From: Acidobacteriaceae bacterium
GTDB taxonomy: Bacteria; Acidobacteriota; Terriglobia; Terriglobales; Acidobacteriaceae
Length of the DNA: 64,000 nt
NCBI GenBank assembly: GCA_025360645.1
Contig: JANYBT010000035.1
Location: 1 to 64,000, forward strand
Reading direction: 5' to 3'
Both the position numbers and the translations under genes were made by a program. Position 1 is the stretch's first letter, and each line of letters opens with the position of its first letter. The notes beneath the pieces are model-generated. The model ran no database searches and was not told the origin of the DNA. It saw only the letters and a list, made by a program, of their open reading frames with translations. Shown here piece by piece: positions 1 through 64,000 of this stretch.

Positions 1-222
1 CAGCGGTGCGCCACTGCTTCCGGCCGAGGTGGGCAAATTGAAATTGTCTGTGCCGGTGCCCGTGGTGGGCTCAATGGTCACCAAGCCGCCGCCCGTGCCA
101 CTGGTCAACACCAAGCTGCTGAGGCTCGATCCGCCCTGCACTGTCACCTGGGTCACCGCCAGACCCGCCAACACCAACAACGACAGAACCACATCTATTA
201 GTACAACCTTTTTACGTTCCAT
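1..222 (-). CDS. Exported protein, 3' part cut by the window edge
   Basis: A minus-strand frame opens with ATG at 222 (MERKKVVLIDVV) and stays open to base 1, so only the N-terminal 74 residues are seen. Residues 1-24 are a short basic stretch plus a hydrophobic core (VVLSLLVLAGLAV), consistent with a signal peptide or membrane anchor. The rest is rich in Gly, Ser and Thr (GTGGGLVTIEPTTGTGTDNF), a composition typical of secreted or fibre-like proteins. It lies 23 bases downstream of the HAF-repeat gene on the same strand and may be cotranscribed with it. The ribosome site is a weak G-rich run. I do not recognise the family, and the C-terminus lies outside the window. Confidence 0.55.
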   Translation of the reverse strand, partial: MERKKVVLIDVVLSLLVLAGLAVTQVTVQGGSSLSSLVLTSGTGGGLVTIEPTTGTGTDNFNLPTSAGSSGAPL

Positions 223-245
223 GGACCAACCCCCACCGCTGCTCT

Positions 246-1250
246 CTAGTGCAGGACGAAGTCGTGGGCAATGCCTTTGAAAAAATAAAAGCCCGCCACT
301 TTGCCATTTCCACTCACGCAAGTCGGGAAGATCCCCAGCGGACCGGGGCTTGGATCCTTAAAAAAACTTATCACCCCAGCACTGGTGCGCTTCCATCCGA
401 ACCCGGTACCGGTCGAATTGATGTAAGCTCCATATACATCCCCGTTATCGGCTATCCCGGCAACACCGTTGAAGCCTGTGATGGTAAAGGTTGTCACGTT
501 GCCGGCTGCATCGCGCACAAATTCCAAGGGATTAACAAACCCCGCTGCATTGTAGTAGCCCGCTATCTCTCCACCAGTGTTAATACTTGTTACAGATGTG
601 CCGGTTTCCCCCGGAACATCAAACGTCGTAATGTTTCCAAAAGCATCACGAACAAAGCCATGTCTCGTGACTTTATCTACATAGTCCCCCGTCACCTGCC
701 CGCTTTGGCTGAGGTACGCACTGAACACAGCTGTGCTGCCTGCGACGTCGAATGTGGTGTGGTTCCCTGAAGCGTCCCGAACAAATCCATGTTCCACAGA
801 TTTGGAGTCGAAGTACACGCCAGAAATTTGGCAGGCGTCGTTGATGCTAAGCGCTTCCGTCCCCTGCAAATCATGAGTGCCCGCGCCGGGCACGTCAAGC
901 ACCGTGTATTGCGGGTTCCGCAGAAATCCATGCAATGACCCAACCTTAGAATCTTGATAATAGCCTACCGTCCAGCCGCTTGCATTGATGGAAAGCGGGT
1001 AGGTTGCCCCGGCCCCCGGTAATATGAATGTTATTACCGTACCGCTGCTGGCCTGACATACAAAACCGTCATAATTGACGCTCGGGCCGTCATAATAACC
1101 CGTCACCGAGCCCCACTTGTTAATGCCGGTGGAAAGAGCGCCACTTGCTCCGGGCACGTCGAAGTTCGTATAGGTCGCAGCATAGCATGGTGCTGGGAGC
1201 AACCCGACGTAGAGCAATGCTGCTAGGGTGCAGAATGTTAAGAACCGCAT
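246..1250 (-). CDS. HAF-repeat exported protein
   Basis: This 334-residue protein begins at ATG 1250 behind a textbook ribosome site (AAGGAG, 5 bases away). Residues 1-22 form a signal peptide (MRFLTFCTLAALLYVGLLPAP, cleavage near CYAA). The mature part is about seven repeats of roughly 40 residues built on 'tFDVPGA.GT....IN..G.I.GyY.D....HGFvRD', the pattern of the 'probable extracellular repeat, HAF' family. Those proteins are secreted and of unknown function, probably beta-propeller-like. The open frame continues upstream without a stop into the next ORF, but the signal peptide plus ribosome site place the true start here. It probably forms an operon with the truncated gene at 1-222. Confidence 0.8.
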   Translation of the reverse strand: MRFLTFCTLAALLYVGLLPAPCYAATYTNFDVPGASGALSTGINKWGSVTGYYDGPSVNYDGFVCQASSGTVITFILPGAGATYPLSINASGWTVGYYQDSKVGSLHGFLRNPQYTVLDVPGAGTHDLQGTEALSINDACQISGVYFDSKSVEHGFVRDASGNHTTFDVAGSTAVFSAYLSQSGQVTGDYVDKVTRHGFVRDAFGNITTFDVPGETGTSVTSINTGGEIAGYYNAAGFVNPLEFVRDAAGNVTTFTITGFNGVAGIADNGDVYGAYINSTGTGFGWKRTSAGVISFFKDPSPGPLGIFPTCVSGNGKVAGFYFFKGIAHDFVLH

Positions 1251-1903
1251 AGTTCTCCTTTTGTTCAATTGGATGTTGCACTTGAAAGTCATGATCACTG
1301 ACACGTTCGATGGTGGCGTCCCGCCAACTGTAGTTGTCACTCTAAGTTGATTGCCAGCGGCGAACGTCAGGCTGTTGTCGAGCGCGAATCCCTTGGCGGC
1401 AGTCCGGGTGTTCACCGCCAAGTTTAGATTGGTCGAATAAAGGCTGCCGAAGACCGGCGTTGTCCCGCTACAACCGGAAGTACATTTCTGGATATTGTAA
1501 GTGCTCGCAGAGGCCCCAGGACTATCGGCGACGACTCGGAAATCTGTGATCGTAATATTGCTCACGCCCTCGGGCAGAGTGAGAGGTTCCGGCTGATTTC
1601 CGCCCGCTAACGTGCCCGAGAAGAACCACGCCAGAGTCTGGAATGCGGTGTGGTCGTGGTCGCTCCGGGCAAGCGCAGTAGATGTGCCCTGGTTGGTTGG
1701 GCCGGTACCAGCAGTTCCAGCTGCCACCACCGTGAGGCCGCTGTCAGACAAGTCCCCGGTTCCGGTCAACCCGCCTTGCACCAGGTGAGCCAAAGTCACC
1801 CCACCGCTCGGTACAAAAGCGCTAAAACCGCCCAGGAATGCCACACGATCCCGTCTCTGCGACGCGGGGGGGGGCGAGTTGAAGCGATGCGTTGCTTGAC
1901 CAT
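1251..1903 (-). CDS. Fibre-like ORF, frame-disturbed at a C9 tract and lacking its own stop
   Basis: An open frame of about 198 codons runs from GTG 1844 directly into the HAF gene. It carries a Gly/Thr-rich start, an 'ARSDHDHT' motif like those in phage-tail or collagen-like fibre proteins, and a C-terminal beta-rich segment. A better start is ATG 1903 (MVKQRIASTR), preceded by TGAGGAC at ribosome-site distance, but a run of nine C (plus-strand G9 at 1866-1874) puts it out of frame with the main ORF. Ten or seven C would restore the frame. The 3' end has no stop before the next gene's ATG. It could be a phase-variable gene, a decayed gene, or a sequencing error at the homopolymer. No function is assigned. 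Confidence 0.4.
1866..1874. repeat. Homopolymer G9 (C9 on the coding strand)
   Basis: Nine consecutive G on the plus strand lie about 10 codons inside the minus-strand ORF that begins at ATG 1903. The tract is the point where the frame with the good ribosome site diverges from the long open frame. Confidence 0.8.
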
Positions 1904-1983
1904 GCTAGTCCTCAAATGACCATCAGCGGACCGGGGAAGGATTTCGCGACTTCATCACAACCCAGAACCTTTGTCAAGCAAAA

Positions 1984-2035
1984 ACGATGAAGTTTTGTTA
2001 AAGACGAACTTCTGTTAACGACGAACTTTGGTTAA
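1984..2035. repeat. Three tandem 17-18 bp direct repeats
   Basis: Three imperfect copies lie head to tail at 1984-2001, 2002-2018 and 2019-2035, with consensus about GACGAACTTTTGTTAA. They sit in the 238-base region between the minus-strand ORF start (1903) and the acyltransferase start (2142), which are divergently oriented. Position and spacing would suit a tandem operator, but nothing else in the sequence shows a function. Confidence 0.6.
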
Positions 2036-2141
2036 GGAGAAGAATCTGACGCCCTGCATCCCTGCATCAGGCCCGCCTGCTCACAATTTCTATGTTCAGT
2101 TGTCACTGACCGGTTTCCCTCAGTAGCTTACTTTCACGAGT

Positions 2142-3254
2142 ATGGGCCTTCGTCCTATGGCGGTCACCGGTCCGCCATCGAATCTCTATATCCCCAGCCT
2201 CGACGGCATGCGGGCGGTCGCTTTCCTTCTCGTCTTCGTCGCCCATGCCCAGCCCTTCAAGGTACTGCCCGGTGGTTTTGGGGTCACAGTATTTTTCTTT
2301 CTCAGCGGATATCTCATCACCACCCTGCTTCGCGCTGAGGCCCAGCAGACCGGAACCGTCTCCCTGCGAACCTTCTATCTGCGCCGCGTGCTGCGCATCT
2401 TCCCGCCCTGCTACTTGACCGTTACCATAGTCGCCGCCCTCGCGCTTGCGGGCCTGGTCTACAACCGCGAAAGCTATGCGTCGTTGGTTTCGGCGTTCTT
2501 GTATTTCTCCAACTACTGGAACATCCTGGGTTGGGGAAATCTGCCTGCCGGTCTCGGCATCTTGTGGTCGCTGGCGGTCGAAGAACACTACTACCTGTTG
2601 TTCCCTCTGCTCTATGCCTGGTTCGTTCGCCGCGCCATCAGCCAGCAGCAGCAGGCAACCGTGCTGATCTCGCTCTGCATATTAGCTCTGGCCTGGCGTT
2701 GTTTTCGAGCCTTCGTCTGGCACTCGTCGTGGCAAAATATTTACGAAGGCACCGACACTCGCTTTGACTCCATCCTGGCCGGCTGTGTGCTCGCCATCCT
2801 CGCCAATCCCCGATGCGGCGATCGAGTGGACTGGCTCAAAAAGCACGCCACCGCTTTGGCCGTGAGTGGCGCCGTCATCCTGGTTCTGTCTTACGTCTAT
2901 CGCAACCCGCTTTTTCGCGACACCATTCGTTACACCGTTCAGGAGGTCGGGCTCATGCCCATCTTCTTCCTGGTGACTCTGCCCGGAAAAAATCTTCTCA
3001 CCCGCTGTCTGGAGTCCTGCGTTCTGCGCTACCTCGGCCGTCTCTCCTACAGCATGTATCTCATTCATCACACCCTGTTCCACCACTTTTACCACTACTA
3101 CCGCCCGGGAATTATTCTGGCAGCTGGAATCTTCCTGCTCTCCATGGCCTACGCCCAAGTCATGCGGAGTTTGGTGGATTTGCCAATCCAGCGCGTGCGT
3201 GGAAGGCTCGAGCGGAAAAAGAGAGTCGTCGTTCCAACCCCTCTGGCGGCTTGA
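2142..3254 (+). CDS. Acyltransferase family 3 (OafA/YrhL-like) membrane protein
   Basis: This 370-residue integral membrane protein has the acyltransferase-3 signature near the N-terminus: 'YIPSLDGMRAVAFLLVFVAHA' (residues about 15-35, with the conserved LDGxRxxA and H), then 'FFFLSGYLITTLL'. 'WSLAVEEHYYLLFPL' is the second conserved block, and 'YLGRLSYSMYLIHH' lies close to the C-terminus. About ten hydrophobic segments are visible. Members transfer acetyl or other short acyl groups to sugars of O-antigen, peptidoglycan or exopolysaccharide. The substrate here cannot be read. The length is normal. It stands alone, convergent with the next gene (35 bases apart). Confidence 0.88.
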   Translation: MGLRPMAVTGPPSNLYIPSLDGMRAVAFLLVFVAHAQPFKVLPGGFGVTVFFFLSGYLITTLLRAEAQQTGTVSLRTFYLRRVLRIFPPCYLTVTIVAALALAGLVYNRESYASLVSAFLYFSNYWNILGWGNLPAGLGILWSLAVEEHYYLLFPLLYAWFVRRAISQQQQATVLISLCILALAWRCFRAFVWHSSWQNIYEGTDTRFDSILAGCVLAILANPRCGDRVDWLKKHATALAVSGAVILVLSYVYRNPLFRDTIRYTVQEVGLMPIFFLVTLPGKNLLTRCLESCVLRYLGRLSYSMYLIHHTLFHHFYHYYRPGIILAAGIFLLSMAYAQVMRSLVDLPIQRVRGRLERKKRVVVPTPLAA

Positions 3255-3289
3255 AGCTGCAACGGAACTCTTGCCGGTCTTCTGCCGAC

Positions 3290-3775
3290 CTATTGCGGAA
3301 CGCTGTCGTCGAACATGGAAACCTGCAACTCGGGCGCCGCTGTTTTTTTCTTCCGTCCCGCGCCGATTACGGCCAGCACGGTGAGCGAACTCAGCGCGCT
3401 TCGCGGAATAAATATTCGCTGCGTATTGGAACGCGGGTCGGGCGGGTTTACCAGATAGCCTTCGTCCGGGTTCTGGGTCAGATCGTTCGGCATCAGCCCT
3501 TCCATCCCGTCGTTGTCCTTGAACCTCAGGCGCACCCATAAGCCTTCGGTGCGGGGACGGGTGGTGAACGTTTTGCGTCCCACCGGTTCCACTTCGCCAA
3601 ACTCGCGCACAAAATACACTGCTTTGATATCGCCCAGTTCGATTGCTACCACCTGGCCTGAGGTATTCAGCAACTCCAATTTGCCATCGACAATAAAATT
3701 CGCGGGCGCAACGTGCCCGTGGATCGAATCACGGTCGTGTTTGCGAACCACAACTTTTTTGTGCGTCGAGGGCAT
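3290..3775 (-). CDS. Conserved hypothetical protein, soluble, 161 residues
   Basis: The 161-residue product has no signal peptide or membrane segment. It opens with a basic stretch (MPSTHKKVVVRKHDRD), followed by a beta-rich segment 'IHGHVAPANF..DGKLELLNTSGQVVAIELGDIKAVYFV' and a middle part 'RTEGLWVRLRFKDNDGMEGLMPNDL'. It ends with 'IFIPRSALSSLTVLAVIGA' and a lysine cluster. The layout recalls small beta-barrel proteins, and I believe similar proteins occur widely in Acidobacteria, but I cannot name the family with certainty. It starts at ATG 3775 and has its own transcription unit, convergent with the acyltransferase. Function unknown. Confidence 0.65.
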   Translation of the reverse strand: MPSTHKKVVVRKHDRDSIHGHVAPANFIVDGKLELLNTSGQVVAIELGDIKAVYFVREFGEVEPVGRKTFTTRPRTEGLWVRLRFKDNDGMEGLMPNDLTQNPDEGYLVNPPDPRSNTQRIFIPRSALSSLTVLAVIGAGRKKKTAAPELQVSMFDDSVPQ

Positions 3776-3985
3776 GGCTCAGAAAATCCTTTGCTTCCAA
3801 TCACTTACACTGACAGTTCGTCCGAAATCGCTGGTCGGAAAATGCGCAGTGGAATGCCGACCAAGCCCCCCACTCGCAACCAGCGTTGAAAGTTTCCTTT
3901 CAGATTTTCGCACTTTTCCAGTGCGCCCATGCCGTTTTGTGTGCCTGCCAGTAGCCAAAAGGTAAACTTTGTGTTATTTTGCTTC

Positions 3986-4014
3986 TTGCTTTCCCTGCGA
4001 AAGCGAAGTATAAG
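3986..4014 (+). promoter_or_regulatory. Candidate sigma-70-type promoter for the cca-like gene
   Basis: TTGCTT (3986-3991) and TATAAG (4009-4014) are separated by 17 bases in an AT-richer pocket of the 354-base gap between 3775 and 4130. The predicted start of transcription is about 110 bases before the nucleotidyltransferase gene. The rest of the gap (3776-3985) shows no gene or other clear signal. Confidence 0.4.
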
Positions 4015-4129
4015 TCTATTGGATAGAATCACTTAGGTTGGGGCTGGAGCCACGTCATCGTCCAGTGTCCAGCCCGGCGGTATCCCCGCAGTTTGTTGAA
4101 GCGGGCTCGCGCACCAATTGTAACCAGGC

Positions 4130-6076
4130 ATGGCCGATTACATTTACACGATGGAATCCCGGCTGACGCCGGATCAGCTCAAAGCCGTCCTGCTCGTCCA
4201 GGACGTGACCCGCGCCGTCGGCATGAACCTCTACCTGACGGGCGGAGCGGTGCGCGACATCATCAGCGGATTGCCCATCCGCGATTTGGATTTCACGGTT
4301 CAGGGAAATCCCCTCAAGCTGCAAAAAGAACTGGAGCGCGCCGGCATCCGTGTGTCTCATGTGGACGAAGAGATGCACGCCCTCCTGCTTACCCTTACCG
4401 GAGGCGTGCGCGCTGAGATCAGCATGGCGCGCACCGAGCGCTTTGACAAGATTGGCAAGCCTCCGGTCATCACTCCCGCCACTCTCGGCGATGACCTGCG
4501 CCGCCGCGACTTCACCGTCAACGCCATGGCCATCTCCCTCAATGAAGGCTCGCGCGGTTTGTTGATGGATCCCTTCAACGGCGTGGCCGACGTCGAGGCC
4601 AAACTGCTGCGAATGCTGCACAATTACGCGTTTGTCGAAGACCCTTCGCGCATCATTCGCGCCGCCCGCCTGGCTGCCCGCTTTCACTGGCCTCTGGAAG
4701 AACGCACCCAGCAGCGCCTGGATTCCGCCAAAGAAAACAATTACATCGAACACATCAGTAACCGCGCCATTGGATACGAAATCGAGCAGTTGGCCTACGA
4801 AGAAGATCCGCTGCACATCGTCAAGGTGCTGGAAAAAGAAGGCTGGCTCAAAGTACTGAATGCGCACTGGACCACCGCCAAAATGGATGCCGTTGGCCTG
4901 ACCGCTCTGGTGAAGACCCGCCAGCAGATGAACGAGTTGGGATACGCCCCCGACCCCTCGCCCGCGGTCCTGCATTTCCTGACCGCGCACATGGCCGACT
5001 CCGACATCGCCAACATCCGCCGCGCCATTCCTCGCAAAGACCTGGTGGAGAGCTGGCGCGATCTCACCGACCACGCCAAGGATCTGGCCAAACGCTTGAC
5101 CGGCAAGGAAGCGGCCACGCCCTCGCGCACCTGGAGCCTGCTCTCCCAGGCGCGTCCGGAAATGATTCTGTTTCTGGGAGTGACCGCGCGGCAACAGGCG
5201 GTGGCCGAGAAAATCAAGAACTTCCTCACCAAGTGGCGGCAAGTGCAGCAGAAGGTCCCCTTGCTGGAGATGACCGAACTCCACATCACTCCGCAGATGC
5301 CCGGCTACGCCAAGATTGCGCACGATGTGTTTTTGCTCTTGCTGGACGGCAAGCTGCATTCCCGGACCGAGATTTTGAAATACCTGAAGCCGCTGGCGCC
5401 GCCGCCTCCGCCGCCTCCGCCACCACCGAAACGCGGCCGCACTCCCAAGGGGGCAGTGCCGGAAGTAGTTGCGGCTGTGACCGAAGCAGCGGGAACCAAG
5501 AAGGGCAAAGCTGGCAAGAAGCTCAAGGGGGTAGTTCCCGCAACTGCACCGGTTACAGGGGCGCCGCTTGCGTTGCCTACGAAAACCAAAGCGCCGGAGG
5601 CGGCCAAGGCTGCAAGAGTGCCAGTAAAAGTGCCGCCGCAAGTGCCTGCTAGTGTGCCTGCGAAAGGGCCAGTGAAAGTACCAGCGAATGTCCCTGCAAA
5701 TTTGCCGCCAAAGCCTGCGGCGCCGGTCGCACCCGCCAAGGCCCAGCGCACCGTGAAAGCGGTAAGCCAGCCCGCAGCAGCGAAAAAAGCAATCAAGAAA
5801 AGTTCGGGGAAGTCCGCCCCGAAGAAGGCAAAGCCCGCCCCGAAGAAGCCGAAGCCATCGCCCAAGCCCGCCAAGTTAAAGAAGCCCGCGCCCAAGAAGT
5901 CTCCGACTAAGAAGCCCGCAACCAAGAAACCCGCGACCAAGAAGCCCGCGACCAAGAAGCCCGCGCCCAAGAAACCCGCGACCAAGAAAGCTTCGCCTAA
6001 GAAGCCGACGCCCAAGAAGCCCCCCGCCAAAAAGTCGGCGTCCAAGAAGGCTGCGCCCGCCAGGAAACGCCGATAA
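4130..6076 (+). CDS. cca: CCA-adding enzyme / poly(A) polymerase family nucleotidyltransferase with a long basic tail
   Basis: The class II tRNA nucleotidyltransferase head is clear. '[12 protein letters not shown]' (residues about 36-47) and 'RDLDFTV' (about 51-57) give the GG and DxD metal-binding motifs. '[16 protein letters not shown]' (about 123-138) is the conserved RRD block. The RNA-binding-domain start '[16 protein letters not shown]' follows at about 170-186. Members add CCA to tRNA 3' ends, or in some bacteria poly(A) to RNA. From about residue 422 a run of ten prolines begins a 220-residue extension of Ala, Pro and Lys, ending in repeated KKPA units and RKRR like a histone H1 tail. 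The family is normally 400-480 residues, so the tail is extra. The ribosome site is weak; ATG 4151 is an alternative start. Confidence 0.88.
5806..6069 (+). repeat. Coding tandem repeats of the Lys/Ala/Pro tail
   Basis: The 3' part of the nucleotidyltransferase gene is made of near-tandem 15-base units resembling AAGAAGCCCGCGACC, which encode [10 protein letters not shown] and similar pentapeptides. The most regular copies are at about 5910-5990. Confidence 0.75.
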
Positions 6077-6217
6077 GCGGTTCGCATTTCCCCTCCCCTT
6101 CGCATCCCCCCCCCCGCACTTTCGTTATCTGCCATTTTAATTCCGGATTGCGTACCCTAACCCACAGTAGGCAGATCGCAAGGCGGGAACCAACCCGCCA
6201 GATGGGCCGGTCGGCAC

Positions 6218-7273
6218 ATGTTTGGTTTCGGCGCAAGAACCATGGCAGGTTTGGACATCGGGTCCTCCAGCATCAAGGTGGTCGAACTGAAGCGGTCACG
6301 GGGAGCCTTGGAAGCGGCGCACTGCGGGCTGGAAGATTTGCCGCGCGATCTGGTGGTGGATTCCATGATCGCCGATGCCGGGACCGTGTCTACCGCGATT
6401 GCCCGGCTATTTGCCACCGCCGGCATCAAGACCCGCGACCTGGTGACCGCGGTCAGCGGCCACTCCGTCATCCTGAAGAAAATCACGTTGCCCATCGCGA
6501 GTGACCAGGCCCTGCCCGAGGCGATCCAGCGTGAGGCCACGCTGCACATCCCGTTTGATCTGGCGGACGTCAACCTCGATTACCAGGTGCTTTCGGAACA
6601 ACGCGAGCGCGGCCAACTGGAAATTCTGTTGGTGGCGGTGAAGAAAGACAAGATCCTCAACTACACCCAGGCGCTTTCGCTGGCGGGCAAGAATGCGGCG
6701 GTGGTGGATATCGACTCGCTGGCCCTGCTGAACTGCTACGAATACAACTATGCGCCCGGCGCCGAGGACGTAGTGGCCCTGCTCAACCTGGGCGCCAGCA
6801 TTCTGAACATCAACATCGTGAAGGGCATCTGTCCGTTGTTCCCGCGCGACGTCAGCATGGGCGGGCACCAGTACACCGAAGCCCTGCAGCGGGAACTGGA
6901 ACTGAGCTATGAAGAGGCGGAAGCGCTCAAGCGGGGAAGCGCGGCAGACTCTCCCCATCGGGACGCGCGCCTCCCGATTCTGAAACAGGTCACCGAAAGC
7001 ATCGTGCTGGAAATCCAGAAGACTTTCGACTTCTTCCGGGCCAGCGCCGAAGGCGAGCCGATTGCCAAAATCTATTTGGCGGGCGGGTCCTCGCGGGTGG
7101 ACGGGCTGGCCGAAGCTTTGCAAGAGGAATTCTCTCTGCCGGTGGAGTTCCTGGATCCCTTCCTCAAGATTTCTCGGCCCTCTCAGGCGGATGCGGCCGA
7201 AGTGGCGCAACACCACCCCGAACAAATGGCAGTGGCAGTGGGACTCGCCCTGAGGAGTTTTAACGACCTATGA
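6218..7273 (+). CDS. pilM: Type IV pilus assembly protein PilM
   Basis: This 351-residue actin-fold ATPase carries the phosphate-1 motif 'GLDIGSSSIKVVEL' (residues about 11-24) and a late adenosine-type motif 'IYLAGGSSRVDGLAEAL', as in FtsA/PilM. 'LLNLGASILNINIV' is the phosphate-2 region. PilM sits on the cytoplasmic face of the inner membrane and binds the PilN N-terminus, linking the pilus motor to the alignment complex. It is the first gene of pilMNOPQ and overlaps pilN by 4 bases (ATGA). Length is normal. ATG 6242, eight codons in, is an alternative start; no strong ribosome site precedes either one. Confidence 0.94.
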   Translation: MFGFGARTMAGLDIGSSSIKVVELKRSRGALEAAHCGLEDLPRDLVVDSMIADAGTVSTAIARLFATAGIKTRDLVTAVSGHSVILKKITLPIASDQALPEAIQREATLHIPFDLADVNLDYQVLSEQRERGQLEILLVAVKKDKILNYTQALSLAGKNAAVVDIDSLALLNCYEYNYAPGAEDVVALLNLGASILNINIVKGICPLFPRDVSMGGHQYTEALQRELELSYEEAEALKRGSAADSPHRDARLPILKQVTESIVLEIQKTFDFFRASAEGEPIAKIYLAGGSSRVDGLAEALQEEFSLPVEFLDPFLKISRPSQADAAEVAQHHPEQMAVAVGLALRSFNDL

Positions 7274-7848
7274 TCCGAATCAACCTGCTGGGTGTACCGA
7301 AGGGGAAAACGCGGCGCAGTTCCGATATGGCGGGCGAACCCACGGGGGCCGGTCGCTTTTGGCTCAAGCTGGTGGCGGTCGCGCTCTTGTTTGCCAGCGG
7401 CAGCTATCTCTACTGGAGCCGGCTCGACCAGGAGCAGGTGCGCGTGGCGATCGCCCAACATTTGGCCGACCGCAAGAACCGGGAGCTGGCCGAGGTCAAG
7501 TCCCGCTACCTGGAGCGGCAACGCCAGGCCGAGGCCCTGCGTCGGCGGGTCGAGGTGATCCGCCAATTGCGCGCCAACCAGGCGGGTCCGGCGACCCTGC
7601 TGTCCCTGGTCGGACAAACCGTCAACAACAGTGAAGCCGTGTGGTTGAGCAACTTGAAAGACTTGGGGCCCGTCGTCAATATCGAGGGCATGGCCTTGAG
7701 CACCACCGCGGTGGCGGGATTGATGTCCAACTTGAAGCAGACCGGTTACTTCAAGACGGTGGAGATCAAAGAAAGCATTCAGGACGAGCAGGTCAAAGAC
7801 ATGCAGGCGTTCCAGTTCACGCTGGTTTGCGAAAAGAGCAAGGGATGA
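7270..7848 (+). CDS. pilN: Type IV pilus inner-membrane alignment protein PilN
   Basis: The 192-residue protein starts with the PilM-binding motif 'MIRINLLGVPKGK', equivalent to the usual INLLP. One membrane segment follows (about residues 35-50, LVAVALLFASGSYLYW), then a periplasmic coiled coil (about 55-105) and a small ferredoxin-like domain. PilN dimerises with PilO and spans the periplasm towards PilP and PilQ. Its start overlaps the end of pilM, indicating translational coupling. The cytoplasmic stretch before the membrane segment is about 33 residues and contains 'KGKTRRSSDMAGEPTGA'. Confidence 0.93.
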   Translation: MIRINLLGVPKGKTRRSSDMAGEPTGAGRFWLKLVAVALLFASGSYLYWSRLDQEQVRVAIAQHLADRKNRELAEVKSRYLERQRQAEALRRRVEVIRQLRANQAGPATLLSLVGQTVNNSEAVWLSNLKDLGPVVNIEGMALSTTAVAGLMSNLKQTGYFKTVEIKESIQDEQVKDMQAFQFTLVCEKSKG

Positions 7849-7858
7849 GGGTGTCGTG

Positions 7859-8491
7859 ATGAAATTCGGGAAATGGCCCGCGCTCCGGCAGTGGGGCGTA
7901 TTGATGGCAGGGGGAGGGTTGGCCGCGGCAGCGTTCTTTTTTGCCGTCGCCCGCCCGTTGCAGGCTGCCAATGTTGCCGCCCAAAGCAAACTGGAGTCTC
8001 GCCTCCGCGAGAACGCGGAACTGGAAGCCAATCGTCCGCGGCTGTCGGAGATCGAGCGCGAGGTGGCCGACCTGAAAATCCAGATCGAGGCGCAGCGCCG
8101 CATTGTGCCCGAAGACAAGGAAGTCGCCAACTTCCTGCGCATGCTGGAGACCGAGGGCCACCTGGCGGGAATCGAGATTCGGCGCTACACCGCACTGCCC
8201 ACCGCCGCCAAGGAGTTTTACAGCGAGGTCCCGTTTGAGTTGGAACTGGATGGCCAGTATTATCCGGTGCTGAATTTTTTCGATCGCGTGGCCAAACTGG
8301 AGCGCATCGTGAACGTCTCCGGCCTGCTGGTGGCTTCCACTCGCAAGCCCGCCGAGGCCAAGCCCAAGAAGACTTATCAGTATGGGGCCAGGGAGAGCGT
8401 GGTCGCGACTTGTACCGCAACCACCTTCTTCAGTTCGGACCAGCCCGCGCCGCTGGTGGCGAAACCCGACGCAAAGCCGGCGAAGAAATGA
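7859..8491 (+). CDS. pilO: Type IV pilus inner-membrane alignment protein PilO
   Basis: The protein has about 210 residues: a short cytoplasmic tail, one membrane segment (about residues 12-32, GVLMAGGGLAAAAFFFAVA), a coiled coil (about 40-85, ending 'EVADLKIQIEAQRRIVPEDKEV') and a C-terminal ferredoxin-like domain with 'FYSEVPFELELDGQYYPVLNFFDRVA', a typical PilO signature. The start is ATG 7859, preceded by GATGAGG; a GTG directly before it (7856) is possible. It lies 10 bases after pilN and 11 before pilP. The C-terminus has a lysine-rich tail (KPDAKPAKK). Confidence 0.92.
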   Translation: MKFGKWPALRQWGVLMAGGGLAAAAFFFAVARPLQAANVAAQSKLESRLRENAELEANRPRLSEIEREVADLKIQIEAQRRIVPEDKEVANFLRMLETEGHLAGIEIRRYTALPTAAKEFYSEVPFELELDGQYYPVLNFFDRVAKLERIVNVSGLLVASTRKPAEAKPKKTYQYGARESVVATCTATTFFSSDQPAPLVAKPDAKPAKK

Positions 8492-8502
8492 ACGGAGCAT
8501 GC

Positions 8503-8991
8503 ATGAGGACCATTCTGGCGGTTGCAGTGGTGCTGGCAGTATCGGGCGGGGTCCCGGCGCAGAGAGCGCTGCCGGCGGCAGGCCCGGCGGAGAAGCAAGT
8601 GCAGAAGCAAGTGGACAAGCAAGTGGTGCAGCAAGTTGCGTCCGATGCGCCCCCTCCGCTGACCACGTTGGCGTTGGCGGGAAAACGCGATCCGTTTTTG
8701 AGTCCGGTGCTGACCCAGAGTGGGCGCCCCGGATGCAGCACCGGAAAGAAGTGTTTGGAAATCGGCCAGATCAGCGTCAAAGGTGTGGTGCGTTCCACCG
8801 CCGGATTTCTGGCCGTGGTCACCAATGGCCTGAACCGCACCTATTTCCTGCGGGAAAAAGATGCGGTGTTTCACGGCTATGTGCTCAAGATCACCGCCGA
8901 CAGCGTGGTGTTCCGGCAGAGCCAGCCGGACCGTCTGGGCAAGATGATCACCCAGGAAGTGGTGAAAAAGATTTCTACCCCGGCGGTGTGA
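8503..8991 (+). CDS. pilP: Type IV pilus protein PilP
   Basis: I place the start at ATG 8503, which has GGAG five bases upstream and gives a clean signal peptide (MRTILAVAVVLAVSGGVPAQ). An ATG at 8488 overlaps the pilO stop and would add five residues. The mature part has a Gln/Lys-rich linker made of a repeated 'KQV.KQV' motif, then the PilP hallmark 'GKRDPFLSPV' (about residues 61-70) and a beta-sandwich domain with 'ISVKGVVRSTAGFLAVVTNG'. PilP links PilN/PilO to the secretin. No lipobox cysteine follows the signal peptide, unlike many PilP lipoproteins, so it may be periplasmic rather than lipid-anchored. Confidence 0.88.
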   Translation: MRTILAVAVVLAVSGGVPAQRALPAAGPAEKQVQKQVDKQVVQQVASDAPPPLTTLALAGKRDPFLSPVLTQSGRPGCSTGKKCLEIGQISVKGVVRSTAGFLAVVTNGLNRTYFLREKDAVFHGYVLKITADSVVFRQSQPDRLGKMITQEVVKKISTPAV

Positions 8992-9019
8992 ATTCGCCGC
9001 GAGAGATGAGGAGACTGTG

Positions 9020-10564
9020 ATGCCGAAGCGCGTAGTGGTTCTGGGTCTGGGCGTGTGGTGCCTGATGGCGGCGAGTACAGGGGGAGCGCAGAATTCCCCG
9101 AAGACAACCGCGGGGATCGTGACGGTAAGTGCGACGGCAAGTGCAAAAGTAAGTTCAGCGATGGTTGCAGCGGTGAGTACAGCCGAGGTTCCGAGTGCAG
9201 TGCCGTCTGCGCCAAAGCCTGCGGACCTTCCGGAGCCGGCGGTCAATCTGGCGGCGGAGCAGAAAGCCCAGGCGGGCAAGGCCAAGGCAGCGGCCTCGGC
9301 GCAGTTCACCGGAGAGCCCATCTCGGTCAACCTGAAAGAAGTGGACCTCAAGGATTTCTTCCGCCTGATCCACGAAATCAGCGGTCTGAATGTGGTGCTT
9401 GATTCCACTGTGAAGGGCACTCTGACCATTGTGCTGGACGACGTCCCCTGGGACCAGGCTCTCGACATCGTGCTGAAGAACAATCAGTTGGCCCGCCAGA
9501 TGGATGGCAATGTGTTGCGGATTGCGACTATAGAGACTTTGAAAAAAGAAGCGGAAGCGTCGCTGGCGCAGCAACAGGCGGAAACGCTGGCGGTCGAGAA
9601 AGTCTCGTTCACTCGCTTTCTCAGCTATTCCCGCGCCAAAGACGTGGTTCCGATGGTCAAGAAATTCCTCAGCCAGCGCGGCGAGGTGGTGGCCGACGAG
9701 CGTACCAACGCCTTGATCCTGAACGACATTCCGACCGTGATTCCGGTCGTCGACAAGCTGTTGACGCAACTCGACCGCAAGACCCAGCAAGTGGAAATTG
9801 AAGCTCGCGTGGTGGCCGCGACCCGCAGTTTTGCGCGCGACATCGGCACCCAGTTGGGCTTTGGCTGGGGCAATGGCTCCTCGGCGGTGGGCGGCGCCTC
9901 CGCAGTAGGAAATTCGCCGACTCTGGTGGGAGGCTTGAATCCGAAATACATCATCGCCAACGGGGCCAGCACCGGAGGCTCCTCGATCCCGCTGTTCTCA
10001 AATCTTGGCGTCACTCAGCCCACCAGCGGGCTCTCATTTCTGAATGCCAGCAACAGCGTGCGCATCGACGCTATCCTGACTCTGGCGGAGTCGCGCGGTT
10101 TGCTGAAGATCCTTTCCCGCCCCCGGGTGGTCACCCAGAACAACATCCAGGCGGTCATGAAACAGGGAGTGCGGGTGCCGATCGTGACCCAGGCGCAGTT
10201 GTTGGGGCCGCCGACTGTCACTTATGTGGACGCGTTCCTGCGCCTGACCGTGACCCCGCAAATCACTTCCGAGGGCACCATCTTTCTGAACGTGGACGTG
10301 GAAAACACCACGCCCGATTTCGGCAATAAGGTGCAGGGCAATCCCAGCTTGATTACACAGCAGGCTACCACCCAGGTGCTGGTCACCGATGGCGGCACCG
10401 TGGTCATCGGCGGCGTCATCCAGACGCAAAATTCCGTGGACATTCAGCAAGTGCCGGTGCTGGGAAACATTCCGGTGTTGGGGAATCTGTTCAAGCACCG
10501 TTCGGTGAGTACGGCCAGCCGGGAGCTGATTTTCTTTATCACGCCGCGGATTGTGCAGACCTAG
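9020..10564 (+). CDS. pilQ: Type IV pilus secretin PilQ
   Basis: This is the outer-membrane secretin through which the pilus passes. After a signal peptide there is an Ala/Ser/Val-rich spacer to about residue 95, then an STN domain ('ISVNLKEVDLKDFFRLIHEI', about 98-175), a secretin N1-type domain ('VVPMVKKFLSQRGEVVADER') and the C-terminal secretin barrel. The barrel ends 'VPVLGNIPVLGNLFKHRS' and 'RELIFFITPRIV', the family signature. A Gly/Ser-rich stretch at about 270-330 lies inside the secretin domain. The AMIN domains of many PilQ proteins are absent, so at 514 residues it is a short form. ATG 9020 has ATGAGGAGA upstream; the GTG just before it is less likely. It is the last gene of the operon; pilB, pilC and pilT are not in the window. 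Confidence 0.94.
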   Translation: MPKRVVVLGLGVWCLMAASTGGAQNSPKTTAGIVTVSATASAKVSSAMVAAVSTAEVPSAVPSAPKPADLPEPAVNLAAEQKAQAGKAKAAASAQFTGEPISVNLKEVDLKDFFRLIHEISGLNVVLDSTVKGTLTIVLDDVPWDQALDIVLKNNQLARQMDGNVLRIATIETLKKEAEASLAQQQAETLAVEKVSFTRFLSYSRAKDVVPMVKKFLSQRGEVVADERTNALILNDIPTVIPVVDKLLTQLDRKTQQVEIEARVVAATRSFARDIGTQLGFGWGNGSSAVGGASAVGNSPTLVGGLNPKYIIANGASTGGSSIPLFSNLGVTQPTSGLSFLNASNSVRIDAILTLAESRGLLKILSRPRVVTQNNIQAVMKQGVRVPIVTQAQLLGPPTVTYVDAFLRLTVTPQITSEGTIFLNVDVENTTPDFGNKVQGNPSLITQQATTQVLVTDGGTVVIGGVIQTQNSVDIQQVPVLGNIPVLGNLFKHRSVSTASRELIFFITPRIVQT

Positions 10565-11063
10565 AGTCACTGGCCAGCGACCCCACGGGCTGACGACAAA
10601 GTATGTTTCCGGCCAGCAAAGGAGGGCGAGAGTCTGCCAGTCCGCGCTACCGCGGCGGTTCCCTCGCTCGGGTCGATTTTGCACCAAATAGGGCTTTTTG
10701 CGCATATTTCAGTTTGTAGACTAATGGATTCATAGACTTAGCTCTGTAAGATGTGACGACGAAGCTTCGGAGGAGGACTGGCGTCAGGGGTCGAGGAAGC
10801 CAGGATGAGTTTACCAGACGGGAAAAGTGATCGTGGATATCGCGCACGATGCCATTTGCTTGCGTTGTAGGGTACCTACACTCGCTTCGGAGGGGTTGGG
10901 GAGGGTTGAGGGTCATCCGAGGGATTGTCATGGCCTGGAGAGCCTTTAAACGGCTATCTCGGACTCATTTGGTCGTATATTACTACTTAGTCAATAGCTG
11001 ATTGCTATTTACGCCCGCCTTGCCGACGAGCGCCGTTCTAGCCTCGACGGTTGCGTCTTTCCT
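10565..11063. other. Gene-free stretch after pilQ
   Basis: About 500 bases hold no open frame that looks like a protein. A short perfect inverted repeat, GTAGG-GTA-CCTAC, lies at 10867-10879. No terminator with a clear T-run and no recognised RNA gene was found. The composition is less biased than the flanking genes. Confidence 0.4.
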
Positions 11064-11190
11064 GAGTTGCTTTTACCGAGTTGCGGTCTACGGAGTTGCG
11101 TTCATCGAGTTGCGTTTTAAGGATTCGCGTTTTACCGCATTATTTTTTTCTGAGTTGCATTTCACGGGGATGAGTTACTGGGTTGAGTTT
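11064..11190. repeat. Nine degenerate 14-15 bp tandem repeats before the M24 peptidase gene
   Basis: Units begin at 11064, 11078, 11093, 11107, 11122, 11137, 11152, 11167 and 11182, a steady 14-15 base step, with consensus close to GAGTTGCGTTTTACC. An earlier partial copy may lie at about 11049. The array ends about 55 bases before the likely peptidase start. In the frame open through it, the later copies read as five-residue units such as ELRFK, DSRFT, ALFFS, ELHFT. Confidence 0.7.
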
Positions 11191-11244
11191 ATGACACGGT
11201 GGCTGCGCGAAGCTGAGCCGCGGGCTCCTGCTAAACTCGCTGGC

Positions 11245-12342
11245 ATGGATTACGCTGGCCGCCTGCGACGATTGCAAGACCAGTTTGTTGCGCAGGACTT
11301 GGACGCTCTGCTAGTCACCCACCAGCCAAACATCCGTTACCTGACTGGTTTCACCGGCAGTGCAGCGGCGCTGCTGGTTCACGGGGCTGGCGCGGTGATG
11401 TTTACCGACGGGCGCTACCGCACCCAAGCTCAGGCCGAAGTCCGCAACGCAAGAATCGTCATAGGGAAGCTGCCGCCGCTCCTGGAAGGCGGCTCGTGGC
11501 TGGCGCAGCATCGCAGCAAATTGTCCGGTCGCGGAACATTGGCGCTTGGCATGGAGGCGGAGAGTCTCACGCTAGGGTCGCGTCGCCGGTTGGTGTCCAG
11601 TCTGGGCAAGGGATTTCGGCTGAAAGAAGCGCCGCAACTGATTGAGCGCCTGCGCATGATCAAGGACGAGGACGAGGTCCGATTGATGCGTGCGGCGGCT
11701 GAGTTGGGAGCCAGTCTGTTTCAGATCGCATGCGCTACGCTTCGTCCTGGAGTGACGGAGAATGCTGTCGCGGCGGGGATGGAGTACGAAGCCCGCAGGA
11801 AGGGCGCGGAGGGGATGGCCTTTTCGACCATCATCGCCAGCGGCAAGCGTTCGGCGCTGGTGCATGGGCGAGCCTCCTGTGAAATCATCCCACAGCGCGG
11901 ATTTGTGGTCTGCGATTTTGGTGTTATACTCGCTGGTTATTGTTCGGACCGCACGCGGTCGGTGCACGTGGGGAGCGCCTCTCGAGAAGCCAAAAGTTTC
12001 TATGCGGCGGTGCTGGAAGCGCAGTTGGCAGGCTTGGCGGCGGTGCGGCCGGGAGCGCGGGCGGCAGAGGTGGATGCGGAAGCGCGGAAGTCATTGCGTA
12101 AAAGCAAGCTGGGCCGATATTTCAGTCACTCCACTGGGCATGGGGTAGGCTTGGAGATTCACGAAGCGCCCCGCCTGGCCGCAGGTGAGACGGAAATGCT
12201 GAGGCCGGGGATGGTGATCACTGTCGAACCCGGCGCTTATGTTCCGGACAAGTGGGGCGTTCGGATCGAAGACACAGTGTTGGTGACCGAGGACGGGTGC
12301 GAGGTGCTGTCGCCCTCGGACAAGCAATTGATCGTTCTCTAG
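11245..12342 (+). CDS. M24-family Xaa-Pro aminopeptidase
   Basis: The protein has 365 residues from ATG 11245 (MDYAGRLRRLQ). The frame is open 81 codons further upstream, but that part is the repeat array and has no family similarity. The N-terminal creatinase-like domain shows 'DALLVTHQPNIRYLTGFTGS'. The C-terminal pita-bread domain has all five metal ligands in order: D in 'VVCDFGVIL', D in 'GYCSDRTRSV', H in 'HSTGHGVGLEIHE', E in 'TVEPGAYV' and E in 'VRIEDTVLV'. It removes N-terminal residues preceding proline using two metal ions, in the cytoplasm. It lies just before accB, a gene order common in many bacteria. No strong ribosome site is visible; ATG 11191 is an alternative start. Confidence 0.88.
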   Translation: MDYAGRLRRLQDQFVAQDLDALLVTHQPNIRYLTGFTGSAAALLVHGAGAVMFTDGRYRTQAQAEVRNARIVIGKLPPLLEGGSWLAQHRSKLSGRGTLALGMEAESLTLGSRRRLVSSLGKGFRLKEAPQLIERLRMIKDEDEVRLMRAAAELGASLFQIACATLRPGVTENAVAAGMEYEARRKGAEGMAFSTIIASGKRSALVHGRASCEIIPQRGFVVCDFGVILAGYCSDRTRSVHVGSASREAKSFYAAVLEAQLAGLAAVRPGARAAEVDAEARKSLRKSKLGRYFSHSTGHGVGLEIHEAPRLAAGETEMLRPGMVITVEPGAYVPDKWGVRIEDTVLVTEDGCEVLSPSDKQLIVL

Positions 12343-12377
12343 ATTCGCTGGAGTGCGGGCGAAGCTGGATTCAAACC

Positions 12378-12839
12378 ATGAACCAAAAAGAAATCAAAGA
12401 ACTCATCGAATTCCTGATCGAGAAGGACATCGCCGAATTTGAGTTGGAGCGCGGCGACGTCAAGATGCGCATCAAGCGCGGTTGTTACGCGGCGCCGGTG
12501 CACGAAGTCCAGACGGTTCCGGCCAGTGGGGCGGCTGCTGCGCCGGTGGTTGCGGCGGTCCCACCCCGCGCACCCAAGCCTGCGGCAGAAGAGAATCTGC
12601 ACCTCGTGCGCTCGCCGATTGTGGGGACGTATTACGAATCGCCTACGCCAGGAGCGCCGCCATTTGTGAAGCCGGGCGACGTGGTGGAAATGGGCCAGGT
12701 CATTTGCATTGTGGAAGCCATGAAGCTGATGAACGAGATCGAATCAGATGCGGCCGGCGAGATTGTGAAGATGCTGGTGAAGAATGGCCAACCCATCGAG
12801 TACAACCAGGAATTGTTTGCGGTGCGGGTGCGGGCGTAA
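12378..12839 (+). CDS. accB: Biotin carboxyl carrier protein of acetyl-CoA carboxylase
   Basis: The 153-residue protein starts at ATG 12378 (MNQKEIKELIEFLIEKD), matching AccB N-termini. An Ala/Pro-rich linker (about 38-72) separates the N-terminal helix region from the biotinyl domain (about 75-153). The biotin acceptor is Lys116 in 'EAMKLMNEI', and the thumb region 'SPTPGAPPFVKPGD' is present. It carries carboxybiotin between biotin carboxylase and carboxyltransferase for malonyl-CoA synthesis. It lies 35 bases after the M24 peptidase and 98 bases before accC. The ribosome site is weak. accA and accD are not in the window. Confidence 0.95.
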   Translation: MNQKEIKELIEFLIEKDIAEFELERGDVKMRIKRGCYAAPVHEVQTVPASGAAAAPVVAAVPPRAPKPAAEENLHLVRSPIVGTYYESPTPGAPPFVKPGDVVEMGQVICIVEAMKLMNEIESDAAGEIVKMLVKNGQPIEYNQELFAVRVRA

Positions 12840-12937
12840 AGCCTGAGCGGGGAATTGCGAACCCTTGGCCGCGCGGTTGTGAGTAGAATCCAAGTCCAGA
12901 GGTGGTGGAAGAGGCCGGTCTGGACGCAATCACCAAA

Positions 12938-14299
12938 ATGTTCAAGAAAATTCTGATCGCCAATCGCGGAGAAATTGCCCTCCGCATTATTTGTGCCTGC
13001 AAAGAGCTGGGCATCAAGACGGTGGCCATCTATAGCGAGGCCGACCGCAACTCGCTACCGGTGCGTTTTGCCGACGAAGCGATTTGCATTGGGCCACCGC
13101 AACTGGCGCTCAGTTACCTGAATATTCCCGCGGTGATCAGCGCAGCGGAAATTGCGAATGTGGATGCGGTGCATCCCGGCTACGGGCTGTTGGCGGAGAA
13201 CGCGAATTTCGCCGAAGTGTGCGAGACCTGCGGCATCAAGTTTATTGGGCCACCGCCGGAGATCACGCGGCTGATGGGGGAAAAAGAAAAAGCGCGGGCG
13301 GCGATGAAGAAGGCGGGTGTGCCGATTCTGCCGGGTTCAGACGGCATTCTGGGCTCGGACCTCGAGGCGCTGGAGTGGGCGCGGCAGATCGGGTACCCGG
13401 TCATCATCAAGGCTTCCGCGGGAGGAGGCGGGAAGGGCATGCGGATTGTGCGCAGCGATCAGGAGCTGCCCGCTCTGTTCCTGCAGGCTTCCTCGGAGGC
13501 GGCGGCCGCGTTCGGCAATGGCGACCTCTACATGGAGAAGTATGTGGACCGGCCGCGCCACATTGAGTTTCAGATTCTGGCGGACTCCTATGGCAAGGTG
13601 GTCAGCCTGGGGGAGCGCGAATGTTCCATCCAGCGACGGCACCAGAAACTGTTGGAAGAGTCGCCCTCGACGCAGATGACGCCGGAACTGCGCCAGGAAA
13701 TTGGCGATGTATTGTGCAAAACGCTGTCGGAGATCGGCTACGTCAACGCGGGCACGATTGAGTTTCTGATGGACCAGGACCGGCGGATGTACTTCATCGA
13801 AATGAATACGCGAATTCAGGTGGAACATCCGGTGACAGAGATGGTGACGGATGTGGACCTGGTGAAGGCGCAGATCATGATCGCGGCGGGAGCGCGCATG
13901 GAAGATGTGCTGCACGGTCCCATTGTGCATCGCGGCCACGCCATTGAATGCCGCATCAACGCCGAGCATCCGGAGAAATTTACACCCTCGGCGGGAAAGA
14001 TCACTGCGTTTCATCCTCCCGGCGGAACGGGTGTGCGCATTGACACCGCCGCCTACGCCGAAGGCACTATCCCGCCGTACTACGATTCGTTGGTGGCGAA
14101 GTTGGTGGTGCGCGGGAAGGACCGGGAGGAGGCCATCTCGCGGATGGGACGCGCCCTGGAGATGTTCATTGTGGAGGGGATTTATACGACCATTCCTCTG
14201 CATCGCCGCATCCTGGCGGATCCGGAGTTTCGCGAAGGCAAGATCGATACGGGATATATCGAACGCTTTCTGGCCAAAACGAAAGATGGCGCGAAGTAG
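12938..14299 (+). CDS. accC: Biotin carboxylase subunit of acetyl-CoA carboxylase
   Basis: The 453-residue protein runs from ATG 12938 ([17 protein letters not shown]), the usual AccC start. A GTG at 12902 would add 12 unmatched residues. Domains in order are a biotin carboxylase N-domain with '[15 protein letters not shown]', an ATP-grasp domain with the glycine loop '[14 protein letters not shown]' (about residues 158-171) and '[12 protein letters not shown]', the catalytic region '[15 protein letters not shown]' (about 287-301), and a C-domain with '[11 protein letters not shown]'. It uses ATP and bicarbonate to carboxylate the biotin on AccB. Length and all active-site motifs are normal. 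Confidence 0.96.
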
Positions 14300-14309
14300 T
14301 GGTCCAGCC

Positions 14310-14957
14310 ATGAGCAAGGTGGATTCCGGACTCCGCAACCCGCGCGACCGCCGGATGCCGCGGCTTTATCCCATCGTGGATGCGGGACTGTTTGCGACGA
14401 CTTCCGATCTTTGCAGCTATGCGGAGGAGTTGGCCGCGGGTGGCTGCACCCTGCTGCAATATCGCAACAAGTCTGGTAATGCGCGCGCCATGCTGGAACA
14501 GGCGCTGGAACTCAAACGTATCCTGGGCGGGCGCGTCCAACTCATCATGAACGACCGGGCCGACTTGTGTCTGGCGGCGGGATTTGACGGAGTGCACGTG
14601 GGGCAGGAGGATTTGTCGCGGGCCAGCGTGCGCGGGTTGATCGGGCCGGACTTGTGGCTGGGGGTCTCGACGCATAACCCGCAACAAATGGCGGAGGCGG
14701 AACAGACCACTGCCGACTATCTAGCGATTGGGCCGGTGTTTGCGACGGGAAGCAAAGATCGGCCGGATCCGGTGGTCGGCCTGGAAGGGGTGCGACGCGC
14801 CCGCGCGCTGACTGGCAAACCGCTGGTGGGCATTGGCGGAATCACACGAGCGAATGCCCGGTTGGTGATTGAGGCCGGGGCGGACGCGGTTGCGGTGATC
14901 GCGGATCTGTACCGGGAGCCACGGCAAGCGGCGGAAGAGTTCCTGCGCTTGTTCTAG
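14310..14957 (+). CDS. thiE: Thiamine-phosphate synthase
   Basis: This 215-residue TIM-barrel protein joins the HMP pyrophosphate and thiazole phosphate units of thiamine. Visible motifs are 'LYPIVDAGLF' (strand 1), 'GGCTLLQYRNKSGNA' (pyrophosphate contacts), 'LIMNDRADLCLAAGFDGVHVG' (strand with the conserved N and D) and the phosphate-binding loop 'PLVGIGGITRANA'. 'DYLAIGPVFATGSK' is the fifth conserved block. It starts 10 bases after accC, so it is probably cotranscribed. I use ATG 14310; the first 16 residues are basic and not conserved, and ATG 14355 (MPRLYPIV) is an alternative. Some ThiE-like proteins (TenI) differ in role, but the conserved residues favour ThiE. Confidence 0.87.
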   Translation: MSKVDSGLRNPRDRRMPRLYPIVDAGLFATTSDLCSYAEELAAGGCTLLQYRNKSGNARAMLEQALELKRILGGRVQLIMNDRADLCLAAGFDGVHVGQEDLSRASVRGLIGPDLWLGVSTHNPQQMAEAEQTTADYLAIGPVFATGSKDRPDPVVGLEGVRRARALTGKPLVGIGGITRANARLVIEAGADAVAVIADLYREPRQAAEEFLRLF

Positions 14958-15002
14958 ACCGGGCTCGAAAAGTCAGGTAGAGTTTGTGAACTCCCAGAAA
15001 AA

Positions 15003-16625
15003 TTGCGGGACCGCGGGTCAGTTCCTGAAACCGAAGAGATAGGAGTCGCCCTGAGCAAGAAAAACCAGCATCCCGTGCCGGCCACCACTGCCAGCGATTG
15101 GAACCGCCACACTCAACAGGACAAGGAACTGGTCAAGGGGTTGGGCCTGACCAGCTCTACCATGCTGGTGATCGGCTCGATGATCGGGTCGGGGATTTTC
15201 ATCGTGTCGGCGGAGATTTCCCGCGAGACCAATTCGCCGGCGCTGTTGATTGGCGCGTGGCTGGTGACTGGGTTTCTGACGATTGTGGGTGCCCTGAGCT
15301 ATGGGGAACTCGCCGCCATGATGCCTCGTGCCGGCGGCCAATACGTTTATCTGCGCGAGTCTCTGGGCCCGCTCTGGGGCTTTCTCTACGGCTGGACCCT
15401 CTTTTTAGTGATTCAGACCGGAACCATCGCAGCGGTGGGCGTGGCGTTCGGCAAGTTTCTCGGTATTTTTGTTCCTTCGGTTTCGTCCACCAATTGGATT
15501 GTTCACATTTTGAAGGTGCCGCCGATTCAGATTGGTCCCATGGTGTTGGGCAACATGGACGTGGGCCTGAACACGCAGAACTTGGTGGCGATCGTCATTG
15601 TTGTCTTGCTGTCGGTGGTCAACATCTTCGGACTGAAAACCGGGGCGATGATCCAGAACGTGTTCACTGTGGCCAAGGCCTCCGCGCTGTTTGGCCTGGT
15701 GCTGTTGGGACTGTTCATCGGGCGGAATGCGCAAGCACTGGCGGCAAACTTCCAGGGAAACTTTTGGCACAACGCTGGACTGAGCGCGCAACATGCGGTG
15801 CAAGTGGGAGTAGGCGGGCCGACGGTGATGGTGGGGACGCTCACGATTCTGGCGGTGGCGCAGGTGGGGTCGCTGTTTTCCGCCGACGCCTGGAACAACG
15901 TGACCTTTACCGCGGGCGAGGTGAAGAACCCCAGCCGCAACCTGCCGTTGTCTCTGGCGATGGGTACGGGCATAGTGATTGCGCTCTACATTGCTTGCAA
16001 CTTCATTTACCTGAGCGTGCTGCCGCTGTGGGGAAGCGCCGGCGGGGCCACCATTCTCGATCGGGGCATTCAATTTGCCGCGGAAGACCGGGTGGGCACG
16101 GCGGTCATGCTGAAGATGCTGGGCACGGGGGGAGGCGCATTGATGGCCATCGCCATCATGATCTCCGCCTTCGGTTGCGATAACGGTTTGATCTTGTCGG
16201 GGGCGCGGGTTTACTACGCCATGGCCAAGGACGGCTTGTTCTTCCGCAGTGTGGCGAAATTGCATCCCAAGTACAAGACTCCGGCGGTGTCGCTGATGGT
16301 GCAGATGGTGTGGACCTGCATTCTGTGTCTGTCCGGGAGTTACGGGCAGTTGCTGGACTACATTATTTTCGCGGTGCTGGTGTTCTACATTCTGACCATC
16401 GTCGGCTTGTTTGTCCTGCGCTTTACGCGCCCGGATGCCGAGCGCCCGTATCGCGCGATTGGGTACCCGGTGTTGCCGGCGATTTACATTTTGGTGGCTT
16501 TGTTTATTGATGTCGTACTATTGCGCTATAAACCGCAGTACACTTGGCCGGGGTTGATGATCGTGCTGGTGGGCATCCCGGTATATTTCTTGTGGTCGAG
16601 ACGATCCAACGCAGCGATGGAATAG
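15003..16625 (+). CDS. APC-family amino-acid permease
   Basis: The product has about 525-540 residues and twelve hydrophobic segments. The first carries the APC substrate-site motif 'MLVIGSMIGSGIFIVSAE' and is followed by 'GALSYGELAAMMPRAGGQYVYL'. It is a secondary transporter for amino acids or amines in the inner membrane. The start is uncertain: TTG 15003 is the first possible start codon but has no ribosome site. AGGAG at 15041-15045 is well spaced for a CTG at 15051 (LSKKNQHPVP), which would be a rare start codon. It lies 20 bases upstream of a second, different APC permease. The substrate cannot be read. Confidence 0.88.
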   Translation: MRDRGSVPETEEIGVALSKKNQHPVPATTASDWNRHTQQDKELVKGLGLTSSTMLVIGSMIGSGIFIVSAEISRETNSPALLIGAWLVTGFLTIVGALSYGELAAMMPRAGGQYVYLRESLGPLWGFLYGWTLFLVIQTGTIAAVGVAFGKFLGIFVPSVSSTNWIVHILKVPPIQIGPMVLGNMDVGLNTQNLVAIVIVVLLSVVNIFGLKTGAMIQNVFTVAKASALFGLVLLGLFIGRNAQALAANFQGNFWHNAGLSAQHAVQVGVGGPTVMVGTLTILAVAQVGSLFSADAWNNVTFTAGEVKNPSRNLPLSLAMGTGIVIALYIACNFIYLSVLPLWGSAGGATILDRGIQFAAEDRVGTAVMLKMLGTGGGALMAIAIMISAFGCDNGLILSGARVYYAMAKDGLFFRSVAKLHPKYKTPAVSLMVQMVWTCILCLSGSYGQLLDYIIFAVLVFYILTIVGLFVLRFTRPDAERPYRAIGYPVLPAIYILVALFIDVVLLRYKPQYTWPGLMIVLVGIPVYFLWSRRSNAAME

Positions 16626-16644
16626 ATAAGGGGGAGCGAGACGC

Positions 16645-18240
16645 ATGGCAAATCTTTTAGCGAAGAAGCCGTTGGCACTGCTTCTATCGGAAGCGGGCGA
16701 AACCGGCGAAAACAGCCTGAAGCGCACGCTGGGAGTGTTCCAGCTAACGGCGTTGGGAGTGGGCGCGATCATCGGCGCAGGCATTTTTGTGTTATCGGGA
16801 CTGGGGGCGCATTATGCGGGCCCGGGCTTGATGCTGTCGTTCGTGCTGTCGGGCATGGGGTGCGCGTTCGCCGGACTGTGCTACGCGGAATTTGCGGCGA
16901 TGATTCCGCTGGCGGGCAGCGCCTACACCTACGCTTACGCCACGCTGGGCGAAATCTTTGCGTGGATCATCGGCTGGGACTTGACGCTGGAATATGCGAT
17001 GGGGGCCAGCACGGTATCGTCGGGCTGGTCGAACCACTTTATCGAGTTGCTGGACATTCTGCACATCAAGATGCCGCTGTGGCTGGCGTATGACCACTGG
17101 ACCGCGCTGCGTACTGCAGAGAGCACTATTGCCCGCCAGATGGCATCGGCATCGGATGCCACGCTGGTGCCGGGCACGCAGGCCTTCCTCACCAAGGTGA
17201 CCGACATTACGGTCGCGCACTCGCCAGAGTTGGTGCAGCGGGCGCACAGCTTGCTTTCAGCCCCCACGATTTTTGGCGTGGAAATTGGATTTAACCTGCC
17301 TGCTTTCTTGATCGCGCTGGCGATTACCGCAATTCTGGTGATCGGGATCAAAGAGAGCGCGCGCTTCAACGCGACCATCGTCTGCATCAAGGTGGCGGTA
17401 GTGCTGTTCGTCATTGGCTTGGGATTCAAGTACGTGGCGCACAGCAACTGGGGATCGGATTGGCATTCGTTTGCGCCGTTCGGCTTTTCGGGGATTGGGG
17501 CCGGAGCGGCTTACATCTTCTTCGCCTACATTGGATTTGACGCAGTCTCCACCACCGCGCAAGAGGCCAAGAATCCGCAGCGGGACCTGCCGATTGGGAT
17601 CATCGCATCGTTGGTGATTTGTACGACTCTTTATATAGCAGTGGCGGCGATTCTGACGGGCATGGTACCGTGGCGCGAAATCAACATTGAAGCGCCCATC
17701 GCGCGGGCGTTCATGGATCGCGGACTGGTCGGCGCATCCCACATCATTACCATTGGCGCGCTCGCCGGATTGACCAGCGTGATGTTAGTGATGCTGCTGG
17801 GCCAAACCCGAGTGCTCTATTCGATGGCCAATGATGGACTGCTGCCGAAGAAATTTTTCGCCGCGATCCATCCCAGGTTTCGCACTCCGTGGAAGAACAC
17901 CATCCTGGTTGGGTTTCTGGCGGCGGTGGTGGGCAGCGTGACGCCGATTGACGACATCGGCAAGATGGTGAACATTGGGACGCTGCTGGCCTTTGTGATC
18001 GTTTGTATTGCGATTCTGGTTTTGCGCAGCACCAATCCCGGCCAGGCGAGGCCGTTCCGGACGCCGTGGGTTCCATTGGTTCCAATCCTGGGCATAGTCT
18101 TTAATGGCTACATGATGCTGAAGCTAGGCTGGGTGAACTGGGCCCGACTGATCATCTGGCTGGCGATTGGATTGGTGGTCTATTTCACCTATGGCCAAAA
18201 GAACAGCAAGGTGCAGGCGATGCTCCGAGGTGAGAAGTAG
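16645..18240 (+). CDS. APC-family cationic amino-acid transporter (CAT/YfnA type)
   Basis: The 531-residue inner-membrane permease has the start region 'LKRTLGVFQLTALGVGAIIGAGIFVLSG', typical of the CAT subgroup, followed by 'CYAEFAAMIPLAGSAYTYAY' and 'AWIIGWDLTLEYAMGAS'. A long loop of about 100 residues after the fourth membrane segment (about 130-215) is longer than in most members. 'YIFFAYIGFDAVSTTAQEAKNPQRDLP' marks the middle. The ribosome site AAGGGGGAG precedes ATG 16645. Together with the previous gene it forms a two-permease unit that ends at the terminator at 18276. It shares only family-level similarity with its neighbour, so it is not a recent duplicate. Confidence 0.9.
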   Translation: MANLLAKKPLALLLSEAGETGENSLKRTLGVFQLTALGVGAIIGAGIFVLSGLGAHYAGPGLMLSFVLSGMGCAFAGLCYAEFAAMIPLAGSAYTYAYATLGEIFAWIIGWDLTLEYAMGASTVSSGWSNHFIELLDILHIKMPLWLAYDHWTALRTAESTIARQMASASDATLVPGTQAFLTKVTDITVAHSPELVQRAHSLLSAPTIFGVEIGFNLPAFLIALAITAILVIGIKESARFNATIVCIKVAVVLFVIGLGFKYVAHSNWGSDWHSFAPFGFSGIGAGAAYIFFAYIGFDAVSTTAQEAKNPQRDLPIGIIASLVICTTLYIAVAAILTGMVPWREINIEAPIARAFMDRGLVGASHIITIGALAGLTSVMLVMLLGQTRVLYSMANDGLLPKKFFAAIHPRFRTPWKNTILVGFLAAVVGSVTPIDDIGKMVNIGTLLAFVIVCIAILVLRSTNPGQARPFRTPWVPLVPILGIVFNGYMMLKLGWVNWARLIIWLAIGLVVYFTYGQKNSKVQAMLRGEK

Positions 18241-18275
18241 GCGCGGCGGAATTTCAGTACGACCGTAGTGCGAAA

Positions 18276-18309
18276 CGCCCTCCGAAGTAATCGGAGGGCG
18301 GTTTGTTTG
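18276..18309 (+). terminator. Rho-independent terminator after the permease pair
   Basis: A perfect 10-base stem, CGCCCTCCGA (18276-18285) and TCGGAGGGCG (18291-18300), encloses a 5-base loop and is followed by GTTTGTTTGT. It lies 36 bases after the second permease stop. Confidence 0.88.
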
Positions 18310-18555
18310 TGGCGGGAAAAGGGGGGATTGTGTGCCCTTCCGAGGACGGCTGGAAGAGGTGTGGTGTTGCCAGTCGTCCGACGAGTGGAAAGTTTGTGGC
18401 ATTGTTCGAATCTTTATACACTTCGCGGCAAATCGATTCGTTCCGAGGACAGCACAAATCCCCAATGAAATCGAGGTTTTCTGGGATATTCGTGTCCCCA
18501 AGCGCGTGGCATGTCAGGTTTTTCATACATGATGGCTTGTGGCGTGAACTTCTTC

Positions 18556-18583
18556 TTGACTTTCCCCATCGGGTCAATAGAAT
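18556..18583 (+). promoter_or_regulatory. Candidate sigma-70-type promoter for the giant surface protein
   Basis: TTGACT (18556-18561) and TAGAAT (18578-18583) are 16 bases apart, the best promoter match in the 440-base gap 18310-18749. It would leave a leader of about 160 bases before the TTG start at 18750. The rest of the gap holds no convincing gene. Confidence 0.5.
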
Positions 18584-18749
18584 GCGAACACGAATCATCT
18601 GACACGGTGTGGATGGTGATGAACCGCCACCAGGACGTGGGTTTCTGGTGGGCAAGAATAGGCCGCGGCGCTTGACTCCCTTTCTCCCCGTTGAGCGCCT
18701 GAGTTAGGTCAAGTTCCAAACACAACTAGCGACAGCGATAGGGGTTTCA

Positions 18750-21700
18750 TTGAAACTCAAAACCGGCATGAGCGCGGCGGTGTGTGCATTACTTTGCCTG
18801 GCGGGCGTGCCGTTGGCGGGCGCCGCCGGGACGGTCACAGTCTCGCCTGGATCGCTGGCATTTGGGAACCAAGTGCAGGGGATCCGCAGCGCGATCAAGA
18901 AAGTCACTCTTACCAATGGGTTGTCGAAGGCATTATCGATCACCAGTTTGTCGATGAGTCTGGCGGATTACAGCCAGACCAACACCTGCCCGATCAGTCC
19001 CGCGACGCTGGCGGCTGGAGCCAAATGCACAATTTCGGTGTCCTTCACCCCAGCGGCAGTGGGACAACGCGGTGGGATGCTGAGCGTGAATGATAGCGCG
19101 ACTGGCAGTCCGCAGAAAGTGAACCTGAGCGGAACTGGAGTGTTAGCGGCGGTGGCGACGCCGTCCAGCCTGGGGTTTGGCAACCAGGTGATCGGGTTAA
19201 AGAGCGCGTCGCAAATCGTCACGTTCCAGAACAACCAAAGCAAGGGTCTGAAGATCACGAGCATCACGACTGGGCTGACGGACTACTCTGAGACCACGAC
19301 CTGCCCGCTCAGCCCCAACACCTTGGGGGGCGGGGCGACCTGTACGATCACGGTATTTTTCACTCCATCGGCTGCGGGATCGCGGAGCAGCACGCTCACC
19401 GTGGCCAACGACTCCGGCACGAGCCCCTCCGTGAGTCTTTCGGGAAGCGGAATTGTGGCGACCACTCTGAGTCCGGCAAGCCTGAGCTATAGCGGACAGG
19501 CCCTGGGAACCAGCAGCGGTGCGCAGACGGTCACCCTGACCAACAATCAGTCCACCGCACTGACGTTGACCGGCGTTACCAGCAGCGCGAGCGATTTCTC
19601 CAGCACTACCACCTGCCCTCTGAGTCCCAGCACTCTGGCTGCGGGAGGCAGTTGTACGGCGTGGGTGACGTTCTCCCCGAAAGCGATGGGAACCCGAACG
19701 GGAACATTGAGCTTTAATGACGACGCCAGCGGAAGTCCGCAGACGGCAGCGCTGAGCGGAACAGGGAATCCAGCGACTCTGGTGTCGATTGCGCTGACCC
19801 CGGCGGCTGCATCCATCGCGCTGGGGACATCACAACAATTCACGGCAACGGGGACGTACACCGACGGCAGCACACAGAACCTGACGGCATCGGTAGCGTG
19901 GAGTTCGTCGGTGCCGGGCGTGGCGGCGGTCAGTGCGGGCGGATTGGCGACGAGCGTGGGACAAGGGTCGAGTTCTATCAGCGCGACCTTGGGTTCGGTG
20001 GTGGGGTCGGTGATTCTGACGGTGACCGCACCGGCGCTGACTGCAATCGCGGTGAGCCCGGCGACGGCCACGGTGGCGAGCGGGGGGACCCAGCAATTCG
20101 CTGCGAGCGGCACGTACTCCAACGGCAGCACTCAAGACGTGACGGCGAGTGCGTCCTGGACTTCTTCCGCGTCTGGGATCGCGAAGGTGAGCAGCGGTTT
20201 GGCCAGCGGAGTGGGAGCGGGCAGCGCATCGATCACGGCCATGGTGGGGACGGTTTCCGGTTCTGCGGCGCTTACGGTGACGGCTGCACCGACTCTGGTG
20301 TCGCTTGCGGTAACTCCAGCCAATGGCAGTTTTGCGCTGGGGACGATGCAGCAATTGGCGGCCACCGGCACGTACTCCGACGGCAGCACTCTGGATATGA
20401 CGGCGCAAGTGGCCTGGAGCACAGCGGACGGGACGATTGCGTCGGTGAACAGTCGAGGACTGGCGACCAGCATCGCAGTGGGAAGCACAACGGTATCGGC
20501 AACGTCGGGAGCCATCGTGGGCACGACCGGGTTGACGGTCACACCCGCGCAGTTGGTCTCTTTGGCGTTGACGCCGGCCATTCCCTCGATTCCATTGGGG
20601 ATGACGCAGCCATTTGCCGCCACCGGCAGCTTCACGGACGGCACCATGCAGACGGTGACGCAAAGCGTGGTGTGGAGTTCGAGTGCGCCGACGGTAGCGA
20701 GCGTAAGCAATGCGAGCGGGAGCCAGGGTGTGGCAACCGCGGTGGCGGCCGGCACGAGCACGATCGCGGCAAGTTCGGGGAACATCACTGCGAGCACAAC
20801 GTTGACCATCACCCCGGCGGTGTTGGAGACGATCACGATCAGTCCGGCAAACCCATTGATTGCGCTGGGAACCGCACAGCAATTGGTTGCGACGGGAATT
20901 TTTTCGGACGGAAGCACGATGGACCTGACTGCGACCGCAGCGTGGGCTTCGGACGATGCCGCGGTGGCGAGCGTTTCCGCCGGAGGACTGGGCAACAGCG
21001 CGGCGATTGGAACGGCAAACATCAGCGCTACGGTGGGGACGGTGGCAGGAAGCACAGGGTTGACGGTGACCGCAGCTGCTCTGGTATCGATCGCGATCGG
21101 CCCGCCGTCGGCGACGATCCCGCTGGGCACGACGCAGCAATTCACGGCAACAGGGACCTACACTGACGGGACCACGCAGGACGTGACCCGAACCGGGCAT
21201 TGGAGTTCCACGAGCGCATCGGTGGCGACCATTAGCAACTCGACCGCCAGCGCCGGTCTGGCTACGACTCTGGGAGTCGGAGGCACGACCATCAGCGTGA
21301 GCGTTGGGGCGGTGAGCGCTTCGGCGACGCTGACGGTAAGCCCGGCGGCGCTGACTGCGATCGCGGTGACGCCGCTAGCCCCTTCGATCCCGCTGGGGAC
21401 GGCGCAACAATTCACCGCCTCGGGAACCTATACCGATGGAACGAGTCAGGATATTACTTCCACAGTGACGTGGAGCGCCACGCCTGCCACGGTTGGGGTT
21501 GCAAGCAATGCTATGGGACAAAACGGGCTGGTGACCAGTTCGGGGATTGGGATTGCGACGGTCTCGGCCAGTCTGGGAGCGATTACGTTTTCCACTACGC
21601 TCACCGTGAGCAGTGCTGCGCTGGTTTCGATCGCCATCAGTCCGCAGTCCCCGACCGTGGCACTGGGGACGCCGCAATCATTCACGGCAACAGGAACGTA

Positions 21701-24668
21701 CACGGACGGAAGCACCGCGAATGTAACCGGGTCAGTAAGTTGGAGTTCGGCGAACGGAAGCGTGGCCACGATCAGCAGCGGAGGATTGGCAACAACCGTG
21801 GCTAGTGGGGTGGCGACTATCTCCGCAAACTCGGGCACGATTTCGAGTTCGACCCAATTGACGGTGGGGAGTGCGGCTCTGGTTTCGCTCTCCCTCAGCC
21901 CGCAGGGCTCTTCGATTGCCCTTGGGCTGACGCAAGCCTTCAGCGCGACGGGAACTTACACGGATGGCAGCACCCAGAATTTTACGGCTTCGGTGACGTG
22001 GGCATCGAGCCTGACCGCGGTGGCGACGATGAACGGCACTTCCGCTGGGAGCGGTGTAGCGACCAGCGTAGGGGTAGGGACGACCAGCATTTCCGCCACT
22101 CTTGGCGCGATTTCGACCGCGACCACGTTGAGCGTTACGAGTGCAGTTGTGCTGGGCTTGGCGATCAGCCCGCAGTCGCCCTCGACATCAGTGGGCAGCA
22201 CGAAGCAATTTACGGCCACGGCCACCTACACCGATGGAACCACTCAAAATGTTACGTCGCAGGTGGTGTGGACCTCATCCAACCCGGTCGTTGCGACGCT
22301 GAGCAACAACCCGGCGAGCCCGGGATTGGCGACTACCACCGAGGTGGGAACCACCAATGTGGTTGCGACCCAGGGAACACTCTCCACGTCGACTTTGTTG
22401 ACGGTGGCTTGTGGAGGACCAGGGGCGCCGTGTGCGAGTACGAACACACCGCAATTACCGCAGGTGTGGGTAAACAACCACGAGTGCGACGCTCCCAACG
22501 GCGTCTATGACCTGGTTAAGACGGTGAAGGCGTCGGGCGGCGACTATGCCGGGACCCAAGGCGGGTTGAACCAGGCTATTTCCGATTGGGTGGGGGGCCC
22601 CGACGAGTGGGAACTGGTGCAGGTGGACGCGGGATTGGTGTTGAGCGGGAAGGTGCAGATCAACATCGGCGCCAAGACGGGCGCCAGCAAGTGCTTGCGC
22701 ATCCAGTCCTCGAATCCGCCCGCCGCCAATCAAACCGTTTGCAGCCATCAGATCAATGACCTGCCGGGTGGGAAAAATCCGCGCAATCCGGGATGCACCA
22801 ATGACAGTGCGCACCTGTACGTGGTGGAACAGACCAACTACGGGAACCATGTCATTACGTGTTTGACGGGCGCCAATCACGTGGTGGTGGAAGACGGTGA
22901 ATTCCGGCCGAATGTGAGTAACACCAGCGGGATCTGGATGCCTTTGCTGGGTTGTGGCGAGAGCAGTATCACTTCCACCGCACAACTTCCGTCCCACGTG
23001 GGGTTTGCTTACAACTACGTGCATGGTTGGGTACCCAGCGACCCCGGGGCTCCCTCCAACGGAACCAAACTGGGGACCGCCATTGAGGCCAACTGCGTAC
23101 AGTGCTGGTTCCTGTACAACTACGCCGAGAAAGTAGTGCAGGAAGGAGGCGAGAGTCACGTGGCGCACCTGATCAATACGCCGGGGCCACAGAAATGGGT
23201 GGGCAACTTTTTCGAGGGCGGAGCTATTAGCTGGTTTACCGGAGGAGGGAGTTGCCTGGGCGCCAATTGCTCGCCCACGTCTATTCCAGGGGTGGTGCCG
23301 GGCGACCTGGAGGTACGGCGCAATCGCTTTACGCGCGACATCACCTGGACCGCGCTGACGGGAAAGCTTTGCCAACCGAACTGTCCCAATCATTGGGGCA
23401 TCAAGAACACGCTGGAAATCAAAGTCGGGCAGCGCATCCTCCTGGATGGCAACATCATTGAGAATTCGTGGGTGGACGGGCAGAGTGGTTTTGCCCTGCT
23501 CAACAACATTCGCGACTGTTCGGGCGGCACGGTGTGTGACATTTTAGTGAATGGGCAGCCGGCGCAAATCACCAGCGATCTTACCTTCAGCAACTCGATT
23601 GTGCGCAACGCGGCGCAGGGCATCCAGATCGACGGGCGCTCCGGTATAGCTTCCAATGGCGGAGGAGTTTCCCAGGGGGCGCGCCGTTGGAGCTACAACA
23701 ATCTGCTGCTGTATAACCTGGCTGACTCTGCGCAGTTTGGCTTGGGTGGGAACAACTACATCATGCAGTTGGGCGCGAGCTTGAATAGTTTCAACTGCAC
23801 GGCCGGGCGCGATGCGGCGGGACTGGTGGCGACCCTGACGTGTGCCTCGGGGGGACAAGGATTTAACGAGGCTGGAATCTCTGCGGGCGACATTGTCCAA
23901 GTCACGACCTGCGCCGACCCATTTTTTAATACTCCTTATAGCCAAAATAACAATCAGGCAGCCGTGGGCGTCACGGCGCTTTCGCCCACCTCTGCCGGGT
24001 CTCTGGTGGTGTCGTACTCCAACCCCGGGACGGCGGGCGCGACCACCATCGGATGCACCTTGGGGAATCGAGGGGGGTGGCCCAACGGACTGACGGTGCA
24101 GCACATGACGGCCGCCACGGATGGTTCGGGGCGCTATGCGCTGGTATACGGTTCCACGTCGCTGTTGCAGAACCTCACTCTGCAAAACACCATCACCGTC
24201 TCGGCGGTGGTCGCGGCGGGTACCGGGGGAGGGTTGACCAGTGTCAACCCGGTGCAGGAGGGTACTCTAGCGTCCACATGTTGTGTCGATACCAGTACAT
24301 TCACGCTGAACACCAGCTTGTTTCAAGGTCGGGTGGCAGCGAACTACACGGAATATGGTGGCATCCACGCCGGGGCATCCCCGCCGACGACCTTGTATTT
24401 TCCCGCCAACATATCATGCGCGGGCGCCAATGCAGACGGCACCTGCGTAGGGATGAGCGGCTTCATGAACGGAGCGCCCTTTACCTGGAACCCTGCGGAT
24501 TATCATGGGTTTGCGCTCAGCCCGAGCAGCCTTTACCGGGCGGGGGCTGCCGACCAAGCCAGTGACGGCACCGACCTTGGAGCAGACATTGCGCTCATCG
24601 ATAACGCACAAGTGAGCCCGCAATATGTTTGCGCTTCCGCCTGCGGCAATGGGCCGTTTCCAGACTAG
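18750..24668 (+). CDS. Giant secreted protein: three anchor-D domains, ten Big2 Ig-like domains, C-terminal beta-helix
   Basis: This 1972-residue protein starts at TTG 18750 with a signal peptide (MKLKTGMSAAVCALLCLAG, cleavage near residue 26). Residues about 27-340 are three 'choice-of-anchor D' (ASH-like) domains, each with 'PxSLxFGNQ...' and '..TCPLSPxTL.xGxxCTI.V.FTP'. Residues about 343-1220 are ten bacterial Ig-like group 2 domains of 85-95 residues, each opening like 'LVSIAISPxxxxIxLGTxQQF' and containing 'ATGTYTDGSTQ.vT'. Residues about 1235-1972 are cysteine-rich and read as a right-handed parallel beta-helix, with repeated 'N.ieN..' turns. That part is homologous to the protein at 57172-58956. 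It is probably a cell-surface or matrix protein. No C-terminal sorting signal is visible, and no catalytic residues can be assigned. Confidence 0.85.
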   Translation: MKLKTGMSAAVCALLCLAGVPLAGAAGTVTVSPGSLAFGNQVQGIRSAIKKVTLTNGLSKALSITSLSMSLADYSQTNTCPISPATLAAGAKCTISVSFTPAAVGQRGGMLSVNDSATGSPQKVNLSGTGVLAAVATPSSLGFGNQVIGLKSASQIVTFQNNQSKGLKITSITTGLTDYSETTTCPLSPNTLGGGATCTITVFFTPSAAGSRSSTLTVANDSGTSPSVSLSGSGIVATTLSPASLSYSGQALGTSSGAQTVTLTNNQSTALTLTGVTSSASDFSSTTTCPLSPSTLAAGGSCTAWVTFSPKAMGTRTGTLSFNDDASGSPQTAALSGTGNPATLVSIALTPAAASIALGTSQQFTATGTYTDGSTQNLTASVAWSSSVPGVAAVSAGGLATSVGQGSSSISATLGSVVGSVILTVTAPALTAIAVSPATATVASGGTQQFAASGTYSNGSTQDVTASASWTSSASGIAKVSSGLASGVGAGSASITAMVGTVSGSAALTVTAAPTLVSLAVTPANGSFALGTMQQLAATGTYSDGSTLDMTAQVAWSTADGTIASVNSRGLATSIAVGSTTVSATSGAIVGTTGLTVTPAQLVSLALTPAIPSIPLGMTQPFAATGSFTDGTMQTVTQSVVWSSSAPTVASVSNASGSQGVATAVAAGTSTIAASSGNITASTTLTITPAVLETITISPANPLIALGTAQQLVATGIFSDGSTMDLTATAAWASDDAAVASVSAGGLGNSAAIGTANISATVGTVAGSTGLTVTAAALVSIAIGPPSATIPLGTTQQFTATGTYTDGTTQDVTRTGHWSSTSASVATISNSTASAGLATTLGVGGTTISVSVGAVSASATLTVSPAALTAIAVTPLAPSIPLGTAQQFTASGTYTDGTSQDITSTVTWSATPATVGVASNAMGQNGLVTSSGIGIATVSASLGAITFSTTLTVSSAALVSIAISPQSPTVALGTPQSFTATGTYTDGSTANVTGSVSWSSANGSVATISSGGLATTVASGVATISANSGTISSSTQLTVGSAALVSLSLSPQGSSIALGLTQAFSATGTYTDGSTQNFTASVTWASSLTAVATMNGTSAGSGVATSVGVGTTSISATLGAISTATTLSVTSAVVLGLAISPQSPSTSVGSTKQFTATATYTDGTTQNVTSQVVWTSSNPVVATLSNNPASPGLATTTEVGTTNVVATQGTLSTSTLLTVACGGPGAPCASTNTPQLPQVWVNNHECDAPNGVYDLVKTVKASGGDYAGTQGGLNQAISDWVGGPDEWELVQVDAGLVLSGKVQINIGAKTGASKCLRIQSSNPPAANQTVCSHQINDLPGGKNPRNPGCTNDSAHLYVVEQTNYGNHVITCLTGANHVVVEDGEFRPNVSNTSGIWMPLLGCGESSITSTAQLPSHVGFAYNYVHGWVPSDPGAPSNGTKLGTAIEANCVQCWFLYNYAEKVVQEGGESHVAHLINTPGPQKWVGNFFEGGAISWFTGGGSCLGANCSPTSIPGVVPGDLEVRRNRFTRDITWTALTGKLCQPNCPNHWGIKNTLEIKVGQRILLDGNIIENSWVDGQSGFALLNNIRDCSGGTVCDILVNGQPAQITSDLTFSNSIVRNAAQGIQIDGRSGIASNGGGVSQGARRWSYNNLLLYNLADSAQFGLGGNNYIMQLGASLNSFNCTAGRDAAGLVATLTCASGGQGFNEAGISAGDIVQVTTCADPFFNTPYSQNNNQAAVGVTALSPTSAGSLVVSYSNPGTAGATTIGCTLGNRGGWPNGLTVQHMTAATDGSGRYALVYGSTSLLQNLTLQNTITVSAVVAAGTGGGLTSVNPVQEGTLASTCCVDTSTFTLNTSLFQGRVAANYTEYGGIHAGASPPTTLYFPANISCAGANADGTCVGMSGFMNGAPFTWNPADYHGFALSPSSLYRAGAADQASDGTDLGADIALIDNAQVSPQYVCASACGNGPFPD
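19775..22405 (+). repeat. Ten coding repeats of about 260-275 bp (Big2 modules)
   Basis: Each unit begins near a phrase encoding LVS/LTA-I-A/S-P and carries recognisable blocks encoding GT.QQFTATGTYTDG. The copies have diverged but still share long similar stretches, so this segment is prone to recombination and assembly collapse. Confidence 0.8.
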
Positions 24669-24824
24669 AACCAGTGTCCCGAATCAATAGGTGGCGATAC
24701 GAGTCTCCCGGGAGCCCATTCGTGGTCCGGTTGCCTTCGGTGATGCCCAAGGCATAGCGGCATTTTGTCTTCGGGTGTAGTTTTGAGAAGAAAGGCCCGG
24801 GTCACCCGGCAACGATCGCTGACG

Positions 24825-25268
24825 ATGGACGCTATTTCCCTCACCTGGCATCCCGAAGGTTTTTTTCACCACATTGGCTACGTTGTGGCTTCGATAGCGG
24901 ACTCCGTTCAGGGCTTCGGCAACATGCTGCAGGCGGATTGGGACGAGCAGGTGTATCACGATCCCAACCAGGGGGTGCGGGTGACTTTCCTGAAGAGCCG
25001 ACGGGCGGGCGATCCGGTCTGGGAGTTGGTGGAACCGGCGGGTGAGCGATCACCGGTGCAGGCGTTTGCGGCGCAGGGAGGCGGCTTACACCATGTTTGT
25101 TATGTCGTGGACAACCTGGAGCGGGCGCTCGCCGAAGCCCGCGGTCTGGGAGCGATTGTCACGCGGCCACCGCTGCCCGCAGTTGCTTTCGGCGGGCGAC
25201 GGATCGCGTGGATTTACACCCGAAGACGTCTTCTGATCGAGTATCTGGAACGCGAATTGGATTTATAA
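24825..25268 (+). CDS. VOC-superfamily (glyoxalase-like) protein
   Basis: The 147-residue protein runs from ATG 24825 (MDAISLTWHPEG). A longer frame from 24765 has an unconserved basic N-terminus. Two beta-alpha-beta-beta-beta modules are visible: 'FFHHIGYVVASI' (about 13-24) and 'GGLHHVCYVVDNLERAL' (about 86-102), ending in 'LLIEYLERE'. The two His and the final Glu match the metal ligands of methylmalonyl-CoA epimerase-type (Glyoxalase_4) proteins. The reaction is unknown; an epimerase or lyase acting on a small acid is the usual role. It lies alone between the giant protein and the K+ channel. It shows no clear promoter or ribosome site. Confidence 0.72.
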   Translation: MDAISLTWHPEGFFHHIGYVVASIADSVQGFGNMLQADWDEQVYHDPNQGVRVTFLKSRRAGDPVWELVEPAGERSPVQAFAAQGGGLHHVCYVVDNLERALAEARGLGAIVTRPPLPAVAFGGRRIAWIYTRRRLLIEYLERELDL

Positions 25269-25290
25269 TTCGATGTCCGAGGCAAAAGCG

Positions 25291-25311
25291 AAAAGTGAAA
25301 AGTGAAAAGTG
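25291..25311. repeat. Three perfect 7-bp direct repeats
   Basis: AAAAGTG occurs three times in a row in the 113-base gap between the VOC gene and the K+ channel gene, in an A-rich setting. It may influence expression of the channel, but no further evidence is visible. Confidence 0.6.
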
Positions 25312-25381
25312 CATCCGACTTCCGCCTGGGATCACAGCTATCTGAGGTTGGGTTTTTCCGGGGCGCGGAGATTTCTGCGAT

Positions 25382-26383
25382 ATGAGAATGTTGCGCAGCT
25401 TGCGGCTCATTGCAGTCGCCCTGCTGGGGGTGATGCTGGCCGGAACGGCGGGGTTCCACTTCATCGAAGGCTGGCCGTGGTTTGACGGTTTTTACATGGT
25501 GGTGACGACGCTCACTACTATTGGTTACCAAGAAGTGCATCCCCTCTCGCAAGCGGGGAGGGTTTTCAATGTATTCATCATCCTGAGCGGTGTGTCGCTG
25601 GTGTTTTTGTTCATCGGCGCGCTCACCAAGGCTTTGTTAGAATTCGAGTTTCAGACGTTCTTGGGAAGGCGGCGCATGGAGCGCGAAATCGGTCAGCTCA
25701 CCGGGCACTACATTTTGTGTGGAGCGGGCCGGGTGGGACGGAGCGTGGCCCGGGAGTTGGCGCGGCGTCCGGTGCCGTTCATGTTCATTGAGCAGAGCGA
25801 AGCGAAGGCGCAACGCTACGTCAGGGAAGACTGGCTGCTGCAGATTGGCGACGCCACGCAGGAGGCAACGCTGCGGCAAGCCCGCATCGAGTACGCCGCC
25901 GGCCTGGTGGCGGCGACCACGACGGATGCTTCCAATCTCTACATTGTGCTGACCGCCCGGGGCCTGAATCCGGGGCTGAAGATTATTGCCCGCGCCAGCG
26001 AGGAAGATGCGGAAAAGCATCTGCGGACCGCGGGCGCCGACGCGGTGGTGTCGCCCTACTTGTTTGCGGGCCAGCGTATCGCTCAGTCGTTTCTCCGTCC
26101 TCACGTGGTGAGCTTTCTGGATACCGCGACGACTCAACTCGGCATGGATTTGGAAATTGAGGAGATTTGTGTGGGACAGAACTCCCGTTTTGCAGGGATG
26201 ACCATTGAGAGTTCCCGGGTGCGACAGGAGCGGGGAGTGATCGTTCTGGCGGTGAAGCGAGCGGACGGGATGCGCTTCAATCCGGCGCCCGATGATCGCA
26301 TTGAAGTGGGCGACTACCTGATCGCGATGGGGGAACCGGCCCAACTCCGCCAGTTGGAAAAAGCCGCAGCGGCCCGGCCATGA
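25382..26383 (+). CDS. Two-membrane-segment potassium channel with RCK (TrkA-N/TrkA-C) domains
   Basis: The 333-residue protein has membrane segment 1 at about residues 8-25, a pore loop 'VVTTLTTIGYQEVHPLS' (about 40-56) and segment 2 at about 62-84. A Rossmann RCK domain follows with 'HYILCGAGRVGRSVARELA' (about 109-127) and an RCK-C domain (about 245-330, 'IEVGDYLIAMGE'). It is a cytoplasmically gated K+ channel of the MthK/Kch type. The selectivity filter reads TIGYQ where TVGYG is usual, so selectivity or gating may differ. Its stop overlaps the start of the next gene by 4 bases. Confidence 0.9.
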   Translation: MRMLRSLRLIAVALLGVMLAGTAGFHFIEGWPWFDGFYMVVTTLTTIGYQEVHPLSQAGRVFNVFIILSGVSLVFLFIGALTKALLEFEFQTFLGRRRMEREIGQLTGHYILCGAGRVGRSVARELARRPVPFMFIEQSEAKAQRYVREDWLLQIGDATQEATLRQARIEYAAGLVAATTTDASNLYIVLTARGLNPGLKIIARASEEDAEKHLRTAGADAVVSPYLFAGQRIAQSFLRPHVVSFLDTATTQLGMDLEIEEICVGQNSRFAGMTIESSRVRQERGVIVLAVKRADGMRFNPAPDDRIEVGDYLIAMGEPAQLRQLEKAAAARP

Positions 26384-27954
26384 AGATTGTCAGCGCGCAG
26401 GGAATGCGGGAGATCGACCGGGCTACCACCGAGCAGTCTGGGATACCCTCGTCGGCCTTGATGGAAAATGCGGGGGCTGCAGTGGCAACTTTCGCATTGA
26501 AGCGATATCCGCTGGCGCGTCGAGTCACGGTGCTTTGTGGAAAAGGAAACAACGGTGGCGATGGTTTTGTGGCGGCGCGAAAGTTGGCGGAGGCAGGCCG
26601 GGAGGTTCAGGTCGTGCTTTTGGCAGAAGCGAACGAGGTCGGGGGGGACGCGTCGCTGATGCTTCGGCGCCTGCCGTTCGCCCCGCGGGCGGTGCGCTCA
26701 TTGGGGGAGCTACACGACGAGGCGATCCGGTCTCTGTTCGGAGCTGATTTGCTGGTGGACGCGATTCTGGGCACCGGGTTTCGACCTCCGGTGAGCGACT
26801 TGTATGCCGAGGCCATCGCGCTGGTCAACTGCGGAACGAACTCCGTACTGGCGGTGGATATTCCGTCCGGGGCCGATGCGGATGCCATGGGCCGGCAGTC
26901 CGGACCGATCGCGCGGGCGGATTCGATTGTCACGTTCACTGCGCCGCGGCCGGCCCACGTTTTTGGGGCGCTGACCCGCGGCGTGGTGGTGATCGCGTCG
27001 ATTGGTTCTCCCCAGGAAGTGATTCATTCGTCGCTGCAACTGAACCTCTCCACGCCGCAAGACATGGTGGATTTGCTGGCGGCGCGCGCGGTGGATGCGA
27101 ACAAGGGAACCTACGGGCACGTGCTGGTGGTGGGAGGGTCGCTAGGCAAAGCGGGAGCCCCAGCCATGACCGGTTTTGCAGCGTTGCGGGCTGGCGCGGG
27201 ATTGGCGACCGTCGCTACGGCGCGGTCGGTCATGCTGACGGTCGCGGCATTTCATCCTGAACTGATGACCGACCCGCTGACTGAGACCGAGGAGGGGACG
27301 ATCTCCTTGCGGGCGCTGGAGTACGGAGGGCTGGACCGGATGACGGAAGGCAAGACGGTGCTAGCGCTCGGTCCCGGCCTGTCGCGCCATCCCGAAACCA
27401 CCGCATTCGTGCATGCGTTTGTGGCACGAACGGTTGCGCCATTGGTTCTAGATGCGGATGGCTTGAACGCATTCGCGGACTGTCCTGAGAAGTTGAACGG
27501 AGAGTTGCGGCCGTTAATCATCACGCCCCACCCGGGAGAGATGGCACATCTTTGCAACTGTTCGGTGGCGGAGGTGCAGGCGAGCCGGATGCAGATGGCG
27601 AGGAGTTTTGCGCACGAGCACGAAGTCACGGTGGTGCTGAAAGGGCATCGCACCCTGGTGGCAACTCCGGGCGGGGAGGTCTGGGTCAATCCCACGGGGA
27701 ATCCGGGGATGGCAACGGGGGGAACCGGGGATGTCTTGACGGGAATGATCGCGGGTTGCGTCGCACAAAATCCCGGCCGAGCGCTGGAGGCCACCGTTCT
27801 TGCAGTCTACTTGCACGGCTTGGCCGGAGATTTGGCGAGCGATCAGGTGGGAGAACGGAGCCTGGTGGCGAGCGACTTGATTCGAGCTGTGCCGGACGCC
27901 ATTCGCAAGACACAAAGCCACTGCAGCGGAGAGTGGGTTGAATTCCACGCCTGA
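26380..27954 (+). CDS. nnr: Bifunctional NAD(P)H-hydrate epimerase and ADP-dependent dehydratase
   Basis: The 524-residue protein has two domains. The YjeF_N epimerase (about 1-215) carries 'MREIDRATTEQSGIPSSALM' and 'VLCGKGNNGGDGFVAARKL', then 'LLVDAILGTGF' with the catalytic Asp. The C-terminal ribokinase-fold dehydratase (about 225-515) carries 'GTYGHVLVVGGSLGKAGAP', 'LDADGLNAF', 'ITPHPGEMAHL' and the catalytic 'GGTGDVLTGMIAG'. Together they repair hydrated NADH and NADPH. It is translationally coupled to the channel gene (ATGA overlap). Its stop lies 8 bases from the end of the convergent epsI gene. Complete and normal in length. Confidence 0.95.
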   Translation: MKIVSAQGMREIDRATTEQSGIPSSALMENAGAAVATFALKRYPLARRVTVLCGKGNNGGDGFVAARKLAEAGREVQVVLLAEANEVGGDASLMLRRLPFAPRAVRSLGELHDEAIRSLFGADLLVDAILGTGFRPPVSDLYAEAIALVNCGTNSVLAVDIPSGADADAMGRQSGPIARADSIVTFTAPRPAHVFGALTRGVVVIASIGSPQEVIHSSLQLNLSTPQDMVDLLAARAVDANKGTYGHVLVVGGSLGKAGAPAMTGFAALRAGAGLATVATARSVMLTVAAFHPELMTDPLTETEEGTISLRALEYGGLDRMTEGKTVLALGPGLSRHPETTAFVHAFVARTVAPLVLDADGLNAFADCPEKLNGELRPLIITPHPGEMAHLCNCSVAEVQASRMQMARSFAHEHEVTVVLKGHRTLVATPGGEVWVNPTGNPGMATGGTGDVLTGMIAGCVAQNPGRALEATVLAVYLHGLAGDLASDQVGERSLVASDLIRAVPDAIRKTQSHCSGEWVEFHA

Positions 27955-27962
27955 AGCGGCTG

Positions 27963-28613
27963 CTAGTTGGGGATGTATTGGTTGAGCGCGGGGCCGAATC
28001 CATCGGCAAACGAAGTGAGCCGTAGTTGGGCCTGGTCGAGAGTTTCGTTGGGCAGCAGAGTGGTGGTAACGCGGACTAACGCGCCATCGCTGCGATTCAT
28101 GCGGATGGAGTCTGCGATGAGATAGTACTTCGCCCAGTACTCACTGGCCAAGCCTCGATCGTGCGCCCAATACCAATACAGCACTAACTGCCGCTGGGTA
28201 CCCTTGGCGATGACATAGCGATTCACTGGGAAGGGTTGGTGTCCGGCCAAGGGGAGGGTGATGCGCTTGGATTCGACGGGCGACCAGCCCGCGCCGGGCA
28301 GGCAGTTCTTGGGAGAGTGGATGGTATCCCCGGCCCGCTGACTGAGAAAGTAGGCGATGAAAATATCAATGTCGGGTTGTTCGACGGCTGGATTGCGGTA
28401 GATTCGCAGCAGGAAATCGCCGGGGCCGAGCACCTGCAGAACATCCGCCGTCAGCGGGACATCGACGCCTTTCCAGGCGCCCAGTTGTTCGGGGAATTGC
28501 GAGAGTGGGGCGCGGGGAGGGAAAACTTCGGTGCGTGCGCGGGCCTGTAAAAAGATTCCCGTCGCCAGGAGCAAGACGGCCGCAATCAGGAAACGTGAGG
28601 CTTGGTTGGTCAC
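27963..28613 (-). CDS. epsI: EpsI-like exosortase-associated protein
   Basis: The 216-residue product runs from GTG 28613, whose GTGA overlaps the exosortase stop. The open frame extends far upstream, but that part is the exosortase gene in another frame. One N-terminal membrane segment (about 7-23, FLIAAVLLLATGIFL) is followed by 'FPEQLGAWKGVDVPL' and the EpsI hallmark 'HSPKNCLPGAGW' (about 99-110). EpsI domains accompany exosortases, sometimes fused to them, in exopolysaccharide loci; their exact role is unsettled. The coupling with the exosortase gene makes the assignment firm. Confidence 0.9.
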   Translation of the reverse strand: MTNQASRFLIAAVLLLATGIFLQARARTEVFPPRAPLSQFPEQLGAWKGVDVPLTADVLQVLGPGDFLLRIYRNPAVEQPDIDIFIAYFLSQRAGDTIHSPKNCLPGAGWSPVESKRITLPLAGHQPFPVNRYVIAKGTQRQLVLYWYWAHDRGLASEYWAKYYLIADSIRMNRSDGALVRVTTTLLPNETLDQAQLRLTSFADGFGPALNQYIPN

Positions 28614-29488
28614 GATGGGATCCGCCGGCCTGGATCGAAAAATTGAAACATACGGTGGACGGCCAAGAGCATTACGAGCGAGGCCATAAAAATCACCCAG
28701 CCTGAAAATGTATGGAAGAAGCCGAGGGCGCGCTCGGGGTCCCAGTTTTGCACCAAGAGTCCGGTCCCGACAATGCGGAAACTGTTGGCGGCCACGGCGA
28801 TGGGAATGGCACAGAGGGCCAGCAGCACTCGGACATAGGCACGGGTTTCCATGAAGTAACCGTAAATGACGGCGAGGGTGACCAGGGAGAGCAGGGAACG
28901 GATGCCACTGCAGGCCTCCGCCACTTCCAAAGCCATCGCCGGGAGCACGATGAGGTTTCCTTCGCGCAGTACCGGCACCCCCAGCAGCGGTAAAACGGCA
29001 CTGGCGATGTTGGATGCAAGAAGCTGCAAAGGGAAAGTGATTTGGTTGAAGATGAGATTGGGAATCGGGATCATGAGCAGCAATAAGGCCCAGGGAAACA
29101 GGACCGCTCTCATGAAGGGCCAACCGAGGAGCAGGATGACCAGACCGGCAAGGATGAGGAGGAGTGAGGAGCGCGACAGGAACAGCTCGGAGCCAAGCAC
29201 TCCAATGACTAGCACGCCTAGTCCTAGAACCAGCACCGCGAGACCCCACCACGAGGGTCGTGGGCACAAGCTCTGCCAGCGGCTTCGATCCTGGTAGAGC
29301 ACAAATAGCGAGAACAGGGGAACGAGAAATCCGTGAGAGAAATTGGGATCGTGCGACCACTGCAGGGACAAGCGCCAAAGGATGGAGGAATAGACCCAGC
29401 CGGTAATCAGCACCAGCCCAAGGCCGAGCAAGAGCGGCAAACGAATTGAGCGAGTCAGACTCGCCGGGCGCGCGTTCGTGGCATCCAA
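28610..29488 (-). CDS. Exosortase (EPS-locus, XrtA-like membrane transpeptidase)
   Basis: This integral membrane protein has about eight hydrophobic segments. From the TTG at 29488 it is 292 residues, the usual size; the frame is open to TTG 29626, which would add 46 poorly conserved residues. The catalytic residues are in place: Cys193 in 'EACSGIRSLLSL', Arg238 in 'ANSFRIVGTG' and His259 in 'FFHTFSGWVIF'. The N-terminal signature 'WSHDPNFSHGFLVPLFS' is also typical. Exosortases cleave C-terminal PEP-CTERM-type sorting signals, linking protein export with EPS. Its gene is divergent from the EPS operon regulator across a region of about 370 bases. Confidence 0.92.
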   Translation of the reverse strand: MDATNARPASLTRSIRLPLLLGLGLVLITGWVYSSILWRLSLQWSHDPNFSHGFLVPLFSLFVLYQDRSRWQSLCPRPSWWGLAVLVLGLGVLVIGVLGSELFLSRSSLLLILAGLVILLLGWPFMRAVLFPWALLLLMIPIPNLIFNQITFPLQLLASNIASAVLPLLGVPVLREGNLIVLPAMALEVAEACSGIRSLLSLVTLAVIYGYFMETRAYVRVLLALCAIPIAVAANSFRIVGTGLLVQNWDPERALGFFHTFSGWVIFMASLVMLLAVHRMFQFFDPGRRIPS

Positions 29489-29705
29489 AGGAGGCTTAAC
29501 CTGTATGTACAAGCAGCATAAGCGACCTTGCGGGTGGAACGCAATATGAGGGGCATCAAGTTTTACGTGAGAGACCGGGGGATCATGTAAACTGGGAGAG
29601 CTTTCAAGTCCTTTCCGGAAGTCCAATTTATGGGAGAGACAGGATTCCCGAAATGGGCTTGTGTAGGGAGGTACCTTTCCCTAACTAGGAATTTTATTTC
29701 CCATC

Positions 29706-29731
29706 ATTAAGGGCAAAACTTTTCCCTTAAT
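29706..29731. promoter_or_regulatory. Palindrome in the divergent exosortase/EPS control region
   Basis: A perfect 8-base inverted repeat, ATTAAGGG (29706-29713) and CCCTTAAT (29724-29731), is separated by 10 bases. A second one, CAACA-AC-TGTTG, lies at 29756-29767. Both sit in the 374-base gap between the exosortase and the regulator. On the minus strand the first palindrome contains GG-N10-GC with TTGC, the spacing of a sigma-54 promoter, although the -24 half matches only at GG. It could be an operator or a promoter. Nothing else is visible in the gap. Confidence 0.45.
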
Positions 29732-29862
29732 TCGGAATTTCGGGGTATGATCGAACAACAACTGTTGCGAAGTCGGGTTCAATCGAGACTGGGCAGTGGG
29801 TAAGAGCCTTTCAGCGAGAGAGAGGGGAGTCCAAGCGCGGGGTCAGTTCAGCCAAGGTTGGA

Positions 29863-30837
29863 TTGAAGTTTCGGAAATTCTTCCGCGAATACACCAACAT
29901 GGGGACAAACGGAGACACCAACGGGATCGGGTTGCCTTGGGCGGGCGGCGTAGCACTACTCGAGGTGAGCCAAAGTATGGGCGCGTTGGCAACGGCGGTG
30001 AGGGAACTGGCCAATAGCGTGGTGCCCGTGCTTTTATTGGGGGAAGTGGGAGTGGGAAAGCGGACCACGGCGCAGCGGATTCACGCGCTGTCGGGACGAA
30101 GCGGGGAACCTTTTGTTGCAATTGATTCCCGGCAGATTCGCGGCGATAATTTCAACACGGTTCGCACTGGGCTTACCCGATCGGGTACTTTGTATTTGAG
30201 CGAGGTGACGGACCTGAACCGGGCTTGCCAGGGCAAGTTGCTGGAGTTGCTGCCCGGGGGTGGCGCCAGGGGAGAGCAGGCAGTGAGTGGCGCGCGGCTG
30301 ATTTGCGGAAGTATCCGCGATTTGGATGCAGCGGTGAGGTCGGGTGGTTTCCGCGAGGATTTGTACTATCGCATTAGCGGGGTTTGCTTGCGGTTGCCTC
30401 CGCTGCGGCAACGGCGCGAAGACATCACCGGGTTGGTGCAGATGTTTCTGCGGAAGTATGCGGACGAGTTTCATTGCCCGGTACCGGTGCTGACCGAGAC
30501 CACGGAACGGTTGTTCCGGGAATACGGGTGGCCGGGAAACATGCGAGAGATCGAAGATGCGGCCCGAGCCATCGTGGCGATGGGAGGCGAGGCGCTGGCG
30601 ATGAGCGGGCTGAGGTCGGTCTTGGCCGGTGAAGGCAGTGCTGCGCCGGCGGAGCGCATCTCGCTGAAGCAGGCTTCGCGCGCGGCGTCGCGGGAAGCAG
30701 AGAGAGAGTTGATTTTGAAGGCTTTGACGCGAACCCGCTGGAACCGAAAGCGAGCGGCTCAGGATCTCCAGATTAGCTACAAGGCGCTGCTGTATAAGCT
30801 GAAACAGATCGGGCTCCAGGAGCAGGGGGCCATATGA
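29863..30837 (+). CDS. Degenerate sigma-54-type AAA+ regulator with Fis-type HTH, lacking GAFTGA
   Basis: The 324-residue protein has an AAA+ core like sigma-54 activators: Walker A 'GEVGVGKRT' (60-68), 'FREDLYYRISG' (163-173, arginine-finger region), 'YGWPGNMREIEDAAR' (221-235, sensor II) and a Fis-type helix-turn-helix (about 275-318, 'NRKRAAQDLQISYKALLYKL'). The segment between Walker A and Walker B is shortened, and the GAFTGA loop that contacts sigma-54 is gone. Walker B reads 'TLYLSEV' with Ser113 where Asp is required. It therefore probably regulates without remodelling sigma-54 holoenzyme. No receiver domain is present. It starts at TTG 29863, or possibly ATG 29899. It leads the EPS operon, 14 bases before the export gene. 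Confidence 0.85.
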   Translation: MKFRKFFREYTNMGTNGDTNGIGLPWAGGVALLEVSQSMGALATAVRELANSVVPVLLLGEVGVGKRTTAQRIHALSGRSGEPFVAIDSRQIRGDNFNTVRTGLTRSGTLYLSEVTDLNRACQGKLLELLPGGGARGEQAVSGARLICGSIRDLDAAVRSGGFREDLYYRISGVCLRLPPLRQRREDITGLVQMFLRKYADEFHCPVPVLTETTERLFREYGWPGNMREIEDAARAIVAMGGEALAMSGLRSVLAGEGSAAPAERISLKQASRAASREAERELILKALTRTRWNRKRAAQDLQISYKALLYKLKQIGLQEQGAI

Positions 30838-30851
30838 GATCAGGAGACGAC

Positions 30852-31532
30852 ATGAATCGCATGGGTAGAGCGGTGCTGTTTTTCGGCTTGGCAGCGGGAA
30901 TGATGTTGTCGAGCGCATGGGGTCAGAACGACTCGACCGCGAAGGACACCGGCAAGGAAGCAGGCAAGATGGAGCCGGCGGCGGCGAGTGAACCCAGCAA
31001 GCCGGAGCCGGCGGCGGCGAGTGACACCAGCGCAACAAAGCCGGTCACCGGAGCGGAGTACATCATCGGGGCCGACGACACTCTGCACATTTCCGTGTGG
31101 AAAGAGCCGGATCTGACCGAGATTCTGCCGGTACGCCCCGATGGCAAGATTTCGATGCCCTTGCTCAATGATGTGGAAGCGGCGGGACTGACGCCGCAGC
31201 AATTGGCGGAGGTCATTGCGGGAAGGTTGAAGAAATATATTTCCGATCCCCGGGTGACCGTAGTGGTGACGCAGATGAACAGTCAACGGGTTTACCTGCT
31301 AGGAGAAGTGCAGCATACCGGGGCCATTCCGCTGTTGCCGAATATGACGGTTTTGCAGGCGCTGGCCAGCGCAGGATTGACGCAGTTCGCTAATACCAAA
31401 GGGATTTATGTCCTGCGCGTCGAGAACGGGAAACAGAAGAAGTACCCGGTGAATTACAAACAGGTGCTCAAAGGCGACGCAGCCAATCAAAACCTGATTC
31501 TGAAGCCGGGAGATACTCTTGTTGTTCCGTAA
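30852..31532 (+). CDS. Polysaccharide export protein (Wza-like, exosortase-locus type)
   Basis: The 226-residue protein runs from ATG 30852, which has AGGAGA upstream. The signal peptide is at 1-24 (MNRMGRAVLFFGLAAGMMLSS, cleavage near AWGQ). A linker holds two near-copies of 'EPAAAS..SKP'. The Poly_export domain starts at 'GAEYIIGADDTLHISVWKEPDL' and contains 'VRPDGKISMPLLNDVEAAGLTP'. An SLBB domain follows with 'VYLLGEVQHTGAIPLLPNMTVLQALASAG'. It forms the periplasmic/outer-membrane export channel. There is no cysteine after the signal peptide, so unlike Wza it does not look like a lipoprotein; the following barrel protein may supply the outer-membrane part. Confidence 0.92.
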   Translation: MNRMGRAVLFFGLAAGMMLSSAWGQNDSTAKDTGKEAGKMEPAAASEPSKPEPAAASDTSATKPVTGAEYIIGADDTLHISVWKEPDLTEILPVRPDGKISMPLLNDVEAAGLTPQQLAEVIAGRLKKYISDPRVTVVVTQMNSQRVYLLGEVQHTGAIPLLPNMTVLQALASAGLTQFANTKGIYVLRVENGKQKKYPVNYKQVLKGDAANQNLILKPGDTLVVP

Positions 31533-31542
31533 GGAGAATGCG

Positions 31543-32982
31543 ATGGTGGCCCTTCCAATCGTGAGGTATCTAGCGGTGCTGGCAGGTTTGAGTATTGCGG
31601 TTTGGGCACAGGACGCAAGTGTACCCGGCGCGGCCGGGACGGCCCCGGATACGACGGGGACGGTGCAACCTGCGGCGGCGCCCGAGGCCAAGTTGCCGCT
31701 GCAATTTTCCCCCAACCCCCCCGTCTCAGGCTTGGATGAGCCGGCTTTGGAGCCCGCCGTGGCGGTGCGCAGTTTCTTTCTGCCCAGCCTCCAATTCGGA
31801 CAAACTCTGGATACGAATGCCGTGGGCAGCCTGGGTGGTACGCGGTTAGAAGGAGTCAGCCGGTTTGCAGTGGGGCTGACCCTACAGCGCCTCTGGAAAA
31901 ATTTTGATGTGGCCGCGGATTACGTCGGCGGAGTGGGCGTGTACAGTACGGGCTCTGGCGCCAAGCAAATCCAAGCTCTGTCAGGCGAGCAGACGGCGCT
32001 CTGGCGAACCGGGCAGTTTTCGGTGCGGGAGGTCTTCAGTTATCTCCCCGAGGGCTCTTTCGGGTTTGGTTCCTACGGCGGGATCGGCGGATTTTCCCTC
32101 AGCGGGAATGGGCTGGCTGGGGGTGGCTTTTACGGGGGAGGGTCGAATTTTCTGGGTGCGGGGGCGCTAGGTTCCCTCGGGCAGGTACCCCGGATATCCA
32201 GTCTGGTTTCGGCGGATGTGGTGCAGACCTTGTCCCCACGGACGTCGGTGACCGCAGTGGGCTCGTATGCGCTGGTGCATTTCACCGGGAATACGACGGG
32301 ATATGTCGATAGCAACCAGTACTCCGGCCAGTTCGGGGGCAGCCATCTGCTGGGGCCCAAAGACCAGATTGGGGTGCAGTACGGATATCAGCACTTTGAG
32401 TTTCCCCAAGGGGGAGCCGGTAGTTTCGACTCGCAAGTGTTCCATCTGGTCTATGGTCATGCGATTACCGGGCGGTTGAGTTTCGTGATCGCGGGCGGCC
32501 CGCAAATCACCATTTTGGGCGGGAGTTCGCAGAGTCCGTCGACGCGGAGCATTTCCGGGAGCGGCCGGCTTTCTTTGCGATATCGCTTTGAAAAAGTGGG
32601 GTTGACGGCGTCCTACGACCGCCTGAACACGAGTGGTTCGGGTTTTTTTTACGGCGCCAGTACAGATTTGGTTCGGGTGGGGGCGAGCCGCCGATTAGGC
32701 CGAATTTGGACTGCTTTCGGGGACGCAGGATATTCCTACAGTCGGCGACTCCAGTTCAGCATTCTCGGAACCAACGCCAATAGTTTCCAATCCGGCTACA
32801 TTGGAGGAGGTCTGCGTCGCCCAATAGGGCGGAGCTTCAATGTTTACGGAAGCTACCAGTTCAACGGTTTCGCCTTCGACAATACCTTCTGTGTGGGCGT
32901 GCCGTCCTGCAACCGCGCTTCGTTCCGCAATTCGTTCAATGTGGGGTTGGACTGGCATGCCCGTCCGATTCGTCTCGATTAA
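31543..32982 (+). CDS. Outer-membrane beta-barrel protein of the EPS locus
   Basis: The product has 479 residues from ATG 31543, behind AAGGAG. A signal peptide (MVALPIVRYLAVLAGLSIAV, cleavage near VWAQ) is followed by a Pro/Ala-rich spacer and about 380 residues of alternating hydrophobic/polar strands rich in Gly, Tyr and Ser ('FNVYGSYQFNGFAFDNT'). The pattern fits a barrel of 14 or more strands. A two-cysteine loop lies near the end ('FCVGVPSCNRASF'). Position and size match the uncharacterised outer-membrane proteins typical of exosortase EPS loci, so it may act as the outer-membrane exit or anchor. The family name is not certain. Confidence 0.75.
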   Translation: MVALPIVRYLAVLAGLSIAVWAQDASVPGAAGTAPDTTGTVQPAAAPEAKLPLQFSPNPPVSGLDEPALEPAVAVRSFFLPSLQFGQTLDTNAVGSLGGTRLEGVSRFAVGLTLQRLWKNFDVAADYVGGVGVYSTGSGAKQIQALSGEQTALWRTGQFSVREVFSYLPEGSFGFGSYGGIGGFSLSGNGLAGGGFYGGGSNFLGAGALGSLGQVPRISSLVSADVVQTLSPRTSVTAVGSYALVHFTGNTTGYVDSNQYSGQFGGSHLLGPKDQIGVQYGYQHFEFPQGGAGSFDSQVFHLVYGHAITGRLSFVIAGGPQITILGGSSQSPSTRSISGSGRLSLRYRFEKVGLTASYDRLNTSGSGFFYGASTDLVRVGASRRLGRIWTAFGDAGYSYSRRLQFSILGTNANSFQSGYIGGGLRRPIGRSFNVYGSYQFNGFAFDNTFCVGVPSCNRASFRNSFNVGLDWHARPIRLD

Positions 32983-33024
32983 CCCGATCCGCCGCAGTGC
33001 GGTTAGAAATGGAACTTCGGCACT

Positions 33025-34575
33025 ATGATTCAAAATCGTGAACTCGGTCTCGACGATTATCTGGCAATGTCACGCCGGCATTGGAAGTTGATCGTAATTC
33101 CCATGCTGGCGGTTGCCGTTTTGGGATTTGGCCTCTCCTTTTTCTTTCCGTCCAAGTACACCTCGCAGTCGCTCATTCTGGTGGAGGAGCAGAAGGTCCC
33201 GGAGGGCTACGTCAAGCCGGTGATTACGGAGGATCTGACCCAAAGAATTGCCACGATGCAGCAGCAAGTGCTGAGCCTGACGCGGCTGCAGCCGCTGGTC
33301 GAGCGGCTGGGTCTGACGCGGGGGGGCAAGAGCGTGGATGAAGCGGCCGATGAGATCCGCCAGAATGTCTCGGTCGAACCGGTGGTGGCGGACATCAGCA
33401 AGGTGGCGCCGGGGAGCCGGAGAAAGCCGGGCCAGGGCGGCGAGGTTCCCGGATTTTACTTGAACTTCACGGCCTCCAATGCGCGCGAAGCGCAGCAGGT
33501 TTGCAATGAACTGACTTCCATGCTGTTGGAGGAAAACCTGAAGTCGCGCGAGCAGGCGGCGCAAAGTACCACGGATTTCCTATCCAAACAGTTGGAAGAC
33601 GCCAAACGGACTCTGGATGACCAGGACGCCAAGATGGCGGTCTTCAAGCGGCAGTACATGGGGCAACTTCCGGGCGATGAAGACAACAACTTGAAGCTGC
33701 TGATGGCGCTAAATTCGCAGCTGGACGCCAACACCCAGGCGTTGAACCGCGCTCAGCAGGATAAGTCCTACACCGAGTCGTTGCTGGCCCAAGGGATCTC
33801 AGCCTGGAAGTCGGGGCAGTCCACGACCAACCCGCAGAGTTTGCAGCAACAACTGTCTGTCCTGCAATCCCAACTTTTGCAATTACAGTCGAAGTACACC
33901 GACGATCATCCCGACGTGATCAAGGCGAAGACAGATGTGAGAGAAGCGAAGAAGAAGCTGGAGGAGGCGAACGCTCCCATCACGGCCAGCGACTCGGAAG
34001 ATAAAGGCAAGCAGTCGGAGCCGCCCGAAATTCGGCAGCTGCGCTTGCAGGTGCATCAATACGAAAACGTGATTGTGCAGGCCGGCCGCGACCAAAAGAA
34101 GTTGCAACAGGAGATCGCGGTGTACCAGGGTCGGATGGCGCTCAGTCCAGGAGTGGAAGAGCAATACAAGCAACTGACCCGCGATTACGATTCTGCCTTG
34201 AAGTTTTACCAGGATCTGTTGGGCAAGAAGAGTGAATCGGAAATGGCTACCGACATGGAGCGCCGGCAGCAGGGGGAGCAGATGCGACTGCTGAATCCAG
34301 CCAACCTGCCCGCTTCGCCTAGCTTCCCGAACCGCTGGCTGTTTGCGGGCGGTGGTCTAGGCGTGGGACTGGGGTTGGGCCTGGGACTAGCGTTCTGGTT
34401 TGAGCTCCGCGATACCTCGATTCGCAACGAACAAGATGTTACCGCGGCTTTGGAATTGCCGGTGCTCATCTCCCTGCCTTGGCTGGGTGAGAGCCCGGAG
34501 AGCCCGTCTGCCCCGGCGGAGGGACCTCCGCTGGAAGAAAAAGTGGAGACAGAAGCCGTGGGGTCGCAGGGCTAA
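33025..34575 (+). CDS. Polysaccharide chain-length determinant protein (Wzz/GNVR type)
   Basis: This 516-residue co-polymerase has an N-terminal membrane segment (about 23-43, LIVIPMLAVAVLGFGLSFFF), a Wzz domain ('YTSQSLILVEEQKVPEGYV'), a long periplasmic coiled coil (about 180-400) and a C-terminal Gly/Leu-rich membrane segment (about 433-455). A cytoplasmic tail of about 60 residues follows. It resembles the PEP-CTERM-locus chain-length family and lacks a fused kinase domain, which is encoded separately two genes downstream. It controls polymer length together with the tyrosine autokinase. The next gene starts 3 bases after its stop. Confidence 0.9.
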   Translation: MIQNRELGLDDYLAMSRRHWKLIVIPMLAVAVLGFGLSFFFPSKYTSQSLILVEEQKVPEGYVKPVITEDLTQRIATMQQQVLSLTRLQPLVERLGLTRGGKSVDEAADEIRQNVSVEPVVADISKVAPGSRRKPGQGGEVPGFYLNFTASNAREAQQVCNELTSMLLEENLKSREQAAQSTTDFLSKQLEDAKRTLDDQDAKMAVFKRQYMGQLPGDEDNNLKLLMALNSQLDANTQALNRAQQDKSYTESLLAQGISAWKSGQSTTNPQSLQQQLSVLQSQLLQLQSKYTDDHPDVIKAKTDVREAKKKLEEANAPITASDSEDKGKQSEPPEIRQLRLQVHQYENVIVQAGRDQKKLQQEIAVYQGRMALSPGVEEQYKQLTRDYDSALKFYQDLLGKKSESEMATDMERRQQGEQMRLLNPANLPASPSFPNRWLFAGGGLGVGLGLGLGLAFWFELRDTSIRNEQDVTAALELPVLISLPWLGESPESPSAPAEGPPLEEKVETEAVGSQG

Positions 34576-34578
34576 CCC

Positions 34579-35517
34579 ATGTACAAAGAATTTTTCGGAT
34601 TGCGGGCCAACCCTTTTAATGTGAACCCCGATCCGCGCTACTTATTTCTGACCCGGCACACCGAAGAGGCCCTGGCTTGCCTGACCTACGGAATCCAAAG
34701 CCGGAAGGGCTTTGTGCTGTTGACCGGAGAAGTCGGTACCGGCAAGACCACGCTCATCAACAAGCTTCTGGAGTGGCTGCGCATGCAACAAATGGCCACT
34801 GCCTTCATTTTCAATTCCCGGCTGGACGTCCCGCAGTTTTTGGATTACATGATGACGGACTTCGGGATTCCCGGGGAGAACCGCGAAAAGAGCCAGGTGC
34901 TATTGCGCTTGTACAACTGGCTGCTGGACCGGTACCGGGCAGGAGAAACCGCAATTCTTATTGTGGATGAGGCCCAGAATCTCTCCGACGAGGTGTTGGA
35001 AGAGATTCGCATGCTGACCAACCTGGAGACCTTCACGGAGAAGCTTCTTCAGATTGTGCTGGTGGGGCAGCCTGAACTGGAGCAGAAACTCAAGCAGCCC
35101 CAACTGCGGCAGCTCCGCCAACGTTTGACCTTACGAGCGAAGACCCATGCTCTGGGACGGGAAGAGACCCGGGCTTATGTGATGCAGAGATTGCTGATTG
35201 CGGGCGCAAGTGGGTTGCCGATTTTTGAAGACGCAGCGCTGGCCGCCATCCACCTGTATTCCGAGGGGATCCCACGCGTCATCAACTTGCTGTGCGAGCA
35301 CTGTCTGGTGAATGCTTTTGTGGACCGGCAGAAGACCATCTCGGTGGAAATCGTGGACGCGGTGGCCAAGGACTTCGACCTGACCGACAGTGCCGTTTCG
35401 CCACCGCTGGTGGCCAAAGAAAAGTTTGACCTGATCGAAACGCTGAAAGCACTAACGGCGCTGGCGGATCGTTTACGCCAAAGCGATCCGGAACTCCCGC
35501 AGGGAAGGAAATTATGA
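34579..35517 (+). CDS. ExeA-like AAA ATPase of exosortase EPS loci
   Basis: The 312-residue protein opens with 'MYKEFFGLRANPFNVNPDPRY', the start typical of ExeA and the PEP-CTERM-locus secretion ATPases. Walker A is 'LTGEVGTGKTTLI' (about 48-60) and Walker B 'AILIVDEAQNL' (about 124-134). A winged C-terminal region contains 'EGIPRVINLLCEHCL'. It is thought to couple ATP hydrolysis to export, but the partner is unknown. No membrane segment is present, whereas ExeA has one. Its end overlaps the next start by 4 bases. Confidence 0.9.
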   Translation: MYKEFFGLRANPFNVNPDPRYLFLTRHTEEALACLTYGIQSRKGFVLLTGEVGTGKTTLINKLLEWLRMQQMATAFIFNSRLDVPQFLDYMMTDFGIPGENREKSQVLLRLYNWLLDRYRAGETAILIVDEAQNLSDEVLEEIRMLTNLETFTEKLLQIVLVGQPELEQKLKQPQLRQLRQRLTLRAKTHALGREETRAYVMQRLLIAGASGLPIFEDAALAAIHLYSEGIPRVINLLCEHCLVNAFVDRQKTISVEIVDAVAKDFDLTDSAVSPPLVAKEKFDLIETLKALTALADRLRQSDPELPQGRKL

Positions 35518-36440
35518 GCCGAATTCATGAGGCATTGAAGCGAGCGGAACAGGAACGGGCGAACCAGACCGGGGGTGTCCCGGCGGATCCGAGCGCTCCC
35601 GCAGCGGCCCGCGGGGAGACCAGTTCTGGCGTCCTGGTGGCGGATCCCGCAGTCGGCGTGGGTTCTTTGGGGGTCTTGGCGGCGCCTTCGAGCAAGACCG
35701 GAGACGCGTGGCTGGCTCGGTGTGCGTCGCGACCGTGGAACCCCGACTTGCGAACCATGCTGTTCTTCCAATCTGCGGAAGGGGTAGCGGGCACCGAAGA
35801 GTTTCGTACGCTGCGTTCGCGGATGTACCAGATTCGGGAACGTCAACCCTTGAAGAAGATCCTGGTGACCAGCGCACTGCCCAAGGAAGGCAAGTCCTTC
35901 GTATCGGCGAACCTGGCGCAGGTTCTGGTGCAGCAGCGGGGATGCCGCACTCTGTTGATCGACGGAGACCTTCGTGGGGCGCGTTTGCATCTCGCTTTGG
36001 GAACCAACCCCTCTCCCGGCCTAACCGAATATCTGAGCGGGGAATGCGATGAAACAGAGATCATCCAGGCCGGGCCGATGGAAGGGCTGTATTTCGTGCC
36101 AGCGGGGAAGGTGATGCCCAATCCGGCCGAACTGATCTCGAGCGACCGGCTGAAGGTCTTGTTGCAGGCGGTGGGGCCGACATTTGATTGGATCATTATC
36201 GACAGCCCACCGGTGGTGCCGGTGTCGGATGCCAGCATCCTGGCGAATCTTTGTGACGGAGTATTGATCGTAGTGCGGTCGAACTCCACGCCCTCCGACC
36301 TGGCCCGTAGAGCGAGGGAAGAGTTCTCCGAGAAGATCTTGCTAGGCGTGGTTCTCAATGGGGTAGATGCTGGATCGTCGCCATACTCCCGGTATTATTA
36401 CGGGGTTTACGGATATCAGCCCGGCGCCGAAGCTGAGTAG
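35514..36440 (+). CDS. Tyrosine autokinase (BY-kinase, CpsD/Wzc C-terminal type)
   Basis: The 308-residue protein begins 'MSRIHEALKRAEQER', as in EPS-locus autokinases, and has a variable Ala/Gly/Pro linker to about residue 90. The P-loop kinase shows Walker A 'TSALPKEGKS' (119-128, Lys127), Walker A' 'LLIDGDLRGARLH' (147-159) and Walker B 'WIIIDSPPV'. The C-terminus carries the autophosphorylation cluster: six tyrosines within 'SPYSRYYYGVYGY'. It partners the chain-length protein encoded two genes upstream and cycles its phosphorylation to control polymer length and export. A matching phosphatase is not in the window. Confidence 0.93.
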   Translation: MSRIHEALKRAEQERANQTGGVPADPSAPAAARGETSSGVLVADPAVGVGSLGVLAAPSSKTGDAWLARCASRPWNPDLRTMLFFQSAEGVAGTEEFRTLRSRMYQIRERQPLKKILVTSALPKEGKSFVSANLAQVLVQQRGCRTLLIDGDLRGARLHLALGTNPSPGLTEYLSGECDETEIIQAGPMEGLYFVPAGKVMPNPAELISSDRLKVLLQAVGPTFDWIIIDSPPVVPVSDASILANLCDGVLIVVRSNSTPSDLARRAREEFSEKILLGVVLNGVDAGSSPYSRYYYGVYGYQPGAEAE

Positions 36441-36448
36441 AGGTAGCC

Positions 36449-37819
36449 TTGATCCGCGTTTTCAATGTGTATTACCCCCTGCGCTCTCTGGTCCTGCTGG
36501 CCGGAGAGGCGTTCATCGTCTGGACTTCGTTTGTGCTGGCGACGCTGGTGCAATCCCGCTCCGACAGTTATCTGGTCCTGAACTACGAGGGGGGATACCT
36601 CAAGATTTTCCTGGCCACGGCCTTCGTTCTGCTCAGTTCTTACTGGTTTGATTTGTACGACCCTTCGCGCTTTGCCGGGCGTGGAGAATTGTATTTCCGG
36701 ATCCTGCTGGTGCCGGCGCTGTTGGCCTTCGCTTTGGCGGTCATCTCCTGGTGGTCTCCGCAATATCTGCTGGGCAACGGAGCCTCCTTGTTGGGGTTGC
36801 TGATCCTGACCTTCGCGCTGTTCGCGTGGCGCACGTCCTATAGCTGGTTAGTGCAGCTACCAGTGCTGCAGGAGCGGGTCTATGTGCTGGGGACAGGAAG
36901 CCGAGCCCAAAGCCTGGTCCAGGGCCTGAAGCGGATCGACTTGGGAATCGACGTGGTGGGCTGGACGGGCCAGACCGGCCCGGTCGCGACCCGAGAAGAG
37001 TTGGCCTCTCACATGATGGAACTGGCGGAGAAGCGCAAGGTCCACCGTGTCATCGTGGCCATGCCGGACCGGCGCGGCATCCTCCCGGTGAATGAATTGC
37101 TGCAGTTGCGGTTGAGTGGCGTAAAAGTGGAAGAAGCCACTTCCTGGCTGGAGAAGATCTCCGGCCGCATCGAGGTGGAGCACCTCTATCCCAGTTGGCT
37201 GATTTTTTCCGAGGGCTTTCGCTTTGGGTCGTTTTTTGTGGTCCTGCGGCGAATGTTGTCCACCGCAGCCTCGTTGTTGTTGCTGATGTTGCTACTCCCG
37301 CTCATTCCTCTGGCCATCCTCCTGATCACGTTGGATTCGCCCGGGCCTGTGCTGTATCGGCAAAAGCGAGTGGGGAGGGCTGGGGTTACCTTCTATTGCT
37401 ACAAGTTCCGCACCATGCGGCAGGATGCGGAGGCCGATACCGGTCCCACCTGGGCGGATGACAACGACCCCCGCATCACAAGGGTGGGACGCTTCTTGCG
37501 CGCAGCCCGCATCGACGAGATTCCGCAGCTCTGGTGTGTACTGAAGGGGGACATGGCTTTTGTGGGGCCGCGCCCGGAGCGGCCGGAGTTCGTGCAGTGG
37601 CTGAGCGAAGAGATCCCGTTCTATGGGGTGCGGCACTATGTTCGTCCCGGTATCACGGGATGGGCCCAAATCCGCTACAAATACGGCAATACGCTGGCGG
37701 ATGCAAAGGAAAAGCTGCAATACGATTTGTTCTACATCAAGAACGCGTCTCTGGGGCTTGATTTCCTGATCATGCTGCAAACGGTCAAGATCGTGATTCT
37801 GGGCCGGGGGGCGCAATGA
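36449..37819 (+). CDS. Initiating polyprenyl-phosphate glycosyl-1-phosphate transferase
   Basis: The 456-residue protein starts at TTG 36449, with AGAGGT upstream. Four N-terminal membrane segments are followed by a CoA-binding-like domain ('ERVYVLGTGSRAQSLVQGL', about 145-163) and one more membrane segment at about 265-290. The bacterial sugar-transferase domain carries 'SPGPVLYRQKRVGRAGVTF', 'YKFRTMRQDAEA', 'RITRVGRFLRAARIDEIPQL' and 'GPRPERPEF'. It loads the first sugar phosphate onto undecaprenyl phosphate at the inner membrane and so starts each repeat unit. It resembles the PEP-CTERM-associated EpsB subfamily. It overlaps the next gene by 4 bases. Confidence 0.94.
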   Translation: MIRVFNVYYPLRSLVLLAGEAFIVWTSFVLATLVQSRSDSYLVLNYEGGYLKIFLATAFVLLSSYWFDLYDPSRFAGRGELYFRILLVPALLAFALAVISWWSPQYLLGNGASLLGLLILTFALFAWRTSYSWLVQLPVLQERVYVLGTGSRAQSLVQGLKRIDLGIDVVGWTGQTGPVATREELASHMMELAEKRKVHRVIVAMPDRRGILPVNELLQLRLSGVKVEEATSWLEKISGRIEVEHLYPSWLIFSEGFRFGSFFVVLRRMLSTAASLLLLMLLLPLIPLAILLITLDSPGPVLYRQKRVGRAGVTFYCYKFRTMRQDAEADTGPTWADDNDPRITRVGRFLRAARIDEIPQLWCVLKGDMAFVGPRPERPEFVQWLSEEIPFYGVRHYVRPGITGWAQIRYKYGNTLADAKEKLQYDLFYIKNASLGLDFLIMLQTVKIVILGRGAQ

Positions 37820-38937
37820 AGTGGCTGTTCTGGGGATCTGCGCTGGTGATTACCTATACCTACTTCGGTTATCCCGCCTGGTTGTTTCTGCGCTGTAGAT
37901 GGTGGCCGCTGCCGGTGAAGTCGGGCCGGTTCGAGCCCTTCGTTTCGGTGATTCTGGTGGTGAAGAATGAAGAGGCGACACTCCCGCGAAAACTCAAAAA
38001 CCTGCTCCAGCTGGATTACCCGGAATCGCAGCTGCAAGTGGTGGTGGTCTCCGACGGCTCCACCGAAGAAACGGAAAGAATCTTGCGGGAATACTCGAGC
38101 AACCCGCGGGTTTATGTAGTGCTGAATCAACTCTCCCTAGGCAAGGCCTCCGGCATCAACGACGCGCTGCAATTTGCGCAGGGCGAGATTGTGGTCTTCA
38201 CGGATGCGCGGCAATGGCTGGAACCGCAGGCGGTGCGGCGGTTGGTGGACAATTTTTCCGACCCGCAGGTAGGCGCGGTCAGCGGTGAGTTGAGGCTGGG
38301 GGACCCATCGTTGGGGGAATCCAGTCAGGGTTTGGGACTGTACTGGAGAATTGAAAAGTGGATTCGGAAAATGGAGTCGGCGTCCGGTTCCGTGGTGGGT
38401 GTGACTGGGGCTTTGTACGCGGCTCGCCGCGAGGTACTGGTACCGCTGCCGCCCGAAACCACACTGGATGATGTGTATCTCCCGATGCAAGTGGTGCGGC
38501 AAGGCGCTCGCGTGGTATTCGAACCCGGAGCCGTGGCTTGGGACAGTCCAGATTTGGGTAAGGACCGCGAATTCTCCCGGAAAGTAAGGACGCTCAGCGG
38601 CAATTACCAACTCCTGCAATTGTGTCCCTGGCTTTTGACTCGGGAAAACCCGATCTGGTTTGAGTTCGTCAGTCACAAAGTGTTGCGGCTGGTGGTGCCA
38701 TTTGCGTTGCTGGCAGCTTTGGTGGCTTGCGCTTTCCTGCCGGGCCCGATTTACCGAGTGGCCCTGGTGGTTCAACTAGGGTTTTATCTATTGAGTCTCC
38801 TGGCCGTGATGCGTTGGCCGCAGGGCTTTGTGGGCCGAGTGGCAGATGGGGCTCTCACCTTTGTGGTGTTGAACACCGCGGCCCTGGTGGCATTCGCAAA
38901 TTTTGTTACCGGCCGCAAGAGGGTGTGGGTCCGCTGA
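37816..38937 (+). CDS. Membrane-bound family 2 glycosyltransferase
   Basis: The 373-residue protein has one N-terminal membrane segment and a GT-A catalytic domain: 'FVSVILVVKNEEATLPRKL', then 'VVVVSDGSTEETERIL', then 'GEIVVFTDARQWLEP' in the DXD position. The acceptor-side acidic motif is 'TTLDDVYLPMQVVRQGARV'. Three C-terminal membrane segments follow (about 290-365). The layout is like the NodC/cellulose-synthase branch, but the final QxxRW motif is not seen ('KVRTLSGNYQLLQL' takes its place). It probably adds a sugar on the cytoplasmic face. Its start overlaps the previous gene. Confidence 0.9.
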   Translation: MKWLFWGSALVITYTYFGYPAWLFLRCRWWPLPVKSGRFEPFVSVILVVKNEEATLPRKLKNLLQLDYPESQLQVVVVSDGSTEETERILREYSSNPRVYVVLNQLSLGKASGINDALQFAQGEIVVFTDARQWLEPQAVRRLVDNFSDPQVGAVSGELRLGDPSLGESSQGLGLYWRIEKWIRKMESASGSVVGVTGALYAARREVLVPLPPETTLDDVYLPMQVVRQGARVVFEPGAVAWDSPDLGKDREFSRKVRTLSGNYQLLQLCPWLLTRENPIWFEFVSHKVLRLVVPFALLAALVACAFLPGPIYRVALVVQLGFYLLSLLAVMRWPQGFVGRVADGALTFVVLNTAALVAFANFVTGRKRVWVR

Positions 38938-38955
38938 GATCGCCGGCTGGGCGGA

Positions 38956-40260
38956 GTGAGTGAGCAGAGCGAAATACTAATCGCGAGCACGAGGGCGAGA
39001 CGAGTGAGAGTGCTTTGGGTGAAGGCGGGGCGGTTGCTGCCGGTACACAACGGCGGGAACATCCGTTCGTACCATCTTCTGCGCTATTTGCAATCGCGCC
39101 ATAGTTTGACGTTCTTGTCGTACTATGACGGTCCCAGAGATTTGGAGTATGAGCGAAAGTTGCGGGCAGCCCTGCCTGGGGCGGTCAGCCTCTGCACCGG
39201 GAGATCGATTTCCAGCCCCCTGGCACGAGGGTTCGATTACGCGCTCAACCTTCCCCGCAAGGCTCCTTACGCGGTGCATCGCTTCGCTTCGCGCGTGGTG
39301 AAGGAGCACATCGTGCGCCGGCTTGAAGAGGGAAGTTGCGACGTTGCAGTCTGTGATTTCCTAGATGCCGCGGTGAATTTTCCAGCGACTCTGCCGGTGC
39401 CCGCAGTGCTCTTCCAGCACAATGTGGAGAGCGAAATCTGGCGGCGCAAAGCGCTGACGGAATCCCATTTGGTCAGGAAAGCAGTCTGGCGGCTGGAGTT
39501 CGAGAAAATGCTAAGGTATGAGGAAGAGGCGGTGGGTCGCTTTCAGCACGTGATCGCGGTTTCCGAGCACGACCGGAGCCTGATGCTGGCATGGGCGGAT
39601 GCTTCGCGGATCAGCGTGGTTCCCACCGGTGTGGACGTGCAGCAGTACCGGGCCGGGCCCGGGATGCGGGAGGTGGAACCGCTGGTGGTATTTGTGGGCG
39701 CCATGGATTGGGAGCCGAATGTGGACGCGGTGGAATACTTTTGCTCTGCGATCTGGCCGGGAGTGCAGCACCAGGTGCCCTCAGCTCGATTTAGAATTGT
39801 GGGCCGGAACCCGGATGGGCGGGTGCGCGCGCTGGAATCAGAATCAGTGGAGGTCACCGGGTCGGTGCTAAGCGTGGTCGAACACTTGCGAGCGGCGGCG
39901 GTTGTCGTCGTGCCGTTGCGCATCGGGGGCGGCACTCGTTTGAAAATTTATGAAGCGATGGCGATGTCCAAAGCGGTAGTCTCCACGACGATTGGTGCCG
40001 AGGGGTTAGACGTGCACGACGGGGAGGACATCATGCTCGCCGACGACGCTGGGGCGTTCGCGGAGGCGGTTGTGGGTCTGCTGCAGAGCCCAGAACAGCG
40101 GTGGCAGTACGAGAAAGCGGCCCACGAGTTGGCGACCCGCTATGATTGGCCAGTGATCGGAGAGAAGTTTAGTCAGGTGCTGGAACAAGTAGCTTTCCGG
40201 CGTGGAGTCATGGCCGAGCCAGGCTTCGTGTCAAGAGAATGGCCTGGCAAAGTCTCCTAG
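38956..40260 (+). CDS. Family 4 glycosyltransferase (exosortase-locus Stp1-like)
   Basis: The 434-residue GT-B enzyme has an N-terminal domain starting 'RVLWVKAGRLLPVHNGGNIRS' and a C-terminal donor domain with 'VVFVGAMDWEPNVDAVEYF', 'FRIVGRNPDG', 'VVVPLRIGGGTRLKIYEAMAM' (E-x7-E region) and 'AVVSTTIGAEGL'. It resembles the sugar transferases regularly found with exosortase systems. The start is GTG 38956; a GTG about 16 codons further in, just before VLWVKAG, is equally good by similarity. The donor sugar is unknown. It lies 18 bases after the GT2 gene. Confidence 0.88.
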   Translation: MSEQSEILIASTRARRVRVLWVKAGRLLPVHNGGNIRSYHLLRYLQSRHSLTFLSYYDGPRDLEYERKLRAALPGAVSLCTGRSISSPLARGFDYALNLPRKAPYAVHRFASRVVKEHIVRRLEEGSCDVAVCDFLDAAVNFPATLPVPAVLFQHNVESEIWRRKALTESHLVRKAVWRLEFEKMLRYEEEAVGRFQHVIAVSEHDRSLMLAWADASRISVVPTGVDVQQYRAGPGMREVEPLVVFVGAMDWEPNVDAVEYFCSAIWPGVQHQVPSARFRIVGRNPDGRVRALESESVEVTGSVLSVVEHLRAAAVVVVPLRIGGGTRLKIYEAMAMSKAVVSTTIGAEGLDVHDGEDIMLADDAGAFAEAVVGLLQSPEQRWQYEKAAHELATRYDWPVIGEKFSQVLEQVAFRRGVMAEPGFVSREWPGKVS

Positions 40261-40323
40261 CCCGCGAAATGGAGAAAATGGCCGGTCGAGAAGACGGACT
40301 TTTCAATTCATGAAGGAGCAGTC

Positions 40324-41661
40324 TTGAGAGCAGAGGCGGAAGCACGACCGGCACCACGATTTGGTTGGGGCCGGACACAAGTCATTGCGCTGAAAGGACC
40401 CTTCTTCTGGCTCTGCGCCTTTTACGTGGTGTATTGCGCCCGTCCGGAAGACTGGATTCCCGGGTTGGCTTCGATCCCACTGGCGAAAATCACTGGCTTG
40501 ATTGCTTTTATCGGCTTGCTGACGAGTCTGGGGCAGGCCAAACGCGGGTTCAAAGACATGCCCAGCGAGTCCACTTTTCTGCTGGTGATGATCGCCATCC
40601 TGTACGTCTCCGCTTTACTTTCTCCGGTGTGGAGAGGTGGAGCGTTTTCTCACACCACCGATTTTGCCAAAGTCTATGTAGTCTGGGTACTGACCTTCAT
40701 GCTGCTCACCGAAATCTCCAGGATGCGGCGCTTGATTTTCATTCAGTCCGCGTCGGTTGCGGTGATCTGCATGGTTTCCATGATCAAAGGACACTCGCAA
40801 CCCCGTCTGGAGGGTGTGATCGGGGGGATTTACTCCAATCCCAACGACCTGGCTTTTGCCATTGTCCTCTCGCTACCGTTCTGTCTGGCTTTCCTGCTAA
40901 CCACCCAAGGGGGATTGAAGAAGCTGGGATGGATATTCTCGATGCTGGCGATGCTGACCGCCCTTTTCCTGACCGCGTCGAGAGGCGGATTCATCACCTT
41001 GGTGGTTTCGGGGCTGGTCATCCTGTGGCATTTCGGAGTGAAGGGCAAGCGGCGCTACCTGATCGTGGCCTCGGTTCTGATTGGATCCGCCCTGCTGGGG
41101 GTAACGGGACGTCCGTTGGTGCAACGGATGATTGCTGTTTCTGGAGTGCAGACTCAAGAGGACGCTTCGGCTGTTGCGTCGTATGAGCAGCGCAAGTTCC
41201 TGATGTCGAAAGCGCTGGAAGGGATTGCGAAATATCCGATACTGGGCATGGGAGTGGGTAACTTCCAAATATTCTCCACGGCTTGGCGGGATGTTCATAT
41301 GACTTACCTCCAGATCGCGGTGGAAGGGGGGATTCCATCTCTGGTGCTGTATGTGCTGTTTTTCGCAAGTGGATTTCGGAACTTGCGAATTCTGCGGCGA
41401 AGGACAAAGACCCTGGATGCCGAGTCCAGTCTTTTTGCGGCGGCGCTGCATAGTTCGCTGATCGGCTTCGTGGTGGGGGCATGTTTCGCTCCTGAGGCCT
41501 ACCAGTTTTTCCCCTATTTCACGGTGGCCTATACTTCCGCGCTCCTGGCCATGGTACGGGAGCAAGACGAAGCGGCATCGCCGGTTTCGAATCCATTAAA
41601 GCAGTCGCAATCCCATTCGGAGGCTTATGCCAGATCAGGCGTCCTCAGCCCGGTTCGCTGA
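40324..41661 (+). CDS. O-antigen polymerase/ligase-like membrane protein (Wzy/WaaL family)
   Basis: The 445-residue protein has about eleven membrane segments. It starts at TTG 40324, with AAGGAG seven bases upstream. The N-terminal signature 'YCARPEDWIPGLASIPLAKI' matches the exosortase-associated O-glycosylation ligase group. 'GIYSNPNDLAFAIVLSLPF' and 'TASRGGFITLVVSGLV' are the conserved loops of the Wzy_C family, and 'GMGVGNFQIFSTAWRDVHMTYLQIAVEGG' carries the late periplasmic-loop His. It may polymerise the repeat units or ligate glycan to protein; it is the only polymerase-like protein here. Its 3' end overlaps the next gene by 35 bases. Confidence 0.85.
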   Translation: MRAEAEARPAPRFGWGRTQVIALKGPFFWLCAFYVVYCARPEDWIPGLASIPLAKITGLIAFIGLLTSLGQAKRGFKDMPSESTFLLVMIAILYVSALLSPVWRGGAFSHTTDFAKVYVVWVLTFMLLTEISRMRRLIFIQSASVAVICMVSMIKGHSQPRLEGVIGGIYSNPNDLAFAIVLSLPFCLAFLLTTQGGLKKLGWIFSMLAMLTALFLTASRGGFITLVVSGLVILWHFGVKGKRRYLIVASVLIGSALLGVTGRPLVQRMIAVSGVQTQEDASAVASYEQRKFLMSKALEGIAKYPILGMGVGNFQIFSTAWRDVHMTYLQIAVEGGIPSLVLYVLFFASGFRNLRILRRRTKTLDAESSLFAAALHSSLIGFVVGACFAPEAYQFFPYFTVAYTSALLAMVREQDEAASPVSNPLKQSQSHSEAYARSGVLSPVR

Positions 41662-42634
41662 GTTGCAATCCATCCTGCGATGTAACGCGTGTGGTTCGGG
41701 ACTGGAGCCAGCTACGGACGGCTTCCTGTGCGCGGCGTGCGGGCAAAGGTTCCCGCTGCTCCGCGGCACTCTGCGTTGCGTTGGGCCTGACAACTACGCC
41801 GACAGCTTTGGCTGGCAGTGGCAGCGCTACGATCAGACTCAGATGGATGACCTCACCCGCCGGGAGTCGGAGATGGACTTTCTCCGCAAGGCCGGGCTGA
41901 CCCCAGAAGAGTTGCATGGGAAGCTGGTGCTAGATGTGGGTTGCGGGATGGGCCGCTATGCCGACGTGGTGACTCGCTGGGGAGCCAAGGTTGTGGGAAT
42001 CGACCTGAGCGCGGCGGCGGAAGTGGCCGCGCGAAATCTGGCTGACCGCGACTTCTTTGCGGTGCAGGCGGACGTCTTCGCCCTTCCCTTCGCGCCAGAA
42101 AGCTTTGATTACATCTACAGCATTGGGGTTCTGCATCACACGCCGGATTGCGAAAAGGCGGTCAAGTCGCTGACTCAGTTTCTGAAACCGGGAGGCACCC
42201 TGGCGGTATGGCTTTATAGCGGCTATCACAAGTGGTACCGGTTTAGCGACATCTACCGGAAAGTGACATCCCGTATGTCGAGGCAACATTTGCACCGCAT
42301 CTTGGCGGTCACCGTGCCGGTCTTAAACGCGGTGGATCGCGGACTGCGCGTGGTGCCCGGCATCGGACGTCCCTTGGCGGGCCTGGTGAATTACGTCTTC
42401 CCGGTAAATCGCAGCCCGATTGCAGAGTGGCGAGTCCTGGATACCTTCGACTGGTATTCTCCGAAGTATCAGTCGAAGCACACGTATGAAGAAGTGTTTC
42501 CCTGGCTTACGAGTTGCGGACTGGAGAATCTCCGCGTGGGGGAAGTGCCGATTGCGGTGCGGGGACGCAAACCCCCGAAGCCCGCAAGGGATCAGGAGGC
42601 GGAGCCGGCGGCGGCTGAGGTGAGTTCTGTCTAG
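41627..42634 (+). CDS. Class I SAM methyltransferase with N-terminal zinc ribbon
   Basis: The 335-residue protein starts at ATG 41627, inside the end of the previous gene. A zinc-ribbon-like segment, 'CNACGSG' and 'CAACGQRF' (about residues 19-42), comes first. A Rossmann methyltransferase follows with motif I 'VLDVGCGMGRYADVV' (about 104-118), the acidic strand-2 end 'VVGIDLS' and 'FDYIYSIGVLHHTPD' (motif IV region). The C-terminal 120 residues are basic. Enzymes of this build occur in polysaccharide loci and probably methylate a sugar or lipid-linked intermediate. The substrate is unknown. Confidence 0.85.
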   Translation: MPDQASSARFAELQSILRCNACGSGLEPATDGFLCAACGQRFPLLRGTLRCVGPDNYADSFGWQWQRYDQTQMDDLTRRESEMDFLRKAGLTPEELHGKLVLDVGCGMGRYADVVTRWGAKVVGIDLSAAAEVAARNLADRDFFAVQADVFALPFAPESFDYIYSIGVLHHTPDCEKAVKSLTQFLKPGGTLAVWLYSGYHKWYRFSDIYRKVTSRMSRQHLHRILAVTVPVLNAVDRGLRVVPGIGRPLAGLVNYVFPVNRSPIAEWRVLDTFDWYSPKYQSKHTYEEVFPWLTSCGLENLRVGEVPIAVRGRKPPKPARDQEAEPAAAEVSSV

Positions 42635-42677
42635 GATATCCCAAACGGCAGAGGGAGAAAGCGGCACCCCAGATACG

Positions 42678-43916
42678 ATGCGGGCCGGGAAGCGTGGAGC
42701 GAATTCCACCGCCTCCGAAATGCCTGCGACGACGGGTCTTTCCTTGTACCACAAGCTCTCTGCCCTGCAACAATGGGTGCCGAGCTACGCCTGGCAGCGC
42801 CTGACTCGGCGATCCCCTCGGGGGCGGGTGCACCTCGTGTTTGCCTTGGCCGACCACTTTGAGCCAGCGATTGTCCCTCACGATGGCAAGGCCCGGGCGC
42901 CGTACCAAGAGCAGGAGGCGCGGGTGGAGTCCTGGTGCCGGGATTTTCCGGAGGTGGCTGACGCTTGGCGCGACAACGAAGGGTTTCCCTTTGTTCATTC
43001 CTACTTTTTTCCGGCTGAGCAATATGACGAAGGCTTGGTCGGGCGCTTGGCGCAGCATTGCCATGAAGGGTGGGGGGAGATCGAAATTCATCTCCACCAC
43101 GGAATCCCAGATCCAGACACACCAGAGAATACGCGGCAGTCGCTGCTGGCATTCCGCGACATTCTGGCTTTGCGTCATGGATGTTTGTCGTATCGGGACG
43201 GTCTCGGGTCGCCCTGTTATGCCTTTGTCCATGGCAACTTTGCGCTGGCGAACTCAGCCGGAGGACGCTTCTGCGGAGTGGATGAAGAAATGGCGATCCT
43301 GGCGGAGACCGGATGTTTTGCAGATCTTTCGATGCCGACCGCGATGTTTCATCCGGCGCAGATTGCCAAGATCAATTCGATTTACGAGTGCGGACTACCG
43401 CTGCACATTCGCGCCCCGCATCGGCGCGGGGTCGATCTCGTTAAGGGGCGCGCTCCCGCGACTCTGCCCATATTGATTCAAGGTCCGCTGGGGCTGAAAT
43501 TTCAAGTGCCTCCGCAGGGAGGCAAATGGGTGAAGGCGGAGAACGGTGCCGTCACCGGCTACAATCCTTTAAGCATGTCGCGTTTGCAGATTTGGAAACG
43601 CGCAAACATCACAGTGGCGGGCCGCCCGGATTGGCTTTTCATCAAACTGTACTGTCATAGCATGGACCCGACGCAACACGATGCGGTCGTGGGCCAGGCT
43701 CTACGAGACTTTCTTCGCGAATTGGTGCAGGGTGCGAGCACACGAAACGAGATTCTTCATTTTGTCACGGCTCGTGAAATGACCAACATAATTTTGGCTG
43801 CTTGTAACGGCCGCGAAGGCAACCCGGGCGACTATCGCGATTATCGTTTCCAGCGGCGTCGAACGGATCAGCAGCGACCGATGGTCATCCCGATAAACAC
43901 GGTGGTAAAGGCCTAG
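42678..43916 (+). CDS. Unknown EPS-locus protein, possibly deacetylase-like
   Basis: The 412-residue protein starts at ATG 42678, or ATG 42720 (MPATTGLSLYHKL). No signal peptide or membrane segment is seen. Conserved-looking blocks are 'FALADHFEPAIVP', 'FPFVHSYFFPAEQYDEGLV', 'GEIEIHLHHGIPDPDTPENT', 'YAFVHGNFALANSAGG' and 'FADLSMPTAMFHPAQ'. The order acidic residue, 'YFFP', 'EIxxHxxH' and later His/Asn recalls the (beta/alpha) barrel of NodB-type polysaccharide deacetylases, with 'DHF' where 'DDG' is usual. I infer a distant carbohydrate-esterase-4 relative; this is not proven. It lies between the methyltransferase and the amidotransferase, 2 bases before the latter's start. Confidence 0.65.
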   Translation: MRAGKRGANSTASEMPATTGLSLYHKLSALQQWVPSYAWQRLTRRSPRGRVHLVFALADHFEPAIVPHDGKARAPYQEQEARVESWCRDFPEVADAWRDNEGFPFVHSYFFPAEQYDEGLVGRLAQHCHEGWGEIEIHLHHGIPDPDTPENTRQSLLAFRDILALRHGCLSYRDGLGSPCYAFVHGNFALANSAGGRFCGVDEEMAILAETGCFADLSMPTAMFHPAQIAKINSIYECGLPLHIRAPHRRGVDLVKGRAPATLPILIQGPLGLKFQVPPQGGKWVKAENGAVTGYNPLSMSRLQIWKRANITVAGRPDWLFIKLYCHSMDPTQHDAVVGQALRDFLRELVQGASTRNEILHFVTAREMTNIILAACNGREGNPGDYRDYRFQRRRTDQQRPMVIPINTVVKA

Positions 43917-43918
43917 TC

Positions 43919-45850
43919 ATGTGTGGAATTGCAGGTATTGTCAGCTCCCAACCCGGAGACCGGATCGAAAGCAGCACGATCCACCGGATGTGTCAGGCCA
44001 TCATCCACCGCGGACCGGATGATGAAGGCATCTTTGTCAAGGATGGTACTGGCCTGGGCATGCGCCGGCTCAGCATCATCGATGTTTCCGGCGGCCACCA
44101 GCCCGTATTCAACGAAGACCGTTCCGTCTGGATTGTGTTCAACGGGGAGATCTATAATTTCCCCGAGCTGCGCGCGGAGTTGGTGGATCGAGGACATCGT
44201 TTTACGACTCACACTGACACCGAGGTCATTGTTCATCTCTACGAGGATTTGGGCGCGGCTTGCGTGCAAAAGTTGAGGGGCATGTTCGCTTTTGCACTCT
44301 ATGACGAACGCCGACGCTGCCTGTTGATGGCGCGAGACCGCCTGGGCAAGAAGCCACTCCACTACGCTCTGCACCGAGGGCGATTGTTGTTTGGATCTGA
44401 AATCAAAGCGATTCTGGCGGTTGCGCCGGAACTCGCTTCGGTGAACCCGGCGGCACTGCTGCAATATTTGCACTTCGGATACGTGGTGGATCCGGAGACT
44501 GCATTCACGCCGATTCAGAAGCTGCCGCCCGGCTACACGTTGGAGTTTGAAGACGGGCAAGTGCGCACCAGCCAGTATTGGGACCTGCCTCAGTACGATA
44601 CCCATCCGCCCATGAGCGAGGAAGAGTGTTTGGAAGAGATGGAGCGCCGGTTGGCGGAGGCGGTGCGCATCCGCCTGATTTCAGATGTCCCCCTGGGCGC
44701 CTTGCTGAGCGGCGGAACCGACTCTTCAACGGTGGTCGCCCTGATGGCGAGGGCCAGCTCCAAACCGGTCAAGACCTTCGCTATTGGCTTCAAACAGGCA
44801 GACTTCAATGAAGCGCCCTATGCACGTATTGTGGCAGAGCGTTTCGGTACGGAGCACCATGAGTTGATTCTGGACCCTGATGTGGCGGACACGGTGGAAG
44901 CGCTCACTAGTTCCCTGGAAGAACCGTTTGCCGACTCCTCCATGTTGCCGACCTATTACGTTTCTTGTCTGGCTCGCAAACATGTCACTGTGGCTCTGTC
45001 TGGCGACGGGGGAGACGAAATTTTCGCAGGTTACGATCGCTATCGCATCCACGCAGAACGACAGGTGTTCGAACGCATCCCCGCCTGGGCGCGGCGCTTG
45101 TATCGAGAAAAGCTCTATCCGCACTTGCCCCACTCGATGCGGGGACGCAAGTTTTCCTACAACATCTCGTTGCCTTGGCGCGAACGGTACATTGACAGCG
45201 TTTCTTTTTTGCCCGCGTTCGAGCGGGATATGCCGCTCCTGTCCGACGGCTTCCGGGCCTCGCTGCGCAACTGCGTCAACCCGCAGGACTTGATGATGGA
45301 GTTTTTTGAGCGCGCTCCGGCGAAGGATCCCGTCAGTCAAATGCTCTATCTCGACACCAAGACCTATCTCAATGGGGACATTCTGACGAAAGTGGACCGC
45401 ATGAGCATGGCGACTTCGCTCGAAGTACGGTCTCCGCTGCTGGACCACCTGTTTGTCGAATGGGTCGCCAGTTTGCCGGTGGAGTGGAAAATGCGCGGGT
45501 CGCAGCAGAAATACATCTTCCGGAAGTTGGCGGAAAGGGTGGGAGTGCCGAAAGAGGTGCTCTACCGCCCCAAGCAGGGCTTCGCTTTGCCGCTGGTGCA
45601 TTGGATCCGCCACGAATTAAAGGAAATGATTCTGACCGTTCTATTGGAACCGCGAACCATGCAGCGTGGATATTTTCGGCCAGAAGGCGTAAAGCAACTG
45701 CTGGACGAACACTTTAGCGGGCGTCGCGATCAATCGGGACGAATCTGGCGGCTTCTAATTTTTGAGCTGTGGCATCGGAATTTTCTGGAAAAGTTCAGCA
45801 GCGCGGTTCCGGTGGAACAATCGGCAGCGTTAGAGGTCGAGAAGGGATGA
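43919..45850 (+). CDS. asnB: AsnB-like glutamine amidotransferase (exosortase-locus type)
   Basis: The 643-residue protein begins MCGIAG, so Cys2 becomes the N-terminal nucleophile of the class II glutaminase ('IHRGPDDEG', 'NGEIYNFPELR', 'TDTEVIVHLYED' follow). The synthetase domain has the pyrophosphate loop 'LLSGGTDSSTVVAL' and 'LSGDGGDEIFAGYDRY'. In EPS loci such enzymes probably amidate a uronic acid or another sugar carboxyl rather than aspartate, using glutamine and ATP. It resembles the exosortase A-associated amidotransferase group. It overlaps the next gene by 4 bases (ATGA). A second AsnB-like gene lies at 49199-51169. Confidence 0.9.
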   Translation: MCGIAGIVSSQPGDRIESSTIHRMCQAIIHRGPDDEGIFVKDGTGLGMRRLSIIDVSGGHQPVFNEDRSVWIVFNGEIYNFPELRAELVDRGHRFTTHTDTEVIVHLYEDLGAACVQKLRGMFAFALYDERRRCLLMARDRLGKKPLHYALHRGRLLFGSEIKAILAVAPELASVNPAALLQYLHFGYVVDPETAFTPIQKLPPGYTLEFEDGQVRTSQYWDLPQYDTHPPMSEEECLEEMERRLAEAVRIRLISDVPLGALLSGGTDSSTVVALMARASSKPVKTFAIGFKQADFNEAPYARIVAERFGTEHHELILDPDVADTVEALTSSLEEPFADSSMLPTYYVSCLARKHVTVALSGDGGDEIFAGYDRYRIHAERQVFERIPAWARRLYREKLYPHLPHSMRGRKFSYNISLPWRERYIDSVSFLPAFERDMPLLSDGFRASLRNCVNPQDLMMEFFERAPAKDPVSQMLYLDTKTYLNGDILTKVDRMSMATSLEVRSPLLDHLFVEWVASLPVEWKMRGSQQKYIFRKLAERVGVPKEVLYRPKQGFALPLVHWIRHELKEMILTVLLEPRTMQRGYFRPEGVKQLLDEHFSGRRDQSGRIWRLLIFELWHRNFLEKFSSAVPVEQSAALEVEKG

Positions 45851-48141
45851 CGAAGCCGGACGATCCCAGCCCGGGATCAGAGCGTCCGGAGCCGCTGCCG
45901 GCCAGCGATCCAGGCGCGAGTTCGCACATACCCGCTCCCCGGACGGGCGTATTCCTGATGATCAATAGCCTGGAGACGGGTGGCAGTGAGCGCCAGTTCA
46001 TCGCCCTTGCCCAAGCGCTGGATCGCAGCGTCTTTCAGATCGATCTGGGGTGCTTGCAAAAGAGGGGCGCACTCCTGGAGAGTGTCGGGGAAATTCAGGA
46101 ATTCAGCCTTGGAGGCAGCCTGTATGGGGTCAAGTCGCAGTCCACTCGCCTGCACCTCGCCCGTGAGCTTCGCCGTTCTGGCATCGCTATCGCTCATGCT
46201 TTTGATTTCTATTCCAACCTGACCTTAGTCCCGGCTGCGCGACTGGCACGAGTCCCGATCGTCATCGGCAGCCATCGGCAACTCGGCGACCTCTTGTCTC
46301 CGGCAAAGCGGTGGGTGCAAGGACGTGTATTCGGGATATGCGATCGGGTGGTGTGCAATTCTCGCGCGGCTGCCGATCGCCTGCTGCAACAGGGAATCCG
46401 CGCAGAAACCATCGTCGTCATTGGCAACGCGATCGCGCCCGCGTTCTTCGCGGCGGCATCACCCGCGTTGGAGCGCGGGCCGGGAGTGCTTCGCGTCGGC
46501 ATGATTGCACGAATGAACGATCCCTCGAAAAGCCATCGCGATTTTCTGGCGGTGGCCGCGAAGCTTGCGGCGACCTCGCTGAAGGTGGAGTTTGTGCTGG
46601 TTGGCGATGGTCCATTGCGGCTGGGGTTGGAGCGTGAAGCCGAGGCCCTGGGTCTGGGACGCCGGATAACGTTCTTGGGTGACCGCAAAGACATTCCAGA
46701 GCTTTTGGCCTCCATCGATGTTTCGGTGTTGCCCTCGGAATCCGAGAGCCTGTCGAATGTCCTGATTGAATCAATGGCGGCCGGCGTACCCGTCGTGTCC
46801 ACCCGGGTGGGCGGAACCCCGGAGTTGGTGGGAGAGGACCGCGGCATCCTGGTGGCGCCGCATGACGTTGAGGCGCTCTGCGAGGGGGTTGCGCGGCTTC
46901 TGACGATTCCGGCGCTGTGCGAAGAGTTCTCGCGGAAGGGCAGGGAATTCGCCCTTGCGAATTTCACCGTCGAATCCATTTGCAAACAATATGAGCAAAT
47001 GTATGGCGACTTGCTGGCGAAGAGAGTCCCTCGCTCCCGAGCCAAGGTATCGGTGCTGGCTGGCAAGCCGGAGGCCCGTACTCTTGCTGTGGTCTTGGTC
47101 GCACCTACCCTGCGCTATGTGGGCGGCCAGGCGGTGCAGGCAGATCTGCTGCTTCGTCACTGGCGCAACGATCCCGATGTAGTTGCCCGCTTCATCCCGG
47201 TGGACCCCGCTTTCCCACGCGTGTTGCAGTGGGCGGAGCAGGTCCCGTTTCTTCGCACCCTGGTTCGCGCTCCGATCTACCTGGGGGAGCTATGGAAGGG
47301 ACTCGCAAAGGCGGATATCGCCCACATCTTCTCGGCATCGTACTGGTCTTTTCTTCTTGCGCCTGCGCCCGCATGGTTGGTCGCCCGGCTGCGGGGCAAG
47401 AAGACTCTGATCAACTACCGTAGCGGCGAAGCGCGGGACCATTTACGCCGTTCCTGGATTGCCCGATCAGTGCTGGCGCAAACTGACTTGCTGGTTGTTC
47501 CTTCTGGATATCTGGTGGATGTGTTCGGCGAGTTCGGACTTCGCGCTCAGGTCGTGCCCAACATTGTGGACTTGTCTCAGTTTTCATTTCGGGTACGCGA
47601 TCCGCTGCGGCCTCATTTGATCTGCACCCGAGGATTCCACCCGTACTACAACGTGGATGTGGTGGTGCGCGCGTTTGCTGAAGTGCAAAAAGTGTTTCCC
47701 GAAGCTCGCCTGGATCTGGTGGGTGGCGGCCCGCTGGAAGGGCAAATCCGCCAATTGGTCCAACGGATGGGACTAGCGGGCGTGGATTTCTGCGGAGTTG
47801 CCTCGCGGAACGAAATCGGTCGCTTTTACGATCGCGCGGACATTTTTATCAATGCTTCCAGTGTCGACAACATGCCGGTGTCGGTTTTGGAAGCCTTTGC
47901 TTGCGGAACCCCGGTGGTGACGACCGCGCCCGAATCCATGCGCTACATCGTGACCGATGGGCACACCGGATTGCTGTCGGCACCCGGCGATGCCGAAGCA
48001 CTTGCCAGCAATGTTCTGCGCCTTCTGCAGACCCCCGGGCTGGCCGCTACGCTGTCATATAATGCACATCAGGAATCGCAGCGCTACTCCTGGGGTGCCG
48101 TGCGGGACCAGTGGCTAAAGCTCTATCGTGATTTGACTTAG
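45847..48141 (+). CDS. Tandem double family 4 glycosyltransferase
   Basis: The 764-residue protein runs from ATG 45847, coupled to the previous stop. It contains two complete GT-B enzymes in one chain. The first (about 33-375) has 'GVFLMINSLETGGSERQF', 'LRVGMIARMNDPSKSHRDFL', 'EFVLVGDGPLR' and 'SESESLSNVLIESMAAGVP'. The second (about 410-764) has 'APTLRYVGGQAVQADLLLRH', 'ICTRGFHPYYNVDVVVRAF', 'LDLVGGGPLEGQIRQL' and 'ASSVDNMPVSVLEAFACGTP'. Both keep the E-x7-E type donor site. They probably add two successive sugars. The Pro/Ser-rich first 30 residues look unstructured. I see no frameshift or internal start between the halves. Confidence 0.88.
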   Translation: MTKPDDPSPGSERPEPLPASDPGASSHIPAPRTGVFLMINSLETGGSERQFIALAQALDRSVFQIDLGCLQKRGALLESVGEIQEFSLGGSLYGVKSQSTRLHLARELRRSGIAIAHAFDFYSNLTLVPAARLARVPIVIGSHRQLGDLLSPAKRWVQGRVFGICDRVVCNSRAAADRLLQQGIRAETIVVIGNAIAPAFFAAASPALERGPGVLRVGMIARMNDPSKSHRDFLAVAAKLAATSLKVEFVLVGDGPLRLGLEREAEALGLGRRITFLGDRKDIPELLASIDVSVLPSESESLSNVLIESMAAGVPVVSTRVGGTPELVGEDRGILVAPHDVEALCEGVARLLTIPALCEEFSRKGREFALANFTVESICKQYEQMYGDLLAKRVPRSRAKVSVLAGKPEARTLAVVLVAPTLRYVGGQAVQADLLLRHWRNDPDVVARFIPVDPAFPRVLQWAEQVPFLRTLVRAPIYLGELWKGLAKADIAHIFSASYWSFLLAPAPAWLVARLRGKKTLINYRSGEARDHLRRSWIARSVLAQTDLLVVPSGYLVDVFGEFGLRAQVVPNIVDLSQFSFRVRDPLRPHLICTRGFHPYYNVDVVVRAFAEVQKVFPEARLDLVGGGPLEGQIRQLVQRMGLAGVDFCGVASRNEIGRFYDRADIFINASSVDNMPVSVLEAFACGTPVVTTAPESMRYIVTDGHTGLLSAPGDAEALASNVLRLLQTPGLAATLSYNAHQESQRYSWGAVRDQWLKLYRDLT

Positions 48142-48161
48142 AACGTGCAGGGAGTGCTGGA

Positions 48162-49184
48162 TTGCCTGAGATCTACCGCCGTGCCGGCGTCCCCTTGGAT
48201 GTGTCGATGAAGCCCCCAGTTTTCGTCGTGGGGTGTCCGCGATCTGGAACCACTCTTCTCTATCACATGCTCCTTTCCTCGGGCGGTTTCGCTGTCTATC
48301 GCTCAGAGACCAACGTGTTTAATTTGCTGGCGCCTCGCTTCGGCGACTTCCGCTCCAGCGCAAAGCGCCGCAACCTGATGGCGCACTGGCTCCGCAGCAA
48401 ATTGTTTGAAGTGTCGGGCCTGGAGGCAGGGGAAATTGAAGCCGCCATCATGAACCACTGCCATAGCGGGGGAGACTTCCTTCGCATCGTCATGGAGAGT
48501 GTGGCCCGCAAGCAAGGGGTAGATCGCTGGGCCGATTCCACTCCCGATCACCTCTTGTATCTCGCCGAGATTCGGGCGCAACTGCCGGGCGCGTACGTCA
48601 TCCACATTATTCGGGATGGGCGGGACGTGGCGCTGTCTTATGCCCGGCAGGGTTGGTCTTATCCACTGCCTTGGGACCGCCGGCAATCGTTGGCGGTCGC
48701 AGGATTGTATTGGGAGTGGATCATCAAGAAGGGGCGCAAACTGGGGGAGGGGTTCGGTCCGCGTTACCGCGAAGTGCGATTCGAAGAGTTGGTGACCAGG
48801 CCGCGGGAAACGCTGAAAGAGTTGGGGGAATTCATTGGTCATGATTTGGACTATGATCGCATTCAAGGAGCGGCCATCGGCTCTGTGAGTGAACCAAATA
48901 CTTCTTTCGCGGGAGAAGCCGGACGCGAAGGGTTCCATCCCGTCAGTCGATGGAAGAGCAAGATGTCTGCGGTGGAGATCGCAGACTTTGAGGGCGTAGT
49001 GGGCGGTTTTCTATCGGAGCTGGGCTACCCTTTGGCAGCGGGCGCAACGCCGAGCCGGAGCGTGCAGGCGCTCCGCTTGCGAGCTACCTATCTGGCGCTT
49101 TTTGAAACGAAGCACTGGCTGAGGACACACACGCCCCTGGGCCGTTTGTCCCATATTGGCAGAATGATGCTGGCCGAGGAGTAG
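48162..49184 (+). CDS. Sulfotransferase family protein (1 of 3)
   Basis: The 340-residue protein starts at TTG 48162, with GGGAG upstream; GTG 48201 and ATG 48207 are alternatives. The PAPS 5'-phosphosulfate loop is 'FVVGCPRSGTTLLYHML' (about 20-36). The 3'-phosphate region is 'VIHIIRDGRDVALSYARQGW' (about 146-165). 'RYREVRFEELVTRPRETL' and a basic C-terminal segment 'HPVSRWKSKMSAVEIADFEG' also match sulfotransferases. It would move sulfate from PAPS to a sugar hydroxyl. It is the last gene of the plus-strand run and meets the inverted asnB 14 bases later. Confidence 0.9.
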   Translation: MPEIYRRAGVPLDVSMKPPVFVVGCPRSGTTLLYHMLLSSGGFAVYRSETNVFNLLAPRFGDFRSSAKRRNLMAHWLRSKLFEVSGLEAGEIEAAIMNHCHSGGDFLRIVMESVARKQGVDRWADSTPDHLLYLAEIRAQLPGAYVIHIIRDGRDVALSYARQGWSYPLPWDRRQSLAVAGLYWEWIIKKGRKLGEGFGPRYREVRFEELVTRPRETLKELGEFIGHDLDYDRIQGAAIGSVSEPNTSFAGEAGREGFHPVSRWKSKMSAVEIADFEGVVGGFLSELGYPLAAGATPSRSVQALRLRATYLALFETKHWLRTHTPLGRLSHIGRMMLAEE

Positions 49185-49198
49185 GGGTCCAGGCGCGG

Positions 49199-51169
49199 TC
49201 AGCCCGACTTCGCTTCCGCTCGACACTGGAAGCGCTGGAGGGGCCAACTGCCCGGGAATGGCTGATCATCCCCTTCGAGACAGACGCGGTGCCAAAGTTC
49301 CAGATTCAGCAAACGCCAGATTCGGTCGTAGTGATCCCGATAACGCGCCCGATGCTCGTGGAACAGCTTGACGATGGCCGGTCGCTGGAAAAGTCCCCGA
49401 TCCAGGCTGCGTGGCTCCAGCAGGAGTTTCTCAATGGCATCCAGTTGCGGTCCTACGATCCATTCGCTCCACGGCGTGGGGAAGCCGAGTTTGCGACGAT
49501 ACACAATGGAATGCGGCAGCAAATTTTCGACTGCTTTTTTCAGGAGATGCTTGCCGGAGAACCCTTGGAGGAGCATCTCCTGGGGGATCTGCAGCGCCCA
49601 CTCCACTAGAACGTGGTCGAGGAACGGCACGCGGCTTTCGATCGATGCCGCCATGCTCATGTTGTCCTGCTTCATCAGCAGTTCTACGAGGTAGGTCTTG
49701 ATGTCCGTGTAAAGCAAGCGTTGCAGAAGACTTCCCGAGGACCCCTCCCAATACTTAAGGACGTTGCGATACGCCGCGCCCGGGCCCAACTCCTCAGACA
49801 AGTCTCTCGTCAGCAAATTCTGCTGTTCGGCTTCGCTGAACGCTGAAAAGAAATTGTCAAAATAAAACGAAGACCAGGACTGGCTGTCGAGACCGAGAAA
49901 CGTATGCCCCAGCTTGCGTCGAAGGGTTGCGGAAATCAGGCTGGACGTTCCGATGGCGCCGCGCAGGCGGTCCCGCAAGAAGGCGGGGGCCAGCTTGCGA
50001 TAGATGCGGTCCAAAGCAAGATTGTGGAGCGTTGCGGAGTAGCGCGAATAGCCGGCCAGGGTCTCGTCACTGCCTTCGCCGGTCAGCACGACTTTGACTC
50101 GCTGCCGAGCCAACTCCGCAACGAAATACAGGGGAATGCTGGATGGCCAGACGATCGGCTCGTCTTCGTGCCAAATCAACCCGGGAAGCGCTCCCAGAAA
50201 GTCCTCGCGGCTGACCAGCACTTCGTGGTGCACGGAATTTAGATGCTGCGCCACTATTCTGGCGTAGGGCAGTTCGCTGTGCGAGGTCTCGGTGTATCCC
50301 ACCGAGAAAGTTTCGATGGGCTCGCCTCGGAGCTTGGTCATCAAAGCCGCCACAGCGCTCGAATCCAATCCCCCGCTCAAAAACACTCCCAGGGGGACAT
50401 CGCTCATCAAGTGACTGGAGACCGCGCCTTCGAGCAGTTCGCGATAGCGGGAGACGTAATCGCGTTCGCTGCCCGTCACCACCACGGGCGAAGGCTGCAG
50501 ATCCCAGTACTGCTGAATCCGGGAGCGGCCATCCTCGTGCACTTCGAGCCAATGCCCGGGCATCAGCTTTTGAATGCCGCGGTAAAGCGTTGCAGGCCCG
50601 GACACATAACCGAAAGCCAGAAACTCTGGGAGTACGGTGCGCTCCAATGCACCCCGGCTGCGGGAATGCGTCAGAAGGACCTTGATCTCGGATCCAAACA
50701 ACAGGCGCTCGGGCGTAACTTGATAGTAGAGGGGTTTGATCCCCAGTCGGTCCCGGGCCAGGAAGAGAACTTTTCGATTCGTGTCCCAGATAGCGAAGGC
50801 AAACATGCCGCGCAGATGCAGGACGCAATCCGGGCCATACTCCTCGTACAAATGAAGAATGGACTCGGTGTCGCTGTGGGTACGGTAGGAGTGGCCTCGA
50901 GCTTGCATCTGCTCCCGCAGCGCAAGGTGGTTATAGATTTCCCCATTGAAAACGATCCAGAGGGTTGCATCCTCATTGCTGATGGGCTGGTGGCCGGTGG
51001 CCAAGTCAACAATGCTCAACCGCCGCATGCCGATCCCCACCCGGCTTTGCAGGTAGGTTCCCTGATCATCGGGGCCGCGATGGGCGATGACCTCGCACAT
51101 TCGCAACAGCGCGCTACCGTCTGCGACAGCGCCCTTCCCGAACTCTATGATTCCTGCAATCCCGCACAT
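49199..51169 (-). CDS. asnB: Second AsnB-like glutamine amidotransferase, inverted
   Basis: The 656-residue protein runs from ATG 51169, chosen because Cys must be residue 2 (MCGIAGIIEFG); the frame is open 7 codons upstream. The glutaminase domain has 'IAHRGPDDQGTYL', 'NGEIYNHLALREQMQ' and 'SDTESILHLYEEYG'. The synthetase domain has 'FLSGGLDSSAVAALMTKL' and 'LTGEGSDETLAGYSRY'. It reads against the genes on both sides and shows only family-level similarity with the first asnB. It could amidate a different sugar acid or make asparagine. Upstream are 218 bases shared with the divergent dehydrogenase gene, in which I see no clear promoter. Confidence 0.9.
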   Translation of the reverse strand: MCGIAGIIEFGKGAVADGSALLRMCEVIAHRGPDDQGTYLQSRVGIGMRRLSIVDLATGHQPISNEDATLWIVFNGEIYNHLALREQMQARGHSYRTHSDTESILHLYEEYGPDCVLHLRGMFAFAIWDTNRKVLFLARDRLGIKPLYYQVTPERLLFGSEIKVLLTHSRSRGALERTVLPEFLAFGYVSGPATLYRGIQKLMPGHWLEVHEDGRSRIQQYWDLQPSPVVVTGSERDYVSRYRELLEGAVSSHLMSDVPLGVFLSGGLDSSAVAALMTKLRGEPIETFSVGYTETSHSELPYARIVAQHLNSVHHEVLVSREDFLGALPGLIWHEDEPIVWPSSIPLYFVAELARQRVKVVLTGEGSDETLAGYSRYSATLHNLALDRIYRKLAPAFLRDRLRGAIGTSSLISATLRRKLGHTFLGLDSQSWSSFYFDNFFSAFSEAEQQNLLTRDLSEELGPGAAYRNVLKYWEGSSGSLLQRLLYTDIKTYLVELLMKQDNMSMAASIESRVPFLDHVLVEWALQIPQEMLLQGFSGKHLLKKAVENLLPHSIVYRRKLGFPTPWSEWIVGPQLDAIEKLLLEPRSLDRGLFQRPAIVKLFHEHRARYRDHYDRIWRLLNLELWHRVCLEGDDQPFPGSWPLQRFQCRAEAKSG

Positions 51170-51387
51170 CTTGCACAAACACCAGGACAAAAGATGAAGT
51201 GGCCAGTGTTTGCCCCATTCTGGCCTCGATCTCTATCCTACACGGGGTCAGCGAAGAACCGGGCAGAGTCCCGATCCTCACGGACTGCGGGCATTTGTCA
51301 ACTTGCTCTTTTTCTCGGAGTTGGCGACACTAACGAATTGAGCCGCTTCTGGTTACGCGATTGAGGCGTGCTCGTGAGGGAGAAGGC

Positions 51388-52713
51388 GTGAGCCTGGCAA
51401 TCAGTGTTTTCGGCCTGGGGTATGTGGGATCGGTCTCCGCGGCGTGCTTTGCCTCGGCGGGCCATCGAGTGGTTGGTGTGGATGTGAGCGTGGCCAAGGT
51501 TGCCACCGTGCAGTCTGGCCGCAGTCCGATCACTGAATCTCAGATGGGCCCCATGGTGGAAGAAGCAGTTCGTGAGGGACGTCTGTCGGCGACCAGCGAC
51601 GTACAAGAGGCAGTGAGCAACTCCGACGTTTCTTTCGTGTGTGTCGGTACGCCGAGCCTGCGGAGCGGCAAGCTCGATCTGACCCATGTCGAAAGTGTGG
51701 CGCGGGAAATCGGCGCCGCGTTGCGAACAAGTGACCGCAAACACACAGTCGTCTTGCGAAGCACCGTGCTGCCGGGAACGACGGAATCTTTATTCATTCC
51801 TGCCATCGAGCAGGCCAGCGGTCGCCGTCTGGGAGATGGCTTCGCCGTCTGTTACAACCCCGAGTTTATGCGGGAGGGAAGTGCAGTGGCCGATTTCTTT
51901 AACCCTCCCTGCACCATTCTGGGGGCCCATGACAAGGCCGATAGCATTCCGGTGCGCCAACTCTATGGCGACATGCCGGGAACGATGTTTGAGGTCTCTA
52001 TCGCCGTTGCTGAAATGGCGAAGTACGCCTCCAATGCGTTCCATGCTCTGAAAGTCGGATTCGCCAATGAGATTGGCACCCTGTGCAAACGCCTGGATGT
52101 GGACACACACACGGTCACCGAAATCTTCACTTCTGACAAGAAACTCAACATCTCAACAGCCTACCTGTCTCCCGGTTTTGCCTTTGGAGGATCCTGCTTG
52201 CCCAAGGACCTCCGAGCGTTAAGCTACCGGGCGAAGGAACTGGATCTGAAGCTGCCTTTGCTGGAGTCCATCTTGCCCAGCAATGCGGAGCACGTAAGCC
52301 GGGCGTTGGAAGCAGTCGCGCGCACCAACAAAAGGAAGATCGCGCAGTTGGGGCTGAGCTTCAAGGCGGGAACCGACGACTTGCGGGAGAGTCCACAGGT
52401 TCAGCTCATCAAGTGGTTGATGGGGGAAGGCTATGACGTGCGGATTTGGGACGAGGACGTTACCCTGGGTCGTCTAGCCGGCTCGAATCGTCAATACATC
52501 GAGGAGGTCATTCCCCACATTGGTTCGCTTCTTTCTGCCGACCTTGAAGAGGTCATTGCCCGCGCCGAGGTCATCATCATTGGCAACAAGTCGGTGGACC
52601 GAGACCGTTTGAGCGCGCTTATCCGGTCCGACCATTTTGTGATTGACCTGGTGAATCTGGACCCCGCTCGCAGACCGCTGGGCGCATCCTCCTATGAAGG
52701 GATCTGCTGGTGA
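51388..52713 (+). CDS. algD: GDP-mannose 6-dehydrogenase-like nucleotide-sugar dehydrogenase
   Basis: The 441-residue protein runs from GTG 51388, with GGGAGAAGG upstream; the frame is open to TTG 51361. The NAD domain has 'ISVFGLGYVGSVSAACFA' (5-22). The middle has 'YNPEFMREGSAVADFFNPP' and 'EMAKYASNAFHALKVGFANE'. The catalytic Cys270 lies in 'PGFAFGGSCLPKDLRALSY', and the Asn/Pro phrase 'LPLLESILPSN' follows. These phrases fit the AlgD (GDP-mannose) branch better than UDP-glucose dehydrogenase. It oxidises the sugar C6 to a carboxylate in two NAD steps, giving GDP-mannuronate. That implies a uronate in the polymer and a possible substrate for the amidotransferases. Confidence 0.88.
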   Translation: MSLAISVFGLGYVGSVSAACFASAGHRVVGVDVSVAKVATVQSGRSPITESQMGPMVEEAVREGRLSATSDVQEAVSNSDVSFVCVGTPSLRSGKLDLTHVESVAREIGAALRTSDRKHTVVLRSTVLPGTTESLFIPAIEQASGRRLGDGFAVCYNPEFMREGSAVADFFNPPCTILGAHDKADSIPVRQLYGDMPGTMFEVSIAVAEMAKYASNAFHALKVGFANEIGTLCKRLDVDTHTVTEIFTSDKKLNISTAYLSPGFAFGGSCLPKDLRALSYRAKELDLKLPLLESILPSNAEHVSRALEAVARTNKRKIAQLGLSFKAGTDDLRESPQVQLIKWLMGEGYDVRIWDEDVTLGRLAGSNRQYIEEVIPHIGSLLSADLEEVIARAEVIIIGNKSVDRDRLSALIRSDHFVIDLVNLDPARRPLGASSYEGICW

Positions 52714-52743
52714 TGCGATGACGGCGGAGGGTTTGCGGCCTTG

Positions 52744-53766
52744 ATGCAATGCAATCTTATTGATTGGAACTCCGCGGACTGGCAACGGCTCGATCAGTTT
52801 TGGGATCGTACTGTATTTCAGACGCGCGAGTGGCTGGCTTTTATCGCGGAGACCCAGCATGCCACGCCGGTCCTCGCTGAGATCCGCGAGGCGGACGCAA
52901 TCGTGGGATACTTCAGCGGCCTCACCTTCTCTCGCTTCGGCGTCAAGGTTCTCGGCAGTTCTTTCCCGGGCTGGACTACGCCTTACATCGGCTTCAATCT
53001 GTTGCCGACTGTCTCGCGCTCGATTGCGCTGGAGGCTGTGGAGCAGATGGCTTGGAACCAACTGAAGTGCCTCCATCTGGAAGTTTCCGATCCGCAGTTC
53101 ACCGAAGAGGACGGGCGCAGGCTAGGCTTCACTTGCGAATTTTATACTTCTTATCGCACCGACCTTACCCAGGACGAAGATAAGCTGTTCAGTAATATGG
53201 ATGCGGCTTGCCGCCGCTGTGTACGCAAAGCGGAGAAGAGCGGCGTGGTCATTGAAGAAGCTCACGATTTGTCGTTCGCCGATGACTACTACGCTCAGCT
53301 GCAGGACGTGTTTGCCAAGCAGGGGCTGGTTCCCACTTACTCAGTCGAGCGCGTGCGGTCTTTAGTTCGGCACCTCGAACCTACCGGTAGAATCCTGCTG
53401 CTCCGGGCCCGCGATGCCGAAGGCAAGTGCATCGCTAGCGGAATTTTTCCCGGCTTCAATCAGATCGCCGAATTTTGGGGAAATGCCAGCTTTCGTTCCA
53501 GCCAGATTCTTCGCCCCAATGAAGCGATTCAATGGTACGTCATGCGCTACTGGAAGAAGCGGGGTGTGCAGGTTTACGACTGGGGTGGACAAGGGGTGTA
53601 CAAGGAAAAATACGGCTGCGTCCCCCATCGTGTGCCTTGGTTCATCAAGTCGCGGTATCGCGCTGTGGCGGAGCTTCGGGAAGGGGCGCGTCAACTGTTT
53701 GTACACAAGCAACGGTTCTTAGGCTGGATGCAAAGAAAGAAGGCAGGAGGCGAGGAAAATTCATGA
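52744..53766 (+). CDS. FemAB/GNAT-like acyl- or aminoacyl-transferase
   Basis: The 340-residue protein starts at ATG 52744; TTG 52741 is adjacent. The N-terminal half reads 'VFQTREWLAFIAETQHATPVL' and 'VVGYFSG'-like strands. The C-terminal half has 'NMDAACRRCVRKAEKSGVV', 'LLLRARDAEGKCIASGIFPGF', 'EAIQWYVMRYWKKRGVQVYDWGG' and 'YKEKYG'. The 'R..IRKAEKxGV' and 'YDWGG...KxxFG'-like phrases are typical of FemAB-related double-GNAT proteins found in EPS/exosortase loci. They transfer acyl or aminoacyl groups. It lies 30 bases after algD. Residue numbers and donor are not certain. Confidence 0.82.
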   Translation: MQCNLIDWNSADWQRLDQFWDRTVFQTREWLAFIAETQHATPVLAEIREADAIVGYFSGLTFSRFGVKVLGSSFPGWTTPYIGFNLLPTVSRSIALEAVEQMAWNQLKCLHLEVSDPQFTEEDGRRLGFTCEFYTSYRTDLTQDEDKLFSNMDAACRRCVRKAEKSGVVIEEAHDLSFADDYYAQLQDVFAKQGLVPTYSVERVRSLVRHLEPTGRILLLRARDAEGKCIASGIFPGFNQIAEFWGNASFRSSQILRPNEAIQWYVMRYWKKRGVQVYDWGGQGVYKEKYGCVPHRVPWFIKSRYRAVAELREGARQLFVHKQRFLGWMQRKKAGGEENS

Positions 53767-53803
53767 AAGTGAGAAAGGCCCACTCAGCGAGGATTTGGCA
53801 GCG

Positions 53804-54925
53804 TCAGAAGTTCCGAGGCAGGCCGTCCCCGTCGGCTCGCGTGAAATGGATCCGCGACGAGGAGTTGTGCAAGGGCGGTAGCAAAGCGGCTAACGGCTTG
53901 GACGCTGCGAAGATGAAATTCGACGCCGCTTCCATGAACCCGTTCGTGCGCAGAGCATCCCCCCAAAGAGGATGGCTTTGATTGGAAACAATTAAATCCA
54001 CTCCCTGCTGAACCAGACAGTCGGTGGCTGCGCGCATCACGGGAACGGCGTCCGTCGGGTCCGCCCAGCAGTCCAGGATCGAACCTACCCGCATAGAGCC
54101 GTACTTTGTATCCGGCCGCCTCTGGGCCACCACCGCCCAACCGAGGTCGTCGCCGCGCCGGCTGATCCGCAATCGAGTCAGGTGTTTTTCGCTGGCCGGA
54201 TACAGGCGTTGCAGAGTCGCGGCGTCACGGACCGCGGCCAGCGAATAGTTGCGCCTGGCTTTTTCCCACAGTGGAGTTGCCCAATCCGAAAAGACCTCGA
54301 CCTCGGTTACGGTTGTGTCTGGTGCAAACCGCAACTTGGCTCCGGCCCAGGCTTGATGCAATTTCATTGCGGCGAAGCCGATGCCGGTGCAGGCCGCCAG
54401 ATCCATCATGCGTCGGCGCCAAGCGCTTCGTCGGAGTGCTTCCATCTCGCGGAAGAAGCGGAAGGGCTTCACCACCTTGAAGAAAAACGGAACTAGGCAA
54501 TGGCTCCAGCCGATGCCGACGAGCATGCGGGGCAACGGACGATCATATCCGCCCATGCCCAGGCAGTAGAGCAGAGGCTGGCGCTGCATGGCATCCCGGA
54601 GGAGCAGTCCGCCCACCGCCGCCAACGATTTGCGGACGATCCCCTCCGACAAGGGATGGTGGTAATAAGCGAGCGAACGGAAACTCCCGTCGGGAAGTTG
54701 GAACCTCTGATGCTTCAGGGCGTACCCGCCGCGCACTACCCCACCGTCGAGCGCGACAAAAAATTCATTGAATAACTCCTCGTCCCCGGTCTGGGGTAAC
54801 CAGCGGGGAACTGATTCCTTGAAGAACACGAAGTCGGGTTCGGCCCCGCCCGCTTGCAGGCGCTCATTGAACTCCTGGACGCCGCGTTCGTGTTCTTTCC
54901 GGTAGAGTTGGATGGAAATGGGCAA
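53804..54925 (-). CDS. GNAT-like acyltransferase candidate next to the acyl carrier protein
   Basis: The 373-residue protein has no signal peptide. The N-terminal part reads 'MPISIQLYRKEHERGVQEFN', 'EELFNEFFVALDGGVVRGGY' and 'HPLSEGIVRKSLAAVGGLLLRDAM', similar to the acceptor half of GNAT-type enzymes. The C-terminal part repeats such a pattern: 'LTRLRISRRGDDLGWAVVAQR', 'VPVMRAATDCLVQQGVDLIVSNQSH'. A central stretch at about 130-200 is basic and hydrophobic. It is the last gene of the minus-strand run and starts 6 bases after the acyl carrier protein stop. I infer that it uses the acyl-ACP made by its neighbours. The family is not recognised with certainty. Confidence 0.65.
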   Translation of the reverse strand: MPISIQLYRKEHERGVQEFNERLQAGGAEPDFVFFKESVPRWLPQTGDEELFNEFFVALDGGVVRGGYALKHQRFQLPDGSFRSLAYYHHPLSEGIVRKSLAAVGGLLLRDAMQRQPLLYCLGMGGYDRPLPRMLVGIGWSHCLVPFFFKVVKPFRFFREMEALRRSAWRRRMMDLAACTGIGFAAMKLHQAWAGAKLRFAPDTTVTEVEVFSDWATPLWEKARRNYSLAAVRDAATLQRLYPASEKHLTRLRISRRGDDLGWAVVAQRRPDTKYGSMRVGSILDCWADPTDAVPVMRAATDCLVQQGVDLIVSNQSHPLWGDALRTNGFMEAASNFIFAASKPLAALLPPLHNSSSRIHFTRADGDGLPRNF

Positions 54926-54931
54926 GGTGGG

Positions 54932-55177
54932 TCAACGTGATTGGAGCTTGCTCTCGACCACTTTCGTGATCTGCGCGATGCTCTGCATCTGATCCATTTC
55001 TTCCGGCGCGAATTGCAATTGGAAAGTGTCTTCAAGAGCCAGGATCAGATTGAGATGCTGAGTCGAATCCCACTTTTCTATGCTTTCAGGCGAAGAGTCT
55101 GGTGTGATGCGCTCCGCTGGCACCCCAAGAATATCGGAGGCGATGGCGCGCACACGTTCAAAAACCAAAACGCTCAC
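54932..55177 (-). CDS. Acyl carrier protein
   Basis: The 81-residue acidic protein starts at GTG 55177, whose GTGA overlaps the stop of the FkbH-like gene; the longer frame upstream is that gene in another phase. The four-helix carrier fold is recognisable from 'ERVRAIASDILGVPAERITPD' and 'EKWDSTQHLNLILALEDTF'. Ser38 in 'WDSTQHLNL' is the phosphopantetheine site. The phrase 'WDS..HLNLI..LE' is typical of carriers that partner FkbH-type HAD proteins. It is not the housekeeping AcpP, which has 'GADSLD'. It would hold the acyl unit made by the FkbH-like protein for transfer by the next gene product. Confidence 0.9.
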   Translation of the reverse strand: MSVLVFERVRAIASDILGVPAERITPDSSPESIEKWDSTQHLNLILALEDTFQLQFAPEEMDQMQSIAQITKVVESKLQSR

Positions 55178-57066
55178 TTGTTTTCTCCATTGGCTACTGT
55201 TAACTCGATCCAATCCGGACACGTTAGGGGCGCGCCCCCTAAAGGAGACCGCCATCGAGAGTTCTCTCCCACTTGTTCCTCACGCTGAAATCCATGGCGA
55301 GGATAGAAGTCGCCGGCCGGAGCATTCTTCCGGGTGGGCAGATACCATCCCGACAAACTGTCCATCCCGCGTTGTGCCGCGCTGCGCGCAAGATGGGATA
55401 GCAGAGCCGTTTCCACCTGCCTTCCAATCACCCGGCAACTCAGCAGGAAGCTCTCAATTTCGCAAGTATTGCCTTGGTCGTGCGTAATTGCGACCCCAAC
55501 CAGCCCATGGTCGCCAAATCGGTCTCGCATCCGGATTGATACCACCCGCCAGCCTGGCTGGACGGCGAGGTCTGCGATTTCCTGGTCTGAGTAACGGTGG
55601 GTCGTCATGTTGAACTGGCTGGTCTTCTGGGTGAGTTGCGCGATCCGTCCGAGGCTTGCAGCAGCTAGGGGCGCGATTTCCGCCCGCTGCTGCAAGAAGC
55701 GGTAGAAGTCCTCTTTCGATTGAAAACTCTGTTCCGCAGCCACTCGCTGCCGCTGTTTCTGATACAGGGCGGTCCGTTGTTCGTCCTCGCTGGAAAGCGT
55801 CAGCCGCTCCAGCGCGGGATGATTTCGGACTGCGGCTGCGTAAAGCATGGGATCTTCCGGCAAATCAATCACCATGACCTCAGGAACGGACGACCGCACG
55901 CGTTCCCGCTCGAACGGATTGTCGTCCAGGAACGCCAACGAGTCGATCCCAAGGTTTAACTCGGAAGCGATTTCGCGCAGCCCCTGCTCCTTGTCGTTCC
56001 AATTAATTCGCAGGCAGGCGAAGTGCTCCGGCCGCAAGACCATCTCAGGATGCTGTCCCATCGCTTCCATGGCATCCTCGGGATTGTTCTTGCTGCACAC
56101 CGCGAGCAGAATGCCTTTGCGATACAGATCCAGTAAAGCTCTCTGCAGAGACTGGTACGCCGCGCCCGGATAGTCGGAGCCCAGCTTGATTCCGGCCATG
56201 CCGTCTTCGCCAATTACTCCGCCCCAAAGCGTGTTGTCGAGATCCACCACCAGCACTTTCGCCGTCCTGCCGGTCAGGGGCAGAACGAAGCGCATCCACT
56301 CTTCCGCCAAGTGAATCAGTTGATCGGCGGCAATCGGCATGCGCGCGATCAGCCACTTCCTCGGATCGTTCCAGCGATCCCGCCCCTGGCGCGCCACCAG
56401 CCCCTCGTAATCGAGGATGAAAACTCCCATCTGCTCGCGAGCCAAGCGGCCAATCTCAGCGTTCAGTTGTGCGATCGCAGCCACTTGGCTCGTGCTCCTC
56501 TGCCCGTCCAGAACCCCGAAGTTGGGAAGCGAGGGTCGCTCCATGGAGTGGATCACCAAAGCTGCACTACTATGCCTCCGGAAGGCTGCGATCCATTGTT
56601 GGAAGCTCGCGCACACTCGTTGCAGCGCATCTTCCACGGTCTCGGGTGTCATCTCCCCATATTCCTGCCATAGATCGGGAGCGACATCGGGAGTCCGCAC
56701 CGCCAGAATCACCACATCGGGATGGAATCGGTACAGGGAACTTTGCTGATCCAGAATTTCCGGCGCATAAGCGTTAAAATCACCGACGTGGACCTGCAGG
56801 TCGATGCCATAAGTAAACGCCGCTGCCCGCAGCAATGGGACGATCGGTTCAATCGTCATAGCCCGCAGGATGGCGATGCGGAAAACAAGAAAGCGGGCTT
56901 GCGCCCTCAGGCCCTCGCAACGTGAAACCACGAAGGCTGCGCTGGCGGGGCCGCGCTCGACCCGCCACAACTCCTGGATCGAAAGCAGCACCTTCTCCGT
57001 CTCGCCCGCAGCCACCCGGGCATCAATTTCAGTTCGAAGTTGCGAGGGGTCGTTGGCCAACATCAT
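55174..57066 (-). CDS. FkbH-like HAD-IIIC protein with C-terminal GNAT domain
   Basis: The 630-residue protein has an N-terminal SGNH-like region (about 80-265, 'QVHVGDFNAYAPEIL', 'PDVVILAVRTPDV'), a HAD domain and a C-terminal GNAT domain. The HAD domain shows 'VVDLDNTLWGGVIGEDG' (nucleophile Asp275, Asp277), 'AVCSKNNPED' (323-331) and 'AFLDDNPFERERV' (378-390). The GNAT domain (about 460-600) has 'MTTHRYSDQEI', 'VSIRMRDRFGDHGLVGVAI' and 'ESFLLSCRVIGRQVE'. FkbH proteins take 1,3-bisphosphoglycerate, dephosphorylate it and load glycerate on an acyl carrier protein. The adjoining carrier gene supports that role. The usual setting is antibiotic biosynthesis; here it is an EPS locus. Confidence 0.9.
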   Translation of the reverse strand: MMLANDPSQLRTEIDARVAAGETEKVLLSIQELWRVERGPASAAFVVSRCEGLRAQARFLVFRIAILRAMTIEPIVPLLRAAAFTYGIDLQVHVGDFNAYAPEILDQQSSLYRFHPDVVILAVRTPDVAPDLWQEYGEMTPETVEDALQRVCASFQQWIAAFRRHSSAALVIHSMERPSLPNFGVLDGQRSTSQVAAIAQLNAEIGRLAREQMGVFILDYEGLVARQGRDRWNDPRKWLIARMPIAADQLIHLAEEWMRFVLPLTGRTAKVLVVDLDNTLWGGVIGEDGMAGIKLGSDYPGAAYQSLQRALLDLYRKGILLAVCSKNNPEDAMEAMGQHPEMVLRPEHFACLRINWNDKEQGLREIASELNLGIDSLAFLDDNPFERERVRSSVPEVMVIDLPEDPMLYAAAVRNHPALERLTLSSEDEQRTALYQKQRQRVAAEQSFQSKEDFYRFLQQRAEIAPLAAASLGRIAQLTQKTSQFNMTTHRYSDQEIADLAVQPGWRVVSIRMRDRFGDHGLVGVAITHDQGNTCEIESFLLSCRVIGRQVETALLSHLARSAAQRGMDSLSGWYLPTRKNAPAGDFYPRHGFQREEQVGENSRWRSPLGGAPLTCPDWIELTVANGENK

Positions 57067-57171
57067 TCCTTCAAAATGTCCGGAGTGGATACTGGAACCG
57101 CGTCGAAACCTGCGGTTGGCTCCGGGAACGGCGGTATCGCACAGTTCTGGCGCCCCCCCAGCCCAACCTCT

Positions 57172-58956
57172 CTATTCGACTCCTTGCAGTGCAGTTTCGA
57201 TCTCTTCCATGTCCGCTCCGATATCTTTGCCGTCCCGTCCTGCGGCCAGCCCAAGCGAGGCCCTCTTGCATGATGCCGAAGCATCTGCCTTCCGGCACAG
57301 GCGATAGTCCTCCCGGATTCCCGCGTCACCCATGTCTTTGACTAAAAAGTTGCCTGGAGGCCAACTCCCTTGTCCTCCGAGGATCAGGTTGTGCGTGAAG
57401 GTGGAGTTCTCGAAACAACTCTTGAACACCCCGCCAGGACCCTGCCCTTCCGGGTGGTAGGCGCAGTTGCCGGGTCCCCCACCAGCGGATGCGATCTTTG
57501 GTTCGCGTGGAGCCGAGAAAATATTGTTCGCAATCGTGAAATTTGCCAGCTTCTCGGTCTTGTCCAGGATCGAGATCAAAAGATTGGGCACGAACACCGT
57601 ATTGTGATCAATGCTCACATCCCTCATCTGCGGTTTGTTGGACAGGATCAGCGCGAAAATGCCGAAGCCCTGGTAATCCTGCTGATGGACCCCATCGGCC
57701 ACCAGATCGTGGATACTGTAGCGCTCGCCCGCGGTGCTTGCGCCACCTGCGTCTGACAAAGCATTCGCCAATTGCAGCACGCTGCCCACATTGCGGACCC
57801 GGTTGTAACGGACTGTGATGTCGGTCACTTTGCACAAGGGGCACTTGTTGGCCTGGTTCTTGGGAGTAAGCAGGATGGAAAACCCGGTCTGGCTGAAGCC
57901 GCCCCACACGTTCTCCAGCAGGTTGCCCTCAAACAGAACCCGCTGTGCATTTTTGACTTCAAAGTGGTTCTTCACGATGAAAGGATGCCCCGACGTTCCC
58001 CCTACATAACCAGGTTGATCCTTCATCCAAGTCATGGGTTTGAAGAGATGGTTGCGGCGAATCTCGATGTCGGTGGGGGTCACTTCGGCTGGTTTGCCGC
58101 CGAAAAGAATATTCTCCCCGGATGCTTCCAGAAAATTATTCACGATCTTGTAGGGACCCTGCGCGGCCACGCCGCCGCCGCTTCCCACAGCCTGGGCATC
58201 CGTACAAGCGCCCGAAACTGCAATGCAGTGGAAGTCATTGAGGTAGGAATCCACCAGTGCGCCAAAGGCGATTTCGGTAAATGCGACGCCGCGCGCGGTC
58301 TCGTCTTCGGCGGTCCCGTGCATCCAGACGCGATCAAAGATGATGTGGTGGGCGCTTGCGTTCTCTTTCGCCGAGGCGAGCGCCGTCATCGGTGCACCCG
58401 GGTTCCCGCGCCGGATTTCGAGACCCGTGAAACGGTAGTGGTTAGCGCCGTTCATGAACAGGATCGGGCCAGACCCCCCTTTGCCATCGAATTCCATTTT
58501 TGCCAGAACATTGCTGACCGTCGTGCAGTGCAGAGCGGGACGAGCAGGTAGCCCCACCACCCCTCCATAGCAGGGAGTCATGCGGCTGCCTTCCCGGGGC
58601 AGCTTGTCGTCAGCAACGCCGGTGCGGAGCAGGATCCAATGTCCGTCATCGCAGTTTTTCGCCGGAAACTGTACCGTTCCGCTGTACACTGCTCCCGGTT
58701 CGAGCATCAGGATATCGCCGCATTTGGCTTGGTCGACCGCTTGTTGCAGGCTCTCGGAGGGCCGCACGCGAAGGACGTGGCCTGGCGTGGGTGTGTCTGC
58801 CATGGCTGTCTTCAAATAGACTCGAGGAAGCTCGGCCGGGCCGTCGAATCCCTTTTGGGAAAGGGGAGGAACTGCAAAACATGCCACCCCGGCAAGCCAA
58901 AGCAGCAGAAATGCAAACCCTCGGGATACAGCGGAAACCCTCAAGACCTTATCCAT
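57172..58956 (-). CDS. Secreted right-handed beta-helix protein of the EPS locus
   Basis: The 594-residue protein runs from ATG 58956. A signal peptide (about 1-28, AFLLLWLAGVACFA) is followed by 'VLRVRPSESLQQAVDQAKCGDILMLEPG', the start typical of pectate-lyase-like parallel beta-helices. Repeated turns follow: 'DIEIRRNHLFKPMTW', 'HFEVKNAQRVLFEGNLLENVW', 'DITVRYNRVRNVGS', 'DVSIDHNTVFVP', 'NFTIANNIFSAPR'. It may be a polysaccharide lyase, epimerase or binding protein; no catalytic residues are clear. Its middle part is homologous to residues about 1500-1650 of the giant protein at 18750. It sits in the minus-strand run, 105 bases before fkbH. Confidence 0.82.
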   Translation of the reverse strand: MDKVLRVSAVSRGFAFLLLWLAGVACFAVPPLSQKGFDGPAELPRVYLKTAMADTPTPGHVLRVRPSESLQQAVDQAKCGDILMLEPGAVYSGTVQFPAKNCDDGHWILLRTGVADDKLPREGSRMTPCYGGVVGLPARPALHCTTVSNVLAKMEFDGKGGSGPILFMNGANHYRFTGLEIRRGNPGAPMTALASAKENASAHHIIFDRVWMHGTAEDETARGVAFTEIAFGALVDSYLNDFHCIAVSGACTDAQAVGSGGGVAAQGPYKIVNNFLEASGENILFGGKPAEVTPTDIEIRRNHLFKPMTWMKDQPGYVGGTSGHPFIVKNHFEVKNAQRVLFEGNLLENVWGGFSQTGFSILLTPKNQANKCPLCKVTDITVRYNRVRNVGSVLQLANALSDAGGASTAGERYSIHDLVADGVHQQDYQGFGIFALILSNKPQMRDVSIDHNTVFVPNLLISILDKTEKLANFTIANNIFSAPREPKIASAGGGPGNCAYHPEGQGPGGVFKSCFENSTFTHNLILGGQGSWPPGNFLVKDMGDAGIREDYRLCRKADASASCKRASLGLAAGRDGKDIGADMEEIETALQGVE

Positions 58957-59065
58957 GATTGCGGCTGCTACCTTCGTGGAAATTGAGAAAGGCCGAATCC
59001 ACTGGCAAAATCATAGCATAGCGAAACTCTGTCAGTTGCGCGTGGAACGGGTGTATTCCCATTCC

Positions 59066-60058
59066 TCACCCTTTGCGCCCCAGCCATGATTGCCATGCCC
59101 GCAAGCTGCGAGCCATAAGTTGTGGCGCAATCCCCAGACCCAACAGCGTCAGTCGAACTTTGATACTGGGTGCGATGCTGTGGGACTGCCGCAGCCGTTC
59201 GACGGCGTTTTGGAAATCCCCTGCTAACAAGCTCTGCTTTCCGCGAATTAGATCCAGACGGGCCTCCTGGCTGCGGAGGCGCGAGCGCAGCAATTTGCGC
59301 GAAGCCGCATCCAAAGCCAATTGTTGGTCCAGTTTCTTCAGCACTTCGATCTCACCGGCGACCAGACTGCCGGCGGTCGCCCCTTGGCTGTCCGAATGTA
59401 TCCTGCGGCGCAGCAGAACTTTTCGCTGATACGTGAACCGACACCCTTGGAAGGCCATGCGCAGCCAGAGGTCATGGTCCTCTGCGCAGCGAAAGTTCTC
59501 ATCGAACCAACCTGCCTCCAGCACTCGGCTGCGTTGTGCGATTGTTCCCGAGGTAGCGAGCTGGGTGGTTTCCACCAATAGACTCGCAAACGAAACTGGC
59601 CCGGTCGACGGGCAGACTTGCATGAAGGTCTTGTCCTCGAACCCCGGATCGCCAAAATATGCGGCATCACAAAAAACCACATCCAGACTCGGCTCGGCTT
59701 CGACCAGCTTCATTTGCACCGCCAAGTATTCGGACATCCAGATATCGTCGCTGTCCAGAAATGCCAGAAACTGTCCTCGCGCGTGGCGGATGCCCAGGTT
59801 GCGCGCCGCGCTGGGCCCTCCATTGCTCTGCTTCAGATAGGTGATCCTGGGCTGGTACGGTTCCAGGGCCTGCTCCAGCGCCTCGGTGTCGGGCGAACCA
59901 TCATTGATGACGATGACCTCGAAATTCCCAAAGCTCTGGGCCAGTGCGGATTCCAGCGACTCCCGAATGTGCCCCGCCGCTTGATAGCAGGGAATGATGA
60001 CGCTGACTGCCGGCGTACTGGTCGCGGGATCGTCCATCTCGGGAAGAATCTCAGACAT
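59066..60058 (-). CDS. Family 2 glycosyltransferase
   Basis: The 330-residue protein runs from ATG 60058, which overlaps the preceding sulfotransferase stop by 8 bases; ATG 60082 would add 8 residues. The GT-A fold is clear: 'VSVIIPCYQAAGHIRESLES', 'FEVIVINDGSPDTEALEQAL', 'SNGGPSAARNLGIRHARGQF' and the DXD site 'LAFLDSDDIWM'. 'FRCAEDHDLWLRMAFQG' is the ED acceptor motif. The C-terminal 80 residues are helical and basic. It probably adds one sugar of the repeat unit. The donor is unknown. Confidence 0.92.
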   Translation of the reverse strand: MSEILPEMDDPATSTPAVSVIIPCYQAAGHIRESLESALAQSFGNFEVIVINDGSPDTEALEQALEPYQPRITYLKQSNGGPSAARNLGIRHARGQFLAFLDSDDIWMSEYLAVQMKLVEAEPSLDVVFCDAAYFGDPGFEDKTFMQVCPSTGPVSFASLLVETTQLATSGTIAQRSRVLEAGWFDENFRCAEDHDLWLRMAFQGCRFTYQRKVLLRRRIHSDSQGATAGSLVAGEIEVLKKLDQQLALDAASRKLLRSRLRSQEARLDLIRGKQSLLAGDFQNAVERLRQSHSIAPSIKVRLTLLGLGIAPQLMARSLRAWQSWLGRKG

Positions 60059-60932
60059 CTCGGAGGGTGCCGCCTTTACCATTCATCCACAGCATCGGGT
60101 CGTGGGTAGACAAGTCGCAGTCCGTCGTCAGACCGTACCCCAGCGTGAGCATCAACCCCCCCCATGCGGTTTCGATCGCTTTCACGGATTCGCCGGGCAA
60201 CTCCGTTTTCCAGCGTCCTGCCGTCGCCTGGCCCACGAAGGGAATGTCTTTGCGGTGTTTCTTGGTGGCGACCCATTCCCCGGCCTGGACCTTTTCCATC
60301 TGCCGCATCTGTTCCGCCGAGCTCTTGTCGATTGCCTCTACGAGCCTCGCCCGCTCCGCTTGCACGCCCAGAAAGCTGGAGATGCGTGCCAACTCCCGCT
60401 CTGTTTCGGAGATCATATCTTCATAGCGCACCAGCAAGAAGCTTTCACTCTTGCCTCGCGTGAACACCCAGCTGGCTACGTTTTCGCCCCACGATCCCCA
60501 GTCGGCCGAGATCAGCCGCCCGTGAACGAAATCCTCAACATACCGCTGCAATGGATAGTCATCTGCAATTTGCCGGTACTTCCTTTGAAAGTTGTAATAC
60601 GACAAGACCAGGTCCCGCGGATCCCTCACGATGTACAGGACCTTCCGGTAGCGCGCATCGAAGTATTGATGGCTCTTGATGATTCTTGGTCGCGGCGTGC
60701 GCTTCAGCGCCCGGTTCGATTGCGAAGAAGTGTCCGGAATCAACTTCTCAATGTTCGTGAAGCTGACCGTCTTGTCCGGATGCACCAGGTTCGCGATCAG
60801 GAACCGGGTCCAGGTGTTCCCCGAGCGGGGATAAGACACGACAAAAGTATCGTCCGGATAGACGGCCAGGCCGCGATCCGCAATGTCGGTGCCCATCAGG
60901 TACTTCACGACCGTCTTGATCCCGTAAATCAT
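60051..60932 (-). CDS. Sulfotransferase domain protein (2 of 3)
   Basis: The 293-residue protein has the PAPS-binding loop 'FVVSYPRSGNTWTRFLIANL' (about 30-49) and 3'-phosphate motif 'VLYIVRDPRDLVLSYYNFQR' (about 98-117). 'IIKSHQYFDARYRK' gives the catalytic-His region, and 'RYEDMISETERELARISSFLG' and 'FVGQATAGRWKTELP' (loop binding the nucleotide) are also present. This is the Sulfotransfer_1 type, unlike the enzyme at 48162. It is clearly paralogous to the next gene upstream, with which it overlaps by 4 bases, so a tandem duplication is likely. It would sulfate a polymer sugar. Confidence 0.92.
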   Translation of the reverse strand: MIYGIKTVVKYLMGTDIADRGLAVYPDDTFVVSYPRSGNTWTRFLIANLVHPDKTVSFTNIEKLIPDTSSQSNRALKRTPRPRIIKSHQYFDARYRKVLYIVRDPRDLVLSYYNFQRKYRQIADDYPLQRYVEDFVHGRLISADWGSWGENVASWVFTRGKSESFLLVRYEDMISETERELARISSFLGVQAERARLVEAIDKSSAEQMRQMEKVQAGEWVATKKHRKDIPFVGQATAGRWKTELPGESVKAIETAWGGLMLTLGYGLTTDCDLSTHDPMLWMNGKGGTLRDV

Positions 60933-61798
60933 CGCAAAGGGTACTCCGGCAGAAAATCCAGCGGCGCCGCGTCTGGTTCAATCGCCGCTTCCACCCCTGT
61001 AGTGGAATAGCCCAGCAATCGCATCAGAGGCCCCCAAGCCTCTTCCATGCGCTCGACCGCTTCTGGGGGAAGCTTGGACTTCCACTCCCCGGAAGTCGCC
61101 GTGCGCACGAACAACAGGTCCTTGCGGGTCTCCTTGGTGGACGTCCACTGATCCGCCTGCGCCATTTCCAACTTTCGCATTCGATCGGAAGAACTTTGCG
61201 CCACTGCCCGAGCCAGCCGTTCTGGATCCGGCGGAATACCCAGCAGCCCTGCGATCCTGGCCAACTCGGTCTCCGCCCTCCGCAGCAGGTCCTCGTAGCG
61301 CAACAGAAGGAAGCCGGGAGTCCGGCTGCGGGCAACCATCCAACTCCCCACGTTCTGTGCCCAGGATCCATAAGGACAAGTCTCCCCCGCGAGGAAGCGC
61401 GTCACAAATTCTTCCACCGGGGTGTCGGTTCCGCTTACTCCCCGCTTGATCTGGAAATGGTACTGCGAAAGTGCCACATCGCGCGGGTCACGCACAATGC
61501 AAACTACCCGCTTGTACCGCGGGTCGAAAGGATGGTGGCTTTTCATCACTCGTGGTCGAGGACACCCCTGCAGAAATTGCCGCGATTGCAAATCGGGGTC
61601 GGGGATAATTTTTTCGATATTGAGAAACGTGACCGGGTCGTGCGATTGGATCAGATTGGCGATCAGGAATCGCGTCCAGGTATTGCCAGACTTGGGATAG
61701 GACGCGACAAAAACGTCATCCTCCCAAACCACAAGATTGCGCCCGGGCGCAACTCGACCCAGCAAATACTCGATCCCATATTTCAATTTCCGGATCAC
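60929..61798 (-). CDS. Sulfotransferase domain protein (3 of 3)
   Basis: The 289-residue paralogue of the downstream protein matches it across the full length. Its motifs are 'FVASYPKSGNTWTRFLIANL', 'VMKSHHPFDPRYKRVVCIVR', 'RDPRDVALSQYHFQIKRG', 'RYEDLLRRAETELARIAGLLG' and 'VRTATSGEWKSKLP'. All PAPS-binding and catalytic positions are kept. The two copies have diverged enough to act on different positions or sugars. It starts at ATG 61798, and its stop overlaps the next start (ATGA). There are 132 bases up to the flippase gene; they hold no clear signal. Confidence 0.92.
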   Translation of the reverse strand: MIRKLKYGIEYLLGRVAPGRNLVVWEDDVFVASYPKSGNTWTRFLIANLIQSHDPVTFLNIEKIIPDPDLQSRQFLQGCPRPRVMKSHHPFDPRYKRVVCIVRDPRDVALSQYHFQIKRGVSGTDTPVEEFVTRFLAGETCPYGSWAQNVGSWMVARSRTPGFLLLRYEDLLRRAETELARIAGLLGIPPDPERLARAVAQSSSDRMRKLEMAQADQWTSTKETRKDLLFVRTATSGEWKSKLPPEAVERMEEAWGPLMRLLGYSTTGVEAAIEPDAAPLDFLPEYPLR

Positions 61799-61930
61799 TG
61801 CTTACTTCCCTCCGTTTGGCGGCCTGAGCTTGGACCTGCTCCATCACTCATGCGTCGCTCCTTCGCCTCATCCTCTTGATTTTAGCTTGGGAATCTTCCT
61901 GAAAGACACTCCCAATGGGCTGCCGGTTCT

Positions 61931-63475
61931 TCACCCTGACACCGTCTCTTTTTTGGCTAGGAGCCGCGGCCAGATGGCGCCTCCCAGAGTCTGGGCTTCG
62001 CTCGAGCTCAGCCCGAACTTCCAGAATGTCAATCCATAGCTGACCAGCGACAGTGTGCCGATAGCGAACAAAACCCGGTAGTCCGGCTGGCTGAACCGCT
62101 GGGTGACCAGGAAGGGAATGACCAACCCACCCAGAGCCACCAACAGGGTGCTCCCCATTCTCCGCATGTAATCCCAGTACTCAATCTGGGCCACCCGGCA
62201 GACGTAGATGGGCTGGACCACAACCTTGCTGATCAGCATCGGCACCATGGTGCCCAGCGCCACCCCCAACATCCCAAAGTAGCGCACAAAGATCAAGCTG
62301 AGGACGAGGTTCGCGATGCCCTCGATCGAGTTAAACAGCGCCACGAACTTGTGCCTCGAAGTGCCATAGAGTAGGCTGATCGAGGGCCCTTGAATCAAAG
62401 ACACCGTCATGCCCGAAACCAGCACCACCAGGACAGGATAAGCGTCCAGGTATTGCGGTCCCATCCACCGGCCGATAAAGGCCTTGCCCCAGGCGATGAG
62501 CCCAAAGCCCACAAAGCATGCCACTCCGGTCGACACCTTGGTCGCAAAATAGAAAGTCTTCTTCAGCCCTTCAAAGTCGCTGGCGCCTTCCTGCCGGCTG
62601 AACACCGAGGGGAACACTCCCATCAGAGATGACATCAGCAGCATGAAATACTGCAGCAGCGTGCTACCGATGCGGTAGTGCGTGACCGCGGAAAAGCCCA
62701 GGTAGGCAGCGACCACAACCGCGTCCAGGCGGAAGCGAAGAAGATCGGCGAGTTGAGCCACCAGGCTGTACACGCTGTACGAGAACAAAGACCGGGCCGT
62801 GGTTTGGCTCCACTGCCCCCACTCCAACCGGAGAAAAGGCATCTCTCGGTGAGTGAAGTACACGTACAGCGCCACTGCGGGCAGGCCCGACAAGAAGGTG
62901 ACCCAGGCCAGGCCGACTACACTGTAGCCCGCCAGTAAAACCACCACGGTCAGGCCGCTCCGCAAAATCAATGACAGCAAATCGAACGATGCGGTCAAGT
63001 CAAAGCGCAAATGCGATTCCAACACCCCCGTAAAAACTCGGAGCGGGAACGAGATGGCGACGCTGACTCCCAAAACCAGGACAATCCGGAACAGCAATGC
63101 CGCGTCCTCCGGGTCTCGCGTCAGGCGACCTGACAAGGCCGCGATGATGCCGCTGACCAGTACCACAAGGAGCGCCAATCCCGAAAAGATTCGCAGGGCT
63201 GTGTTGAACAATTGATTGGCGGTCGCGGTGTCCGCCGCTCCCGCAGCCCGCGCCAGATACCGGGTGATCGCCGACGATAGGCCTAGGTCCAAAATGCCGT
63301 AATACCCAACGAAGGTTGCCACCAGGGTCCAGATGCCATACATCCTGTCCCCGAGGCTGTGCACCACAAATGGCATCAGCAGGATCGACACTAACGCCGT
63401 TGCCACCGTGGTCGTCAGGCGCATGGTGGAGCCGGTCACGAGTTTTCGCGCAGAGTTGGGCATGAACGAAGCCAC
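61931..63475 (-). CDS. Wzx-like oligosaccharide flippase (MOP superfamily)
   Basis: The 514-residue inner-membrane protein has 12-14 hydrophobic segments. It starts at GTG 63475 or ATG 63463 (MPNSARKLVTGS). The opening 'LVTGSTMRLTTTVATALVSIL' and 'LMPFVVHSLGDRMYGIWTLVATFVGYYGILDLG' are typical of Wzx/RfbX flippases. 'FVGFGLIAWGKAFIGRWMG' and 'LSLIFVRYFGMLGVALGTMV' mark the second half. It would flip the lipid-linked repeat unit to the periplasm for the Wzy-like protein at 40324. It is the first gene of the minus-strand run. A small inverted repeat GGAGT-CGCA-ACTCC lies just upstream (63483-63496). Confidence 0.9.
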   Translation of the reverse strand: MASFMPNSARKLVTGSTMRLTTTVATALVSILLMPFVVHSLGDRMYGIWTLVATFVGYYGILDLGLSSAITRYLARAAGAADTATANQLFNTALRIFSGLALLVVLVSGIIAALSGRLTRDPEDAALLFRIVLVLGVSVAISFPLRVFTGVLESHLRFDLTASFDLLSLILRSGLTVVVLLAGYSVVGLAWVTFLSGLPAVALYVYFTHREMPFLRLEWGQWSQTTARSLFSYSVYSLVAQLADLLRFRLDAVVVAAYLGFSAVTHYRIGSTLLQYFMLLMSSLMGVFPSVFSRQEGASDFEGLKKTFYFATKVSTGVACFVGFGLIAWGKAFIGRWMGPQYLDAYPVLVVLVSGMTVSLIQGPSISLLYGTSRHKFVALFNSIEGIANLVLSLIFVRYFGMLGVALGTMVPMLISKVVVQPIYVCRVAQIEYWDYMRRMGSTLLVALGGLVIPFLVTQRFSQPDYRVLFAIGTLSLVSYGLTFWKFGLSSSEAQTLGGAIWPRLLAKKETVSG

Positions 63476-63610
63476 TACCGAGGGAGTCGCAACTCCTACT
63501 CCACGCTCCCCGTTGTCAGAATATCAGCAATGGGTGGTCCCCCTTGCACCGTGGTGTCTCCCCGCCAGTCCGCTCTCCGGCTCGATTCGCCGCCCACGAA
63601 ATAGAAACAA

Positions 63611-63638
63611 AAATCCCTCCCGTTTCGGGGAGGGATTT
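63611..63638 (-). terminator. Rho-independent terminator of the small exported protein gene
   Basis: An 11-base perfect stem, AAATCCCTCCC (63611-63621) and GGGAGGGATTT (63628-63638), encloses a 6-base loop. Read on the minus strand it is followed by TTTTTGTTTC. It lies 24 bases beyond the stop of the gene at 63662. Confidence 0.88.
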
Positions 63639-63661
63639 CAGTTGCGATGGCGCCGTTTCAG

Positions 63662-64000
63662 CTATTTCTTTTCGTCCATGTCCTTGTCGTGCTCTTCGGC
63701 GAACTTGATCGCTTCATTTAGATGCTCCATCGCTTGGTTGATCGCCTCAATGGCTTTCCCTTTGTGCCCGCCGAACTCTGCGCCGGATTTGTGTTCCAGG
63801 TTCATTTTCACACCCTCCAGCCGTTGGTGAGCATCTTTCAGGTCAGCGATATCAGCGTCGACATTGAGCCCGTGCGTAACCGGCTTCGGAGTTGGTTTGG
63901 TCGGTACTTTGCTCGCCTGAGCGAAAGAAATCGTCGGGATGGCTAGTGCCGCTACCAAAGCGGTCGTTGCAAAAAACTGCTTAGTTTTATGACTCGTCTC
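63662..64000 (-). CDS. Small exported helical protein, 5' end outside the window
   Basis: The frame is open from base 64000 to the stop at 63662, giving at least 112 residues. No start codon upstream of the signal sequence is inside the window; the TTG at 63958 falls within it. The visible N-terminus, 'SHKTKQFFATTALVAALAIP' followed by 'TISFAQA', is the end of a signal peptide. The mature part of about 85 residues is helical and charged: 'ADIADLKDAHQRLEGVKMNL', then 'GGHKGKAIEAINQAMEHLNEAI' and 'KFAEEHDKDMDEKK'. Histidines are frequent. I do not recognise a named family. A strong terminator follows it. Confidence 0.75.
   Translation of the reverse strand, partial: ETSHKTKQFFATTALVAALAIPTISFAQASKVPTKPTPKPVTHGLNVDADIADLKDAHQRLEGVKMNLEHKSGAEFGGHKGKAIEAINQAMEHLNEAIKFAEEHDKDMDEKK

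Follow-up and report, generated by a model that had tools for sequence, protein, structure and literature searches.

A predicted FkbH-ACP-acyltransferase module in an acidobacterial exopolysaccharide locus, and a candidate family of carrier-dependent glycan acyltransferases

An exopolysaccharide locus of an Acidobacteriaceae bacterium (studied in a stretch of 64,000 nucleotides, hereafter the window) contains three adjoining genes for an FkbH-type acyl loader, an acyl carrier protein (ACP) and a protein that we call P3. We regard it as probable that FkbH loads a group, probably glyceryl, on the ACP and that P3 moves this group to a sugar of the polysaccharide, probably to an amine. This idea is supported by the identities and motifs of the genes, by the modelled fold of P3 and by its recurrent linkage with carriers, loaders and deacetylase-like genes. 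For the acyl group, the acceptor, the linkage and the compartment we infer the following: FkbH would take a three-carbon acyl donor that bears a phosphate, D-1,3-bisphosphoglycerate being the most likely one, strip off the phosphate and then load the acyl group, most likely glyceryl, on the ACP by way of its phosphopantetheine arm; from there P3 would carry it, on the cytoplasmic side, to a sugar in a repeat unit that is linked to a lipid or a nucleotide. The acceptor would most likely be an amine, provided by a NodB-type deacetylase or an aminotransferase, and the product thus an N-glyceryl (amide) sugar, with an ester linkage as the second choice.

The three genes lie on the minus strand. 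The loader (55174..57066, 630 aa) is a HAD-IIIC protein that consists of an FkbH_N part (PF21211, 41 bits), the HAD part and a C-terminal GNAT-like part, the latter two being covered by TIGR01686 at residues 268-596 (295 bits vs a curated cut-off of 147). The motifs DLDNTLWGG, CSKN and LDDN are all intact, and the first and last of them correspond to motif I (DxDxT) and motif IV (DD) of the HAD proteins. The cysteine that precedes SKN in motif II does not serve as a marker of glyceryl loading: FkbH proteins from operons of the tetronate type have CSKN, LSKN or LSKA. The ACP (54932..55177) is covered by a longest open reading frame of 54932-55255; the GTG at 55177 gives a protein of 81 aa and a four-base overlap (GTGA) with the FkbH gene. 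It belongs to PF00550 (33.1 bits vs a gathering score of 20.8), and the serine of its WDST motif is the expected phosphopantetheine site, where FkbH would, on our proposal, build the acyl (glyceryl) thioester. The P3 gene (53804..54925) begins with TTG six bases past the ACP stop; like FkbH, P3 is present as one copy in the genome. TIGR01686, PF00550 and the sequence itself thus agree with the initial annotation, which had described an FkbH protein with DLDNTLWGG and a C-terminal GNAT domain, its overlap with the ACP gene and a GNAT-like protein six bases further on, and for the last of these the predicted fold is indeed a tandem GNAT.

P3 matches no family in Pfam and NCBIfam, and no PDB sequence at E values up to 10. 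Two confident AlphaFold models of the family (pLDDT 87 and 92.6) both have the tandem-GNAT fold and place P3 in the GNAT superfamily: the top fold matches are GNAT proteins (N-myristoyltransferase, Eis and an Enterococcus faecalis acetyltransferase), and the best solved matches are N-myristoyltransferases, with Z scores of 20.6 and 19.4. The similarity to N-myristoyltransferases extends over the whole length of the fold (about 305 residues, Z about 19-21), but it is one of fold only, with 6-10% identity and no match to their sequence family in Pfam, NCBIfam or the PDB sequences; moreover, P3 is bacterial, adjoins a carrier-protein gene and extends a few residues beyond the point where N-myristoyltransferases end. 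FemAB structures are absent among the fold matches listed for P3, which is neutral as to a relation between the two. N-myristoyltransferases move acyl groups onto amines, and their catalytic centre involves the C-terminus; the conserved C-terminal end of the P3 family, GDGDGP(I/V)(N/H)L, may work in the same way. The P3 of the window ends with ADGDGLPRNF instead, and the tail of its model is of low confidence, so that the activity of this copy could differ. P3 is the likely transferase of the module, with the proviso that similarity in fold alone is no proof of substrate.

The module is part of a minus-strand gene run that also contains a flippase gene (61931..63475, PF13440/PF01943), two overlapping sulfotransferase genes (60051-60932 and 60929-61798; PF00685, 127 and 132 bits), a family 2 glycosyltransferase gene (59066..60082; PF00535, 106 bits) and, upstream of the FkbH gene, a gene for a protein of 594 aa that matches no family (57172..58956). 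In all, family matches in the locus comprise the flippase, three sulfotransferases, glycosyltransferases, Wzy_C, Wzz and a bacterial sugar transferase, in accordance with the surroundings, free of polyketide synthases, that had been noted initially. Just past the window edge, at 64157-65092 of the contig and about 7 kb upstream of the FkbH gene, the same gene run encodes, on the same strand, a polysaccharide deacetylase (PF01522, 77.8 vs 23.1 bits); its distance from the module and its place outside the window count against the proposed reading. The earlier proposal that the module belongs to the polysaccharide locus and performs a carrier-based acylation is supported, both by the genes of the locus and by the linkage of P3 to carriers elsewhere.

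This linkage was apparent in a set of 24 P3 loci from at least seven phyla. A carrier-protein domain was found in the gene cluster of P3 in 20 of them, with 12 PP-binding matches in a genome of 3.82 Mb as background. The loaders vary: FkbH in six loci, an AMP-binding ligase in twelve and FabH with an SDR (reductase) in one (L033). A deacetylase-like gene adjoins P3 in at least 13 of the 24 loci; where tested, this family scored 18.3 bits, below the PF01522 cut-off of 23.1, a further point against the reading. Glycosyltransferase and sugar-nucleotide genes are likewise present in P3 loci of many phyla. The order FkbH-ACP-P3 is repeated in another genome of the same phylum (L015; about 50/33/40% identity) and is thus not due to chance. 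Related orders are FkbH-ACP-(deacetylase-like)-P3 in Microvirga (L040), ACP-FkbH-(deacetylase-like)-P3 in L135 and ACP-FkbH-VOC-P3 in L018 and L039. The initial annotation had named rarity of the three-gene set as an argument against its proposal. Taken literally, the order FkbH-ACP-P3 is rare, with FkbH adjacent in only 6/24 loci; the reason is telling and not adverse, as P3 swaps its loading enzymes and keeps the carrier. An exclusive partnership of P3 with FkbH can be ruled out, as FkbH is absent from ten of the 16 genomes with P3 to which named loci led.

The loaded group, for which the initial annotation had proposed a glyceryl or related three-carbon acyl group, is assigned as probably glyceryl by virtue of the FkbH family, for which FkbH/ACP pairs are described to form glyceryl-ACP from 1,3-bisphosphoglycerate in antibiotic pathways (PMC7489565; PMC8949500). 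The FkbH of the window is only 32-35% identical to those of tetronate-type operons and stands on a separate branch; it groups neither with them nor with the FkbH proteins of NRPS clusters. Its nearest kin (support 100/99) are the FkbH proteins of L015 and of a Solibacter genome, and both genomes encode P3. In Solibacter, P3 is unlinked from FkbH and lies on another contig beside the ACP (53% identical) that belongs to this FkbH, suggesting that the three genes stay associated in a genome also without being linked. It is rather unlikely, yet worth considering, that the same module and transferase work with an ACP that carries lactyl, glycolyl or a modified C3 acid: the FkbH proteins adjoining P3 fall into several separate lineages with differing partners (a VOC protein, a different type of ACP), and other acyl groups seem to be employed by relatives of P3, by way of AMP ligases or FabH/SDR. 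The described family product and the three-gene set of the window, to which no extra tailoring gene has been added, argue for glyceryl instead.

The initial annotation had left the choice of the transferase between P3 and a FemAB-like GNAT protein (52741..53766, plus strand) that is convergent with P3. FemAB-type proteins are amide-forming GNATs, and this neighbour is related to the FemAB family of the XrtA system, although it is not a member (TIGR03019, 52 bits vs a cut-off of 260; PF13480, 39 bits). Nevertheless, it is very improbable that it is the transferase and P3 an accessory, since its gene is on the opposite strand, the neighbour tables of other loci contain no FemAB-like match beside P3, and it is P3 itself that tracks carrier and loader genes in other phyla. 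Equally hard to sustain is the idea that the product of the module is a small metabolite for secretion, either a lipid or a compound like the tetronates, and that the module is in the polysaccharide locus by coincidence. FkbH/ACP pairs are well known from antibiotic clusters, and a few FkbH loci of the same phylum (L073, L092 and L096) are located beside NRPS/PKS-like genes. However, family profiles detected no KS, FabH, PKS or NRPS among the window neighbours scanned, which also lack the FabH-like ring-forming enzyme and the Agg4/Agg5-type partners of tetronate operons; the separate branch of the FkbH and the deacetylase-like, glycosyltransferase and sugar-nucleotide genes of P3 loci in many phyla point away from a metabolite as well.

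The proposed transfer of a carrier-bound group to a glycan by P3 has parallels in known systems. The FkbH/ACP pairs for tetronates and methoxymalonyl units (Mad7/Mad8, Mad14/Mad12, OzmB type) resemble the module in that the loader, with the same motifs, is encoded beside a stand-alone ACP; in the window, P3 takes the place of their FabH-like, dehydrogenase, methyltransferase or PKS partners. D-alanylation by DltA, DltC and DltB likewise employs a loader, a carrier protein and a transferase to decorate a cell-envelope polymer, but with an AMP ligase rather than a HAD loader, a transferase of different fold and another acyl group. Other FkbH-ACP cassettes adjoin an MBOAT (in Acidobacteriota, Tistrella and Rhodobacteraceae) or a WcbI protein (in Niveispirillum), at times near sulfotransferase genes; their acyltransferases are thus membrane O-acyltransferases or WcbI family members instead of the tandem-GNAT P3, and the MBOAT-linked FkbH proteins are mostly in a branch apart from that of the window. 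In Campylobacter jejuni, the flagellin-glycan locus holds the fkbH-domain gene cj1302; a strain with a cj1302 pseudogene has no dimethylglyceric-acid sugars, and in a second strain without them cj1301, not cj1302, is missing (PMC7099621). Here, too, an FkbH gene of a glycan locus is linked to a sugar substituent derived from glyceric acid (PMC7099621), but the glycan is that of flagellin, and the group is dimethylglyceric acid on pseudaminic acid, with further O-methylation. Decoration of this kind had been called little-described; this holds for the variant with P3, whereas FkbH in glycan loci and glycerate-derived glycan groups have precedents. Literature on FkbH together with exopolysaccharide, O-antigen, capsular polysaccharide or MBOAT, with subscription papers mostly outside the search, describes no such module.

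The acyl groups of a bacterial polysaccharide influence its charge, how it gels and how it is recognized, and to our knowledge the enzymes that add unusual ones are mostly unknown. It is tempting to speculate, though we put this forward tentatively, that P3 represents an undescribed, widely scattered family of carrier-dependent glycan N-acyltransferases with an N-myristoyltransferase-like fold, a universal adapter for a deacetylase and interchangeable loaders (FkbH, AMP ligase, A-PCP with dehydrogenase, FabH with reductase). Bacteria would then replace the N-acetyl groups of their polysaccharides by acyl groups of their own choice, and one transferase family with varied loaders may underlie a variable sugar coat. 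If this is right, the P3 sequence offers a way to trace decorations of this kind across seven phyla or more, the neighbouring loader gene predicts the acyl group, and antibiotic-type precursor chemistry is tied to envelope glycans. The search detected no P3 on plasmids. With the query genomes counted, P3 was present in 2 of 294 sampled genomes of Planctomycetota and in 1 of 241 of the phylum of L038, and is thus rare in both.

The genes for FkbH (55174-57066; TIGR01686, 295 bits, with FkbH_N present), the acyl carrier protein ACP (54932-55177; PF00550 above cut-off) and P3 (53804-54925) follow each other on the minus strand: the GTG start codon of the ACP at 55177 lies within the FkbH stop (GTGA overlap), and P3 begins with TTG six bases past the ACP stop. 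Upstream of FkbH, the same strand encodes a 594-aa protein that matched no family, along with a glycosyltransferase of family 2, a pair of sulfotransferases and a flippase, and a polysaccharide deacetylase (PF01522) is found on this strand just beyond the window edge (contig 64157-65092). The plus-strand side of the locus contributes Wzz, a bacterial sugar transferase, Wzy_C, glycosyltransferases, a UDP-sugar dehydrogenase and a third sulfotransferase. Two asparagine-synthase-like, TIGR03108-related amidotransferases are encoded on opposite strands of this one locus (43919-45850 and 49199-51190). Moreover, a 790-aa protein (45769-48141) is apparently a fusion of two GT4 glycosyltransferases in a single reading frame, and a 412-aa protein (42678-43916), for which there was no Pfam match, has an N-terminus (VHLVFALADHFEP) that appears to resemble deacetylase-like barrels.

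We somewhat favour the idea that FkbH, ACP and P3 form a carrier-based acylation module of the exopolysaccharide locus. As known for its family, FkbH would bind a three-carbon acyl phosphate, dephosphorylate it and charge the ACP with a glyceryl group. P3 would then dock the ACP, and its GNAT core would acylate an amine (less likely a hydroxyl) on a sugar of the repeat unit, which the flippase would subsequently export. The acetyl group might be removed, or the amine made, prior to this transfer. P3 is quite likely the carrier-dependent transferase, and the acyl group is probably glyceryl; these judgements and that on the amine acceptor are not independent of each other.

One argument comes from the linkage of P3 to carriers. 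A profile search of 396 genomes sampled from the window's own phylum, Acidobacteriota (which also includes Geothrix), gave strong P3 matches in nine, and a scan of GTDB contigs yielded 18 loci from Planctomycetota, Acidobacteriota, Elusimicrobia, Verrucomicrobia, Deinococci, Myxococcota and the alphaproteobacterium Microvirga. Using our own HMMs for the scan and Pfam on selected genes, we compared 24 distinct loci including the window (other loci carry L numbers). In 20 of them a carrier domain is present within the P3 gene cluster; in the three loci of Geothrix, carrier domain and ligase form one fused protein (Pfam-tested in one). From 12 PP-binding matches over the genome's 3.82 Mb, we calculate that chance would place a carrier no more than about 2 kb from any one gene in roughly 1-2% of cases; thus, the linkage is not due to chance, even if relatedness is allowed for. 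The adjacent loader, i. e. the enzyme charging the carrier, is FkbH in six loci (the window, L015, L018, L039, L040, L135), an AMP-binding ligase in twelve, and FabH with a short-chain dehydrogenase in L033. Among the five loci without an adjacent loader, FkbH-domain genes are present elsewhere in the genome for L030, L031 and L035 and about 19 kb away on the same contig for L038; none was found for L036. In Geothrix (L017:5816-8787, L028, L029, L032), divergent genes for an adenylation-plus-PCP protein and an acyl-CoA dehydrogenase-like protein adjoin P3. Such pairs yield pyrrole-2-carboxyl carriers in known pathways and, by analogy, a pyrrole or similar group may be put on a glycan there. 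The Elusimicrobia locus L033 (153-3707) has a run of deacetylase-like, P3, ACP, SDR and FabH-like genes, suggesting 3-hydroxybutyryl as the donor.

P3 and its relatives had no match among Pfam models, NCBIfam models or PDB sequences. AlphaFold with family alignments gave confident tandem-GNAT models for the window P3 (pLDDT 87, pTM 0.85) and a Planctomycetota relative (pLDDT 92.6, pTM 0.89), and for both the top solved matches were N-myristoyltransferases (NMTs), spanning nearly the full length (Z 20.6, 4.2 Å, 308 residues, and Z 19.4, 4.8 Å, 307 residues, respectively). In 22 of the 24 P3 proteins, a D-G-[DH]-G-P motif, usually GDGDGP(I/V)(N/H)L, is located a few residues before the exact end; in the L036 protein about 19 residues continue beyond it. 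Compared to this consensus, the window P3 terminus ADGDGLPRNF (53804-53840) has one extra residue and several substitutions. In NMT, the C-terminal carboxylate takes part in catalysis, and the NMT end aligns to P3 residue 365-366. That the P3 C-terminus might play an NMT-like catalytic role is only an idea.

A deacetylase-like gene of one family lies immediately upstream of P3 in 11 of the 24 loci; its L040 member scores 18.3 bits with PF01522, under the cut-off of 23.1. PF01522 genes also adjoin P3 in L030 (76.6 bits) and L037 (24.1 bits), and three Planctomycetota loci (L023-L025) have a gene resembling DegT-type sugar aminotransferases one to two genes upstream. Together with the NMT-like fold, these neighbours point to an amine as the acceptor, which we consider rather more plausible than not.

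In a maximum-likelihood tree, the window FkbH groups with those of L015, where the three-gene order is identical, and of a Solibacter genome (support 100/99). In the latter, an ACP-P3 pair is present on a different contig from FkbH, and this ACP is 53% identical to ours, arguing that the three proteins travel together even if unlinked. Several separate lineages supply the P3-adjacent FkbH proteins, and FkbH proteins with MBOAT neighbours fall mostly in another branch. The FkbH proteins of three tetronate-type operons (Methylosinus, Burkholderia and Pseudalkalibacillus plasmids) form their own branch and share only 32-35% identity with the window FkbH; thus, the glyceryl assignment rests on the FkbH family as a whole. 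The flagellin glycan locus of Campylobacter jejuni includes the fkbH-domain gene cj1302, and dimethylglyceric-acid sugars are absent in strains 12664 (cj1302 pseudogene) and 12661 (without cj1301) (PMC7099621); this association is correlative and does not put cj1302 itself to the test.

The FkbH cut-off was passed in 29 of 297 sampled genomes of the phylum. Of the FkbH neighbourhoods inspected there, about a dozen contain MBOAT-like genes (all four Pfam-tested were positive), four contain a hexapeptide-type gene (one tested) and three adjoin large NRPS/PKS-like genes. On plasmids, FkbH adjoins an ACP and WcbI in Niveispirillum and MBOAT in Tistrella and a Rhodobacteraceae strain, and it lies within a sialic-acid-type sugar locus in Maritalea. 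Thus, FkbH-ACP is common in glycan loci, and the new element is its pairing with P3. Sets of FkbH and ACP adjoining MBOAT O-acyltransferase genes (L071, L079, L082, L084; look-alikes L072-L075, L080-L085, L089) occur commonly in the family to which this genome belongs and resemble a Dlt-type system, but with FkbH as the loader. In glycan-type loci (L018, L039, L091, L094, L146, L150), FkbH and ACP genes repeatedly have a gene for a small VOC protein (glyoxalase fold) as a neighbour. Finally, several genomes of the phylum encode GNAT proteins (L112-L118; 346-378 aa) that are more distant and match mainly the C-terminal half of P3.
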